Shown one piece after another: positions 1 to 64,000 of a stretch of 64,000 bases of DNA. This stretch comes from Miscanthus floridulus (Eukaryota > Streptophyta > Magnoliopsida > Poales > Poaceae): the NCBI RefSeq assembly GCF_019320115.1, contig NC_089593.1:38107474-38171473 (forward strand), read 5' to 3'. The stretch's first letter is position 1. Each line of letters begins with the position of its first letter. The position numbers were made by a program, and so were the translations under genes. The notes below the pieces were generated by a model that saw only the letters and a program-made list of their open reading frames with translations, was not told the DNA's origin and did not search any database.

Positions 1-1354
1 ACTAGTATTTGGAATTGATCATGGGCGTGAAGGCATCCTCAGCCTTGTTGGCCCTGATGCTAGGTTCTTTGTCTGTGGTTGTGCCCTATAAAGTGGCCCC
101 TTGAGGCATCCCCTAATGGAGGCAGACACCCATGATTCTGTGCCATGCTGTGTCAGTCAGTTCAGTAAAAGTCGTTTGCCTTCTCAATCAGATCGCACCC
201 CCCCCTTATCCTATATGGGCTTGAACTTGTGTTGCATTGTGCAGCGCTTCCTCCATGGTGGTGCCATCCTAGGTCATGGGGCTTTCACCCTATGGTGCTA
301 GAGAGTTGTCCCGTCACCACTTTCCACCGTTGAGCCCATCTATCCCCGCATAGCCCTCTAGTTCTAAAAGTGGGTGAATCGTTAGAAGCGCGTGAATCCT
401 CAGACGACGTAAACTACCTTCAATTTCTGAAGGATTACCATGAGGCCCAAGTGATTTGTCATCAACCAGGTTGAACACTGAGATGCTGCTCATTGAGCTG
501 GATGCCACACGTGATGCACTTCAAGCTTCCAAGAATCTAGCCTCTCAGGTGTGAGCTAACTTGGCGACCACCCAGCAACAGGCCCAACACATGATGAACC
601 TTGTTGTGCTACTAAGCACATGGGTTGACACCCTACAGATGTTCGTGCTAGCCACTTGTAACGCAGCCTTCGCCATTGAAAAAGTGGATAATCTGTTCAC
701 CACAGAGGAGCACCTCCAAGCCCTGCCGGACCAAATTTGAGTCGTGGTGACTGAAGCCGTTTGTTAGGGGGCTGCCACGGCGCTGGCTACTGCCAAGCTT
801 GAGATTGGCACAGCGGTGAATGTTTGGTCATTTTGTAGCTAGTTTATAGCCCCTGTTGATTATTTTTCGCTGTAGATTTCTTTCTAGTTGTCTTTGATTT
901 GATCTATAATATGCTAAATATTCCTGAGTGCCTTTAATCTCTATTGAAGCCAACTCGTGTCTTGATAAAATTTGTTGAACTTGAAAGAACTATGCAACGA
1001 GGAGTTCATCTAAACGAGTCTAGAATATTGTCTTTGCTTTTGCTTTTCTGTTGTTTTGTTTCAATTTTATTTGTTTCCTTTAGGGATTCAATGAAAGTAC
1101 TTGTACAAAATAGGTTTCCATGTATAACATGAGATGTGTCTGGCCTAGTTAGATTTATGATGCTAGAACTTTCTTTTATGCGTAGTAAATTTGAATATCT
1201 ATGTGGCTTCCTAAAGGAAACAAATAATAATAAGGTACATGTGACAACCATTAGAATTTTAGCACCAGGAGCAAGTCTCGCACTTACAATCTGTTCAGCA
1301 CGGTGTAGCTCAGGTCATTTGGTTTCTATTTTTTTTGTTGCCTTGGTGTCTTTG
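1..1354. other. Pre-insertion flank with a degenerate coding trace
   Basis: I find no intact gene here. From about 541 to 830 the plus strand reads as an alanine- and glutamine-rich protein broken by TGA and TAG codons. Its style resembles the C-terminal part of the plant 'putative gypsy type transposon' proteins, like the antisense gene of TE4, but I cannot prove homology by eye. The stretch 840-1354 is AT-rich and looks non-coding. It ends at the TE1 insertion site, and the interrupted sequence resumes at 16307. Confidence 0.3.
1350..1354. repeat. TE1 target site duplication, left copy (CTTTG)
   Basis: CTTTG immediately precedes the TGTAACACC start of the 5' LTR and is repeated exactly at 16307-16311 after the 3' LTR. 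A 5-bp duplication is standard for Ty3/gypsy integrase. Confidence 0.9.
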
Positions 1355-2039
1355 TGTAACACCTCGGGTGTTAGCCTTGCATAACTTGACTTGCATAGCA
1401 TGAGAATGATCATAAAGCATTCATATATAAGCTTTGACACTTGAAACATTTGATTGAAACATATGCAACATTCTTATTATTTCATGTTTCCATGTGTATG
1501 TGCGTATGATCATGAGTGTAAACATGTAGATGATTGTGTGACCTTGCAAATAGCTTAAACATGTTTAGTATATCATCATGAACAACTTTGGTATTTATGA
1601 CTAGGGCTAATTAGGTCATTATGTCATAGTTCAAGTATGTACCATCCTCTGAATGTAGCTTGTTTGACCAAGTTTGAACTAGGTGTTAGAAACCTTGCAT
1701 GGAGGAGATCACTAAAGCAAAGTTGTAGTATTTGACATAAGGAACAACTTTTATTTTTGGGTCACTAACTGATTCAGCTCCTAGCATGTGTGAAATTGGA
1801 TCACAAAAATTAGAAAAATCAACATTTGCAACACTTAGCCGTTTTTGTTCTAAGTCATGCCAAGACAGTGCTGTCAGCCCGACCTTTGGTATGATATAAC
1901 TCAGTTTATGTTGCGAATTAGCACGAGATCATTGAACAACATTTGGAGATGGTACTTAGGACTATGACTTTTATTCTGAAAGAATTCACTGAATCGCTTT
2001 GCATAGGGAGTTATTTCGATTGCAAAACCCGCTGTCAGG

Positions 2040-2840
2040 CTTGGCTTCGTGGATGACTGACGAACTGAACCAGCGCTCGGTGGCCGACCGGCGCCAGAAC
2101 GCGAACGCCGCGTGGACGCGATGAAGGCCGCGCGTTGCCGCTGCTCTGATCCGCCGGGCAGCGCCAGGCCTGAGCCGGCCATTATCACCCCTCGTGCGCC
2201 CGCTCCATTCCCACTCCCTCCTGCTAGCTCTCTCCCTCTCCAGCGCCCTCCCTTGCTCTCGCCGTGGAACCAGGCAACGTCGTCGAGCTCCCGCAGCACC
2301 GCCGTCGCCATAGCCTGCACAGGCTCGCGACGAGCCATCCATTCATCACTACAGCTGCACCACCATCTCCCCAGCAACTCCCGGCGTCCCCCATTGCCTG
2401 TTGTTCCAGCTTGGTAAGCCACCGCAGCGCGCAACACCTCGCCGGAGCTCCGCCGCTAGTCCCGTCACCGTGGCCACGTTGCCTCCATCCACCATTGGCC
2501 ATGATAGCTTGTGGTATAGGATCGCCGTGGTCTAGAGATACTCGTCCACACCTTAGTTGGAGCCATCGTAGCTTCCATCGGCACCTCACCGTCGTTCAGC
2601 GCCACCGCTCCACCATGGCCGCCGCTGTCGTCACTAGCGTCAATGTTAGGGCTAGGCAAGTAGTGCAAACGATGCGCCTCGTCAAGTAGAACATCTTGTG
2701 AGGACGTCACTGCCGGCGGACTCGCCGTCGACGAGCCATGGCCACGCGAGCTTGCTCAGCGCCGCCGGCTCTATTTTGGTTTCACTGACAGGCGGGCCCT
2801 GCTGACCAGCGGGTCCCACCGGTCAGCGACTCCATGTATT
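2040..2840 (+). promoter_or_regulatory. GC-rich LTR leader block with a 5' splice-site-like signal
   Basis: A C-rich, CpG-rich block inside an otherwise AT-rich LTR. It contains the donor-like GGTAAG at 2413-2418. The equivalent block of every other Tekay-type LTR here also has a GTAA donor-like site: 13147 (TE1 3' LTR), 25485 (TE3), 29024 and 56244 (TE2). The likely partner is the TAG acceptor at 3963-3965 before the exon-like segment. I infer that this is the transcribed leader exon and its donor; the transcription start is not visible. Confidence 0.45.
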
Positions 2841-3964
2841 AAAGCTAGTTCATTTTGAATGCAGATTTCATATGTTTTGTAATTTTTGTATCTTCAGTTT
2901 GGTAGCTTCAAAAATTGTGAAATAAATTTGCTTGTGTTCCTTAGGAAGTGTAGTATTTAGGAAAAATATGTTCTTGACATTTATAGTAGAAATTTTTAGA
3001 GATTTAAATAGAGATTTGAAATGTGCTTTTGAATGCATTCAAATTTGTTTATTTTATATCTAGAGTTCCTGTACTCCAAAAATTATGAAATTTTTGTGGT
3101 AAGCTAGTCTTAGCATATATGAGCTTTGGTAAAAATTTGAAGATGAGTGCATGTGTAGATTTGTAATTATAGATTTTTCTTTTATAATTAGGAGATCCTT
3201 GTGTAAATTTTTATAAATTATTTAGGAATCCAATACTCATGAAATTTCTTGGAGGGTACCCTAGTAGTATATGGATGCTAAGAAAAATAGGAAATCTGTT
3301 GGTTGACACTTTTCAATAGGGTTTTCTAATTATGCTATTTCAAGCATTGCTGCCTTGTCATTTTTGTATAGGATTTTCTACTTGGCAAAATGACATGAAA
3401 TTTTTATAGTAGTCCTTTGATAGCATTAGTAAGGCACTGTAAATTTTTGAGAATTTATGAAGTACATCTGGTATATGTTTATTATTTAACCTAAATATCT
3501 CAGTAAAATAATAAAGGCATTTAAATAAATAGTTTGGGCTTCACCATTATATTATCTTAAATGTATTTGGTATGCTTAAACTGTTGGTAGATGTTATGTT
3601 GTCAAATTTTGAATGATTACATGAAGTAGAAGTATTGTTACTTTGTTTTGCATATTGAATAGTTTCCGGACAGATTCGGGAGTTTGATGAGTTGCATGTT
3701 GAAAATGATATGTACTGTAAAAATGGTTAATAACAAAGTTGTAGAGAATTTGATAAGCTTTCCAGAAAGTCTAGGATCACTGGATTTGGATTAGTAGAAC
3801 TCCAGTTATGAGTGAAACAAGTAGCTGCTATTTTGTGGTATAATCGATGCATTATGGAAGTAGATAATTAAATAATCGAGAAGAGATATGCACCTACTCA
3901 ATAAACATGATGCACTTGTTAACATATATGCATTCGTAATACTTATGCCATATTCATGCATCTA

Positions 3965-4138
3965 GGATCAGAGGAGGAGATAACATTGCTGGAATTCAAA
4001 GAAGCAGAGGAAGGGGACCAGTAGGAGAATCCACAAGCCACAGCTCCCGAAGGCGTGGAGCAGAACCCTGAAGAGCTCCTAGAGTGCCCTGACCACCGCC
4101 CTACTTCCTTTCTGCGAGGCAAGCCCCGGAGCATTCTA
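3965..4138 (+). other. Conserved exon-like peptide segment inside TE1 5' LTR
   Basis: About 58 codons read GSEEEITLLEF...EGVEQ...PDHRPTSFLRGKPRSIL, with one stop (TAG at the second Gln of a Gln pair). The segment follows a pyrimidine/TAG acceptor-like site. Counterparts are at 14655-14828, 27531-27701, 31066-31239 and 58381-58554. They keep the pattern LLEF/LEYE, acidic middle, (P/K)CLDH, P(T/S), F, (R/K)GKP, S-I even between diverged LTR families. No start codon lies in frame nearby, so it would need splicing or is a conserved RNA or regulatory stretch. Confidence 0.5.
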
Positions 4139-5192
4139 AGTCTCCCAGTAATTTACAAATGTTTACTTAAGTACATATGATTGATGCATTAGGTTATAAG
4201 AGTTGAATGGAACCACTTGATGCATATAAATTCCTTGTCCAGATATTAAACCTTTAACCGGTATAGGTCTAGGATCGAATAAATGCTTAGCCATGCTTAG
4301 ACCAGTAGAAGTCAGGTGATGTCCTGTCACCTGCGAGATATAGGTGGATACTAGAGCACGGTTGGCTATATTTACTATCGTGGAATAGAACCATGGGGTA
4401 AAAGAAAATCGAGACCGAACGGGAGGTCGATAGAGAAGCAACAAGACATGGAGGTCTTGGGTGTGGATCTATCCCCGTCTGTGTCGATTAAGGACCGTAC
4501 CATTGTTGGTGCTTCTGACAAGATTGAACGCATGCCTCTCACTTAGCTGGCCGGATAACTCGTTCCGACCGCGAAGCCGAGTAATTCAACTCAGGCCAGG
4601 ACCCGTTCTGTTGTGCGCTCCTTCCGAGGAACGATCAGACTGAGCCCAAGGGTAGGCTTGGCCTGAGCATCCTGGCATCTGGTGTTCTAGATTGTGCGGC
4701 GCAGGTACGAACCCGTGAAATGTGTACCTGAGTTGTACCAAGGGTGACCTAAGGCTATCATGGCTGGTAGACCTAGGTTTGTGTTAGGAATAAATTCCCA
4801 ACTGGTTGAAATCGATTTGAATCGCCAGTCTCTCCCGAATAGTGAGAAACTTGGCTAGTCCCAACATCGTAGTAACTGTGTTATGGAACATGATGGTTCG
4901 GATGAATATGGAATTACAATACCTACTATGGTTACTATTGTATGCTTCTCAATTGATATACCACATGTTTGGCACAGGATAGTTGCTAATCTAGAAATGG
5001 ATAGTTATAATTAACTCGATAAAGAAATTGTAACTGTACAATGAGTCAATGTCCTTTTATGCAAAATGTTGTCGAGTCACGTCCACTTATACAGCCTTGC
5101 ATAATCCTTGGAGTCATTTTATTTCTGGTTCATGACGGATAAGTCTAGCTGAGTAGCTTCTCGTACTCAGGGTTTTATTTCCCATTATTGCA

Positions 5193-5255
5193 GATGGCAC
5201 TGTGTATCATGGTTATTGCAAGAGTTGCTTCTATCCCGCTGTGCATGAGGAGTAA
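5193..5255 (+). other. Second conserved exon-like segment in TE1 5' LTR
   Basis: It lies directly after a pyrimidine-rich TTGCAG acceptor-like site. In one frame it reads DGTVYHGYCKSC...AVHEE and stop. The TE2 counterpart at 32317-32379 has the same length and ends the same way, with HGYCK-x-C and AV kept. Both are followed by a GAGTAAG-like sequence. It may be the last coding exon of a small LTR-encoded peptide; this is inference. Confidence 0.4.
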
Positions 5256-5618
5256 GCCTTGGGCAGGCTTCTTTATTAATCCCTATCCTTGCTTTTGTGG
5301 ACCGTGATCCTACTTGGCACTATATCAAACTATGTTGGAAACTTTATTTTCGAACTTAATTGCTTCCACTTTATCTATCAAACTCGGTTTGTAATAACTT
5401 TTATTCGTACTCTGATGATGAAATGTACCTGTGAACTTTATGTAATATGTGGCATGTATGTTGAATCATGTGCGATCTTGGTTGTTTTAAATCATTTATC
5501 GAGACCCGTCGTGGTACTCGACGGACTACCGGGTTTATATGGGTTCAAGTATGACAGTGCGACCGCTTGCGGGCTACCATTGTACTTGTACTCTTATAAA
5601 TTGGTCGGTTCTACGACA

Positions 5619-5632
5619 GCTAGCATCAGAGC
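5619..5632 (+). other. TE1 primer binding site (initiator Met tRNA type)
   Basis: Directly after the LTR, TAGCATCAGAGC at 5621-5632 matches TGGTATCAGAGC, the complement of the plant initiator tRNA-Met 3' end, at 10 of 12 positions. The two-base offset from the LTR end is usual for gypsy elements. Confidence 0.75.
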
Positions 5633-6389
5633 AAGATTCAACATTAATTGTCACAAGTGTATTTAAAACAAAAGTTTTTGTTTTCCAAAAACTCTTCTCG
5701 AGCAACTAATAGTTATATAAGAGGTATTTGAAATCTAAAGTGTGCCAATGATCACTTTCCTTATGCCCAAATTAAGAACTATTAGGTGGCTATTTAAGTA
5801 CTAACATGGGGGTTTTTACTTTGTCGTCCATATGGCAGTGCTATTGTATGGATACCATTCACTTGAGTGGTAATGTATGGATCAAATGCCCCTACGCCAA
5901 GGTAAGATGATGAGTGTATGACCGCAAGAAGTAAGCGTGCGGTCGGGGAGAGTTAGCTTTGGTATGGCTATGTATGCATGCTTGCATGTGTATATGGTGC
6001 GTATTTAATTGTGGGTTTAAATTATTGTCGGGTAGATTGATACAGAAAGTATATGTATGGGTATATATATATGGAAGTATTTACAATTACATTCTGCATA
6101 TTTCATTATGGGTTTAGGGCTGAAATGGAATTTTCTGTAGGTACACTGACAACGAAATGTGTAGCTCGACTAGTTACGCTATTTATGAGAGAACGAATGT
6201 ATGCCACCGTGTCTACCGTTAGAAACAAATTTTTCCTAAGTTTGTGAGGACGTACGGAACGAGCATGCATCATGATAAGTACCATTCACATAACTACATT
6301 GTTCCTCCCCTTATAAAATTCTTACTCAGTTAAGTAACTCTTATCCATTATGGCATTGTCTCACCAAGTGGTACATGTTAATGGTGCAG
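5633..6389 (+). promoter_or_regulatory. TE1 leader with probable intron (donor 5902, acceptor 6389)
   Basis: Non-coding leader between the primer site and ORF1. CCAAG/GTAAGA at 5897-5907 is a good 5' splice site and is conserved at the same relative place in TE2 (GTAAGA at 32988). The leader ends in GTGCAG immediately before the ORF1 ATG. Splicing would remove about 490 bases and put the ATG at the exon start. Small ORFs here, such as 6053-6247, have no counterpart in TE2 and are probably spurious. Confidence 0.5.
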
Positions 6390-7295
6390 ATGGCACGCAC
6401 AAAGCAGACCGCTCGCAAGTCCACCGGAGGCAGAGCTCCCAGCCGTTAGCTTGCTCCACGTACCCATCAATGTCACATGTTCCTTGGAGAGTTTGGGATG
6501 CCTACACTCTTGTGGAGAGTGCTCAGCTATGTAGGCTATCCTGACGGAATGGAACCCCGCTACTTCTGGGCGAATGAGCAGTTGGGGGAAGGTCTCTTAG
6601 TTACTGTGGAGGCCGTTGTTCTTCCCCGAGGTGATGATTCTAAGTGGACAGGTTGGTGTTATGAGTCAACTGGCAGGACTGCTGAAGAAGCAATTGGCAG
6701 GGCAGCCTTTGGGATCCTGAGGGATATCATGGATCATTTTCCTCAGGAGCTGGTAGCCGCTTTGGTTGGAGTTTTTCCAAGGGGCAACCCCTCCACTGAC
6801 TCATGGCAGCAGGCAAGAGGAAGATATTTGGAGATTGGTGCAGCAGAAGGGCAGAACAGTGATAACCCTTCCATGAGCGCCATGTTCGCAGTGATGAGAG
6901 TGTTAGATGGAGTAGAAGGTAGCCTCAGACGTGTGTCTGGTGCTCTGGGTCATGCCCATGAGGACTGATGTCAGCTTTAGAGGGAGCATGACGCTGAGAT
7001 TGAGAGGCTCACTGTAGAGATGGCTCGGTTAACTCACCAGAGGAATGCAGCCTGATCTAGGGAAGATGTTCTGAGAGCTCGACAGTTTGAGCTGGGGCAG
7101 TAGCTGGCCAATGCAGAAGAATACAACGATAACCTACATGAGGAGGTTCATCTGCTGAATAACCAGCTCCACCCTTATGTCCCACCTAGAGCCACAGAGA
7201 TGGATCTAGAAGAGGATGAGGAAGAAGAAGAAGTGGAGCCTGAGGAAGGAGATGATCCTACGTCTAACCTCGATAGTGATCATGATGAGGATTAG
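6390..7295 (+). pseudogene. TE1 ORF1: histone H3-tail-bearing retrotransposon protein, broken
   Basis: A 301-codon frame from the ATG behind GTGCAG to the TAG at 7293. Residues 2-14 are ARTKQTARKSTGG, identical to histone H3 residues 1-13; the next positions give R-A-P-S-R-stop-L-A-P-R against H3 K14-A-P-R-K-Q-L-A-T-K23. A unique domain follows (about 6486-6930; GEFGMPTLLWRVLSYVGY, then FPRGNP, DNPSMSAMF). After it come a likely coiled coil (about 6975-7160) and an acidic tail rich in Glu and Asp (about 7204-7292). In-frame stops lie at codon 20 (TAG), 6966 (TGA), 6978, 7050 and 7101. An open part remains from 6477 to 6968. There is no histone fold. It sits between leader and gag like the extra ORF of TE2 (33590-34625). 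Role unknown; a chromatin-directed function is inference. Confidence 0.8.
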
Positions 7296-7661
7296 AATGC
7301 TTAGTACTTAGTGGAAGAACCAATGTATCACCTTTATTCATGTAATGGACCTGTAGCTCGAATTTGGTAATAGTAATCCAACTATCATGTAATGTTGTTA
7401 ATCGCACGACTATCGCATGTTTGGTTGAACATCAATACGATTCCAGTCCTTTGTTGGTAATCACGATTTAAATTTGCGTGCGTTGTGAGCGTGATAAGTG
7501 GTCAAATTGGTGATGTCATGTTGCGAGAATGAATTGTTATGCCTCTGTTTTTGTTGTGATTTCAAGAAATTTCACCAGTAATTTCAGTTTGGCATGATTA
7601 CATAATTCATCTGCAATCTTGTGGCATCAACCAATAATCGCTTATTGTTGCAACTTCGTAG
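7296..7661 (+). other. Spacer between ORF1 and gag with acceptor-like end
   Basis: AT-rich, with no supported ORF. It ends in a pyrimidine-biased stretch and CTTCGTAG directly before the gag ATG; TE2 has CTTATTGTTGCAATTCTACAG at the same place. The shared CTTATTGTTGCAA and terminal AG suggest a 3' splice site that gives a gag-pol mRNA lacking ORF1. Confidence 0.45.
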
Positions 7662-8711
7662 ATGACGCGCACCTGTGCTGGAGCTGGTGGTAGCCAGGAT
7701 GGCAACCATGATGACTTGCCACCCCCACCACCACCGTCTGCTTAGGAGTTCTTTACCCAGTTCCTGGGGAGCCAAAGGACAATGGAGGAAGCTTTGTGCC
7801 TCATCGTGCAAAACACCGCTCATGGCCACCCACATCAACCAGGGGCCGAGCCAAATCAGCACAGTACATTCAAGGAGTTTCTGGACATGAAGCCTCCAAT
7901 CTTCAAGGTGGCTGAGGAACCACTGTAGGCTGACGAGTGGCTAAATACCATTGAGCGGAAATTTCGTCTGCTAAGGGTCACCGAGCATTTGAAAGCTGAG
8001 TATGCTTCTCATCAATTGCAAGGACCAGCAGGGATCTGGTGGACACATTTCCTATCATCTTTGCCTGCTAATGCATGAGTGACCTAGGAACAGTTCAAGC
8101 TGGCTTTTAGGGGACACCATATTCCCCCGGGCCTGATGCGCATGAAAGCAGCCGAATTTATGAGGCTCACTCAAGGAACAAAGTCACTCACAGAATATAT
8201 GCACGCATTCAACAACTTGTCCAGATATGCTCCAAGTTTCATGGATACTGAAGAGAAAAAGATAGAGAGTTTCAAGTGAGGTCTGGGTACTAAACTGATG
8301 AAGACTATGGCAAATTCTAGGTGTGCCACGTACAATGAGTTTATTAGTGATGCCTTGACCCAAGAAAACCACAACAACATGTATGTAGTTGCCAAGGGTC
8401 GCAAGAGGGCATATGAAGCCGGTGCATCCGGATCTTTCCAGTCAAAAGCGCCTATCACAGCTAGGCCACAATTCTATCCACCTGCACCCAAGTTTAGGCC
8501 TCCACCACCTAAAGATCAGAATAATAGGCCATAGAAACCATTCCGTAAGGCGTTCACTATTGCCTTACCAAAAGGAAATGGTAGTCAGGATAGCTCCACC
8601 GGATTCAGAAGTAATCAACCATGTTTCAACTGCAACCAACTGGGTCATTGGTCTAAGGAATGCCCCCACCCCAAGAAGAATGGCAACCAGAATCAGAACA
8701 ATCAGAGGCAG
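7662..8711 (+). pseudogene. gag: TE1 gag (capsid/nucleocapsid), broken
   Basis: The Gag frame starts at MTRTCAGAGG and is in phase with the protease frame downstream, so gag-pol was one polyprotein. The retrotransposon Gag capsid domain spans about 7880-8370 (FLDMKPPIF, EWLNTIE, WWTHF, FRGHHIPPGL, MRLTQGTKSLTEY). A CCHC zinc knuckle, [14 protein letters not shown], lies at 8622-8663. Stops interrupt at about 7743, 7926, 8076, 8085, 8277 and 8532; most are TAG or TGA where TE2 or family members have Gln, Arg or Trp. Gag would form the virus-like particle and bind the genomic RNA. It cannot be made whole now. Confidence 0.85.
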
Positions 8712-10403
8712 GTGAATGCCAGGGCACATCAGGGACACGTGCATTATACCGCTGTTGAAGAAGTGCCCGCCGGAGAAGTTGTCATGGCTGGTATGTTTCT
8801 CGTCAACAAGCATCCCGCTGTTGTTTTATTTGATTCAGGAGCTTCTCATTCATTTATGAGTCAAGCATTTGCATCTAGACATGATCAAGAAATAATTGAA
8901 GTAAGTAAAGGGGGTTATAACATAAGTTCAGCAGGGGGTACTGTTACTACCAAAAAGATAGTCAAAAATGTACTCATCTCTATACAAGAGAGGGAGTACA
9001 CAATGGATTTGATAATATTGCCTAGGTTATCGATAAGTGTAATCTTAGGCATGAATTGGATGAAGGATCATGGTGTTCTTATTGACACTAGCACCCGCAC
9101 TATTATGTTGAGGGAACCCATGAGAGGGAATGCTTTTCTAGTACCACTCTCCCGCAATTTTGAACCCCAACATTTAGCTTGTGCTATCCAAACCACCACA
9201 ATATGTGATATCCCCGTGGTTTGTGAGTTTCTAGATGTATTTCCAAAGGAATTACCAGGCTTACCACCTGATAGGGAGGTGGAATTTAAGATTGAATTAG
9301 TGTCGGGTATGGCACCCATATCAAGAAGGCCCTACAGAATGCCACCTAATGAGTTAGCGGAACTTAAGGTTCAATTGCAAGATCTATTGGACAAGGGTCT
9401 TATCCAACCTAGCTCATCTCCGTGGGGATGTCCAGCCTTGTTTGTGAAAAAGAAGGACAAGTCACTAAGAATGTGTGTAGATTACAAACCACTCAATGCT
9501 GTGACCATTAAGAACAAATATCCGTTGCCCCGCATCGACATCTTGTTCGATCAGCTAGCGAAGGCAAAGGTATTCTCCAAAATTGACTTGAGATCAGGCT
9601 ACCATCAGATAAAGATCAGACCGGAGGATATACCCAAAACTACTTTCTCTACTAGGTACGGCTTATATGAGTATTTGGTTATGTCTTTCGGGCTAACAAA
9701 TGCTCTAGCCTACTTTATGTACCTAATGAACTCGATATTCATGCCCGAACTTGACAAGTTCGTGGTCGTGTTTATCGATGATATATTGATTTATTCAGAA
9801 AATGAGTCAGATCATAAAGAGCATCTGAGGATTGTCCTATCCAGATTAAGGGAGCATAAGCTATATGCGAAGTTTAGCAAATGTGAATTTTGGTTGAGCA
9901 AAGTACCTTGCTTAGGTCACATTTTATCAAGTGATGGAATCTCTGTAGACCCATCAAAAGTACAAGAAGTCATGGATTGGAAAGCCCCAACTTTGGTTCA
10001 TGAAGTTTGGAGTTTTCTAGGGTTAGCAGGATATTATCGTCATTTCATTCTGGATTTCTCAAAGATAGCTAAGCCTATGACCAAACTACTTCAGAAAGAT
10101 GAGAAGTACAAATGGACACCAAAATGTGAAACAGCTTTTCACACCCTCAGAACCTTGTTGACTACAGCACCTGTGCTAGCACAATCAGACATTGAAAAGC
10201 CTTTTGATGTATTTTGTGATGCATTGGGAATAGGTTTGGGATGTGTGCTTATGCAAGAAGGAAGAGTTATTGCATATGCTTCTCGGCAATTGAGAAAACA
10301 TGAAGTCAACTACCCTACACATGATTTAGAACTTGCAGCAGTTGTTCATGCATTAAAGATATGGAGACATTATTTGTTGGGCAATGTATGTCATATATAC
10401 TGA
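8712..10403 (+). CDS. pol: TE1 protease, reverse transcriptase and RNase H (open 563-codon stretch)
   Basis: A long uninterrupted frame in phase with gag; the listed start is an internal Met. The aspartic protease has [10 protein letters not shown] at about residues 37-46. Reverse transcriptase occupies about residues 185-400: [27 protein letters not shown], and the catalytic [13 protein letters not shown] with both Asp. The connection region follows, and RNase H begins at [11 protein letters not shown] with ASRQL and the Glu in THDLELAAV. The frame ends at 10403 because of a net frame change within the RNase H HIYTDHKS motif. Catalytic residues look intact, so this is the best preserved coding part of the element. 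It would copy the RNA into cDNA in cytoplasmic particles. Confidence 0.9.
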
Positions 10404-12072
10404 CCACAAAAGTCTCAAGTATATCTTTACCCAACCAAAGCTGAACATAAGACAACGAAGATGGTTAGAATTGATTAAGGACTATAATTTAGAAGTGCAT
10501 TACCATCCGGGTAAAGCTAATGTAGTAGCAGATGCACTCAGTCGAAAGTCCCATTGCAACACTATAGAAGCATTATTGGAAGATGGATTCAACTTGTTAC
10601 ATCCTACTGTACTACACAATATCACGATCAGTTGCTCCCTTGAGAGCAAAATCATAGAGTTACAGCCGACAGATGTAGGAATAAGTCACATCAAGAGAAA
10701 AATGCAAGAGCAAGAAACCAAACATTTTAGATTGGACGAAAGAGGTGTATTATGGTTTGAGGACCGACTGGTGGTACCAAAAGACCATGAGCTAAGGAAT
10801 CAAATTTTAGATGAAGCTCACTCATCCAAATTGTCTATCCATCCAGGTAGTAGTAAGATGTACCAAGATTTGAAAACCCGTTTTTGGTGGACTAAGATGA
10901 AGAAAGAGATCGCAGCCTATGTTGCTTGGTGTGATAACTATAGTAGAGTAAAAGCTATCCATATGAAAACTGCTGGATTACTTCAGCCATTGCCTATTCC
11001 AGGATGGAAATGGGAGGAAATCAGCATGGACTTTATCATAGGCCTTCCAATGATGCCACAAGGTCATGATTCACTATGGGTTATTGTTGATCGTCTCACC
11101 AAGTCAGCACACTTTATACCTATGAACACACGGTATATAGTTGGAAAATACGCTGAGATATATGTTTCCCAAATCATGAGACTGCATGGAGTACCCAGGA
11201 CTATAATCTTAGATCAAGGACCATAGTTCATAGCTCGTTTCTGGGAGCACTTACACCAGGCTTTGGGAACCAAGCTAATCAGAAGTTCGGCATACCATCC
11301 GCAAACTTCAGGACAGATAGAGCGAGTGAACCAAATCCTAGAAGATTTACTTAGAGCTTGTGTTATATCTTCAAAAGGTTCATGGGAGAAATGGTTACCA
11401 TTAGCTGAGTTCTCCTATAACAACAGTTATCAAGCGAGTATCAAAATGGCTCCATTTGAAGCCTTGTATGGCAGAAAATATAGAACTCCATTGAATTGGA
11501 TTGAGCCCGGTGAAAGGAGATACTTTGGTATTGATTTTGTCAATGAAGCCGAAGAGCAAGTACGTATCATCCAACAACATATGAAGGCAGCTCAATCAAG
11601 ACAAAAGAGTTATGCCAACAGAAGAAGAAGACCACTAACTTTTGAAGTGGGTGACTATGTATACTTGAGAGTATCACCCATGAAAGGTGTGAAAAGATTT
11701 GGGATGAAAAAGAAGCTTTCACCAAGATATGTAGGGAAAAACAAAATTTTGGAACAAAAAGGAAATGTTACGTATAAGTTATAGCTTCCACCAGAAATGA
11801 GTGCAATATTTGATGTGTTCCATGTTTCCCAGTTGAAGAAATGTCTTCGAGTACCTGAAGAAGCTATTGCACCCACCAACGTGCAGCTTCAATCGGATTT
11901 GACCTATGAAGAAAAGCCAATTCGAGTATTAGAGGAGATGGAGAGAGTGACAAGGAGTAAGATTATTAAGTTCTATAAGGTGGTATGGAACAATCATAGT
12001 GAACAAGATGCTACGTGAGAAAGAGAAGATTATCTACGAGAAGTTTATCCCGCCTTTTTCCAAGAATGGTAG
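10384..12072 (+). pseudogene. pol: TE1 RNase H end, integrase and chromodomain, broken
   Basis: Continues pol in another phase after the break near 10401. RNase H finishes with [10 protein letters not shown]. Integrase: the HHCC finger has [10 protein letters not shown] but the second Cys of the CxxC pair is Tyr (WCDNYSRVK). The core has Asp in SMDFIIGL, Asp in LDQGP and Glu in QIERVNQ. Stops at 11224 (TAG after DQGP), 11782 (TAG, KL-stop-LP) and 12016 (TGA where TGG gives DATW). The chromodomain (about 11908-12063) reads EEKPIRVLEEMERV...KVVWNNHSEQDAT...YPAFF; in chromoviruses it binds histone marks and guides integration. The original stop is 12070-12072. Confidence 0.88.
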
Positions 12073-12101
12073 GTATTACAAATCTCGGGACAAGATTTTT
12101 A
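12073..12101 (+). other. TE1 3' untranslated spacer
   Basis: Short non-coding gap between the pol stop and the polypurine tract. Confidence 0.7.
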
Positions 12102-12115
12102 TAAGGGGGAGGGGC
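12102..12115 (+). other. TE1 polypurine tract
   Basis: TAAGGGGGAGGGGC abuts the 3' LTR. TE2 (55214-55226) has the same tract and TE3 (24475-24487) a near-identical one. It primes plus-strand DNA synthesis. Confidence 0.85.
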
Positions 12116-14654
12116 TATAACACCTTGGGTGTTAGCCTTGCATAACTTGACTTGCATAGCATGAGCATGATCATAAAGCATTCATATATAAGCTTTGACA
12201 CTTGAAACATTGATTGAAACATATGCAACATTCTTATTATTTCATGTTTCCATGTGTATGTGCATATGATCATGAGTGTAAACATGTAGATGATTGTGTG
12301 ACCCTGCAAATAGCTTAAACATGTTTAGTATATCATCATGAACAACTTTGGTATTTATGACTAGGGCTAATTAGGTCATTATGTCATAGTTCAAGTATGT
12401 ACCATCCTCTGAATGTAGCTTGTTTGACCAAGTTTGAACTAGGTGTTAGAAACCTTGCATGGAGGAGATCACTAAAGCAAAGTTGTAGTATTTGACATAA
12501 GGAACAACTTTTATTTTTGGGTCACTAACTGATTCAGCTCCTAGCATGTGTGAAATTGGATCACAAAAATTGGAAAAATCAACATTTGCAACACTTAGCC
12601 GTTTTTGTTCTAAGTCATGCCCTGACAGTGCTGTCAGCCCGACTTTTGGTACGATATAACTCAGTTTATGTTGTGAATTAGCACGAGATCATTGAACAAC
12701 ATTTGGAGATGGTACTTAGGACTACGACTTTTGTTCTGAAAGAATTCACTAAATCACTTTGCATAGGGAGTTATTTCGATTGCAAAACCCGCTGTCACGC
12801 TCGGCTTCGTGGATGACTAACGAACTGAACCAGCGCTCGGTGGCCGACCGGCGCCAGAACACGAACGCCGCATGGACACGATGAAGGCCACGCGTCGCCG
12901 CTGCTCTGATCCACTGGGCAGCTCGTGTGCGCCCGCTCCATTCCCACTCCCTCCCGCCAGCTCTCTCCCTCTCCAACGCCCTCCCTTGCTCTCACCGCGG
13001 AACCAGGCAACGCCGCTGAGCTCCCACAGCACCGCCGTCGCCATAGCCTACATAGGCTCGCGACGAGCCATCCATTCATCACCGCAGCAGCACCACCATC
13101 TCCCCAGCAACTCCCGGCATCCCCCATTGCCCGATGTTCCAGCTTGGTAAGCCACCACAGCGCGCAACACCTCGCCGGAGCTCCGCCGCTAGTCCCGTCA
13201 CCGTGGCCACGTCGCCTCCGTCCACCATTGGCCGTGATAGCTTGTGGTATAGGATCGCCGTGGTCTAGAGATACTCATCCATGCCTTAGTTGGAGCCACC
13301 ATAGCTTCCACCAGCACCTCACCATCGTTCAGCGCCACCACTCTGCCATGGCCGCCGCCATCGTCACTAGCGTCGATGTTAGGGCCGGGCAAGTAGTGCA
13401 AACGAGTGGACTCGCCGTCGATGAGCCATGGCCGCGCGAGCTTGCTCAGCGCCGTCGGCTCTATTTTGGTTTCACCGACAGGCGGGCCCTGCTGACCAGC
13501 GGGTCCCACCGGTCAGCGACTCCATGTATTAAAGTTAGTTCATTTTGAATGCAGATTTCATATGTTTTGTAATTTTTGTATCTTTAGTTTGGTAGCTTCA
13601 AAATTTGTGAAATAAATTTGTTAGTGTTCCCTAGGAAGTGTAGTATTTAGGAAAAATATGTTCTTGACATTTACAGTAGAAATGTTTGGAGATTTAAATA
13701 GAGATTTGAAATGTGCTTTTGAATGCATTCAAATTTGTTTATTTGATATCTAGAGTTCCTGTGCTCCAAAAATTATGAAATTTTTGTAGTAAGCTAGTCT
13801 TAGCATATATGAGCTCTGGTCAAAATTTGAAGATGAGTGCATGTGTAGATTTGTAGTTATAGATTTTTCTTTTATAATTAGGAGATCCTTGTGTAAATTT
13901 TTATAAATTATTTAGGAATCCAATACTCATGAAATTTGTTGGAGGGTATCCTAGTAGTATATGGATGCTAAGAAAAATAGGAAATATGTTGCTTGACAAT
14001 TTTCAATAGGGTTTTCTAATTATGCTATTTCAAGCATTGCTGCCTTGTTATTTTTGTATAGGATGTTCTACTTGGCAAAATGACATGAAATTTTTATAGT
14101 AGTCCTTTGATAGCATTAGTAAGGCACTGTAAATTTTTGAGAATTTATGAAGTACATCTGGTATATGTTTATTATTTAACCTAAATATCTCAGTAAAATA
14201 ATAAAGGCATTTAAATAAATAGTTTGGTCTTCACCATTATATTATCTTAAATGTATTTGGTATGCTTAAACTGTTGGTAGATGTTATGTTGTCAAATTTT
14301 GACTGATTACATGAAGTAGAAGTATTGTTACTTTGTTTTGCATATTGAATAGTTTCCGGACAGATTCGGAAGTTTGATGAGTTGCATATTGAAAATGATG
14401 TGTACTGTAAAAATGGTTAATAACAAAGTTGTAGAGAATTTGATAAGCTCTCCAGAAAGTCTAGGATCACTAGATTTGGATTAGTAGAACTCCAGTTATG
14501 AGTGAAACAAGTAGCTGCTATTTTGTGGTATAATCGATGCATTATGGAAGTAGATAATTAAATAATCGAGAAGAGATATGCACCTACTCAATAAACATGA
14601 TGCACTTGTTAACATAGATGCATTCGTAATACTTATGCCGTATTCTTGCATCTA

Positions 14655-14828
14655 GGATCGGAGGAGGAGATAACATTGCTGGAATTCGAAGAAGCAGAGG
14701 AAGGGGACCAGCAGGAGAATCCGCAAGCCGTAGCTCCCGAAGGCGTCGAGCAGTACCCTGAAGAGCTCCCAAAGTGTCTTGACCACCGCCCTACTTTCTT
14801 TATGCGAGGCAAGCCCTGGAGAATTCTA
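14655..14828 (+). other. Conserved exon-like peptide segment, TE1 3' LTR copy
   Basis: Uninterrupted here: GSEEEITLLEFEEAEEG...PEELPKCLDHRPTFFMRGKP...IL. This copy keeps CAG where the 5' copy has TAG, so the open frame is likely ancestral. Confidence 0.5.
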
Positions 14829-15881
14829 AGTCTCCTAGTAATTTACAAATGTTTACTTAAGTACTTATGATTAAATGCATTAGGTTATAAGAGTTGAATG
14901 GAACCACTTGATGCATATAAATTCCTTGTCCAGATATTAAACCTTTAACCGGTATAGGTCCAGGATCGAATAAATGCTTAGCCATGCTTAGACCGGTAGA
15001 AGTCGGGTGATGTCCTGTCACCTGCGAGATATAGGTGGATACCGGAGCACGGTTGGCTATATTTGCTATCGTGGAATAGAACCATGGGGTAAAAGAAAAT
15101 CGAGACCGGACGGGAAGTCGATAGAGAAGCAACAAGATATGGAGGTCTTGGGTGTGGATCTATCCCCATCTGTGTCGATTAAGGACTATACCATTGTTGG
15201 CGCTTTTGACAAGATTGAACGCAAGCCTCTCACTTAGCTGGCCAGATAACTCGTTTCGACCGTGAAGCCGAGTAATTCAACTCAGGCCGGGACCCGTTCT
15301 GTTGTGCGCTCCTTCCGGGGAACGATCAGACTGAGCCCAAGGGTAGGCTTGGCCTGAGCATCCTGGCATCTGGTGTTCCAGATTGTGTGGCGTGGTACGG
15401 ACCCACAAAATGTGTACCTGAGTTGTACCAAAGGTGACCTAAGGCTATCGTGGCTGGTAGACCTGGGTTTGTGTTAGGAATAAATTCACAGCTGGTTGAA
15501 ATCGATTTGAATCGCCGTCTCTCCCGGATAGTGAGAAACTTGGCTAGTCCCAACATCGTAGTAACTGTGTTATGGAACATAATGGTTCGGATGAATATGG
15601 AATTACAATACCTGCTATGGTTACTATTGTATGCTTCTGAATTGATATACCACATGTTTGGCACAGGATAGTTGCTAATCTAGAAATGGATTGTTATAAT
15701 TAACTTGATAAAGAAATTGTAACTATACAATGAGTCAATGTCCTTTTATGCAAGATGTTGTCGAGTCACGTCCACTTATACAGCCTTGCATAATCCTTGG
15801 AGTCATTTTATTTCTGGTTCATGACGGATAAGTCTAGCTGAGTACCTTCTCGTACTTAGGGTTTTATTTCCCATTGTTGCA

Positions 15882-15944
15882 GATGGCACTATGTATCATG
15901 GTTATTGCAAGAGTTGCTTCTATCCCGCTGTGCATGAGGAGTAA
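15882..15944 (+). other. Second exon-like segment, TE1 3' LTR copy
   Basis: Same TTGCAG-ATGGCACT context and HGYCKSC frame as 5193-5255. Confidence 0.4.
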
Positions 15945-16306
15945 GCCTTGGGCAGGCTTCTTTATTAATCCCTATCCTTGCTTTTGTGGACCGTGATCCT
16001 ACTTGGCACTGTATCAAACTATGTTGGAAACTTTATTTTCGAACTTAATTGCTTCCGCTTTATCTATCAAACTCGGTTTGTAATAACTTTTATTCGTACT
16101 CTAATGATGAAATGTACCTATGAACTTTATGAATATGTGGCATGTATGTTGAATCATGTGCGATCTTGGTTGTTGTAAATCGTTTATCGAGACCCGTTGT
16201 GGTACTCGACGGACTACCGGGTTTATATGGGTTCAAGTATGACAGTGCGACCGCTTGCGGGCTACCATTGTACTTGTACTCTTATAAATTGGTTGGTTCT
16301 GCGACA

Positions 16307-16311
16307 CTTTG
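16307..16311. repeat. TE1 target site duplication, right copy (CTTTG)
   Basis: Exact copy of 1350-1354; the interrupted flank resumes here. Confidence 0.9.
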
Positions 16312-16325
16312 TCAATCTTTGTTGA

Positions 16326-16510
16326 ACTTGTAAGAATCTTGCAGCGAGGAGCAAGCCTCGCCTCAGTGTAATGTAGAGAAGAGGAGCCATTGGTGTTTAA
16401 ATGTTATTGCACTTGTAAGAAAGTCTGACCGCAAGTCTTGCCTCAGTCCAACATGGAGAAGAGGTGCCATTGTTGTTGAAATGTTATTGCACACATAAGA
16501 AAGTCTGGCC
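16326..16510. repeat. Two-and-a-bit copies of an 80-85 bp tandem repeat
   Basis: Units start at 16326, 16411 and about 16491. Each carries CTTGTAAGAA, GCAAG, TTGCCTCAGT or CGCCTCAGT, GAGAAGAGG and AAATGTTATTGCA. No coding sense is evident. The first unit also resembles 967-1003 on the other side of TE1. Confidence 0.75.
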
Positions 16511-16977
16511 TTTGTACATTTGAACACGGCTAATAGTATCCTCCATAGTTTTCCTTGTCTTCCAATGATGCTTGTTACTGTGCCATTTATGATTTTAAGT
16601 TTGGCTAACTTAATAGTAGCATAGCCTAGTAGTACAATATGGTGGGTGCATTGTAGTGCTTTTGAAGTGTCATTTTTTTGTATTTTGGAGTGCCCTCATC
16701 AGCATACCCCATGTACCCATGACATTAGAAATCAATATAAGTATTGTACTACAGCTGAATTAATGGATGAAATGGCGACGGGAGCTGTAACACCACCGTA
16801 ACACATGTGCACACTAAACAAATAACTTAGTTTGCAAACAAAACAAAGATGACACACTAATTTAGCTAAAATAATGACAACATCCATCATTGAGGAAATT
16901 AACATGTCAATAGACAAGCAAACAACATTGGTCCATTTAAAATGCATGACAGAGAGATACATCAAATGCAGCTTTAT
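16511..16977. other. Non-coding stretch 3' of the F-box pseudogene
   Basis: AT-rich; no ORF or repeat I can support. It probably includes the former 3' UTR of the minus-strand pseudogene. Confidence 0.4.
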
Positions 16978-18098
16978 TTACTGCTCTGCTAATGAATCCA
17001 AGAACAAGGGAACATAAGGAAGATAGTATGGTCTGCAAATGAACACTTTTTCAACGGTATGTCTACCTTACCGAAAGACACAGATAGGGATTACATGAAC
17101 TTTTTTGCGGTCCATGTTATATGCGATGATTGTTCCATCCTTCCTAACAAAGAAAATCAAATTCCATTCTAGATGAACTATGATCACTATGTCCTCGTCA
17201 TCAAAATCTAGGTAAGCAAATCTAATATTAATCCTTCCAAACAAGATCCGCATGGTGACCGTATGCTTCAATGTCCAATTATTAGTACCATAATCTTCAA
17301 GGATCTAGATTGAAAGGTTGGAATTATTAGGACCATCAATAGTACATAAACACAAGTGATCCTGAGCTTGATGCATGGAGTGGTGAAGACCATTTGGTGT
17401 ATCAATTTTCCTTCATGTGTTTCCCTCCATATCAACAGCAAATATCATAGAGTACCTCCTAGAGTGCCCCATAATGTGTAGTCAACCATTAAGAAACACA
17501 CTTGGTTATTTGTAAAATGTCACATCAGTATGCTCGCCGCATTCAAATTCCTTATAGATCCATGCTGCAGTTGAGATGAGTAGATCTCCACACCTGCGCA
17601 CACAGCATTGACATCCACATATTCAATTACATGAAAGTGCGAGGAGGTTGTCGGATCAAACGCCAAGCAAGCCTCACCAAGAGCATGGCCAACATCATGG
17701 GTGCTAGGTGGCAGAATTTTAAACTTCTAGGTCATTGGATTGCAGACAACATAGTGGTATCCATCAGCCCCAATGTACTAGCATAGGATGAGGCCGTTGT
17801 AGCAATCTAATAGAGCTACATTATCAATGTTGAAGGGCAAGAATTCCAAGGAGCGGGGGCATACACCACGGATGACTCTGGTGAAGTTTCGATTGTTGTT
17901 CTCACTATCATAGAAGAAGCCGACCATAGTTTGGGACAACTTCTTATGGATGTTGGGGTCCCACATGAGGTCTTTCTAGGAGCGACAGACACATATGTAG
18001 CAGAACAAGGAGTGGAGGGGGAGGCGGTGAAGGATCTAAAAACTGACATCCTCTGTGAGGCTTGACAGTGCATTCCTCTTGTTGGGGGCCTCCTCCAT
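16978..18098 (-). pseudogene. F-box protein pseudogene
   Basis: The minus strand reads a 373-codon-length F-box protein from MEEAPNKRNALSS (ATG at 18098-18096) to a stop at 16980-16978. The F-box follows at once: SLTEDVSF, then a TAG, ILHRLPLHSLFCYICVCRS, TAG, KDLMWDP. The C-terminal associated domain then includes KLSQTMVGFFYDSENNNRNF, LEFLPFNIDNVALLDCYNGLILC and FDPTTSSHFHV. Near the end come FGRINIRFAYLDFDDEDIV, VHLEWNLIFFVRKDGTIIAY and YYLPYVPLFLDS. The length equals that of the grass F-box family. F-box proteins recruit substrates to SCF ubiquitin ligases. Several in-frame stops and frame changes make it non-functional. It is the only recognisable host-type gene relic in the window. Confidence 0.85.
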
Positions 18099-18107
18099 TT
18101 CATCAGT

Positions 18108-18243
18108 GTGTAGTACGATGAGAGCTTCCTCAGAAATGAGACCACTAAATAGGAAAATAATCTAATAAAGATCCATTTTGTCATTGTGTAGTATGATGAG
18201 AGCTTCCTCAGTAATGAGATCACTAAAGAGGAAAATAATTCAG
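18108..18243. repeat. Local tandem duplication of about 58 bp, 78-bp spacing
   Basis: GTGTAGTA(C/T)GATGAGAGC at 18108 and 18186 is followed in both by TTCCTCAG(A/T)AATGAGA(C/T)CACTAAA and GGAAAATAAT. It lies just upstream of the F-box ATG. Confidence 0.75.
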
Positions 18244-19180
18244 CAGTTAATTGAGCTTCCTTAGTTTTCACAAGTAGAATGTTAGTGAACAAGTGGTAGT
18301 GATCATCATTGGCATCAGTAGCAACATGTGTAGCTTAAACATTATTGGCCTCAGTGATGTGAATGATGGACACAAAGCATTGATTTGCTTTCGATTCCTT
18401 CCTCTTGTTTGGAACCCAATGGATAACTTGGTTGTTAACAAAGAGAAGACACAGAAAGCAAACATATGAGCTGCATCCTAATACATCCAACAGCCATGTA
18501 GACCCCATTGGCATAGAAATGTGGCCTCAGATATGTTACAAGTTCAAAATACCATACGGACTCATTGGTGGTACTAGAGCATACAAAATAGAAATGTAGA
18601 ACCAAGCAAGCACTAGATAGAAAAAATAGTTTGAGGCAGAAGCGAAGAGCTTATATGTTTGCCTAGATAGATTGGTATAATCAAGCAAGCACTTAACAAT
18701 TAACAAGCCTAGTTGAACACAGGCATTTACAGTAAGAAAACTAAACATATGCAGAAAACCAAGACACCAGCAAAAAACCAACCAGTGCCACCTCCTAGTT
18801 CTTTTCATCAGCATTGGCCTAAATAGATCTGCAATGCTACAATGTTTCTTGTCTAGCTCATGTTCAAGCAAGGACCAAACATAGTGAAGCAAATAGCAAA
18901 AGGCGAGATAGGAGACCTATGAATCAGATCTGTCGCCTCTGCCACAGCCCATGATGGACACAAACACCAATGCCATGTGCTCCACTAGGAAGACCTGCTG
19001 CCTAGCCTCCAAAAGGATGCCTGAGCAACCACAGCACACCGAGGATCCACCACCGCCACAGCAAGTCCAACGGGCATAGATTTGTTTCCACTTGCAGGGG
19101 ATACATCCAATATAGAAGTCAACCTGTCCACTCAGAGAACATATACTACTATTAGGCCTCCAAAGTCATGTCAACACAAC
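18244..19180. other. AT-rich stretch without a supported gene
   Basis: Short ORFs on both strands show no recognisable motif or codon bias. It could be the inner part of the CACTA element that ends at 20016, or old flank. Confidence 0.35.
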
Positions 19181-19188
19181 CAAGCATC

Positions 19189-19262
19189 TTGCGCAATGGT
19201 GAAGATGGTCTATTCCATGATCTGGGTACCGGGTTTGACTCCCAGGTCTCATGATTTTTTTT
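19189..19262 (+). other. Pol III-like internal promoter signature (possible SINE relic)
   Basis: TTGCGCAATGG at 19189-19199 resembles an A box. GGTTTGACTCC at 19232-19242 is one or two changes from the tRNA B box GGTTCGAATCC. A run of eight T follows at 19255-19262. Spacing suits a tRNA-derived SINE. No cloverleaf can be drawn with confidence and no flanking duplication was found. Confidence 0.3.
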
Positions 19263-19269
19263 GAGTTTG

Positions 19270-20016
19270 AATTCATTAAACCCTGGTGGCAACAAGTGAC
19301 GCGCAAGCCATTGGGTCCCATAGATCGGATGGTCCCATAGGTACACACGACACGCAAGCCATTAGGTCCCATAGGTTGGATGGAGATGGAGAACGGTCCC
19401 ACAAGTACACATGACACGTAAGCCATCGGGTCCCACAGGTCAGATGCTGAAGGGTCCCGTAGGTACATGTTGGACAAAGAAAGGACCGAGCGAATACTTT
19501 TATGATGAATTGCAAGTGTCACGGATGAGTAACTATAGGTCCACAGGTACACGTCGAATGGAGAGGGGTCCCACAGGTACATGTTGCATGGAGATATGAT
19601 TGAGCAGAAACTTTTATGATGAATTGCAAGCGTCACAGATGAGTAACTGCATATCCCACAGGTACACGTCAAAATGGAGAAAGTATCGTGTGGAGATCTA
19701 TGATGAAGCCATTCATTACAGATCAAATATTATTTGTCATAGATGTGTAATTAGTTCAATAACAAAGCCTTGTTTGTCAGAGTTTTAAAGAAGATCATCA
19801 CAGATGAGTCACGTGAGTGATCTATGACAAAACCCTGCGCTCTTCTATAATGTTTTTGTGACGATGCCTAATTTCATCATAGAAAGAGAGACTTGCAGGA
19901 TCATCACCACTGATCTATGACGAAATGGAAATATTCATCATTAAAAGCGATCTACTATGACGATTTTAGATTCATCATTAAGATTTTCATCATAGAAGTG
20001 GATATTTCTAGTAGTG
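19270..20016. mobile_element. One terminus of a CACTA (En/Spm-type) DNA transposon
   Basis: The plus strand ends GGATATTTCTAGTAGTG at 20016; its complement starts CACTACTAGAAATATCC, a typical grass CACTA end. From 19700 to 20000 there are many TCATCATAGA, TCATCATTA and TCTATGACGA motifs in both orientations, as expected for transposase-binding subterminal repeats. The three bases after the end are TCC, the probable target duplication. I found no matching left end in the window, so the element is truncated or starts upstream, perhaps with TE1 inside it. No transposase coding sequence is visible. Confidence 0.7.
19283..19700. repeat. Degenerate subterminal repeats of a CACTA element
   Basis: Repeated blocks of GACACGCAAGCCAT, GGTCCCATAGG and AGGTACAC at irregular 45-65 bp spacing. 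Two longer blocks share CTTTTATGATGAATTGCAAG and GTCACRGATGAGTAACT (about 19497 and 19611). Arrays of this kind are typical of CACTA subterminal regions. Confidence 0.55.
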
Positions 20017-20863
20017 TCCTGCTGCTACCACACGGCCAGGGAATAGGGTGTACTCATAGGCAGAGCATCGTATAAGCACCATGCTTACATGAGGCTTGGC
20101 TACTTAGCTCAATCGATAAACTAGCAGGCTAAGCACTCTATGAACCTGCACACAAAAGTAAAGATAACCTCAACTAAGCAAGATACATATTAAAAGTAAG
20201 CATAGCCATGTAGATAGGAATATGATGAATTTATAATAAGTCTTACAAGATGTAGAAGTGAATATACAAGGATTTGCTGAGCCTCCAAGACTAGATTCAG
20301 AACTTGAGCATGAGCCTAACTCGACCCTTACTCCCGAGCTACTAATCTACTACGTTGGAGAGTTCTAGACCTATTCATTCTGGTGTGTGCTGATCTGAAT
20401 GAGAGATATGAATTAGGGTTTTCCAGATGGCTCTAGGAAGGGGGGTAGGGGCTACTATATATAGGGGGTAGCATCAATTCTAGACCCTCAAATCAAACCA
20501 ACTTAAAGCAATGGCGTAGATGTGATCCTTAAGGTAGTGGAGAACTGAAGTACAAAGGAGAGGCTGATAGGCGGGACCCATAGGCTGTCCCACTACCGGC
20601 ACCATTTGTCCCAATCTTCGGTGAGTTGTCTTCTAAATGCTTCTAGAGTCTTCCTAAGTCGGTTTTGTCGTAGATAAACGTGATTTGATCTAACGATTAG
20701 GTCCACCTTGACGGTTTTCTAAATAAATCCTCCTACAAATACAGATTCACCAAAACTTGTGGAATTCATTAGGTTAAACCCCTAGACCTATGTTGGTGAT
20801 CCTTTTTATGCATTTATATAAGGTATATTGATGGTTTATGATGAACGTTAACTACCATCAACA
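20017..20863 (-). repeat. LTR remnant, minus orientation (Athila-like)
   Basis: Read on the minus strand, an LTR begins TGTTGATGGTAGTTAACG at 20863, directly after a purine tract (20864-20880). TGTTGAYGG starts and ...CATCAACA ends with an adjacent CCCCACACTTAA are seen in grass Athila-type elements. The other LTR end is not clear; the CACTA end at 20016 may lie within it. No coding. Confidence 0.45.
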
Positions 20864-20880
20864 AACTTCCCCACACTTAA
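20864..20880 (-). other. Probable polypurine tract of the minus-strand element
   Basis: The minus strand reads TTAAGTGTGGGGAAGTT immediately before the TGTTGATGG LTR start. Confidence 0.5.
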
Positions 20881-23800
20881 CCTTTGCTAGTCCCTGAGCA
20901 AAGCCAAACTCAGTAATGGATAAGGAGTTGCTACAATGCTTTCACGCCTCAAAAGTACATAGGTGTTCAATCAAAAATTCTCCTCTGGATTAGAATAAAC
21001 TGATCTGACTTTTAAACTTACCCGTATTACCAACAACCATGGGGCTTAGTAGCCTTCACTTGGGTCTTGAGTAATTGAAAGATAGAACGATCAAGTCAAG
21101 AACTATGTCTCAAGTTCTTTGTTCAACCATTGTTCTAGAGTTTTTATAACTTTTCAAAATAAAACTAAGATATTCCATTGTATGACACTCTCAAGTCTCT
21201 CAATATATGTGATATTTATGGATCCTTACCAGGGAAATAGAGATGTTATGCCTTTTTCTCTTCCTACCACTAAGGCTTATGTGGAGTTCATAGGTAGGGA
21301 GAAAGCTAGAGCATACTTGCAATGCATATATTGTAAAGTCAAACAATGGATCCAAAGAGACTTGAGTCATACAATCAAATCAAGATGTGCATGTGTGTGG
21401 ATATATGAGGTAGATATATGTGGTGGCTATCCTAATTCAACTATGCTCCTTAAAAACATATCTCTCTTTTGAAACTTGGAAACATTTTTGCAAGAGAACC
21501 TAGGCTATCTTATTCATGTCTCTCTTTTTAGGCAGGCATCTAAGTACCCATTGTTTTTCAATATCTCGGACACTTGTCCATTTTTTCCAATTCTTTTCTT
21601 CTTTCATCATTATTTTTATGAATAACTTTTGCATAGCCCATGCCTTTTTCTATAGTAAAACTTTTGAGAGATAGCAACAAGAACTCAGAGCATTTATTTG
21701 GTGGATGAAAAACCTATAAAATATATTTTTGGTGTTTACTCCCAGTGTAGGAGTAAAACATTTTTGGGTGGATCTAAATGGAAGGCATGTTTTTGTGCCT
21801 AACCCCCAGTGTAGGAGTAGTGCATATGTGGGTGTTGTGTACGTGATCTTCATTTTAAGAGCATGACAAATCTCTCATAAGGGTCAACAAAGCTTGACAA
21901 AACTCAATGCAAAAGCAAGCAGCATATATGTGGAAGTTTTCCTAGCCTAAATAACATGTATGGCTCTGGTGGGAATTCGAGCTTTGTCATATAGGAACTC
22001 ATCATGTAATATTTTTATGTTTTTTAAAAGATAAATCTCCAAAACTTTAGTGTCACTTGCAACAAGATAAACAACAGCTTAGACCTTCTCATATCATATC
22101 CTTTAATTACCCAGACTTAGATCAAACATATGCTACCCCACGAGTTTCAAGTTCAGAGTAAATCCTTATATCAAAAGAATTCTATCCAAAACTCAGGATA
22201 ATTCAAGCCTAAAAACTAGGTACTTGAAAGGGATTATAATAGAGCAACTATTCATCATTTCCATTTTAAGAGATTATCTTCAGAGTCCTTTTTACTTTAT
22301 TTAGCTCTTAAAAGAAATTAAAGCAAACTATACACACTCTTTTTATTTTGTTTTCCTTTTTAGTTCACACATTATAACTATATATATTTCTATAAAGATA
22401 ACTTTTTATTTCATTTTAGTTATTCATCTTTTTTAAAGCAAACTACGAATAATAAAAGGAAAAGAAATACTTATCTAGATACACGGGGGATGCCTTTTCC
22501 CCCAAGCTGGTTGTTGTCGTGGTTGCTCAATGAGGTGGCCCAATCTAGAGGTGCTAGAACAGAGCCTCCTAGATTTGATTTTGCTATTGTTGTTGTTGTT
22601 GTTGCTGGAGGCTGGCCATCTTGTATCCCATGTTGACCTTCTATTGTGTATGATTTTATAACGTACCTTTTATGGCAGCATTTGTCTCTCCAATGGTTGT
22701 GAGTCTGTTGTCAAAGCAGTGGTAGGCCTCCTAAGAGTCATGATACCCTTGGCCAGAGGAACACATGCATCCTCCCTCATTTTGCTTTTGAAGGTGAGGA
22801 TTTTTGTGGTAGCGCCTACATTAGTGGTGCTTCTAATGGTGGTGCCACCTTCTTCTACAAAACCCATCTTGGTTTTGAGTTTGATTTTGGTTTGACAGGT
22901 TCATTCTTCTTGACTTGTTCCTCCTCCTTGTTCAGCATTTTCAAGTCAACCATCAGTAGTAGAAACTGGCAACATCTTGTGCGCATCATTATTGCTGATT
23001 CAGAACTTTCACTTGTAGAATTTGGGGGATCGACTACCCCACATTTTGCTCGAAGTGTGTTCTGTTCATAAAGATAGGGTAGAGATCAAGTGCATGGGCT
23101 CTGTTGGTGGGAAAACACCAACAGAACCAAATCTTTATTTATTTTTTCTCTAGCCTTAGGCACATCAAATTATGTTACGGTTGATGTTATGTGCATTCAT
23201 TCTTACAATATGGGTGATAAGATTAGAAGGATGAGGATGAATGTGGCACTTGAATACATTTGTCAAAAAGAGTGGAGTTACTTAACCTATGGAAGGATTG
23301 TCCATCTTTACAAAATGTATCCAACTTTACATGATTATGACTATCATGTTCTAAAGACAAAATATGCAACATTTTAGTTTGTTTGGTTAAGACTATGAAA
23401 TCAAGAAAGTGGTGTTATGAACAAACTTAAGGAACAAGATATGTTGAGTTAATCAAGTTTGATCAAGCAAAGTTGTAACTCAAACAAGTTTGTTTCTTTA
23501 TTTATGTGAATACCAAGATCAAAGGAAAGCTTTTTAAATAATGACCACTTACCTCAAGATGTTACCTTCATCATTGGAGCATGATGCCACCATGTGATGA
23601 AGGGTAGATGACTTGTGGTGGTCTTTTCCTTCAGCTTGAAACTTTCCTTGCTTGAGTTGTTCATGAGCATCTTGTCTCCTATGTCACACTCCTTTTTTCT
23701 CATCCTTTTATCATGCCATCCTTTTGTTCTTTCTTTTGACACTTTGTTTGGACCTTCTACTATTCTCATTCCTATCAGGGAGGGCTTCATGGCCTTGGGT

Positions 23801-24010
23801 CCATTGAGCAAGACCTCTTTTTGTATTTAGCTTTTATTTGCACCATCCGATCCTAGAGATGAGGATACAGACAAATCCATGCTCTTCGTCCATCAACCTT
23901 TCTTGATTTCTATTGATTCATGGTTGATGAGTTGGGGTTCATTGGAGATGCAAACTCGAGTTCCTCCTTGATTGTCTAATGGCATGGCAAAGAGTTGTTC
24001 TTCTTCGTTT
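20881..24010 (-). mobile_element. Non-coding internal remnant of an Athila-like element
   Basis: About 3.1 kb with no intact retroviral domain. The plus strand starts with the phrase around CCTTTGCTAGTCCCTGAGCAAAG that recurs in such elements. It holds two CCCAGTGTAGGAGT motifs (about 21739 and 21806) and a short (TTG)n run near 22588. The open frames at 21119-21472 and 23090-23377 have no motif I recognise. The boundary with TE3 near 24010 is a deletion junction and is approximate. Confidence 0.4.
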
Positions 24011-24017
24011 ATAAGCG

Positions 24018-24443
24018 ATACGCTAAACTTTGAAGTGGGAGATTATGTGTATGTAAAAGTTTCGCCCATGAAGGGTGTGTAGAGGTTTGGAGTAAAGAGG
24101 AAGCTTGCACCCAGGTATGTAGGAACATACTAGATTTTTTAACAGAAGGGAAAGGTAGCCTACAAGTTGCAACTTCCCCAAGAAATGAGTGCGATTTTCG
24201 ATGTCTTCCATGTTTCTCAGCTAAGAAAATGTCTTTGCGTACCTGACGAAGCCATTGAACCCACTATATTAAGCTCCAATCCAACTTGACTTATGAAGAG
24301 AAACCAATATGAGTTTTGGAAGAAATGGAGAGAGTAACCCAAAGCATGGTCATCAAGTTCTACAAGGTGGTGTGGAATAACCATAGTGAGCAAGATGCTA
24401 CATGGGAATGAGAGGATTACCCAGCCTTTTATGAAGAATGGTA
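24018..24443 (+). pseudogene. pol: TE3 integrase C-terminus and chromodomain, 3' fragment only
   Basis: Starts abruptly at a match to TE1 about 11640: LNFEVGDYVYVKVSPMKGV, then VYKLQLPQEMSAIFDVFHVSQL, then a chromodomain (EEMERV...FYKVVWNNHSEQDATW). Stops interrupt it (TAG in MKGV-stop-RF, TGA after SNPT). It ends with EEW and TAG at 24441-24443. Everything upstream of TE3 has been lost, apparently by deletion. Confidence 0.8.
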
Positions 24444-24474
24444 GGTCATTCAAATATTGGGACAAGATTTCTAT

Positions 24475-24487
24475 ATGGGGGAGGGGC
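24475..24487 (+). other. TE3 polypurine tract
   Basis: GGGGGAGGGGC next to the LTR start at 24488, as in TE1 and TE2. Confidence 0.75.
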
Positions 24488-27400
24488 TATAACATGCTAG
24501 TGTCAAGCATTGCATTTGGCACTTGCATTTCATGAGCACAAGCATCATCCAAGCATTCATGAGCATGAGCATATGAAGTTTCATTTCATTCACCTTGTTT
24601 ATATCACATGTGATGTTGATCATATACATGTATATGCTTGTGATCATGTGTGACCACTAAAAAAGATGGTTGTGAGGTCTCAAAAACACCTTAGATAGGT
24701 CTAGGATGTTAAATGGAACAATGTTTGTATTCATGACATGGGCCAATTTTTCATTATACTACTTTGACTAGAGTTGAACTATAGCATAGAGTGTTTGCAT
24801 GGTAGTGCACCCTTAATAAAATTTGTAGGTCTCGACATGGGTAACAAACTTTATTTAAGTGTCATGAGATAATTTAGTGCCTAACATAGTCAAAAATAGC
24901 TCCAAAGTAGCAATCAAATGCTGTTTTCATGACTTAGAAATTTTGCTAAGTCAAAAGGCTGTTTACAGTTTCAAGTGACCCACTTTGGAGCTTTGTAATT
25001 TGAAAACCAGCTCGAATTAGACCAAGATCATTCAAGCAAAGTTGTAGATCTTCTAATCTTCTATAGCTCTACAATTCTTAGTAATGATGTTTTTGCTAAA
25101 TTGCCACGGCTTAGGAGTACCAAATGCTTCAACTCACGCTGTTAGTCAGCCTGATGGCCGATCTGAACTAGATGTTGCGCGCGATGTCATGGCCGACCAG
25201 CATAGGCCGCTTGCGCCATGTGGCGGCTATACACCAGCGTCACCCTGCCCTACCATGCCACAAAGGTGAGCGCTCGGCCACCCATGCCCTCATGCCCTTA
25301 CTTTCGCTCTTGTCCTCTCCATCTCGCTCGAGCGTGGCTCTAGAGCAGAGCAAAGCATAGCGACGCTGTCGTCGCCAGCCAAGCACATCGCCACCACCGC
25401 ACCGTCACCCAATTAACCTCACACGTAGCTCTGTTGTGATCAACTCCACCTCCTTGAACAGCTAGCACCACTAGACAAGCCCAGGTAAGGCCACATTGCA
25501 TGTCACCATCACCACCATGCCCACGGTGCGCCATCGAGCCTCGAGCTTGCCATCTCCACTGCTCCCCTACCTTCCTCTCATTTGGTCCATCTTTGCCTTA
25601 GGTCCTAGAAGCTAGAGCCATCACCCACTTAACCGCTACTGCCGTGTCGGTGCGGGAACGTGCGTCTACCATGGTTGCGAGCACAAGCTCACTATGGTCG
25701 TCCCTAACCAGTCCCCATCATCCCCCTCTGACATGTGTTTCAGTGCTACCATCAACCCTAGCAACTTATCTCATGATAGAGACCCATCACCAACTGCCAT
25801 TTCATCAGAATGGTGACCTTACCATCACCACGCTCGTGCCACCATGCCGCCATGCATGTGGCCATGCCCCTCCGACACCGCTACTAACCCTTATCCATGC
25901 CCGTTAGGTCCGCTAGGTCACAACAAAGCCATAGCCGAGCTCGCCCTAGGCCATCATGGATGGAGTTGGCTAGTACGCCGCTGAGAACCCCCACCGTGCC
26001 ACCATGGTTGCCGACGAGGTAGCTCCGGTGATCCACCGGGCCAACTGAGCGTACTAGTAGATGCGCGAGAGAATGGGGAACACGACGCTGGTAACCTCGC
26101 CGCTGGTGAGCTCACCATCGATGAGCTATGGTCGGTCAATCGCTGTGCCCTGCTCTATCTCGCTGAAGCGTGGGCCCATTGACTCACGGGGCCCAACTGT
26201 CACTCAGGGTTTTGAATCTTTTCTTTATTTATTTTTCTAGATTTTGTTGCAAGCTTCAAAAATTCATAAGTGGAGCTTGGAATGTCCAAATTGAGTGAAC
26301 CAAATTTTGTTGGATTCATCATGAAGTGTACTATTTGATAAAAATATGAAACCTACTGTTTGGAGTATTTTTCTAGGGGAATTAAATCAAGTTAGATAAG
26401 TGCTTTTAAATTAGTTTCTATCTTGTAAAATGCATAACTTGAGCTAGAGAAATGCTAAAAATGTGATTCTAATTTTGTTGGTCTTGTGTTGACATGCTCT
26501 AGCTAGGAAAAATATTAGTCCTTTAGTAGGCAACTTGAAATATGGTCTTACTATTTAACCTAGAATAATTGCTAGTTTCTGGTGAAATTAATTAGGGTAG
26601 ATATACATAAATTTTGATCATGCAAATTTTTACACAGTGTTCTTGTGCTAAAAGGAAAGTAGGAAAAATATGAAATCTATTGTTTGTGTAGAGGTGACTA
26701 TACTTATCCAAATGAAATGAAATTTGTTTAGTAGACTATTAGGGTCATGTGTAGGCTACTGTAATTTTCTAAGAATTTATTGAGCACTGGAAATATTTAC
26801 CCTTTAAATCATCTTATTATATAAGGAAATTAATAAATGCATGTAAATAAGTTATTGGGCTTAACCATGATGTTTTCTATAGTGCATGTAATGCACATGG
26901 TCTGTTGATATTGGTAGTTATGCTCAAAGTTAATTGGTTATAGGCAGCTAGTTAATTATTGCTCTATAATTCAACTAGATGGCTGCATGTGTAGTTTCTG
27001 TTGTGGTGACAATTTCGTGATAATAATTATCTCTTCTGTGAAACTTGTTGACAATAAAATTGTAGATAACTTACTCATCTATATTGTCCTAAAATTTCAT
27101 AGTTACAGGCTAAAGGGTTTGAGAGTTATAGCTTCTAGAAGTCTTCTAGCAGAGTTGCTTATTCTTTGGACAGATCTAAATAATTGAATTGTTTGACCTA
27201 GCTAACTATTGAATCACCTTATGATGATTATATGAAAGTTGTAGATAATTTTATAATCTTTCCAGAAAGTTCAAGATCATGTCATTTGAATGTGTAAAAC
27301 TCCTGGTAAGGTCAAAACAAGTGGCTGCTGTCTTGTAGTCCAGAAAATGCTTTAAATGGATGTTTGATTAGTTACTAGAGAAGAGATATGCACCTACTCT

Positions 27401-28158
27401 GTAAAATACAATTAATCATGCTGTCACCTTAGTACCTTATTGTTAAGGACATTTATGTTTATACATCATAACATATCATTCATATCACTACCTATGCATT
27501 CTTGTATCTTATTTGGTGCTCATGCATATAGGATCGTCGGAAGGAATCACGCTATTGGAATTCGAGGTTGTGGACCAAGAGGACTAGGAAGCACCGTAGC
27601 AAGGAGCTCCAAAAGGTGAAGCACAGGTCCCAAAAGAGTTTCCAGAGTGCATGGATCATAATCCCACCTCTTTTCTAAAAGGCAAGGCCCAGAGCATTCT
27701 AAGCCTCCTATGTTTTTACAAATATCACTTGCGTCCTTTATGTTTGATGCATTAGGTTATAGGAGTTGATTGGAAACACTTGATGCATATAACTTCCTTG
27801 TCTAGAAATATACCTTAAACCTTGTGTAGGTCCAGGATCGAGTATATGCTTAGCCATGCTTAGCTCAGTAAAAGTCGGATGATTTCCTATCGTCTGTGAG
27901 ATATAGGTGGATACCGGAGCATAGTTAGCTATATTTGCTATCGTGGAAAAGAACCATGGGATAATGTAACTAGAGGCTAGGTGGAGTCTATGTGTAGGTT
28001 GACTCATGTGATTCATCTATGCCAATTAAGGACCACATTGTTGGAGTCCCTCTTGTCATTTTGAACGCATGCCTCTCACTTAGCTGGCTGGATAACTCGT
28101 TCCGACCGCGAAGCCGAGTAGCTCAACTTAGGCTAGGACCCATTAAGTGAAATTGTGC
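24488..28158 (+). repeat. TE3 3' LTR, 3'-truncated
   Basis: Starts TATAACATGCTAGTGTCAAGC after the polypurine tract. Structure parallels the TE1 LTR: a GC-rich block at about 25110-26210 with a CCAG/GTAAGG donor-like site at 25484, a long AT-rich tract, an exon-like segment at 27531-27701, then a stretch matching TE1 14860-15300. At about 28159 the sequence switches to the TE2 LTR, so roughly the last 1 kb is missing. Confidence 0.8.
27531..27701 (+). other. Conserved exon-like peptide segment, TE3 LTR copy
   Basis: Follows ATATAG. Reads GSSEGITLLEFE...FPECMDHNPTSFLKGKAQSIL with two stops in the middle. Confirms conservation of the ends in a third LTR family. Confidence 0.5.
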
Positions 28159-31065
28159 TATGTGTGAAATGCTTGTGGGACCCTAGGACTACCTTAAACA
28201 TGCTTAGAATGTCACATGGAACAACTTTGGTATTCATTACTTGGACCAAATTGGCCTCTAAGTCATGATTATAGCGTAAGCTATCATTTTCAAGTTACAT
28301 GTTTGACCTAAGTTGAACTAGGTACTAGATTGCTTGCATGGATATGCACCCCCAAAGCAAAGTTGTAGTACTTGACTAGGGTAACAACTTTTATTTTTGG
28401 GTCATGGTCTAATTCAGCTCCTAACTTGCTCTAAAATAGTGCATAAGTAGCAAGAAAAAACTATTCTAGCACTTTTAAAATTTTCAAAGTCTGAGAGTGA
28501 TTTATAGTTTCATTGTACACGTGTTTGACGTGTTGTAGTTTTTAAACTAGGCCGATCCAGACCACACTCATTTAAGCAAAGTTGGAGTACTCATAAACTC
28601 TATAACTTTGATTATTATGGTTTTCGCTGAATCACGCTGGTTTGAAAGATAGAGAGTGAGGAAGGGGGCAGTTTCAGTCGAACTAAAACGGCATTAGCCG
28701 ATTCAAACCAGACCGTTGGTGGCCGACCGTCATCATGTTGTGCTTGCCATTTGGTGGCCATATGCTAGTGTGGGACCCACTAGTCTAGCCGAGGAGGGCT
28801 TCAACACCGCCATGACACACTCGTCTACTATCTCTCGCTCATTTCCTCTCCCTCGCTCGCTCTCACACTCGTAAAGGCGACGCCGAGCTCGTTGCATCAC
28901 CGTCATAGCTCTACCGCAGCTGGTCACCGCCGACATAGCTCCACCAGTTGATTTGTCTTGGCCATAGCTGCTCTGCCATCACCTCCACCTCCTTGAGCCA
29001 CTAGCACCACCTCTCGACCCAAGGTAAAGCGGCATTAAGCTTCGCCATAGCCGTCGTTGCCACCGGAGTGCCACAGTGCTCTCTGCTCACCATGGCCCAG
29101 CCACTCCACCACATCTCCTGCCTTCCTCTTCTCTGGCCTAGCACCACGCTAGGCTCTAGATGCTCAGGCTAGATCTAGGGTAGACGCTATCGCCTGGTTG
29201 CACAGGAACACGTCGCCACTCTACGCATGGCTATCATGGCTATTGTGGCACTCGAGCTCACCATTGTCGAGCTGGTCCATCATTTCCCTCCTCTCTCATG
29301 TGTCTTAGGTTGAGTGACCCTAGACCTAGCGGATTGCATGACGGAGCCATCTAGCCAAAATGGTGGGAGCACCACTGTCCTCTATGCGCCACTTCATGGC
29401 CATGCATGTGGGCAGAGCTCACCACTGCCTCATCGAAACCCTAACCCACCCTAGATAGCTTCATTAGGATTTTGTGAAGCCATAGTGCTACCTGCACCGT
29501 CCGCCATTGTCACTGGCGAGCCATCTCCGGTGAACCCTAGGTTGCGTCTTCACCACCAACCGATGCGGCTTGATGAGGGGAACATGTTGGTGTCACTCTC
29601 ATCACCGGTGATCTCACCACTGGTGAGATAGGGCTAGCCAGAGTGCCTCCCCTGCCCCGGTATCACTGACCAGTCGGCTCCATCTGTCAGTCTCTTTGTG
29701 TTCTTTGATTTCTTATTGTTTTCATAGATTTGAATGCATGTTTCAAAAATTCATAAGTAGAGTTGTAGATGTCCATTTTAACTGAACCAAATTTTGTTGG
29801 ATTCATCATGAAGTGTACTATTTGAGAAAAATATGAAACCTACTGTTTGGGGTGTTTTTCTAGGAGAATTAAATAGAGCTAGGTAAGTGCTTTTAAATTG
29901 TTTTCAATCTTGTAAAATGCATAACTTGATCTAGGAAAGTGATAAAATTGTGATTCCAATTTTTTTGATCTTTGTGTTGACATGCTGTAGCTAAGAAAAA
30001 TACTAAACCTATACTAAGCATACTTGGAATATGGTCTTCCTATTTAATCTTAAATAATTGCTAGTTTCTAGTGAAAATAAATAGGGTAAAAATACATAAC
30101 TAATGATCATGCAAATTTTTACATAGTGTTATGGTGCTAGGATGAATGTAAGAAAAATATGAAATATGTTGTTTGACACTTTTCACTTGGCTAAACTATT
30201 TTTGCTAAAATAAGCCTATGCAACATGTCATTTTTGTAGAGATGGCTATGCTTATCCAAATGGCATGAAACTTGTACAATAGACCTTTGGGGTCATATGT
30301 AGGCTACTGTATTTTCCTTATTTCACCTTAGTGTCCAAATAAATTAATAAAGGCATTTAAATAATTTATTTCGGCTTAACCATCATGTTTTCTATAGTGT
30401 GTATGATGCCTATGAACTGTTGGTACCATTGGTTGTGCCCAAATTTGATTGCTTGTATGCTGTGAAATATTAATTGCTCTATAATTCAATTTTAGTGACT
30501 GTTTGGATAGTTTTGGTTGTTAAGTAAATTGCATGGGTAAGGTGATGTTTGCTGAGAATCTTATCAATAACAAAGTTGTAGTTAACTTACTTATCTTGCT
30601 TGTGTCAAACTTTCTTAGCAATAGGCTAAATGGTTTGAGAGTTATAGCTGTTAGATGTTGGTCTCCCGAAATGCTTACTCTCTAGAATTTCTAGATAGAC
30701 CTAGAAAGTTTACCTATTTTGACAAGGATAGTGGTTGAATCACCTTTTGGTGATTAAATGAAAGTTGTAGGAAATTTTATAATATTTCCATAAAGTCCAA
30801 GATCATAGGATTTGGTTGAGTAGAACTCTAGTTATGATCTAAACTTGTAGCTATTGTGTTGTGGTCCAAAAATGGACTTAGTGTGGATTCTTGAAATTTC
30901 TAGAGAAGAGATATGCACCTACTCAGTAAATAAGAATTCCACTTTGTTATCATCCTAATTACCTAATGTGATGGTCATCATTTAACCATGCACATTATTA
31001 TGTCATGTCATCCATGACCCTTCTTATGCATTCATGATTCTCACTTTATGCATGTGCATGCAATA

Positions 31066-31239
31066 GGTGCGACGAAAGAAATCACCGTGTTAGAGTACGA
31101 GGCTGATCCTCTAGAAGAGCATTAGGAAGTGTAGCAATAGGAGGCCCTAGGAGAAGGTGAGCCCGATGGTGAATAGTTTCCTAAGTGTCTAGATCATCTA
31201 CCCTCAACCTTTGTGAAAGGCAAGCCCTTGAGCATTGTA
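31066..31239 (+). other. Conserved exon-like peptide segment, TE2 5' LTR
   Basis: After GCAATAG. Reads GATKEITVLEYEADPLEEH...KCLDHLPSTFVKGKPLSIV, with stops in the Gln/Glu-rich middle. Here the end keeps ATTGTAAGC, a good splice donor; the other copies read ATTCTAAG. Confidence 0.5.
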
Positions 31240-32316
31240 AGCCTCCTTTGTTTTCAAACTGTCAACTTGAGTCCTTTTATGTTGATGCATTAAGTACTAG
31301 GAGATAATTGGAACCACTTGCTGCAATATTTTCCTTGTCCAGATATATATATCTTGAATCCTATGTAGGTCAAGGATCGAATATATGCTTAGCCATGCTT
31401 AGTCGGTAGAAGTTGGGTGATTACCTTTCACCTACATGATATAGGCTGATAACTAATCATGGTTGGCTATATTTGCTAGCATGGAAATAACCATGTGTCA
31501 ATGAATAAAGGAGATTGGTCGGGATCATGATAGAGAAGCAACAAGGCATGGAGGTCTTGGGTGCCTATCTATCCTCGTCTTTATCGATTAAGGACCAATT
31601 CACTGTATGTCCTCATGTCATGTTGAACGCATGCCTAGCACTTAGCTGGCCGGATCTGATGATACGACCATGAAGCCGAGTAGCTCAATTTATGTCAGGC
31701 CCTAAAAAGTGGAAGTGTGCACACTGGAGGTAGTAAGGATGTGCGGAGAGCTAATGGTGTGAGTCCAAGGGTGGGTTCGAGTCCTGATCTTCCTGGCAGA
31801 TTGGTAGAATCTCTAAGGGTGTATCGCTGATCGGACCCACGACTATACCTGAATTGTACCAAATGTGACCTGAGGCTACCTTAGCATGGGTGTGCCTTAG
31901 TTTGTGTTAGGAATAAATTTCTCAGCTAGGTAGGAATTGATTTGAATCACTGTCTCTCCTAGATAGTGAGAACTTGACTAAGCAGCGACAACGTAGAAGC
32001 ACTAATTAAAACTTGGAGGTTATGATGATTGCTCAAATTACTACACCAGATATGGTTACTAAAGCTTGTTTAGTTTAATCAAGTGCTTGCTCTAGTACAT
32101 GTGCTCATTTAGAGATGCTTAATTGAATAGGGTTAACTTGAAGCTAAAGATTTTATATATTTCAAGTTATGCACTTAAGCTTTTTATGCAAATGTTGTCA
32201 AGCTAGCTCCACCTCTAAAGCCTTACATACTCCTTGGTGTCTTATTATTTTGGTTTACGATGGGTAAGTCTAGCTGAGTACATTCTTGTACTCAGGGTTT
32301 ATTCCCATTTGTTGCA

Positions 32317-32379
32317 GATGATGTGATGCACCATGGTTACTGCAAGCATTGCATAACCGCTGCAGTTGATGGAGAGTAA
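32317..32379 (+). other. Second exon-like segment, TE2 5' LTR
   Basis: After a pyrimidine-rich TTGTTGCAG. Reads DDVMHHGYCKHC...AAVDGE and stop, same length as the TE1 copy. Confidence 0.4.
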
Positions 32380-32743
32380 GACCAAGGGCATGGTCATTCT
32401 ATATCATCTCATCTATGTGCTTTTGTTGGAGATGATCTTAAACTAGCTATGTATTTGAACTATCTTGATGTTGTTTCAAAACTATGTTGCTTCTGCTACT
32501 TCTAAATTTGGGTTGTAATAACTTTGTTGAAACTCCGATGTATGAGAACTATTTGTGAACCTATTGTAACATGTGACTGGTTGTGTTGAATCATGTACGA
32601 TCTTGGTTTGTACATTGGTTTGTTTGAGATCCTTTGTGATTTCATCGGACTACCGAGTTTATATGGGCTCAAGTATGATGGTTTGATCGCTTTGATGTTT
32701 TCTATTGTACTTGTGCTCTTATAAATTGAATGGTTCTGTTATA

Positions 32744-32760
32744 GCTGGCATCGGAGCAAG
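32744..32760 (+). other. TE2 primer binding site
   Basis: GCTGGCATCGGAGCAAG. TGGCATCGGAGC (32746-32757) differs from TGGTATCAGAGC at two bases, indicating initiator tRNA-Met priming. Confidence 0.7.
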
Positions 32761-33155
32761 GTTCAACATTAAACTTGTCATATGTGTATTTCAAACAAAG
32801 GTTTTATTTTAAAAAAATCTAAAGTATGCCGGTGGTCATCTCCTTTATGCCCAGTTAAGGACTATTAGATGGCTATTTAAGTACTAACATGGGATGGGTT
32901 TTTACTTTTGTTGTCCACACCACGTGCTATTGTATGGATGCCATTCACTTGAGTGGTAATGTATGGATCGAATGCCTCTATGCCTAGGTAAGAAGGTAAG
33001 TTGATGAGTGGCATGACCGCAAGATGTGAGCGTGTGGTCGGGGAGAGCTAGCTTTGATACGGCTATATATGCATGCTTGCAAGTGTGTATGGTGCGTATT
33101 TAATTGTGGGTAATAAATTGTCATCAAGTAGCTTTGATATAGAAGTATATATATT

Positions 33156-33221
<66 letters not shown>

Positions 33222-33589
33222 AAAGTGTTTAGTTTACCACTCTCATATATCCTATTGTTCTTCAATTTCAACCTAGAGCCCACATTACATTCTTGTACAT
33301 GTAAGTGTTGGGATGGGCTGAAATGAATCTTCTGCAGGTACACTAACAATGAAACGTGTAGCTCATTTAGTTACGATTATATTGAGAGAACGTATGTATG
33401 CCACCGCATATATCGTTAAGGATTTAATTTTTCCTAAGTTTGTGAGGACGTATGGAACATGCATGCATCATGATAAATCATTCATTCATATCATTACATT
33501 GTTCCTCCCCCTTATAAGTTTTAGATTATGTTATGTAACCCTTTTCTATGATCGCATTGTCTCACAGGAGTTATACCATTTTGATACAG
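32761..33589 (+). promoter_or_regulatory. TE2 leader with conserved donor (32988) and acceptor (33589)
   Basis: Aligns with the TE1 leader, including the CCATTCACTTGAGTGGTAAT segment and the GTAAGA donor at 32988. Ends TTGATACAG before the ORF1 ATG. A dinucleotide microsatellite interrupts it. Confidence 0.5.
33159..33220. repeat. (AT)n(GT)n microsatellite
   Basis: About 20 AT units followed by 10 GT units within the TE2 leader. Confidence 0.95.
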
Positions 33590-34625
33590 ATGGCAGCCCT
33601 AGGAGCCCCTGTTGCAAGCAACACCTTTTTGGCACTGTTTGGGACTCCCACCCTACTATGGAGGGTACTACACTCGGTTGGGTATGCTAAACCGCCTTGA
33701 TACTTTTGGAGTGAAGTGGTAACTGAGGGACAATAGTGGTATGATGTACGGGTGACTATCCCATCCTGTGCTGATCACCCACAGTGGCAAGGCTGGAGTG
33801 TGGAGTCAAATGGGTAGACACTTGGAATGGTGCCCAAGTTGCAGCTTTCGAGGTCCTTAGTGAGATATGTCTGGAGTTTGGGGACGAGCTTGTCAGTGGT
33901 CCTGCCAGATCCTTTCCTCAGGTGGACCCTATGCAAACCACTTGGACCTAACCAGGCGGTTGGTAAGAGACCGGGGTGAAAGAGCGGGAAGTAGTAATGT
34001 TGCCATGAGTGCCATGTATGTTGTTACAAAGATGTTTTACTCTCGCTAGGATAGCTACATCAATTGTATGCAAGAGCTCCGAAGAGCATAGGCTGCATAG
34101 CGTAGGATGTGAGGACATGTGTGTAGGCACCATAGGGTAGTTAGAGCAACTCAGAATGAGATAGGTAATTATATGACAGCCTTGGAAGCTCATCGGGGGT
34201 AGTTTGTCCATGCTGTTGCTGAGAGGGATGCAACCATTGTAGAGGTTCAGGGGATCCGTGCGGAGAGAGACGAGGCTATTCATCTTGCTGAGTCTAGGGA
34301 GGCTACCTAGATCAAGGCTATGTTTTAGGCTACTAGGTAGGCAACCTGGTTTGATAACATAGAGGCAGAGTATAGACACCAGATCAGAGAGCAGCCGGAG
34401 AACATTGAGGAGCTTTAGGTGGCTGTCCACCACCTCAATAATATCATCCATCCCATTCCTACCCCAGATGCTCTAGTAGAGGAAGATCCCAATGTGTTGA
34501 TTGCTGAGGACGATGGCATGGAGGTGGACGCCGAGGCCGAGCCTAAAGATGAGGAGATCGAGCCTTTTTAGGACGACCACGGTAATGGTGTGTCCGACAT
34601 TGACAACGACCACCCCGAGGAGTAG
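33590..34625 (+). pseudogene. TE2 ORF1, broken; lacks the H3-like tail
   Basis: Begins MAALGAPVASNTFLALFG and then runs into the same domain as TE1 ORF1 (GTPTLLWRVLHSVGY against GMPTLLWRVLSYVGY). Stops appear early (TGA at KPP-stop-YFW, TAG at GQ-stop-WY) and at least one frame change occurs. A heptad-rich stretch (about 34160-34440) and an acidic tail (LVEEDPNVLIAEDDGMEVDAE onward, to TAG at 34623) are kept. No trace of ARTKQTARKS is seen in any frame at the N-terminus, so the histone-like tail is specific to the TE1 lineage or was lost here. Confidence 0.75.
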
Positions 34626-34985
34626 CTTAGCTATAGTATCTAGCTAGATGTGTTAGTTCTCTATCTTCGATCATTTATGTAATGAACTCATAATTTAGTT
34701 TGATCTCCTGATGTACTCTTGAAACCTTGCATGTAATCCATGTTGTGGTTGCACTTTTAATGAATGCCCATTGTGTTGGAAAGCAATTTGGCATATACGG
34801 AATGCATTACGAATGGCGTTAAGTAATATAATTGATGATGTTATGGTTGTGGAAATGAATTATTATGCCTCTATTTTATTGTGTGAATTTAAATTCTCTC
34901 CAGTAAATTCATTTTGCCATAATTATAGAATTCTTCTTCAATTTTCTGACATCATCAAAAATTGCTTATTGTTGCAATTCTACAG
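34626..34985 (+). other. TE2 spacer between ORF1 and gag
   Basis: AT-rich, non-coding; ends CTTATTGTTGCAATTCTACAG, a good 3' splice site, directly before the gag ATG at 34986. Confidence 0.5.
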
Positions 34986-35221
34986 ATGCCTCGTACGCAT
35001 TTTGGAGCCGGTGGGAATGGGAATGATGGTGCTAGGGCTAGTGGCTTGCATGGTGATGATAATGAAAATTTGCCACCACTGCCCCCACCCACACTGACAG
35101 AGTTGATGGCTATGCTCGCTGAAGGGCAACGTGCTATGGGCGAGGCTATGCGCACCATGGCGCAGCAAGTCGCCCAAGGCAGACATTAGCTCCAGGGTGC
35201 AGAGCCAAATCAATATAGTGA
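34986..35221 (+). pseudogene. gag: TE2 gag, N-terminal part before the TE4 insertion
   Basis: MPRTHFGAGGNGNDGARAS...PPLPPPTLTELMAMLAEGQRAMGEAMRTMAQQVAQGRH, then TAG, LQGAEPNQYS. The proline-rich start followed by a helical stretch equals the TE1 gag start. TE4 is inserted right after the Ser codon; the frame resumes at 51060. Confidence 0.8.
35217..35221. repeat. TE4 target site duplication, left copy (AGTGA)
   Basis: AGTGA before the TE4 5' LTR is repeated exactly at 51055-51059. Confidence 0.92.
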
Positions 35222-36588
35222 TGACAGGTACCATAAGAAGGGGTCCCCCTAAGCAAAAACCAAAAAATTGCTTAGACCCTGTCAAAATCAAAGCCAAGAG
35301 ACAACTATTGGCTAACCCCTGGCCTTGTCTGAGGCCACCAAATTTCCACCTCGCTCGAGGCCTCACACGAAAGGCCTTGGATGGTCTACCAAATCTCTAC
35401 CTCACTCGAGGCCTCACACGAAAGGCCTCAGATAGTCTACCAATTCTCTACCTCGCTCGAGGCCTCGGATAAGGAACTGATTCTCTGTCTCGCTCAAGGC
35501 CCCGCGCGTAAAGCCTCGGACGAGGTGCCGATTCTCTGCCTCGCTCGAGGCTAGCTCAGCAAACAACCTCGTCGCCTCTGCCTTGACTGATCTCCCTAGC
35601 AGAATGTCATGTCCAATTAATGCAACCAACCACTCCCACGACATCAGCCGGACGATGGCTCAACACAGCAGAGCGGCCGACGAGATGAGAAGTCGCATCA
35701 ACACCATGCCGCCTGGGATAGGACAGGGCAGGGGTTACCGCCCGCTGTGCTTGGTACTGTGCCCATGACCGACGCCTGCACTGCACTATGCTACCTAACC
35801 CTTGCTCTAGGAACAACATGGCATGGGGAGTCAAGTCCGGGCCACTATTGCCTTGGAATCAGTGTACAGGACCAACTGCTCCCTCCAAGCCTCAGCAATC
35901 CACTGTAGGGTCTCAGTAGCCTCGGGATTCGCGCCAACTGAGTCTCAGCTCTTTACGCGGTCAACACACAGCGGCCGGCACATCGTCCGCCATGCCCTAC
36001 GTCAAGTTATCACTGGAGCTCCCACGTCACACAGGATTGGGTGTGACCGGCACGTCGCTCCAGTGCATCAAGGACAGAGGCCACTCCGTCGACCATGACA
36101 CCACCGTGATAAGCTATAGGGCTCGGAGACGCCACCTCCACTCATAGGATGCTATGTAGCGAATGCATGTATCACCCCTGTCCCCCCTTCAACTATAAAA
36201 GGGAGGGACCGGGGCCATTTCTAGGGATGAGCTCACGGGATAGACAAACACGAACACAGATAGACTAGCACAGATAGGCTCACTCACTCATGCCAGTGAC
36301 ACCCTGTAACACGCATGCTTCCCCACTGCCTAAGATCAACATCTCAAGCAATTCACACCACTCCACGCAGAGACCTGGGGCTAGCTCCCTCTCTTGCCCC
36401 GCTTGTAACCCCCTACTACAAGCACTTCGGTGCAAGGAATACAAGATCGATCTCTCGAACTGGACGTAGGGCACCTCTTGCCTGAACCAGTATAAACCTT
36501 GTGTCTCTTTGCATCACCATCCGAGATTAGGGGCATGCAGTACATTTTCACTAGTTGGTTGAGGGCCCACCGGTCCAAAACACCGACA
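35222..36588 (+). repeat. TE4 5' LTR (1367 bp)
   Basis: TGACAGGTACC to CACCGACA, matching 49643-51054. Contains about five imperfect 45-50 bp subrepeats (about 35340-35570) built on CTCGCTCGAGGCCTC and ACGAAAGGCCT. It lacks about 36 bases that the 3' copy has near 50370-50410. Confidence 0.92.
36194..36200 (+). promoter_or_regulatory. TE4 5' LTR TATA box
   Basis: CTATAAAAGGGAGGG, identical in the 3' LTR (50664-50670), about 390 bases before the LTR end. Probable Pol II core promoter of the element. Confidence 0.75.
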
Positions 36589-36608
36589 GTTGGTGCGCCA
36601 GGTAGGGG
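36589..36608 (+). other. TE4 primer binding site region
   Basis: GTTGGTGCGCCAGGTAGGGG directly after the LTR. TE5 has the near-identical GTTGGTGCGCTAGGTGGGGG at 58981. I cannot name the priming tRNA with confidence. Confidence 0.65.
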
Positions 36609-36615
36609 CTATACT

Positions 36616-39136
36616 ATGTGTCAGCTTCGTCATCCCAACAAGTTCCAGATGGAAGACCCCGTACGACCACTGTGTCTCGACACGGTGATCTGGTTTAGGA
36701 GCCTAGAGTTCATGTCTCTAGGATGCGAGTATGATATGGTACTCCTCACACCTAGAGCCCCACCGACCGAGGACGACATCACGCACCGACAGCCTAGGCA
36801 CAGGCGGTGCCCGGGCCACCGCTCTCACCGTGCTCACCAAGCGCAGCACGGGTGGGACCACTTCGACCCCACGCAAGCTCAGGGTGACACGCCGCGCTCC
36901 GCTAGTATCCCATGCCCAGCTATTGGCACAAGGTCCCTGGTTGGGGACCTATCTAGCCTGAGCCTAGACATGGGAAAGGCACCGGTGGCGCACGGCAACG
37001 CCCTGTCGTCAAGCTCTGCCCTACCACCTCCTGAGGAGTTGACTCTGGCAGAGCAAAGCCCGATGATGGCACCATCCCCGTACCCCTTCGAGCTGAGGAA
37101 TGCCACCACCACCTACGCTTCTGCACATGCAGAGCCCTTAGGACGCCACCAATGCTTTACCCTTGACCTCGACTCCACAACCTCAACTCACACTCACGCT
37201 GACTCCTTGGAGGAGGACAAGGCATGGGCTGGAGCAGACTTTTCTGGGCTTTGTGACCCTGAAGCTATGCGTCGCTTCTTGGCCACGAGCGACTACTGCT
37301 TTGGTTACTCTAACTCCGACAATGAAGACACTTACGACCTCGCTCACGAGTTTTTCCACATCGGGCTTGGGATGCCAAGAGCAAGCAATGAGGACGAAGG
37401 GGTAGGCACCCATTCCCCACTTTGCCAGGGGGCAGGCGACGCCACACCTCCACATGTTGTCCCGCCGGCAGCATGAAATGAGAACCTTGCCCTCGGACAA
37501 CTTCAACGCCCGAACCTGGAGCAGCTCTGTGAGCTTCAGGCCAAGGTCGAACAAGACCGACTCCTTCTACAGCAGCTCTGAGACACTCTTAAGCAGGAGC
37601 AGCGAGGTCACGGTGATGGTGGAGGAGCTTGGCGGAGGGCCCGCAATGTCCACCACTGCATCAACGACGACGAAGGGGGTGAGCAACCCCCAATCTTCAA
37701 TCGTGCTAGCTAGAACGTCACAGCAGTGATGATGCTAGTCCGAACGATGCCTGAGCCCTCTACCACGGAGGGGCGACGGGTCCGCGGTGAGCTCTGGGAT
37801 CTCCTCAAGACCGCCGCGGTGCAGCAGGCCAAAAGTTCCGCCTCCCGATGGTGCGGAGGCTCCTCGGAACTTCCCATGGCACCACCTTGGCAGGATAGGG
37901 AGGCCTTAGTTCATCCCAAGCCTGCTCAGGCACCGACAGCCAATAGGGTCCCCTCGGGGCGCGATAGCCTCGGCAACCAACTCGAGGCGCAAGGCGACCA
38001 TGATGTGGTCAGCAGGTGATGGCGCCACGACAATGAGGGGCCTGCTCGAGGCTACCATCCACACCGAGGTGGCCGCTATGATAGTGGGGAGGACCATAGT
38101 CCTTCTCTTGAGCTACCTGGCCCTCGAGTTTTTAGCAGAGCTATCCACGCTGCTCATTTCCCGGCCCGGTTTCAGCAACCGGCCAACCTCATGAAGTACA
38201 GCGGCGAGACCAATCTCAAACTTTGGCTGGCTGATTACCGCATGGCTTGTCAGCTAGGCAGTGCAGACGATGACCTACTCATCATCCGCAACCTCCCGTT
38301 GTTCCTATTAGACTCAGTGTGAGCCTGGCTCGAACACCTCCCTTCCTCACAGATCCACGACTGGTGTGACTTGGTAAGGGTCTTCGTCGGGAACTTTCAG
38401 GGCACATATGTATGCCCTAGGAACTCCTAGGACCTCAAGAGTTGTTGCCAGGGGCCAGACGAGTCTCTCCGAGACTTCATTCTGTGCTTCTCCAAGAAAT
38501 GCACCGAGTTGCCAAGCGTTGGTGACTCGGAAATTGTCCAAGCTTTCTCTCTAGCACCACCTGCCAAGACCTGGTCTAAGAGTTGGGCCAGAACGTGCCA
38601 ACCTTAGTGGCCATGCTCCTCGACATCGCCACCAACTTTGCCTCGGGTGAAGAGGACGTTGGGGCCATCTTCCCCGACAATGATGCTAAGGGGAAGCGGA
38701 AGGATGAGGCCCCCGGGGCCTCTGCTCCCCACCTCCCCAAGAAAAAGAAGAAGGGTTGCTAGGGGAAGCAAGAAGTCCTCGAGGCCAGCCTAGTCACAGC
38801 CACAGAGTGCAAGAATCCCCGAGGCCCCAGAGGCCTCGGGCTCTTCGACGATATGCTTAAGAAACCCTGCCCATACCACCAAGGCTCGATGAAGCACTCC
38901 CTCGAGTAGTGCACCATGCTCCGGTGTTACTACGCCAAGCTCAGGCTCCCTGACAACGATGCTAAGAAGAGGGGCACCAGCGACAGGGATGATGACAAGG
39001 ATGACGGATTCCCCAAGGTGCACAATGCCTTCATGATCTTCGGTGGGCCTTCAGCGTGCCTCACAGTGCGCCAGTGGAAGAGGGAGCATCGGGAGGTCTT
39101 CTCAGTGAAGGTGGCCGCTCCCCAGTACCTCAACTA
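36616..39136 (+). pseudogene. gag: TE4 gag, broken
   Basis: Frame opens MCQLRHPNKFQMEDPVRP. The long Ser/Pro-rich N-terminal part carries DPEAMRRFLATSDYCFGYSN, a signature of grass Tat-like Gag proteins. The capsid core is at about 38180-38600 (MKYSGETNLKLWLADYRMACQ, SSQIHDWCDL, DESLRDFILCFSKKC). A degenerate zinc-knuckle region (CPYHQGSMKH, Cys) lies near 38870-38915. Stops at 37474, about 37579, 37711, 38017, 38320 and 38428. A net one-base loss near 38555 changes phase for the rest of gag and the protease. Confidence 0.8.
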
Positions 39137-41240
39137 GTCTCGGGAGGCGATCACCTTTGATCAGGATGACCACCCTAATTATGTCCCGAACTTCGGGCAG
39201 TACCCACTCATCGTTGACCCCATCATCAGCAACACCTAGCTTACTAAGGTGTTGATGGATGGAGGCAGTGGCCTCAACATCCTCTACGCCAACACCCTGG
39301 AGCTCCTGGAGCTTGACCAGTCACAGCTCTAGGGTGATGCCATGCCTTTCCACGGCATTGTGCTAGGGAAACACACGTGGCCCCTTGGCCACATCGACCT
39401 GCCCGTCTATTTCGGTACTCCCTCCAACTACCACAAGGAGGTCCTCACCTTCAAGGTGGTTGGGTTCAAGGGAACCTACCATGCCATCCTGGGGCGGCCA
39501 TGCTATGCCAAGTTCATGGCAGTCCCCAACTACACCTACCTCAAGCTCAAGATGCCGAGCCCCAATGGCGTCATCACTATCGAGTTCACATACGAGCAAG
39601 CATACGACTGCGATGTTGAGTGCATCGAGTACGCCGAGGCTCTCGTAGAGGCTGAGACCCTCATCGTAAACCTCAACCGACTCAATAGCGAGGCGCCTGA
39701 CTCCAAGCGTCGCGCCGAGACCTTTGAGCCCGCGGAGGCCGTCAAGCTTGTCCCGGTCGACCCCAATGGCTCCGATGACTGGGCGCTGAGGATTAGTGCC
39801 ACCCTCAACATCAAATAGGAAGCCATGCTCGTTGACTTTCTTCGCACGAATGCCGATGTATTCACGTGGAGTCCCTCAAACATGTCGGGCATACCGAGGG
39901 AGGTCGCCGAGCATGCCATGGACATCTAGGCCGGCTATAGATCGGTGAGGCAGCGCCTACACCAATTCGATGAGGAAAAGCATAGGGCCATTGGCAAGGA
40001 GGCGCAGAAGCTCTTGGCGGCTAGATTCATCAAAGAAGTGTCCCATCTAGAGTGGTTAGCTAATCCTGTATTAGTTAAGAAGAAAAATGGGAAGTGGAGA
40101 ATGTGTGTAGACTACACCGGTCTGAATAAAGCATGTCCAAAAGTCCCTTTCCCATTACCTCGAATCGACCAAATCATTGACTCCACTGCAAGATGTGAAA
40201 CCCTATCCTTCCTTCCTTGATGCGTATTCCGGTTACCATCAGATCAAGATGAAAGAGTCCGACCAGCTCATGACTTCTTTCATCACACCATTTGGCATGT
40301 ACTACTATGTGACTATCTCGTTCGGCCTCAGAAACATAGGGGCCACATACCAGCAGTGCATGACCCAGGTCTTTGGCGAGCACATTGGGTGAACCGTCGA
40401 GGCCTACGTGGACGACATTGTGGTCAAGTCCAGAAAGGCCAGTGATCTCGTCAGTGACTTGGAAATAGCCTTCAAATGCTTCAGAGAGAAGGGCATCAAG
40501 CTCAACCTCGAGAAGTGTGTTTTCGGGGTCCCCTGAGGCATGCTCTTAGGATTTATAGTCTCAGAACACGGCATTGAGGCCAACCCGGAGAAGGTCTCGG
40601 CCATGACCAACATGGGGCCAATCCGAGACCTTAAGGGAGTATAGAGTTTTATGGGATGCCTTGCGGCCCTAAGCCGCTTCATCTCGTGCCTTGGCGAAAA
40701 AGGCTTACCTCTATACTGCCTCTTAAAGAAATCAGAACGCTTTTCTTGGACCCCTGAGGCCGAAGAAGCCCTTGCCAAGCTCAAGGCATTACTCACCATT
40801 CCTCCTGTCCTGGTACTGCCGTCCAAGGGTGAGGCCCTCTTACTCTACGTCACCGCAATGACCCAAGTGGCCAGCACAGCCGTGGTGGTCGAGAGGTAGG
40901 AAGAAGGGCATGCCCTACCCATCCAATGACCTATTTACTTCATCAGCGAAGTGCTCTTTGAGACCAAGACGTGCTACCCCCACATCCAGAAGCTGATCTA
41001 CGCCATAGTCTTGGCTCGATGCAAGCTGCGTCACTACTTTGAGTCCCACCTGGTGACCATGGTGTTGTCTTTCCCCCTAGGAGAGATAATCCATAACCAG
41101 GAGGCCTCGGGTAGGATAGCCAAGTGGGCAATCGAACTCATGGGGGAAGCCCTATCTTTTGTGCCTCAGAAAGCAATCAAATCTCAGGTCTTGGCCGATT
41201 TCGTGGTTGAGTGGACCAACACCCAACTACCACCTACTCA
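39137..41240 (+). pseudogene. pol: TE4 protease, reverse transcriptase and RNase H, broken
   Basis: The protease active site is LMDGGSGLNILYAN (Asp-Gly-Gly form usual in this lineage), followed by HAILGRPCYAKFMA. Reverse transcriptase: GKWRMCVDYTGLNKACPK, PLPRIDQIID, a duplicated CTT/TCC-type slip near 40205 shifting frame, ITPFGMYYYVTISFGL, and the catalytic AYVDDIVVKS intact. RNase H follows (SKGEALLLYVT, PIYFISEVL, CYPHIQKLIYAIV). Several TAG and TGA stops are present (about 39237, 39330, 39816, 40390, 40534, 40642, 40897). An intact 39342-39818 stretch remains open. Confidence 0.85.
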
Positions 41241-41865
41241 AGTCTAGATGGAATGTTGTACTATGTACTTCGATGGGTCCCTGATGAAGACCGAGGTAGG
41301 CATGTGTCTGCTCTTCATCTCACCCCTTGGAGTGCACATATGCTCATGATTCGGCTCCACTTCGCTGCCACCAACAACACAGCTGAATACGAGGCCCTCG
41401 TCAATGGCTTGTAGATTGCCATTGAGCTTGGAGTATGGCATCTCGACATATAGGGCGATTCATAGCTCGTTGTCGATCAAGTGATGAAGGAGTCAAACTA
41501 TCATGACCCCAAAATGGAGGCGTACTGCAAGCTGGTACATCGCCTTGAAGACAAGTTCAACGGTCTCAAACTCAACCACGTTGCATGGAAATTTAACAAA
41601 GTAGCGGACGAGCTGGCGAAGATGGCGTCAGCACAGGCCCCGGTCCCCCCGAATGTCTTCGCTAGAGACCTCCCCAAGCCTTCCATCGACTATGCCTCGA
41701 TAGTAGAAGAGGGCCCACTGGTCAAGCCCACCATAGGGCTTGAGGCCCCCTCTATCAACAAGACCCCTTCGGCCGAGCCTAAGGTCATGGAAGTCAACAT
41801 GGAGCCTCCCGAGGCCAACCAGGGCATGGACTGGCGAGTCCCATTCCTTGATTGCCTCGTCTGAG
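41241..41865 (+). pseudogene. pol: TE4 second (archaeal-type) RNase H, broken
   Basis: A separate RNase H between the retroviral-type one and integrase: MYFDGSLMKTEVGM (first Asp), then after a frame change RLHFAATNNTAEYEALVNGL (Glu), GDS-stop-LVVDQVMKES (Asp), and NKVADELAKMAS (last Asp). This dual RNase H arrangement is known from Tat-lineage elements. Stops at about 41413, 41449 and 41464. Confidence 0.8.
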
Positions 41866-43066
41866 GAGGGCTTCCCGCAGACAAGACCGAAGCACAATGG
41901 CTTGCTCGGCAAGCCAAGACATACGTCCTCAGCAACAGCGAGTTGTACAGGCAAAGCCCATCTGGTGTCCTCCAACGATGCATCACCATCGAGGTAGGTC
42001 AAGCCCTACTTTGGGACTTGCACGCAGGAGCCTGTGGGCACCATGCAGTGCCTCGAACGCTCATCAGAAATGCTTTTCGCCAATGGTTCTACTAGCCAAC
42101 AGCAGTTGCTAACATCACCAAGCTCGTACGCTCCTGCGAGGGATGCCAGTACTATGCATGGCAGACGCACCTCCCGGCCCAAGCCCTCCAAACCATCCCC
42201 ATCACATGGCCATTCGCCATGTGGGGGCTCAACATGGTTGGGCCTCTACAGAAGGCCCCTAGGGGCTACACCCACCTATTGGTAGCAATCAATAAGTTCT
42301 CCAAGTGGATCGAGGCTCGTCTGATCAATCAAATCAAGTCCGAGCTAGCGGTGTTGTTCTTCATTGATATCATCCATAGGTTCGGGGTTCCAAACACCAT
42401 CATCACCGATAATGGGACGTAGTTCACCAGCCACAAGTTCCTGATGTTCTACGACAACCACCACATCCACATGGCCTGGTTGGCCATAGGACATCCTAGG
42501 ACAAATGACCAAGTAGAGCGTGCCAATAGCATGATCCTACAAGGCCTCAAGCCAAGAATATACAACCGGTTGAAGAAATTTGGCAAGAAATGGCTTGCCG
42601 AACTCCCATTGGTCATCTGGAGCCTGAGGAACACCCCGAGCTGAGCCATGGGGTTTACACCGTTCTTCCTGGTCTATGGAGCCGAGGCATCCTCCCCACT
42701 AACTTGGAGTACGGTTCCCCGAGGCTGCAGGCCTACAATGAGCAAAGCAACCGCACTGCCCACGAGGATGCCCTCGACCAACTGGAGGAAGCCCGAGATG
42801 TCGCACTATTACATTTGGCCAAGTACCAGCAAGCCCTCCGACGCTACCAAGCCCAACGCATTTGGAGCCATGACCTGAAGGTGGGCGACCTGGTGCCGAG
42901 CCTGAGGTAGAACAACAAGAGCCGCCACAAGCTGACCCTGCCATGGGAAGGGCCGTACATCATCGCCCAAGTGCTGAAGCCCGGGACCTACAAGCTAGCC
43001 AACGAGAAGGGCAAAATCCTCACCAACGCTTGGAACATAGAACAGCTATGTCGCTTTTACCCTTAA
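41866..43066 (+). pseudogene. pol: TE4 integrase, broken
   Basis: The HHCC finger is visible (HAGACGHHAVPRTLI...CEGCQYYA) with a stop inside. In the core the first catalytic Asp is changed: WGLNMVGPL where the family has Asp after Leu. The second (TDNGT, then TAG, F) and the Glu (QVERANSM) remain. A frame change near 42700 leads to the C-terminal part (NLEYGSPRLQAYNEQ, LKVGDLV, LTLPWEGPYIIAQVLKPGTYKLA), ending CRFYP and TAA at 43064-43066. No chromodomain, as expected for Tat. Confidence 0.83.
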
Positions 43067-43686
43067 ATTTCCAAGCATTGTATACATTGTTTCTCGAAAT
43101 ACAATAAAGAAGCATTCTTTAATTGTTCTACTTTTTTAGAAACCCCCCAAGCCCATCGTGGGCCTCAGCGTTACGATAACACTATAAGGGAGACTCGGTT
43201 CCACCTCTGCAGAGGCGCCCACTATGGGGCTCGAACAAGACACGGCTCTGCCTCTGCAGAACCGAGCCTCCCTCGGGGGCTAGAAGGGGGGACTCCCCCC
43301 CTAAGTCCCACGCACCATTTTTTAGTTGTTTTTTGAAAAAAATTTCTACGCCAAACTCTCTAGCGCGCTCTGACAAATCGATTGTAAAAGACCTAAGGAC
43401 CAAAAGTCCGTCTTAGGGCCAAAAGGCTAGCCGAGTCGTGAGACGACCTACGCCTCCGGGCCACAGCACTCCCTCACCACCTTTTGCCCTAGGGACAGCT
43501 CAGGCTCTGAGGAAGTTTTTTGCAAGCGATACGTTTAGAAATGAGATAGAGGGCAGAGGCTCGAAAATACCATAAAAAGAAACAATTAGAAAGCGTAGAC
43601 GCATAAGTACTTCAAAAAAAGGCCTTAGCGGCCACAAACGTCATGATAATAATCCTAATTTATTTACACGGCCTCTTTGGCCCAAG
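43067..43686. other. TE4 spacer between pol and the antisense gene
   Basis: Non-coding between the two convergent genes; it must hold both 3' ends. AATAAAG at about 43102 is a possible polyadenylation signal for the plus strand. Confidence 0.4.
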
Positions 43687-46600
43687 TCAAGGCTCAGGAT
43701 CTCCTACGTCAGCGGATAGCATGGGAGGAACCACCTCCTCTTCGAACAACTTGGCCAACACTGCACTAGGGCCCTCAGCCGCCTCCATCAGCTTTGTTAC
43801 CTCCTCATCGGCCTCCTCGTCATCTTCAGCCAAGACATAGCCATCACTAACAGCCTCGAGGTCGATGCTAGCGTAGTGTGAGGCGATGACGGCCAGGGTG
43901 CGCTTGACTCCCGTGTGTAATGCTCCCCGGAGTTGCTCACGCACTTGGCCACTCAACATGGTTAAGCGGCTCCTAAGGGAGCTACCCGACTGGACCCCCT
44001 CAACCTCCAGGGCCTCATAGACAGTACGGGTGGCACTCTGCAGCGCGTTGTGCTCCCCGATCTTGGCCTCGAGCACCGCCTGCACTGCGACAGAGGCCTC
44101 AGTCGCCCGGGAGACCTCCTTCTCCAACCCTACACCAAAACAAGTAGGATGGGGTTAAGCACAAAAGAAAACAAGCCAAACAAGGGCGAGGGCCTATGGG
44201 ACTCACCCTCGGCTTTCTCTTTCCAGCACTGGACCTCGACCAGGGAGGCCTCGGCTTTCTCCTTCTAGCCCTGGACCTCGACCCGAGAAGCCTCGGCTGC
44301 CCTGGAAGCCTCCTTCTCTAGCTCTGCATCACACCAGGGAGTTAGGGGTCAAACACAAGAAAAACAAGTAAAACGAGGGGAACCGGACTCACCCTCAGCC
44401 TTTCCCTTCTAGACTAGAGCCTCGGTCTGGGACGCCTTGGCCACCTTGAGGGCCTCTACCAGGGCGCCTTTCATCAGCAAGTGCACACCCTGCTCCGCCC
44501 CTAGCTGCCCAGCGAAGGCCTTGGTAGAGGTCGTCGCTTCTTCAGCACGGGACCTAAAGGTGTCTCGATCGTCGGTCGCCCGAGTTAGCTCCTCCTCCAA
44601 CTCCTTGATCCGCGCCACCAAAGGGGCGGCCTGCTCCCATGCTGTAGCCGCCTCAGTCGTCATATTGGCACAGCGAAGGCAGAGGTCCTCCACCTCCGCG
44701 CTCCATGCCGATAGAAGCTCGTTGGCATTGGCAAGCAGGTCCTTCTGCTGCCGAAGCTAGTCCCAGACGTCCCTCTCCCATTGGAGGAACAATGACTTCC
44801 CATGGGACCAGGCCTCGAGCTCCTAGATAGGCAAAGCAGGGGTCATGCACTATGAGGAAACTCAGAAAAAATGACACCGCATGAGAAAAGGAGGCACGAA
44901 CCTGGGCGACCCCGGGCAGATCGTCGGCCACAATGGACAACATTGTCTGTAGTGACCGCTCTGCCAGACGGTGGTATTGCTCGAAGGTGTCCTAGCGGCC
45001 CCCTTGGCCGCATCCTCGAGGGTGAACAGAGGCTCCCCCTCAGGGTCATCCCGACTCTGCCACAAGACACGTGGGTGATCCCACCCGTGGGGCTCGGGTT
45101 GTACCCACACGAGGGCCAAGCTTCCCTCGCCAGATGATAGAGCCGGCTGCTCCACGGTGCTAGCCACCTCGGCATCTACCACCTCCTTCCCCCAGGAAGT
45201 ATTGTCGGAGGAGATCGAAAGGACCTCCACTTTCCGGGCGCTCTCCTACAACGGTGGCGGGCCTTGGACCGGCGGCGGTATTAAGGCTTGCCCCGCCTCC
45301 GCATCCACTTCCTGGGCCACCGGCTTCGCCGCGCTTGCGCTGGCCCCCGCCACCCCAGCCTCGGTGGCCTCGGTGGTGCCAGGCGCCCCAGCCTCCATCG
45401 CCTCAGCCTCGGAAGTTCGGGGGGGCTCGGTCTCACCCTCGGTGGCCTCGGCAACTGAGGGTGCCTAGGCCCCATCTGACTCGCAGGCCTCGGCCTCACG
45501 AGGTGTAGGTGTTTCCTCCCCCGCTCGCTCCATGGCCGCCCCGGTAGCCTATCCATGGGTGACCAGCTCCTTCGGGTCAGCCCTCGCTGATGCCACACCA
45601 CGCTGTACGGCGGCCTGCGCCTCCACCACCCATTGAGCAGTGGAGCCCATGCTCACCTTGAGCAACTTACGCGGCACCAGGGCAGGCACCTTCACCTGAC
45701 GCTTCCGGCTAAAGGCAAAACACTCGCTTGGTCAGCATATGACCATAAAGCGAGCGGGAGACGATATGAACTCTGCTGAAAAACACTCACCTCGAGCAGG
45801 GATGCAACCGCTTTGGCACTACGACCCTCCTCTACAACGACGGTGGTGGCGGCGGTGGCACGGCCTCTGTATTCGCTGGTGCCGGCCGGCCCTCGTTGGA
45901 CTCCGGCGCCCCCTCAATCCTCTGCGGGGGCAGTTGCGTCACCCCTACCGCCACCTGCTCCACCTCTGCCATTGAGCCCACTAGGCTAATGGTGCACTTC
46001 CCTAACGCCAATGCCTCGAGCGTGTTGGCCTTGGGCCTGGGGTGGGCAATCGCTGGCCTCGAGGCGCCCACCCCTCCTCCTCCTAGGAACGCTAGGTAGG
46101 AACGCTGGGTTGCTCGCTGATGCCCCAACATTAGGGAGATGGTCCAGGGGACCTTGCCCCACCTCGCTCTCATCATCTTCACCTAAAGAGTCCATCGATA
46201 GTGACGGTGACAAAGACGCCTCCACCTAGAAACCGACCTGCCTCTGCTGCCGGCGGCGCTTCTCTAGCTCCTCATGCTCAAGGATTTTCCTTTTGCGCTT
46301 TGCCTCCTCGGCGTCCTTCCGCTTCTTCTGTGCCTCAGCATGTGCCTGATTCACCGCCCACCGCTCTACGTCCTCAGGAACGGGCAGCGGGGAGGCTCAC
46401 ACGTCTCTCATCCCCTGTAAGAATGGCAAACACAAATAAGGGAATGGGAAACGGTGAGGAACGAGGAGGTCTCGGGGGCCGCAGCAGCGTGTGACTAACC
46501 AGAGAGAGGTACCCCCACGATGGGTGCATCACGAACGAGGTCAGACCACCGATCCTCAGCCGCCCCTCCACCGTCTCCCTCACCCGACGTAGAATCTCCT

Positions 46601-47407
46601 CATCAGAGAGGGTGATGGTAGACATACGGATGCCCTTGATCAGCTCATCCGGTGTCATCTCGAACAGGCACCGTCACCGAGCCATTAGCAGCAGCACCCT
46701 TCAGTGGTGGAAGGCCGCCATGACCATAGCCGTCGTAAGGCTATGGCTGCGCAGCCTCTCCAGCCCCTCTAGGAGTGGCTGCAGCTTGGGCTGGTCGGCT
46801 AGCGGGACATCGTACCTCCACTTCTCTGGCTGGCTCTCCACAATTTGCCTAGTGTAGGGGGGAAGTCCACTATCATCATTGTAGAGGTAGAACCAGCTGG
46901 TGTACCAGCGGCGATTGGATGACGCGAGCTGGGCTGGAATGTAAAGGTGCTGCCGGTCTTAGCGCACTTGGAGAGTGCAGCCACCAGCCCTCATCGCCTT
47001 CCTCATACCCGTCGTGCCCATCAGCTTGGTGGTATGCCCCGCTCGAAAGAGGTGGAGCCACAGGGGGCAATGCCCAAGTACCCTTCGTAGACGGCAACAA
47101 AGATGGCCGCCTGCGTGATGGAGTTGGGGTTGAAGTTGTGAAGCTCCACGCCATAGTAATGCGGGAGCGCCCTCATGAACTGGTCTGCTGGCAGGCTGAG
47201 ACCACGCTCATGGAAAGACATGAAGCTCACGATGTACCCATCGCATGGCCTTGGCTCTAGCTCACCCGACGGAGCAATCCACTCTGGCCTATTGGGGTCG
47301 GTAACCGGGTAGAGAAGGCCATCGTTGATGAGCGACTGCAGCATCTCCATGGACACGTCGGACGGACCCCAAGGATCCACTGGGAGGATGACAAGGTCGC
47401 CGACCAT
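43687..47407 (-). pseudogene. TE4 antisense gene: plant transposon-associated protein with introns
   Basis: Minus-strand gene starting MVGDLVILPVDPWGPSDV (ATG at 47407). The first exon has the conserved WIAPSGELEPRP...GYIVSFMSFHERGL and MRALPHYYGVELHNFNPNSI motifs of the 'putative gypsy type transposon' (Transposase_28) family. After a frame change it continues RRWYTSWFYLYNDD, EKWRYDVP and EMTPDELIKGIRM. GT-AG introns are visible at 46415-46499, 45709-45790, 44324-44392 and 44130-44206. The later exons encode Ala/Glu-rich coiled coil (44409-44693, 43687-44127) ending in an acidic stretch and DVGDPEP. Several stops and a frame change suggest it is inactive. Function of this family is unknown; it is not a transposase in the catalytic sense. 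Confidence 0.78.
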
Positions 47408-47865
47408 TGCATAGTGGAGAATGTGGCTACAGTGGTAAACCACGCTATGTCTCTCTCTCTCTCTCCCTCACCCTTCTCCCTTCTTCTCCCCGGTGCTCTC
47501 TGTTCCTAGCAACAGCTCAAGGGCAGCAAAGGCGAATGCAGGCAAGGTAAGGAGGGGAGGGGCGAGGCTCATTGCGTATTTATGTAGGAAGGGGACGAAG
47601 CGAATGGGTGATGAAATCGGGGAAGTTTCCCTCAAATCTGATACAATTAATCCAGATCCGATTTTACCACCCACGTACCCACCTTTTCCTTATTAATCAT
47701 ATGAACAGTTATGTCCTATCTACTGACACAGCATTGCATCCGGACATAGCAGCGGCAGGCGCTATTCCGCCTCCCCAAGAAACCCGCCTAAAAAGGCGCA
47801 CCTGCCATTGTCAGCTGACGGGGGGGAATATCCCCCACCCTATTCCTTTTAGACAAAGGAACTAG
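47408..47865. other. Upstream region of the antisense gene
   Basis: Contains a (CT)n run at about 47451-47466, within the expected 5' UTR or promoter of the minus-strand gene. No other feature is seen. Confidence 0.4.
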
Positions 47866-49290
47866 GCACCGAGCCCACTACGGTCTAGGGGTTCAAAGGC
47901 TAGGCCCCCGAGGGTTTCGACAGTCGCCCAGGGCAACAGAGTTAGGGACAACTATGGGCGAGCCTGTACATGGCCGAGGCCCGAGCAAGTGATCGCTCGA
48001 GACGCCCTAAGTCATGTCTGAGACCAGCATGGAGGTCTTCGAATGGGATCCCACCGTAGGGAGGCATCGAGCCCTCAGGGCCCATCAAATGGCCCTGGGA
48101 CACACTAGAGAAGCCCTTTGGTACTTTTGGAGTGCGTCTCTAGACCGCTAGCTGACCCCTATCGAATGGGGCATGGGTCTCCACTCGGACTTACCCAATA
48201 ACAGCTCACCAGAAGCGTCACCGCTCGTGCCCACTGATGGTAGCCTGGCATATTCCACCCCTCCTTCCGAACAAAAAAGATGTGCGAGGGTCGCATAAAA
48301 AGCTAGGGGAACTCCTGATTGCCCTCTTGCTCTGTGTAGAGGCTCAGGGGCTCTTCCTGCAACCTTGCTGAGACCTAGCAACCCAGGCTCGCACTCGAGG
48401 GCTTAGCAAACAACCCCTCCTTCTGAACGAAAAGAATGCGTGAGGGTCGCACAAAAAGCCAGGGGAACTTCTGACCACCCTCTTGCTCCATGCAGAGGCT
48501 CAAGGGCTCTTCCTACAACCTTGCCGAGATCCAGCAGCCCAGGCTCGCACTTGAGGGCTCAGCAAACAACCCCTCCTTCCGAACAAAAAGGATGCGCGAG
48601 GGTCGCACAAAAAGCCAGGGGAACTCCTGACCGCCCTCTCGCTCTGTGCAGAGGCTAGGGGGCTCTTCCTACAACCTTGCTAAGACCTAGCAACCCAGGC
48701 TCACACTCGAGGGCTCAGCAAACAACCCCTCCTTTCGAATGAAAAGGATGCACGAGGGTCGCACAAAAAGCCAGGAGAACCCCTGATCGCCCTCTCGCTC
48801 CGTGCAGAGGCTCGGGGGCTCTTCCTGCAACCAGGTCGAAGACAAGCAACCCGAACTCACAGGGAAAAATGTGATAAAGGGCACCGAGCCTGTTATGGTC
48901 CAAAGGTTCGAAGGCTGGGCCCCCGAGGGTTTCGACAGCTGCCCCAAGGCAATAGAGTTAGGGACAACTATGGGTGAGCCCGTACATGGCTGAGGCCCAA
49001 GCAAGCAATCGCTCGGGACACCCTAAAGTCATGTCCAAGACTGGCAGGGAGGTCTCCGAATGGGATCCCACCGTTGGGAGGCATCGAGCCCCCGGGGCCA
49101 ATTGAATGGCCCTAGGACCCACTATAGAAGTACTCTGGTACTTTTGGAGTGCATCTCTGGACCGCTAGCCAACCCCTATCGAATGGGGCAAGGGCCTCCA
49201 CTTAGACTTACCCGATAATAGCTCACCAGAGGTGTCACCGCTTGCGCCCACCGAGGGTAGCATGGCATCCTCCACCTCTCCTTCCAAACG
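47866..49290 (+). repeat. Compound tandem repeat in the TE4 3' region
   Basis: Two levels. A ~400-bp block starting GCACCGAGCC occurs at 47866 and again at 48881 (1015-bp spacing), sharing CCCCCGAGGGTTTCGACAG, GAATGGGATCCCACCG and GGTACTTTTGGAGTGC. After the first block come about four ~155-bp units starting near 48255, 48412, 48566 and 48723, each with CCTCCTT, AAAAGGATGCG, GGGTCGCACAAAAAGC and GCAGAGGCT. One more unit follows the second block (about 49272). Not protein-coding. Confidence 0.85.
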
Positions 49291-49629
49291 AAAAGGATGC
49301 GTGAGGGCCACACAAAAAAGGCAGGGAAACTCCTGATCGCCCTCTTGCTCCGAGCAGAGGCTTGGGGGCTCTTCCTGTAACCAAACCGAGGCCCAGTGAC
49401 CGAAACTCACACTCATGGGCTCGGCAAAACACAATAAAACCCCTCGCACGATGTAAGAAAAGCCCCTAGAGGAATAAATCCACTCCTCCAGGGCCTCAGG
49501 GGCTACACCCGGTGGGTGCACTCGTGCGCACCCACCGAGGCCTCGAGTATGAAACACCATCCCACCAGGAGCGGCCGTGAAGCCGAGTCTCATCAAAACC
49601 TCAGGGAGAGCGCTCACACTCTCCCTGAG
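49291..49629 (+). other. TE4 3' untranslated end
   Basis: End of the last repeat unit, then about 200 bases with no ORF of note before the polypurine tract. Confidence 0.4.
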
Positions 49630-49642
49630 GCTCAAGGGCTAC
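49630..49642 (+). other. TE4 polypurine tract (degenerate)
   Basis: GCTCAAGGGCTAC abuts the 3' LTR; relatives usually have a G-rich GGGGGCTAC here. Confidence 0.5.
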
Positions 49643-51054
49643 TATCGGGTACCATAAGAAGGGGTCCCCCTAAGCAAAAACCAAAAAATCCGCTTAGACC
49701 CTATCAAAATCAAAGGCAAGAGACAACTATTGGCTAACCCCCGGCCTTGTCCGAGGCCACCAAATTTCCGCCTTGCTCAAGGCCTCGCACGAAAGGCCTT
49801 GGATGGTCTACCAAATCTCCGCCTCGCTCGAGGCCTCGCACGAAAGGCCTTAGACAGTCTACCGATTCTCTGCCTCGCTCGAGGCCTCGCACGAAAGGCC
49901 TCGGATGAGGAACCGATTCTCCGTCTCACTCGAGGACCTATGCGTAAAGCCTCGGATGAGGTGCCGATTCTCTGCCTCGCTCGAGGCCAGCTCGAGAAAC
50001 AACCCCGTCGCCTCTGCCTCGACCGATCTCCCTGGCAGAACATCATGTCCAATTAATGCGACCAACCACTCCCACAACATCAGCTGGATGATGGCTCAAC
50101 ACAGCAGAGCGGCCGACGAGACAGGAAGTCGCATCAACACCATGCCATTCGGGATAGGACAGGGCAGGGGTTACCGACCGCTGTGCTCGGTACTGTGCCC
50201 ACGACCGATGCCTGCACTACACTGTGCTACCTAACCCCTGCTCCAGGAACAACGTGGCGTGGGGAGTCAAGTCCAGGCCACTATAGCCTCAGAATTAGTG
50301 TACAGGACCAACTGCTCCCTCCAAGCCTTGGCAATCCACTTTAGGGTCTCGGTAGCCTCGGGATTCGCACCCGCTAAGCCCTCCATGATGGCTCGGCCTC
50401 GGCACCAACTGAGTCTCATCTCTTTACGCAGTTAACACACAATGGCCGGCACGTCATCCGCCATGGCCTACGTCAAGTTATCATTGGAGCTCCCATGTCG
50501 CATAGGATTGGGTGTGACAAGCGCGTCACTCTAGTGCATCAAGGACAGAGGCCACTTTGTCGACCATGCTGCCACCATGACAAGCTATAGGGCTCGGAGA
50601 TGCCACCTCTGCTCATAGGACGCCGCGTAGCGAATGCATGTATCACCCATGTCCCCCTTCAACTATAAAAGGGAGGGACCAGGGCCATTTCTAGGGATGA
50701 GCTCACGGGATAGACGAACACAAACATAGATAGACTGGCACAGACAGGCTCACTCACTCATGTAAGCGACACCCTGTAACACGCACGCTTCCCCGCCGCC
50801 TAAGATCAACATCGCAAGATATTCACACCACTCCACGTAGAGACCTGGGGCTAGCTCCCTCTCTCGCCCCGCTTGTAACCCCCTACTACAAGCACTTCGC
50901 AAGGAATACAAGATCGATCTCTCGAACTAGACATAGGACACCTCTTGCCTAAACTAGTATAAACCTTGTGTCTCTTTACATCACCATCTGGGATTAGGGG
51001 CATGCAGTACATTTTCACTAGTTGGTTGAGGGCCGCCGGTCCAAAACACCGACA
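49643..51054 (+). repeat. TE4 3' LTR (1412 bp)
   Basis: Starts TATCGGGTACC (TG of the 5' copy changed) and ends CACCGACA. Contains six imperfect ~50-bp subrepeats and the TATAAAA at 50664-50670. Confidence 0.92.
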
Positions 51055-51059
51055 AGTGA
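51055..51059. repeat. TE4 target site duplication, right copy (AGTGA)
   Basis: Exact match to 35217-35221. Confidence 0.92.
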
Positions 51060-51900
51060 TTTCAAGGATTTCTAGGATACCAAGCCACCTATTTTCAAGG
51101 AGGCTAAAGAGCCACTCCAAGCAGAGGAATGGCTAAACACACTTGAATAAAAGTTTCATTTGCTGAGACTGACTGAGCTAATGAAAACTGAGTATGCATC
51201 CCACTAGTTGCAGGGGCCTATAGGCATTTGGTGGAGTCATCATCGAGCCACCCTACCTGACAATGCTCAAATTACCTGAAACTAGTTTAAGGCTGCTTTT
51301 AGGGGACACTATATTCCCCCGGGTCTTATGAGCATGAAACATATAGAATTCATGAGGCTGACACAAGGTACCAAGAGCCTAACTGAGTATCTACATGCCT
51401 TTAACAATCTATCAAGGTATGCCATAGAATTTGTTAACACTGATGCAAAGAAGATTGCTAGTTTCAAGATAGGGCTTAGTCCAAAGCTGATGAAGACTCT
51501 AGCTAACAGCAAGTGTTCCACTTTCAACAAATTTGTTAGTGATGCTTTAACTCAAGAGAATCAGAACAACATCTATTTAGCATCCAAGAATCAGAAGAGA
51601 GCCTATGAAGTAGGTGCTTCTCAGTCAAAAGCTCTAGTTGCTGTGAGACCTTAGTTTTGCCCACCTGCTCCCAAGTTTAGGCCACCTCAGAAAAAGGTGC
51701 AAACCATTCAGAACAAGAAGGTGTTTCGCAAGGTCTATTCTATTGCTCTACCAAACGGCGGCATAGGATAGGGAAGTTCTAGTGTTCCACCTAGCAACAT
51801 GCCATGTTGGAACTGCAACAAGCCCGACCATTATGCAAGAAATTGCCCCTATCCCAAGAAGAACAACCAGAAGCAGGATAATTCCAATGTGCATCAGGGA
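51060..51900 (+). pseudogene. gag: TE2 gag, C-terminal part after the TE4 insertion
   Basis: Continues in phase: DFKDF, TAG, DTKPPIFKEAKEPLQAEEWLNTLE, then a stop and the capsid core (FRGHYIPPGLMSMKHIEFMRLTQGTKSLTEYLHAFNNLSRY). The CCHC knuckle CWNCNKPDHYARNC lies at about 51802-51843. Its equivalent in TE1 is 7880-8663. Six or more in-frame stops, mostly TAG. Confidence 0.83.
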
Positions 51901-54900
51901 CATGTGCACTATACCACTGTTGAAGAATTTCCTACCGATGAAGTTGTTACTACGGGTACGTTTCTTGTGAACCAACATCCTATAGTTGTTTTGTTTGATT
52001 CTAGTGCATCACATTCATTTATGAGTCAAACATTTGTATCCAAGCATAATTAGAGGGTAGTTACTGTAGATAAGGGTGGTTACTACATAAGTGCAGTCAG
52101 AAATCAAATCTTCACCAACCAAATAGTTAGAGATGTGCACATCTCAATAAGCAACTGAGAGTATACCACAAATCTTGTAGTATTGCCCGGATTGGGGATA
52201 GATGTAATCCTGGGAACGAAATGGATGAGTGGCCATGGAGTTCTTATTGATACTTCCACTCGGGTGATTATGTTAAGGGAACCTGATAGTAAGAATGCTT
52301 TCTTACTACCACTTCCTAGAGATTTTGACCTCCAAAATGTAGCTAATGCTATCCAGCCCGTGACTATTGTTGACATTCCAATGGTGTGTGAATTTCTAGA
52401 CATGTTTCTAGATGAGTTGCCTGGGTTACAGCCTGACAAAGATGTAGAGTTCAAGATTGAATTATTACCAGGCATGACACCTATCTCACGACGGCCTTAT
52501 AGGATGCCACCCAATGAATTAGCTGAGCTCAAAGAGCTTCTTGAAAAATGTCTCACTTGACCCAACTCATCACCGTGGGGTTGTCCGACCATATTCATGA
52601 AAAAGAAGGATAAATCTTTGTAGATGTGTGTGGCTACCAACCCCTTAATGCGGTAACGATCAAGAACAAGTATCCATTGCCTCAAATTGATATCTTGTTT
52701 GATCAGCTATCAAAGGTTAAAGTGTTCTCGAAGATCGCTTTGAGATTGGGGTACCACCAGATTAAGATCAGGACAAAAGACATACCTAAGACTACCTTCT
52801 CTACTAGGTATGGTATATATGAGTATCTTGTCATGTCTTTTGTGCTAACTAATGCTCCTGCCTATTTCATGTATCTCATAAATTCAGTGATCATGCCTGA
52901 ACTTGATAAATTCGTGGTGGTGTTTATTGATGACATCTTAGTCTATTCTAAGAATGCGGAAGATCATGAAGAACACCTAAGAGTTGTCTTAACAAGGTTG
53001 TGGGAACATAAGCTATATGCTAAGTTTAGCAAATGCTAATTTTTGTTAAAGAAAGTACCTTTCCTAGGTCATGTGTTATCTAAAGATGGAATTTCGGTAG
53101 ATCTAGGCAAAGTGCAAGAAGTTATGGATTGGAAGGCCCCTACTTTAGTTCATGAAGTTTGAAGTTTTCTTGGGTTAGCAGGTTATTACCATCATTTCAT
53201 TCCAGACTTCTCTAAGACAGTCATGCCCATGACCGGATTCCTTCAGAAAGATTAGAAATTTGTGTGGACTCTAGAGTGTGAAGCTGCTTTTCACACTTTA
53301 CGGACTTTATTGACCACCGCTCCAGTTTTAGCATAGCTCAACACAAAAAACCATTTGATGTGTTTTGCGATGCATCTGGTACTAGTTTAGGGTGTCTGCT
53401 CATGCAAGAGGGCCAAGTCATTGCCTATGCCTCGCGTCAACTAAGGAAACATGAGGTTAATTACCCAACTCATGATTTAGAGCTAGTCGCGGTTGTTCAT
53501 GCTTTGAAGATTTGGAGGCACTATTTGCTTGGAAATGTGTGTCACATTTACACTAATCACAAGAGTCTCAAGTACATCTTCACGCAACCTAAGTTGAACA
53601 TGAGGCAAAGAAGGTGGTTGGAGCTAATCAAGGATTACAACCTAGAGGTGCATTATCATCCGAGCAAGACAAATGCTGTTGCAGATGCTTTGAGCCAGAA
53701 GTATCATAGCAAACCATTATGGAAGATGGTTTTAACCTACTGCATCATGTAGTTTTACATAATCTCACTATCAGTTGCTCTCTTGAAGCTAAGGTCATGG
53801 AACTACAAAAGACCAATGTGGGTATATTTCATATCAAGAGAAAGATGGAAGAAGAAGAGACTAAACATTTTAGATTAGATGAGAGAGGTGTACTCTGGTT
53901 TAAGGATAGACTTGTTGTACCTAAAGATAGAGAACTTAGAAACCAAATCTTAGATGAAGCACACACTTCTAAATTGTCCATCCATCCTGTTGTAGCAAGA
54001 TGTACCAGGATTTGAAGACTCGGTTTTGGTGAACAAAGATGAAGAAAGAGATTGCAGCATATGTGGTTAGATGTGATACTTACTGCCGAGTCAAAGCTGT
54101 TCATTTGAAACCCGCAGGGCTACTCGAACCACTGCATGTTCTAGGATGGAAATGGGAAGAAATTAGCATGGACTTCATTGTTGGTCTTCCAACCACCCAG
54201 AAAAGGTAACGATTCCATCTGGGTACTTGTGGACCGTCTGACGAAATATGCACATTTCATTCTAGTTCAGACAGTTTACCACCCACATCAATATACAGAG
54301 CTATATATCATGTACAAAGTGCAATTACATGGGATACCTAGAACCATTGTGTCTGATAGAGGTCCACAGTTTGTAAATCATTTTTGGGAACATTTGTATA
54401 ATTAGTTGGGTACCAAATTGATCCAAAGTTCTGCTTATTCCCCTCAAACTGCTGGGCAAATAGAGCGAGTAAATCAGATTCTTGAAGACATCTTAAGGGC
54501 CTATGTAATATCTTTAAAGAGTTTGTAGGAGAAATGGCTACCTTTGGCTGACTTCTCCTATAACAATAGCTATCAAGAAAGTATCAAGATGGCCCCTTTT
54601 GAGGCTTTATATGGCCGCAAGTGTAGAACTTCTCTAAATTGGGTATTATGCTATTGACTTTGTCAAAGAAGCCATTTGGATTATTTAGCAACATATGGAA
54701 GCTGCTCAATCAAGACAAAAGAGTTATGCGAACAAGAGAAGGAGTCCTTGTATTTGAAGTTGGTGATTATGTGTACCTAAAATTATCACCGATGAAAAAG
54801 GTACAATGATTTGGTGTGAAGCAAAAGTTGGCGCCCCGGTATGTGGGCCCATACAAAATTATTGAGCAATGTGGACCAATAGCTTATAGACTCCAACTAC

Positions 54901-55183
54901 CACCATAGATGAGCGCCATCTTCAATGTTTTCCAAGTCTCTCAATTGAAGAAATGTCTTCGTGTACCCGAAGAAGCCATTGAACCCACTAGTGTCAAGAT
55001 CCAGTCCAATTTGATGTATGAAGAAAAATCTATCTGGGTGATAGAAGAAATGGAGAGAGTGACTAGAAGTAAGGTGGTAAAGTTTATAAAGTGATGTGGA
55101 ACAACCATAGTGAGTAAGATGCAACATGAGAAAGGGACGATTTTTTACGTGACGCCTACCCCACTTTCTACAAGGATTGGTAG
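51901..55183 (+). pseudogene. pol: TE2 pol: protease, RT, RNase H, integrase, chromodomain, broken
   Basis: Protease active site reads LFDSSASHSF, the essential Gly of DSG replaced by Ser. RT keeps [12 protein letters not shown] and [13 protein letters not shown], but stops and a small deletion near 52620 interrupt it. RNase H is open from 53360 to about 53752 ([35 protein letters not shown]; Asp of TDH now Asn). Integrase: ISMDFIVGLP, VSDRGPQFVN and QIERVN can be read around stops; a deletion near 54640 shortens the region after LNW. The chromodomain (about 55018-55170) has a frame change. Stop at 55181-55183. Aligns with TE1 throughout. Confidence 0.85.
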
Positions 55184-55213
55184 GTCTTTCCAATCTTGTG
55201 ACAAGATTTCTAT

Positions 55214-55226
55214 AAGGGGGAGGGGC
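55214..55226 (+). other. TE2 polypurine tract
   Basis: AAGGGGGAGGGGC before the 3' LTR, identical to TE1. Confidence 0.82.
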
Positions 55227-58200
55227 TATAACACCCTAGTGTTAAGCATGCATTTGGCATTGGCATTGCATGAGCACAAGCATCATTGAGCATGAGCATG
55301 TCAAATTCTATCTTCACTACCTTGCTTATATCACATGTGATGCCTCTTAAATTTATATCTAGGCTAGGGTTTACATGTGATCAATGTGTGAAATGCTTGT
55401 GGGACCCTAGGAGTACCTTAAACATGCTTAGAATGTCACATGGAACAACTTTGGTATTCATGACTTGGATTAAATTGATCTCTAAGTCATGATTATAGTG
55501 TAAGCTATCATTTTCAAGTTGCATGTTTGACCTAAGTTGAACTAGGTACTAGATTGCTTGAATGGCTATGCACCCTAAAGCAAAGTTATAGTACTTTATG
55601 AGGGTAACAACTTTTATTTTTGGGTCATGGTCTAATTTAGCTCCTAACTTGCTCTAAAACTATGCATAATAGCAAGAAAATAGTGTTATAGTAGTGAAAT
55701 TTTTCTAAGTCTAGGAGTGATTTATAGTTTCATTGTACCCATGTTTGATGCACTATAGTTTGTAAACTAGGCTGATCCAGACCAAACTCATTTAAGAAAA
55801 GTTGGAGTAGTCATGAAGCTCTACAACTTTGATAATTATGATTTTCGCTTAATCACGTTGGTTTGAGAGATAGAGAGTGAGAAAGGGGACGGATTCAGTC
55901 AAACTAAAATGGCATTAGCCGATTCAAATCAGGCCGGTGGTGGCTGACCATCATCAGGCTGCGCTCACCATCTGGTGGTCATACGCTAGTGTGGGCCCCA
56001 CCAGTCTAGCCGGGGAGAGCTTCAACACCGCCATGACGCGCTCATCTGCTCTCTCTCACTCATTTCCTCTCCCTCGCTTGATCTCGCAACCACAAAGGTG
56101 ACGCCGAGCTCGCTGCATCACCGTCGTAGCTCCACCACAGTCAGTCGCCACCGATGTAGCTCCACCCGTCGATTCATGTCGGCCACAGCTGCTCCACCAT
56201 CACCTCCACCTCCTCAAGCCACCAGCACCACCTCTCGACCCAAGGTAAAGCAACATTATGCTTCGTCGTAGCCATCGTCGCCACTAGAGCGCCGCCGTGC
56301 TCTCTGCTCACTGTGGCCCAGCCGCTCCACCACATCTCCTGCCTTCCTCTTCTCTGGCCAAGCACCACACTAGGCTCTAGATGTTTAGGCTAGATCTAGG
56401 GTAGATGCTACCGCCTGGTTACGCAGGAATGCGTCGCCACTCTATGCGCGGCCGCCATGGCCATCGTGGCACTCGAGCTCACCAATGCTGAGTCTATCCA
56501 ATGTCTCCCTCATCCCTCTCGCATCTTAGGTTGAGTGACCCTAGACCTAGTAGATGGCATGATAGATACCTACCTTTCACCGCCATCTAGCTGGAACAGT
56601 GGGAGCACCACCGTGCTCCGTGCGCCGCTACGCGGCCATGCATGTGGGCAGAGCTCACCGCCACCTCACCAGAACCCTAACCCACCCAAGATAGCTTCAT
56701 TAGGATTCCGTGAAGCTGTAGCGCACCTCAATAGAGCATGTGATGGCCGAAGAATGCTAGCATACCGCTACGCTACCTCCATCGTCCGCCATTATTGCCA
56801 ACGAGCCATCTCTAGTAAACCCTAGGTCACGTCTTCACCACCAACCGACGTGGCTTGATGAGGGAACATGTTGGTGTCACCCTCATCATCAGTCATCTCC
56901 CCACCGGTGAGATAGGGCTGGCCAGAGTGCCTCCCCTGCCCTAGAATCACTGACCAGCGGGCCCCATCTATTAGTCTATGTGTGTCCTTTGATTTCTTGT
57001 TGTTTTCATAGATTTGAATGCATGTTTCAAAAAATTATAAATAGAGTTGTAGATGTCCATTTTGGGTGAACAAAATTTTGTTAGATTCATCATGAAGTAT
57101 ATTATTTGATAAAAATATAAAACCTACTATTTGGGGTGTTTTTCTAGGACAATTAAATGGAGCTAGGTAAGTGCTTTTAAATTGTTTTCAATCTTGTAAA
57201 ATGCATAACTAGAGCTAGGAAAGTGATAAAATTGTGATTCCAATTTTTCTAATCTTGTATTGACATGCTCTAGCTAAGAAAAATACTAAACCTACAGTAA
57301 GCATACTTTTAATATGGTCTTCCTATTTAATGTTAAATAATTGCTAGTTTCTAGTGAAAATAAATGGGGTAAAAATACATAACAAATGATCATGCAAATT
57401 TTTACACAATGCTATGGTGCTAGGATGAATGTAAGAAAAATATGAAATATGTTGTTTGACACTTTTCACTAGGATAAACTATTTTTGCTAAAATAAGCCT
57501 ATGCAACTTGTCATTTTTGTAGACATGGCTATGCTTATCCAAATGGTATGCAATTTGTACAGTAGACTTTTGGGGTCATATGTAGGCTACTGTAATTTTC
57601 TAAGAATTTATTCTGCACTTTTGATATATTTTCCTTATTTCACCTTAGTGTCCAAATAAATTAATAAAGGCATTTAAATAATTTATTTCGGCTTGACCAT
57701 CATATTTTCTAGAGTGTGAATGATGCCTATGAACTGTTGGTACTATTGGTTGTGCCCAAATTTGATTGCTTGTATGCTGTGAAATATTAATTGCTCTATA
57801 ATTCAATTTGTGATTGTTTGGATAGTTTCGGTTGTTAAGTAAATTGCATGGGTAAGGTGATGTTTGCTGAGAATCTTGTCCATAACAAAGTTGTATATAA
57901 CTTACTTATATTGCTTGTGTCAAATTTTCAAGGCAATAGGCTAAATGGTTTGAGAGTTATAGCTATTAGAAGTTGGTCTCCCAAAATGCTTACTCTCTAG
58001 AATTTCTGGACAGACCTAGGAAGTTTACCTATTTTGACTAGGATAGTTGTTGAATAACCTTTTAGTGATTAAGTGAAAGTTGTATGAAATTTTATAAGCT
58101 TTCCAAAAATTTCAAGATCATAGGATTTGGTTGAGCAGAACTCTAGTTATGATCTAAACTTATAGCTGTTGTGTTGTGGTCCAGAAATGGACTTAGTGTC

Positions 58201-58683
58201 GATTCTTGAAATTTCTAGAGAAGAGATATGCACCTACTCAGTAAATAAGAATTCAACTTTGTTATCATCCTAATGACCTAATATGATAGTCATCATTTAA
58301 CCATGCACATTATTATGTCATGTCATCCATGACCCTTCTTATGCATTCATGATTCTCACTTTATGCATGTGCATGCAATAGGTGCGACAGAAGAAATCAT
58401 CGTGTTGGAGTACGAGGTCGATCCTCTAGAAGAGCATCAAGAAGTGTAGCAATAGGAGGCCCTAGGAGAAGGTAAGCCCAATGGTGAGCAGTTGCCTGAG
58501 TGTCTAGATCATCAGCCCTCAACCTTTGTGAAAGGCAAGCCCTGGAGCATTCTAAGCCTCGTTTGTTTTCAATCTATCAACTTAAGTCTTTTTATGTTGA
58601 TGCATTAAGTACTAGGAGTTGATTGGAACCACTTGCTGCATATATTTTCCTTGTCCAGATATATATATATATCTTGAATCCTT
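55227..58683 (+). repeat. TE2 3' LTR, interrupted by TE5
   Basis: Begins TATAACACCCTAGTG; from 55384 it matches the TE2 5' LTR from 28160. Donor-like AAG/GTAAAG at 56242-56248 in the GC-rich block (about 55960-56970); exon-like segment 58381-58554. The match to the 5' LTR stops at about 58683 (equivalent to 31375), where TE5 starts. Confidence 0.87.
58381..58554 (+). other. Conserved exon-like peptide segment, TE2 3' LTR
   Basis: After GCAATA(G). Reads GATEEIIVLEYEVDPLEEHQ...PECLDHQPSTFVKGKPWSIL with two stops in the middle; the CAG at the Gln is a TAG in the 5' copy. Confidence 0.5.
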
Positions 58684-58980
58684 TGTAAGGCATTAACATA
58701 AAAGGTGGACTATATATATCTCTCAGATCTAACCGACTTGTAACCCTGCCCCAGACTATATAAGGCGGGCAGGGACCCCTCCAAACTCACGCAATATCAT
58801 ATGATAGCTAATACAAACCAACAGACCATAGGAGTAGGATTTTATGTCATATTGATGACCTAAACCTATCTTACTCATGTGTCTCTATTGCCTTCTTGTT
58901 TTTGATCATACGCTTCTCTGCCGATCAATCTATCTTCGTGGGATACCCCTCGGAGGACTGCTGATGATATTCTATTGACA
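58684..58980 (+). repeat. TE5 5' LTR (about 297 bp)
   Basis: From TGTAAGGCATTAAC to CTATTGACA directly before the primer site. It is short for the lineage; I cannot exclude that its start is truncated, since the other copy is outside the window. Confidence 0.65.
58757..58763 (+). promoter_or_regulatory. TE5 LTR TATA box
   Basis: CCAGACTATATAAGGCGGGC, a well-formed TATATAA box about 220 bases before the LTR end. Confidence 0.7.
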
Positions 58981-59000
58981 GTTGGTGCGCTAGGTGGGGG
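58981..59000 (+). other. TE5 primer binding site region
   Basis: GTTGGTGCGCTAGGTGGGGG, two bases different from TE4, in the same position. Confidence 0.65.
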
Positions 59001-59028
59001 TCTGCGTGCTGTTTCCTTATCGAACAAG

Positions 59029-61245
59029 ATGGCTTTTTTGTAGGCTCTTCATCCCTCCTATAGCCCAGCTAGATCTTCATGGTCAAATCGATCTCGTGGA
59101 TCATCAACACTGATGGAGTCGAAGAGCTCCTTGAGCCAGTGCAGATCAATTCTACGCCGATCACCCCCGCACCTATGACTATAGATCCGATCTAGGTGCC
59201 ACCTCCAAGGTCACCTTCATCGATAACTCATCGGTCGCTTCCTTGCTACCAGAGGAGGCAGATCAACAATGATGATCTGATCGCATCTATCGATCAGGTT
59301 GGTCTAAAGCTCGCCGATTGCCTCTCCATCGCTGAATCGACTCTGGACACTCTGGTTCAGTGCCGACCACCCTCCGATCTAGATCTATCGGAGGCTGCTC
59401 AGGAAACTCTAGGGGCTATGGCCCTACCCTTCTAGTTCACTAACGCCACTACCGCTTACCAAGATGCCCTAAGGGGCAGATTCACCGACCAGGTTGGAGA
59501 TGTCCATCCTCCCACCAACTAGATCGCCGACCAGCCTCCGCCAGCCATCAACATGCTCCACGTCGGCCGATGCTCCAAAGCGTCCCTCTAGACCATCCCG
59601 AAGGATAATCTAGACTCTGAGTCCTAGGGCTCTATGGAGACCGTCACTGAAACAACCACCGAACTACTTCTTCCCCCTCTGTTCCATGGCGGCACAATCT
59701 TCAACATCAGCATCGATAGCCCCCTCTAAATGGTGAAATTGAGGAGGAACGCGCTGCCCATGAGAACCAGAACGTCAACCATGTGCAGTGCCGCACAAAC
59801 AAGATTGCTCTCGCGATGGCCGAGTAGCACCTTGATTTGTAAGGAAGGCCACTCCAATGCAACCACGATGATGAGTTTGTCTGAGTTGACGGCCACGACG
59901 TCTACAACAACCCAAGCGCCAATCTCGCAGTGGCCGACAATGAGCTCACCCAGCTCTCGCAAACACCCGAGGTCACCAAGGTCGCCGCCATGCTTAAAGC
60001 GGCACACTGTCAGGTCAATGAGATCTACCAGGATTAGAGACCTCCATACTCCACAACCTTGGTTCGCCGATCAGCCGTGACAAGAACCAATCGCCGACAA
60101 AGTCGCTTCATCGACCAGCACCATGACGATAGGCAACTCCTCTAGGGTGAAGCTAGGGGCAACCGCATCGAACATCACCACCAACACAACTAGGAGGTCA
60201 ACCAGGATGTCTAAGTGCACCTCAACAATCTCCATGATGAACGATGATGTATCGACAAACTCCGCTTTGGTCCCCAAGAAGAGGAAGTATGCTGCCGCCA
60301 GGAGTATGAGCAAGAGTACAGTAACCTAGACTCAGCTCTCGAGCTGCTCAACACCAGCAATGCTACAGATGATGGCACCGCCAACCCCGAGGGGCACCAG
60401 CATTCATGAGGGCGCTTCAAACACTTTAGTGGCCCTATGGTTTTAAAATCACAGGGGTCAAGCCCTACAAAGGAAGGATGAACCCAACACAGTGGCTATA
60501 GGCTTACGCCACTGCTGTCCATGCAGTCAGAGGAGACACCAGTGTCATGGTGAACTATCTTCCCATCATGCTCATGACAACCGCCATGAACTAGTTCACG
60601 AGCCTTGCCCTGGACTCTATTGGATCCTAGGAAGAGCTGAAAAAAGTCTTCACTAACAATTATATAGCTACGTGTATTTGGCCAGGCACCAAGCATGATC
60701 TCAACTGCATCAACCAGAAGCCATCCGATCTCCTCCACTACTACATCAGACACTTTTCTGAGATGAGGAATTCTATTCCCAACATCACAGAAGTGGAGGT
60801 CATCACCGCCTTCATCAGAGGACTCCATCACTGTGAGCTTCACTCTAAGTTCAACCGCAAGCCGCCCACAGGGATTGGCAAGATGATCACGACCGCCAAC
60901 CAGTACGCCGATGCCGAGGAAGCCGAGGTGCGCTTCAATGAGGATGTGGGCACTCATCGCCTAATGCACTGTTATGATGACTGTCTCGATGACCAACGCC
61001 ACAACGACCACCGTTATGACGACCGCCATTACCATCGTGACAGCGGTCATGATTGGCCAGAAGGACCCAAGTCTGGTCAAAATCGCCATTGTTGGCCATA
61101 CCACATCATCACCACCATCAATGAACCTTGTGCCAAGTGCAACTATGATGAGCAATACAAGAAGATCCTCGATGGCCCGTGTCCTCTCTACAAGAACGCC
61201 AGACATAAGATGAAGGACTACCTCGGCTTAGCTAAAGAGTTATAG
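59029..61245 (+). pseudogene. gag: TE5 gag, broken
   Basis: Starts near MAFL-stop-ALHPSYSPA. The N-terminal part (GVEELLEPVQINSTP, NNDDLIASIDQVGLKLADCLSI) sits in one frame; the capsid core (about 60470-60960; MNPTQWL, HYYIRHFSEMRNSIPNI, FIRGLHHCELHSKF) sits in another, so at least one frame change lies between. The zinc-knuckle-like CPLYKNARHKMKDY has Tyr where the last Cys is expected. Several stops, mainly TAG, break it. It ends at a TAG at 61243-61245, from which pol continues in the same frame. Confidence 0.78.
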
Positions 61246-64000
61246 GACAAGAAGCTAGACGACGACACCATCGATGGAGCCAGAGGCCACCGACCACCTA
61301 GGGGCAATAACAATGCCTTCTAGGACCACGACAAGGTGGTCACCACCATCTTTAGGGGCCTTGCCTCCACCGAGAGCAGAAGAGAACGAAAGCTCGCTGC
61401 CCAGCAGGTGCTCACTGTCACTATGGAAGATGCCACCGCCAACCCCAGCTATCGCCCATGGTCTGAGGTCCCAATCACCTTCAGTAGGGCCGACCAGTGG
61501 GTATACATCCCCTAAATAGGGCGTTTCACCCTCGTCCTCATTTCAACCATCCAGAAAGTGATTTTCAAAAAAGTGCTCGTCGACGGTGGGAGCGCTCTGA
61601 ATCTCCTCTTAGCCGAAGCCCTAAAGAAGTTGGGCCTCGGGATAGCAGATCTCACACCTTTAGACTCCTTCTAGGGTGTGGTACCTAGCAAGGCATCCAA
61701 ACCGCTTGGAGAGATCACCCTACCAATATAGTTTGGCATGGCAAGCAACTACCACATCGAGCACATCAACTTTTACATCACCGACTTCAACACCACCTAC
61801 CACGCCATACTTGGTCGGCTAGCTCTGGCCAAGTTCATGGCTGTACCGGTAGGAGTCCTAGCCTTGTAGGCCAACCTCTCCATTGCCTATGCCTACAAGA
61901 TAGAGAGTCTCGTGCTTGCTGAAGCCACTGACCTCTCCATCCAGATGGCCAGTGTGGTCATTGATGCCAAGATGGTGCCCACCGATGACCTAGAGATCCC
62001 ATCGCTAGAGCCTCCTCATGCCTCCGCCAAGTCCAAGGAAACCAAGGAGGTTGGCCTTGGCCTCGACAACCCCTCCAAGACCATGAAGATTGCGGCTCAC
62101 CTTGACCCCAAATAGGAAAGTGTGCTCATCTCCTTCCTATGTGCCAACACCGATGTGTTTGCTTGGAAACCTACAGACATGCCGGTGGTACCATGGGAGA
62201 AGATCGAGCACTCCTTGAATGTCTCACCGACTACCAAACCGATCAAGCAGAAACTCCACCGATTCATGCCAGATAAGAAGGAGGCTATTAAGGTAGAAAT
62301 AAAATGGCTCCTAGCTGCTGGATTCATAAAAGAAGTGTATCATCCTGAGTGGTTAGCAAACTCTATTCTCGGTCAAAAAAGAATAAAGAATGGAGAATGT
62401 GTGTTGATTACACTGATCTTAACAAACACTACCCTAAAGACCCCTTCGGTCTACCTCGAATAGATGAGGTTGTAGACTCTATCGCCGGCTGTGAACTACT
62501 CTCCTTCCTCGATTGTTACTCCGATTATCACCAGATCTCCCTCAAGGAAGAAGACCAGATCAAGATGTCGTTCATCACACCCTTTGGTGCGTACTGCTAC
62601 ACCACCATGTCCTTCGGACTTAAGAACATTAGGGCAACTTATCAAAGGGCCATCCAAATGTGCCTCGATCAACAGATTAGCCACAATGTCAAAGCTTACA
62701 TCAACGATGTGGTCGCCAAGTCCAAGACCACCGATGATCTTACCGCTAACCTTGAAGAAACATTCGCCAACCTAAAAAAGTATCGATGGAAGCTAAACCC
62801 TTCAAAGTGCATCTTTGGAGTTCCATCAGCTATACTGCTGGGCTACATCATTAGTGCCTATGGCATTGAGCCCAACCCCGACAAGGTCTCTGCCATCACC
62901 AACATGAAACAGCCAACATGTGTCAAGGATTTACAGAAGCTTATAGGCTGCATGCCCGCTTTAAGCCACTTCATATCACGCCTCGATGAAAAAGGTTACC
63001 GTTCTTCAAATTCCACAAGGCCTCTGAGTACTTTTTCTAGTCGGACGTGGACACAGCTTTTGAGCAGCTTAAGTTGTTCCTAACAAAGCCTCCAATCATG
63101 ACAACACCACGGCCAGATGAAACTCTCCTAATCTACATCGCTCGCTGCTACTTCTCGTGTCGTTAACACAGCCATTATGGTCGAACGCGAGGAGGTCAGG
63201 CACGCCTATAAGGTGCAACATCTGGTATACTTCATCAGCAAGGTTCTCAATGAGCCCAACACTCGTTATCCTTAGGTCCAGAAGCTGTTATATGATGTCC
63301 TGATTATGTCGCGTAAGCTCTGCCACTACTTCGAGTATTACAAGATCATCATGGTCATCGAGTTCCCTCTAGGGGACATTCTCCACAACAAAGAGGCCAA
63401 CGGCCATATCATCAAGTGGGCTATCGAGCTTAGCACTTCATTGAATTTAGAAGTAGGCCTACCATCAAGTCTTAGGCGCTTGCTAATTTCGTCGCTGAGT
63501 GGACTGAGATTCAAGAGCCCATCACTGCTACTTGCCCCGAGCACTGGGTGATGTACTTTGACAGTGCTCTCAACATCAATGGTGCTGGTGTGGGCATTTT
63601 GTTCATTATGTTGACCAAGGATAAGCTCTGATAAGTTCTCTAGATACATTTTTCGGCCTCCAACAACGCCACCGAATATGAAGCATGTCTCCATGGACTC
63701 CGTATAGCCATTGAGCTTGGTGTTAAATGCATCATGGTATATGAGGACTCCACGCTGGTCATCAACTAGCTCAATAAAGACTGGTCTTGCTCTAGTGGGA
63801 AGATGGATGCATATTATGCCGAAATCAGGAAGCTTAAAGGGAAATTCTACGGTATCGAGTACCACCACGTGGTACATAATCAAAATCAGCTCGCCGACCA
63901 CCTATCCAAGCTAGGCTCCTCTCGCACCGCGATTCCACCAGGGGTCTTCATTCAAGATCTTCTAGCGCCATCCATTAATGAAGATAAGGAAATTCAGGAA
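61246..64000 (+). pseudogene. pol: TE5 pol: protease, RT, two RNase H domains, broken and cut by window end
   Basis: Protease VLVDGGSALNLLLAEAL, then HAILGRLALAKFMA. RT: ADVF-like NTDVFAWKPTDMP, a two-base gain near 62375 that shifts frame, then WRMCVDYTDLNKHYPKDP, ITPFGAYCYTTMSFGL. The catalytic motif reads AYINDVVAKS, so the first Asp of the YVDD-type box is Asn and the enzyme would be dead. RNase H (YFISKVLNEPNTRYP) and the second RNase H (VMYFDSALNINGAGVGI, ASNNATEYEACLHGL, EDSTLVIN, NQLADHLSKLG) follow. The last codons near 63990 lie just before where integrase should begin. Confidence 0.82.

Follow-up and report, generated by a model that had tools for sequence, protein, structure and literature searches.

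A histone H3-like N-terminal tail on the ORF0 proteins of a grass retrotransposon family, a possible mimic of the H3K9 substrate

In a 64-kb stretch of Miscanthus floridulus DNA (the window), a Ty3/gypsy LTR retrotransposon at 1355–16306 holds an extra open reading frame, ORF0, that begins as histone H3 does. Translated from position 6390 on the forward strand, ORF0 codons 1–14 read MARTKQTARKSTGG, the start of histone H3. The frame as a whole reads MARTKQTARKSTGGRAPSR, a stop and then LAPR, and H3 residues 1–13 follow the start Met without a mismatch. The original prediction had claimed this identity, and its residue-by-residue list (Arg at K14, a TAG at Q19 and so on) is correct at every residue. 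The H3-like tail occupies the 19 codons that precede the codon-20 stop (6390–6446, + strand; translation, tblastn and profile), with similarity extending to 6461. We tentatively propose, at somewhat less than an even chance, that the tail is a mimic of the K9 substrate that acts on host silencing.

With histone H3 as the query, tblastn against the window returned 6390–6461 (24 aa, 75% identity, E = 5.2e-7); no other H3-like stretch in the 64 kb fell below E = 0.2, the next match being at 0.21. A profile built from the N-terminal pieces of eight family proteins matched histone H3 chains in the PDB with E = 1e-12 over profile positions 1–24, and in the lower H3 rows mostly positions 1–28 were matched. 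These two values and the family-wide presence of the tail rule out a chance resemblance to H3, in agreement with the earlier claim. The view that the tail is grafted on a non-histone protein also held: no Pfam match was found in 6477–6968 at E ≤ 1, and the histone family is absent among the Pfam matches listed for eight relatives. Unlike H3 itself, with which the window copy shares residues 1–13, ORF0 has no histone fold. From the identity that runs from residue 1 in H3 order, we infer that capture of the 5′ end of an H3 gene is the best explanation. The window copy itself is a dead remnant (6390–7295, + strand; translation and homologues) with several stops. The one at codon 20 lies just past the tail and leaves a 19-residue peptide as the most that this copy could yield; there are relatives that lack the codon-20 stop.

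The element that carries ORF0 is bounded by a 5′ LTR of 4264 nt (1355–5618, + strand, TGTAACACC...CGACA) and a 3′ LTR of 4191 nt (12116–16306, + strand), both located by self-comparison with their ends read. The pair is 94.3% identical between 1357–5618 and 12118–16306, and the target-site duplication CTTTG lies at 1350–1354 ahead of the 5′ LTR and at 16307–16311 after the 3′ LTR. A gag region read from the sequence spans 7662–8711 (+ strand, end approximate), with its ATG directly after AG. It is followed by pol at 8712–11784 (+ strand), in which Pfam on three ORFs gave an aspartic protease, RT, RNase H, integrase with an H2C2 zinc finger and an SH3_Tf2-1-like domain; the order protease–RT–RNase H–integrase is of the Ty3 type. 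Tekay type II chromodomains are described, in passages of PMC3350952, by the motifs (K/R)-X-(L/T)-R-X-(k/r), V43/W45 and EEXTWEXE. Compared by eye with these, the integrase end (11899–12045, + strand, limits approximate) is chromodomain-like: RVTRSK and KVVW are seen, and a stop breaks the third motif region. Neither Pfam nor PDB sequence searches detected a chromodomain at this end. The LTRs longer than 3 kb and the extra ORF between the 5′ LTR and gag give the element a Retrosat2-type layout. In passages of Gao et al. 2012 (PMC3485330), Retrosat2, RIRE3, RIRE8, ZMsat2, Sorsat2 and Brasat2 likewise have an ORF0 before gag-pol and a Ty3 pol, and Retrosat2 likewise has LTRs longer than 3 kb, a likeness by layout. 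The same passages describe ORF0 from grasses only, and Retrosat-2 is placed under Tekay in a section of Neumann et al. (PMC6317226). By its two eye-read chromodomain motifs and its Retrosat2-like layout, the element resembles the Tekay type. Rfam gave no matches over the window.

The tail is a property of the family. A query of ORF0 residues 30 onward, which is free of the tail, matched 144 proteins (best 120 of 144 examined), and a second tail-free search with a profile matched 445 (best 120 of 445 examined); among the matches listed, the two gave 157 distinct proteins. The MPTLLW anchor, as searched, is present in 71 of the 157, and 15 of these 71 have at least 15 residues ahead of it, the other 56 beginning at or near the anchor and being uninformative on the tail. 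In 14 of the 15 the tail stands at the start or within 3 residues of it, much changed in one case (P0155), and the fifteenth, P0125, begins at about residue 20 and is uninformative. P0111 also bears the tail, though it was missed by the MPTLLW pattern. All 15 informative relatives among the matches listed therefore carry it, an outcome in favour of the original prediction, for which copies lacking the tail would have been a refutation. As these relatives are divergent and came from tail-free queries, a one-off insertion is ruled out. A third search, biased toward the tail by having it in the query, gave 25 matches, nine of them new tail-bearing proteins. Sequence patterns matched 17 stretches in viral contigs and 33 in bacterial or archaeal genomes, and tblastn confirmed none of either set as relatives.

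We counted the tail residues (H3 numbering) in 25 sequences: the 15 relatives, nine from the third search, which had the tail in its query, and the window copy. K9, P16 and L20 are present in all 25; A1, T3, A7, S10, T11, G13 and A21 in 24; R2, T6 and A15 in 23; R8 in 21; R17 in 17; and Q5 in 15, with Leu in nine. Because K4 is lost in some sequences and K9 in none, K9 is the constant lysine. The lysine pattern that the original prediction gave for this copy, in which K4 and K9 are kept and K14, K18 and K23 are Arg, extends to the relatives for K9 and largely for K14 (Arg in 21, Lys in 2) and K23 (Arg in 22, Lys in none). It is refined at K18, which is never Lys but mostly His (17, with Arg in 6), and at K4, kept in 21 of 25 and otherwise Arg (3, and in one subfamily consensus) or Trp (1). 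Retention of A-R-T-(K/R)-x-T-A-R-K-S-T with loss of K14, K18 and K23 suggests that H3K9 enzymes and readers are involved and not just charge, which favours the mimic. The tail could instead serve mainly for nuclear import or deposition, with any K9 methylation incidental. In H3, the tail contains a signal for import and is bound by importins and chaperones; the ORF0 tail is basic and is disordered in the model, and the 5′ extra ORF proteins of Poaceae Tekay elements are predicted to be nuclear in passages of PMC11728184. For import, however, neither the exact order TARKST nor K9 in every sequence would be required, and the other basic positions vary (Arg or His for K14, K18 and K23; R17 in 17 of 25), so we regard this explanation as somewhat unlikely. 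The constancy of K9 also has to be read with care. The replacements of R8 are Cys, His or Trp, as expected from CpG decay, whereas Lys codons contain no CpG; part of the constancy may therefore be mutational rather than selective, and on its own it is no proof of selection.

To compare the tail with the rest of the protein, we used four subfamily consensuses, A, B, C and D, from 9, 5, 4 and 1 sequences (Met = 1); B and C draw mostly on the third, tail-biased search, and the count excludes P0100 and P0155, each of them the sole sequence of its kind. Between the consensuses, 14 of 16 tail positions (2–17) are invariant, against 5 of 13 in the linker (18–31) and 39 of 76 in the domain (Fisher p = 0.008 and 0.006, respectively). 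Identity to the H3 tail is 19/23 in A and C and 17/23 in B and D, and K14, K18 and K23 are replaced in all four. By pairs, four of the six comparisons among A–D show a tail excess over the domain at p < 0.05; in pairs with P0100 or P0155 a significant excess appears in 0 of 9 over the domain and in 2 of 9 over the linker (B-E and D1-E). Parsimony on the domain tree of 19 sequences, from which P0111, P0159, P0160, P0165 and P0167 were omitted because their bodies are shifted, shortened or recombinant, gave 1.41 changes per site for positions 1–17, 4.14 for the linker and 2.43 for positions 38–117. The tail thus changes less than the adjoining linker (p = 0.002), and as far as it was run, the check on neutral evolution named in the original prediction came out in its favour. 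Compared with the dsRBD-like domain, the lower rate of the tail per site falls short of significance (p = 0.088), which counts against the mimic reading, as does the lack of an excess in most pairs with P0100 or P0155. Over the entire ORF0, passages of Gao et al. (PMC3485330) give a mean Ka of 0.257 and Ks of 1.647 in four Oryza elements.

A second element in the window, nested and broken, bears on how the tail persists. Its LTR sequence starts from about 28154 and 55376, its gag ATG is at 34986, and its ORF0 (MAALGAPVASNTFLALFGTPTLLWRVL..., 33590–34625, + strand; tblastn and reading of frames) survives as body remnants over three frames, without an H3 tail. A related ORF0 without the tail means that ORF0 can persist tail-less, which also counts against the mimic reading. 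Other repeats surround this element. The 3′ part of a third related element (integrase end and LTR, 24029–28158) adjoins its LTR; two repeats at 35227–36588 and 49648–51054, 87% identical, are probably the LTRs of an element nested in it; and overlapping direct repeats at 47865–49428 have pieces 77–87% identical by self-comparison.

The tail might, then, be a frozen accident, in which a single capture persisted by descent and recombination with selection on the start codon and the frame only. The tail-less family of the second element fits such an account, as does the parsimony result, in which the difference between tail and domain did not reach p < 0.05. Recombination between ORF0 elements does occur: P0165 (residues 1–161), an apparent recombinant, has a tail and leader like those of the window copy and a body like that of the second element. 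Against it, the linker directly behind the tail is far less constant, and Leu at residue 5 largely tracks the body (consensuses B and D, P0100 and P0155, with P0045 in A as the exception), so that most tails came down together with their bodies and were not recently copied across. We consider a frozen accident unlikely.

The body behind the tail was examined through models of the relatives P0136 and P0121, both of which have an alpha-beta-beta-beta-alpha fold followed by a long helix. In the window the domain lies at 6498–6737 (+ strand, starting MPTLLWRV; tblastn of P0121, fold from the relatives' models), and the region matching the long, coiled-coil-like helix at 6867–7170 (+ strand, limits approximate; P0121 model H124-266 and tblastn). 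The structure matches listed for both models are led by dsRBDs, none of them reaching E ≤ 0.001, and the viral structure library gave no match at E ≤ 0.001. A dsrm or dsRBD Pfam profile is absent among the matches listed to E = 10 for 8 proteins (25 of 27 matches for P0128). RNA-binding dsRBDs have KKxAK where the last helix begins; KK is absent there in 22 of 22 aligned sequences, in which T (20/22), P (16/22) and E (17/22) are found. In the model of a relative, the tail is of low confidence (disordered) and the body is folded. The models suggest that the ORF0 body is a dsRNA-binding-domain-like fold plus a long helix. Metabolic hydrolase-like functions were proposed for the Retrosat2-type ORF0 in passages of PMC3485330; the listed matches of our two models are led by dsRBDs, which makes such enzyme roles appear less likely. 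The 5′ additional ORF proteins of maize Tekay and sorghum Sb7 are described in passages of PMC11728184 (2024) as having a DRBM-like fold by Foldseek (TM 0.35–0.37) and a long C-terminal helix and as predicted nuclear, a likeness to ORF0 by description only. The dsRBD-like fold is thus already published.

The leader offers a route by which the tail could come to stand at the start of a protein. A candidate intron at 5902–6389 (+ strand), recognised by consensus sites only, has an AG/GTAAG donor and a CAG/ATG acceptor that abuts the ORF0 start. The second element, about 69% identical, has the same donor and acceptor at aligned positions (32988–33589), and both elements have AG/ATG at the gag start (7662 and 34986). 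From these sites, the leader intron may be spliced alternatively to ORF0 or to gag. With CAG right before the ATG, Met would be the first codon of the exon and a Gln would be expected ahead of it; Gln precedes the tail Met in 6 of 6 homologues with upstream residues (P0091, P0111, P0116, P0158, P0165 and P0167), of which at least four are of one subfamily. The leader at 5651–6389 contains 31 ATGs, and since 8 of the 31 would stay in the first exon, splicing alone leaves ATGs uncleared.

For the favoured mimic, we infer a sequence of events running from capture and splicing to the ATG, through methylation and binding, to an effect on silencing. An ancestral Tekay-type Ty3/gypsy element would have acquired some 23–28 codons from the 5′ coding end of a histone H3 gene of its host and fused them in frame, at the start codon, to ORF0, and the joint would have been kept because the tail serves as a histone H3K9 mimic. 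Once Met is removed, the protein would begin with a free ART(K)xTARKST, in which K9 alone among the lysines is constant. The tail may then be methylated by H3K9 methyltransferases of the host, and H3K9me readers (CMT-type or HP1-like chromodomain proteins) may bind it once methylated. The dsRBD-like body and long helix would let the protein form oligomers and link it to partners, which may belong to the RNA-silencing machinery. ORF0 would so act at the host transposon-silencing machinery, most likely as a decoy, or else as a tether to H3K9me chromatin. The reader could also be the element's own: the methylated tail may be bound by the type II chromodomain of its integrase, tethering ORF0 to the integration complex. 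The same element has the Tekay-type CHD_II-like stretch read by eye, and the partner or mechanism of CHD_II is described as not found or not yet identified in passages of PMC3350952, PMC6317226 and PMC12786077. The same passages describe CHD_II as lacking a full aromatic cage, however, and Tekay-type elements without such an ORF0 exist according to parts of Gao et al. (PMC3485330); we hold this to be very improbable. A joint reading, in which ORF0 would act on both arms of plant transposon silencing, with H3K9 methyltransferases and readers engaged by the tail, Dicer/DRB partners by the body, and the integrase chromodomain perhaps one of the readers, also seems improbable to us.

The similarity to H3 is best treated as already noted. 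Steinbauerova et al. in 2011 reportedly described 5′ extra ORFs in Poaceae chromoviruses, some partly similar to the histone H3 gene, and are said to have explained this by transduction or recombination, reportedly with nothing on the conservation of K9, the loss of the other lysines, a dsRBD-like body or splicing. Cellular H3K9-like mimics such as G9a and ATF7IP are likewise non-histone proteins with a methylatable lysine set in an H3K9-like context. The G9a and ATF7IP mimics are short internal ARKS/T motifs; in contrast, the ORF0 tail is longer, runs from residue 1 and sits on a transposon protein. The word 'histone' does not occur in the main texts of PMC3485330, PMC11728184 and PMC7264820, nor do the letters MARTK or ARTKQ in the main text of PMC11728184, and no paper announcing the H3 tail in these ORFs is among the matches listed from the titles and abstract starts of open-licence PMC. 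What the present analysis adds is the conservation centred on K9, the loss of the other lysines, the relative without a tail and the arrangement of the splice sites.

H3K9 methylation is a main plant transposon-silencing mark. If the mimic reading is true, a transposon that shows the silencing substrate on its own protein would be making a direct molecular counter-move. It would also give the grass ORF0 a testable candidate function, where passages of PMC3485330 and PMC11728184 offer structure-based guesses only, and offer type II chromodomains a candidate ligand, where parts of the literature describe their partner as unidentified.
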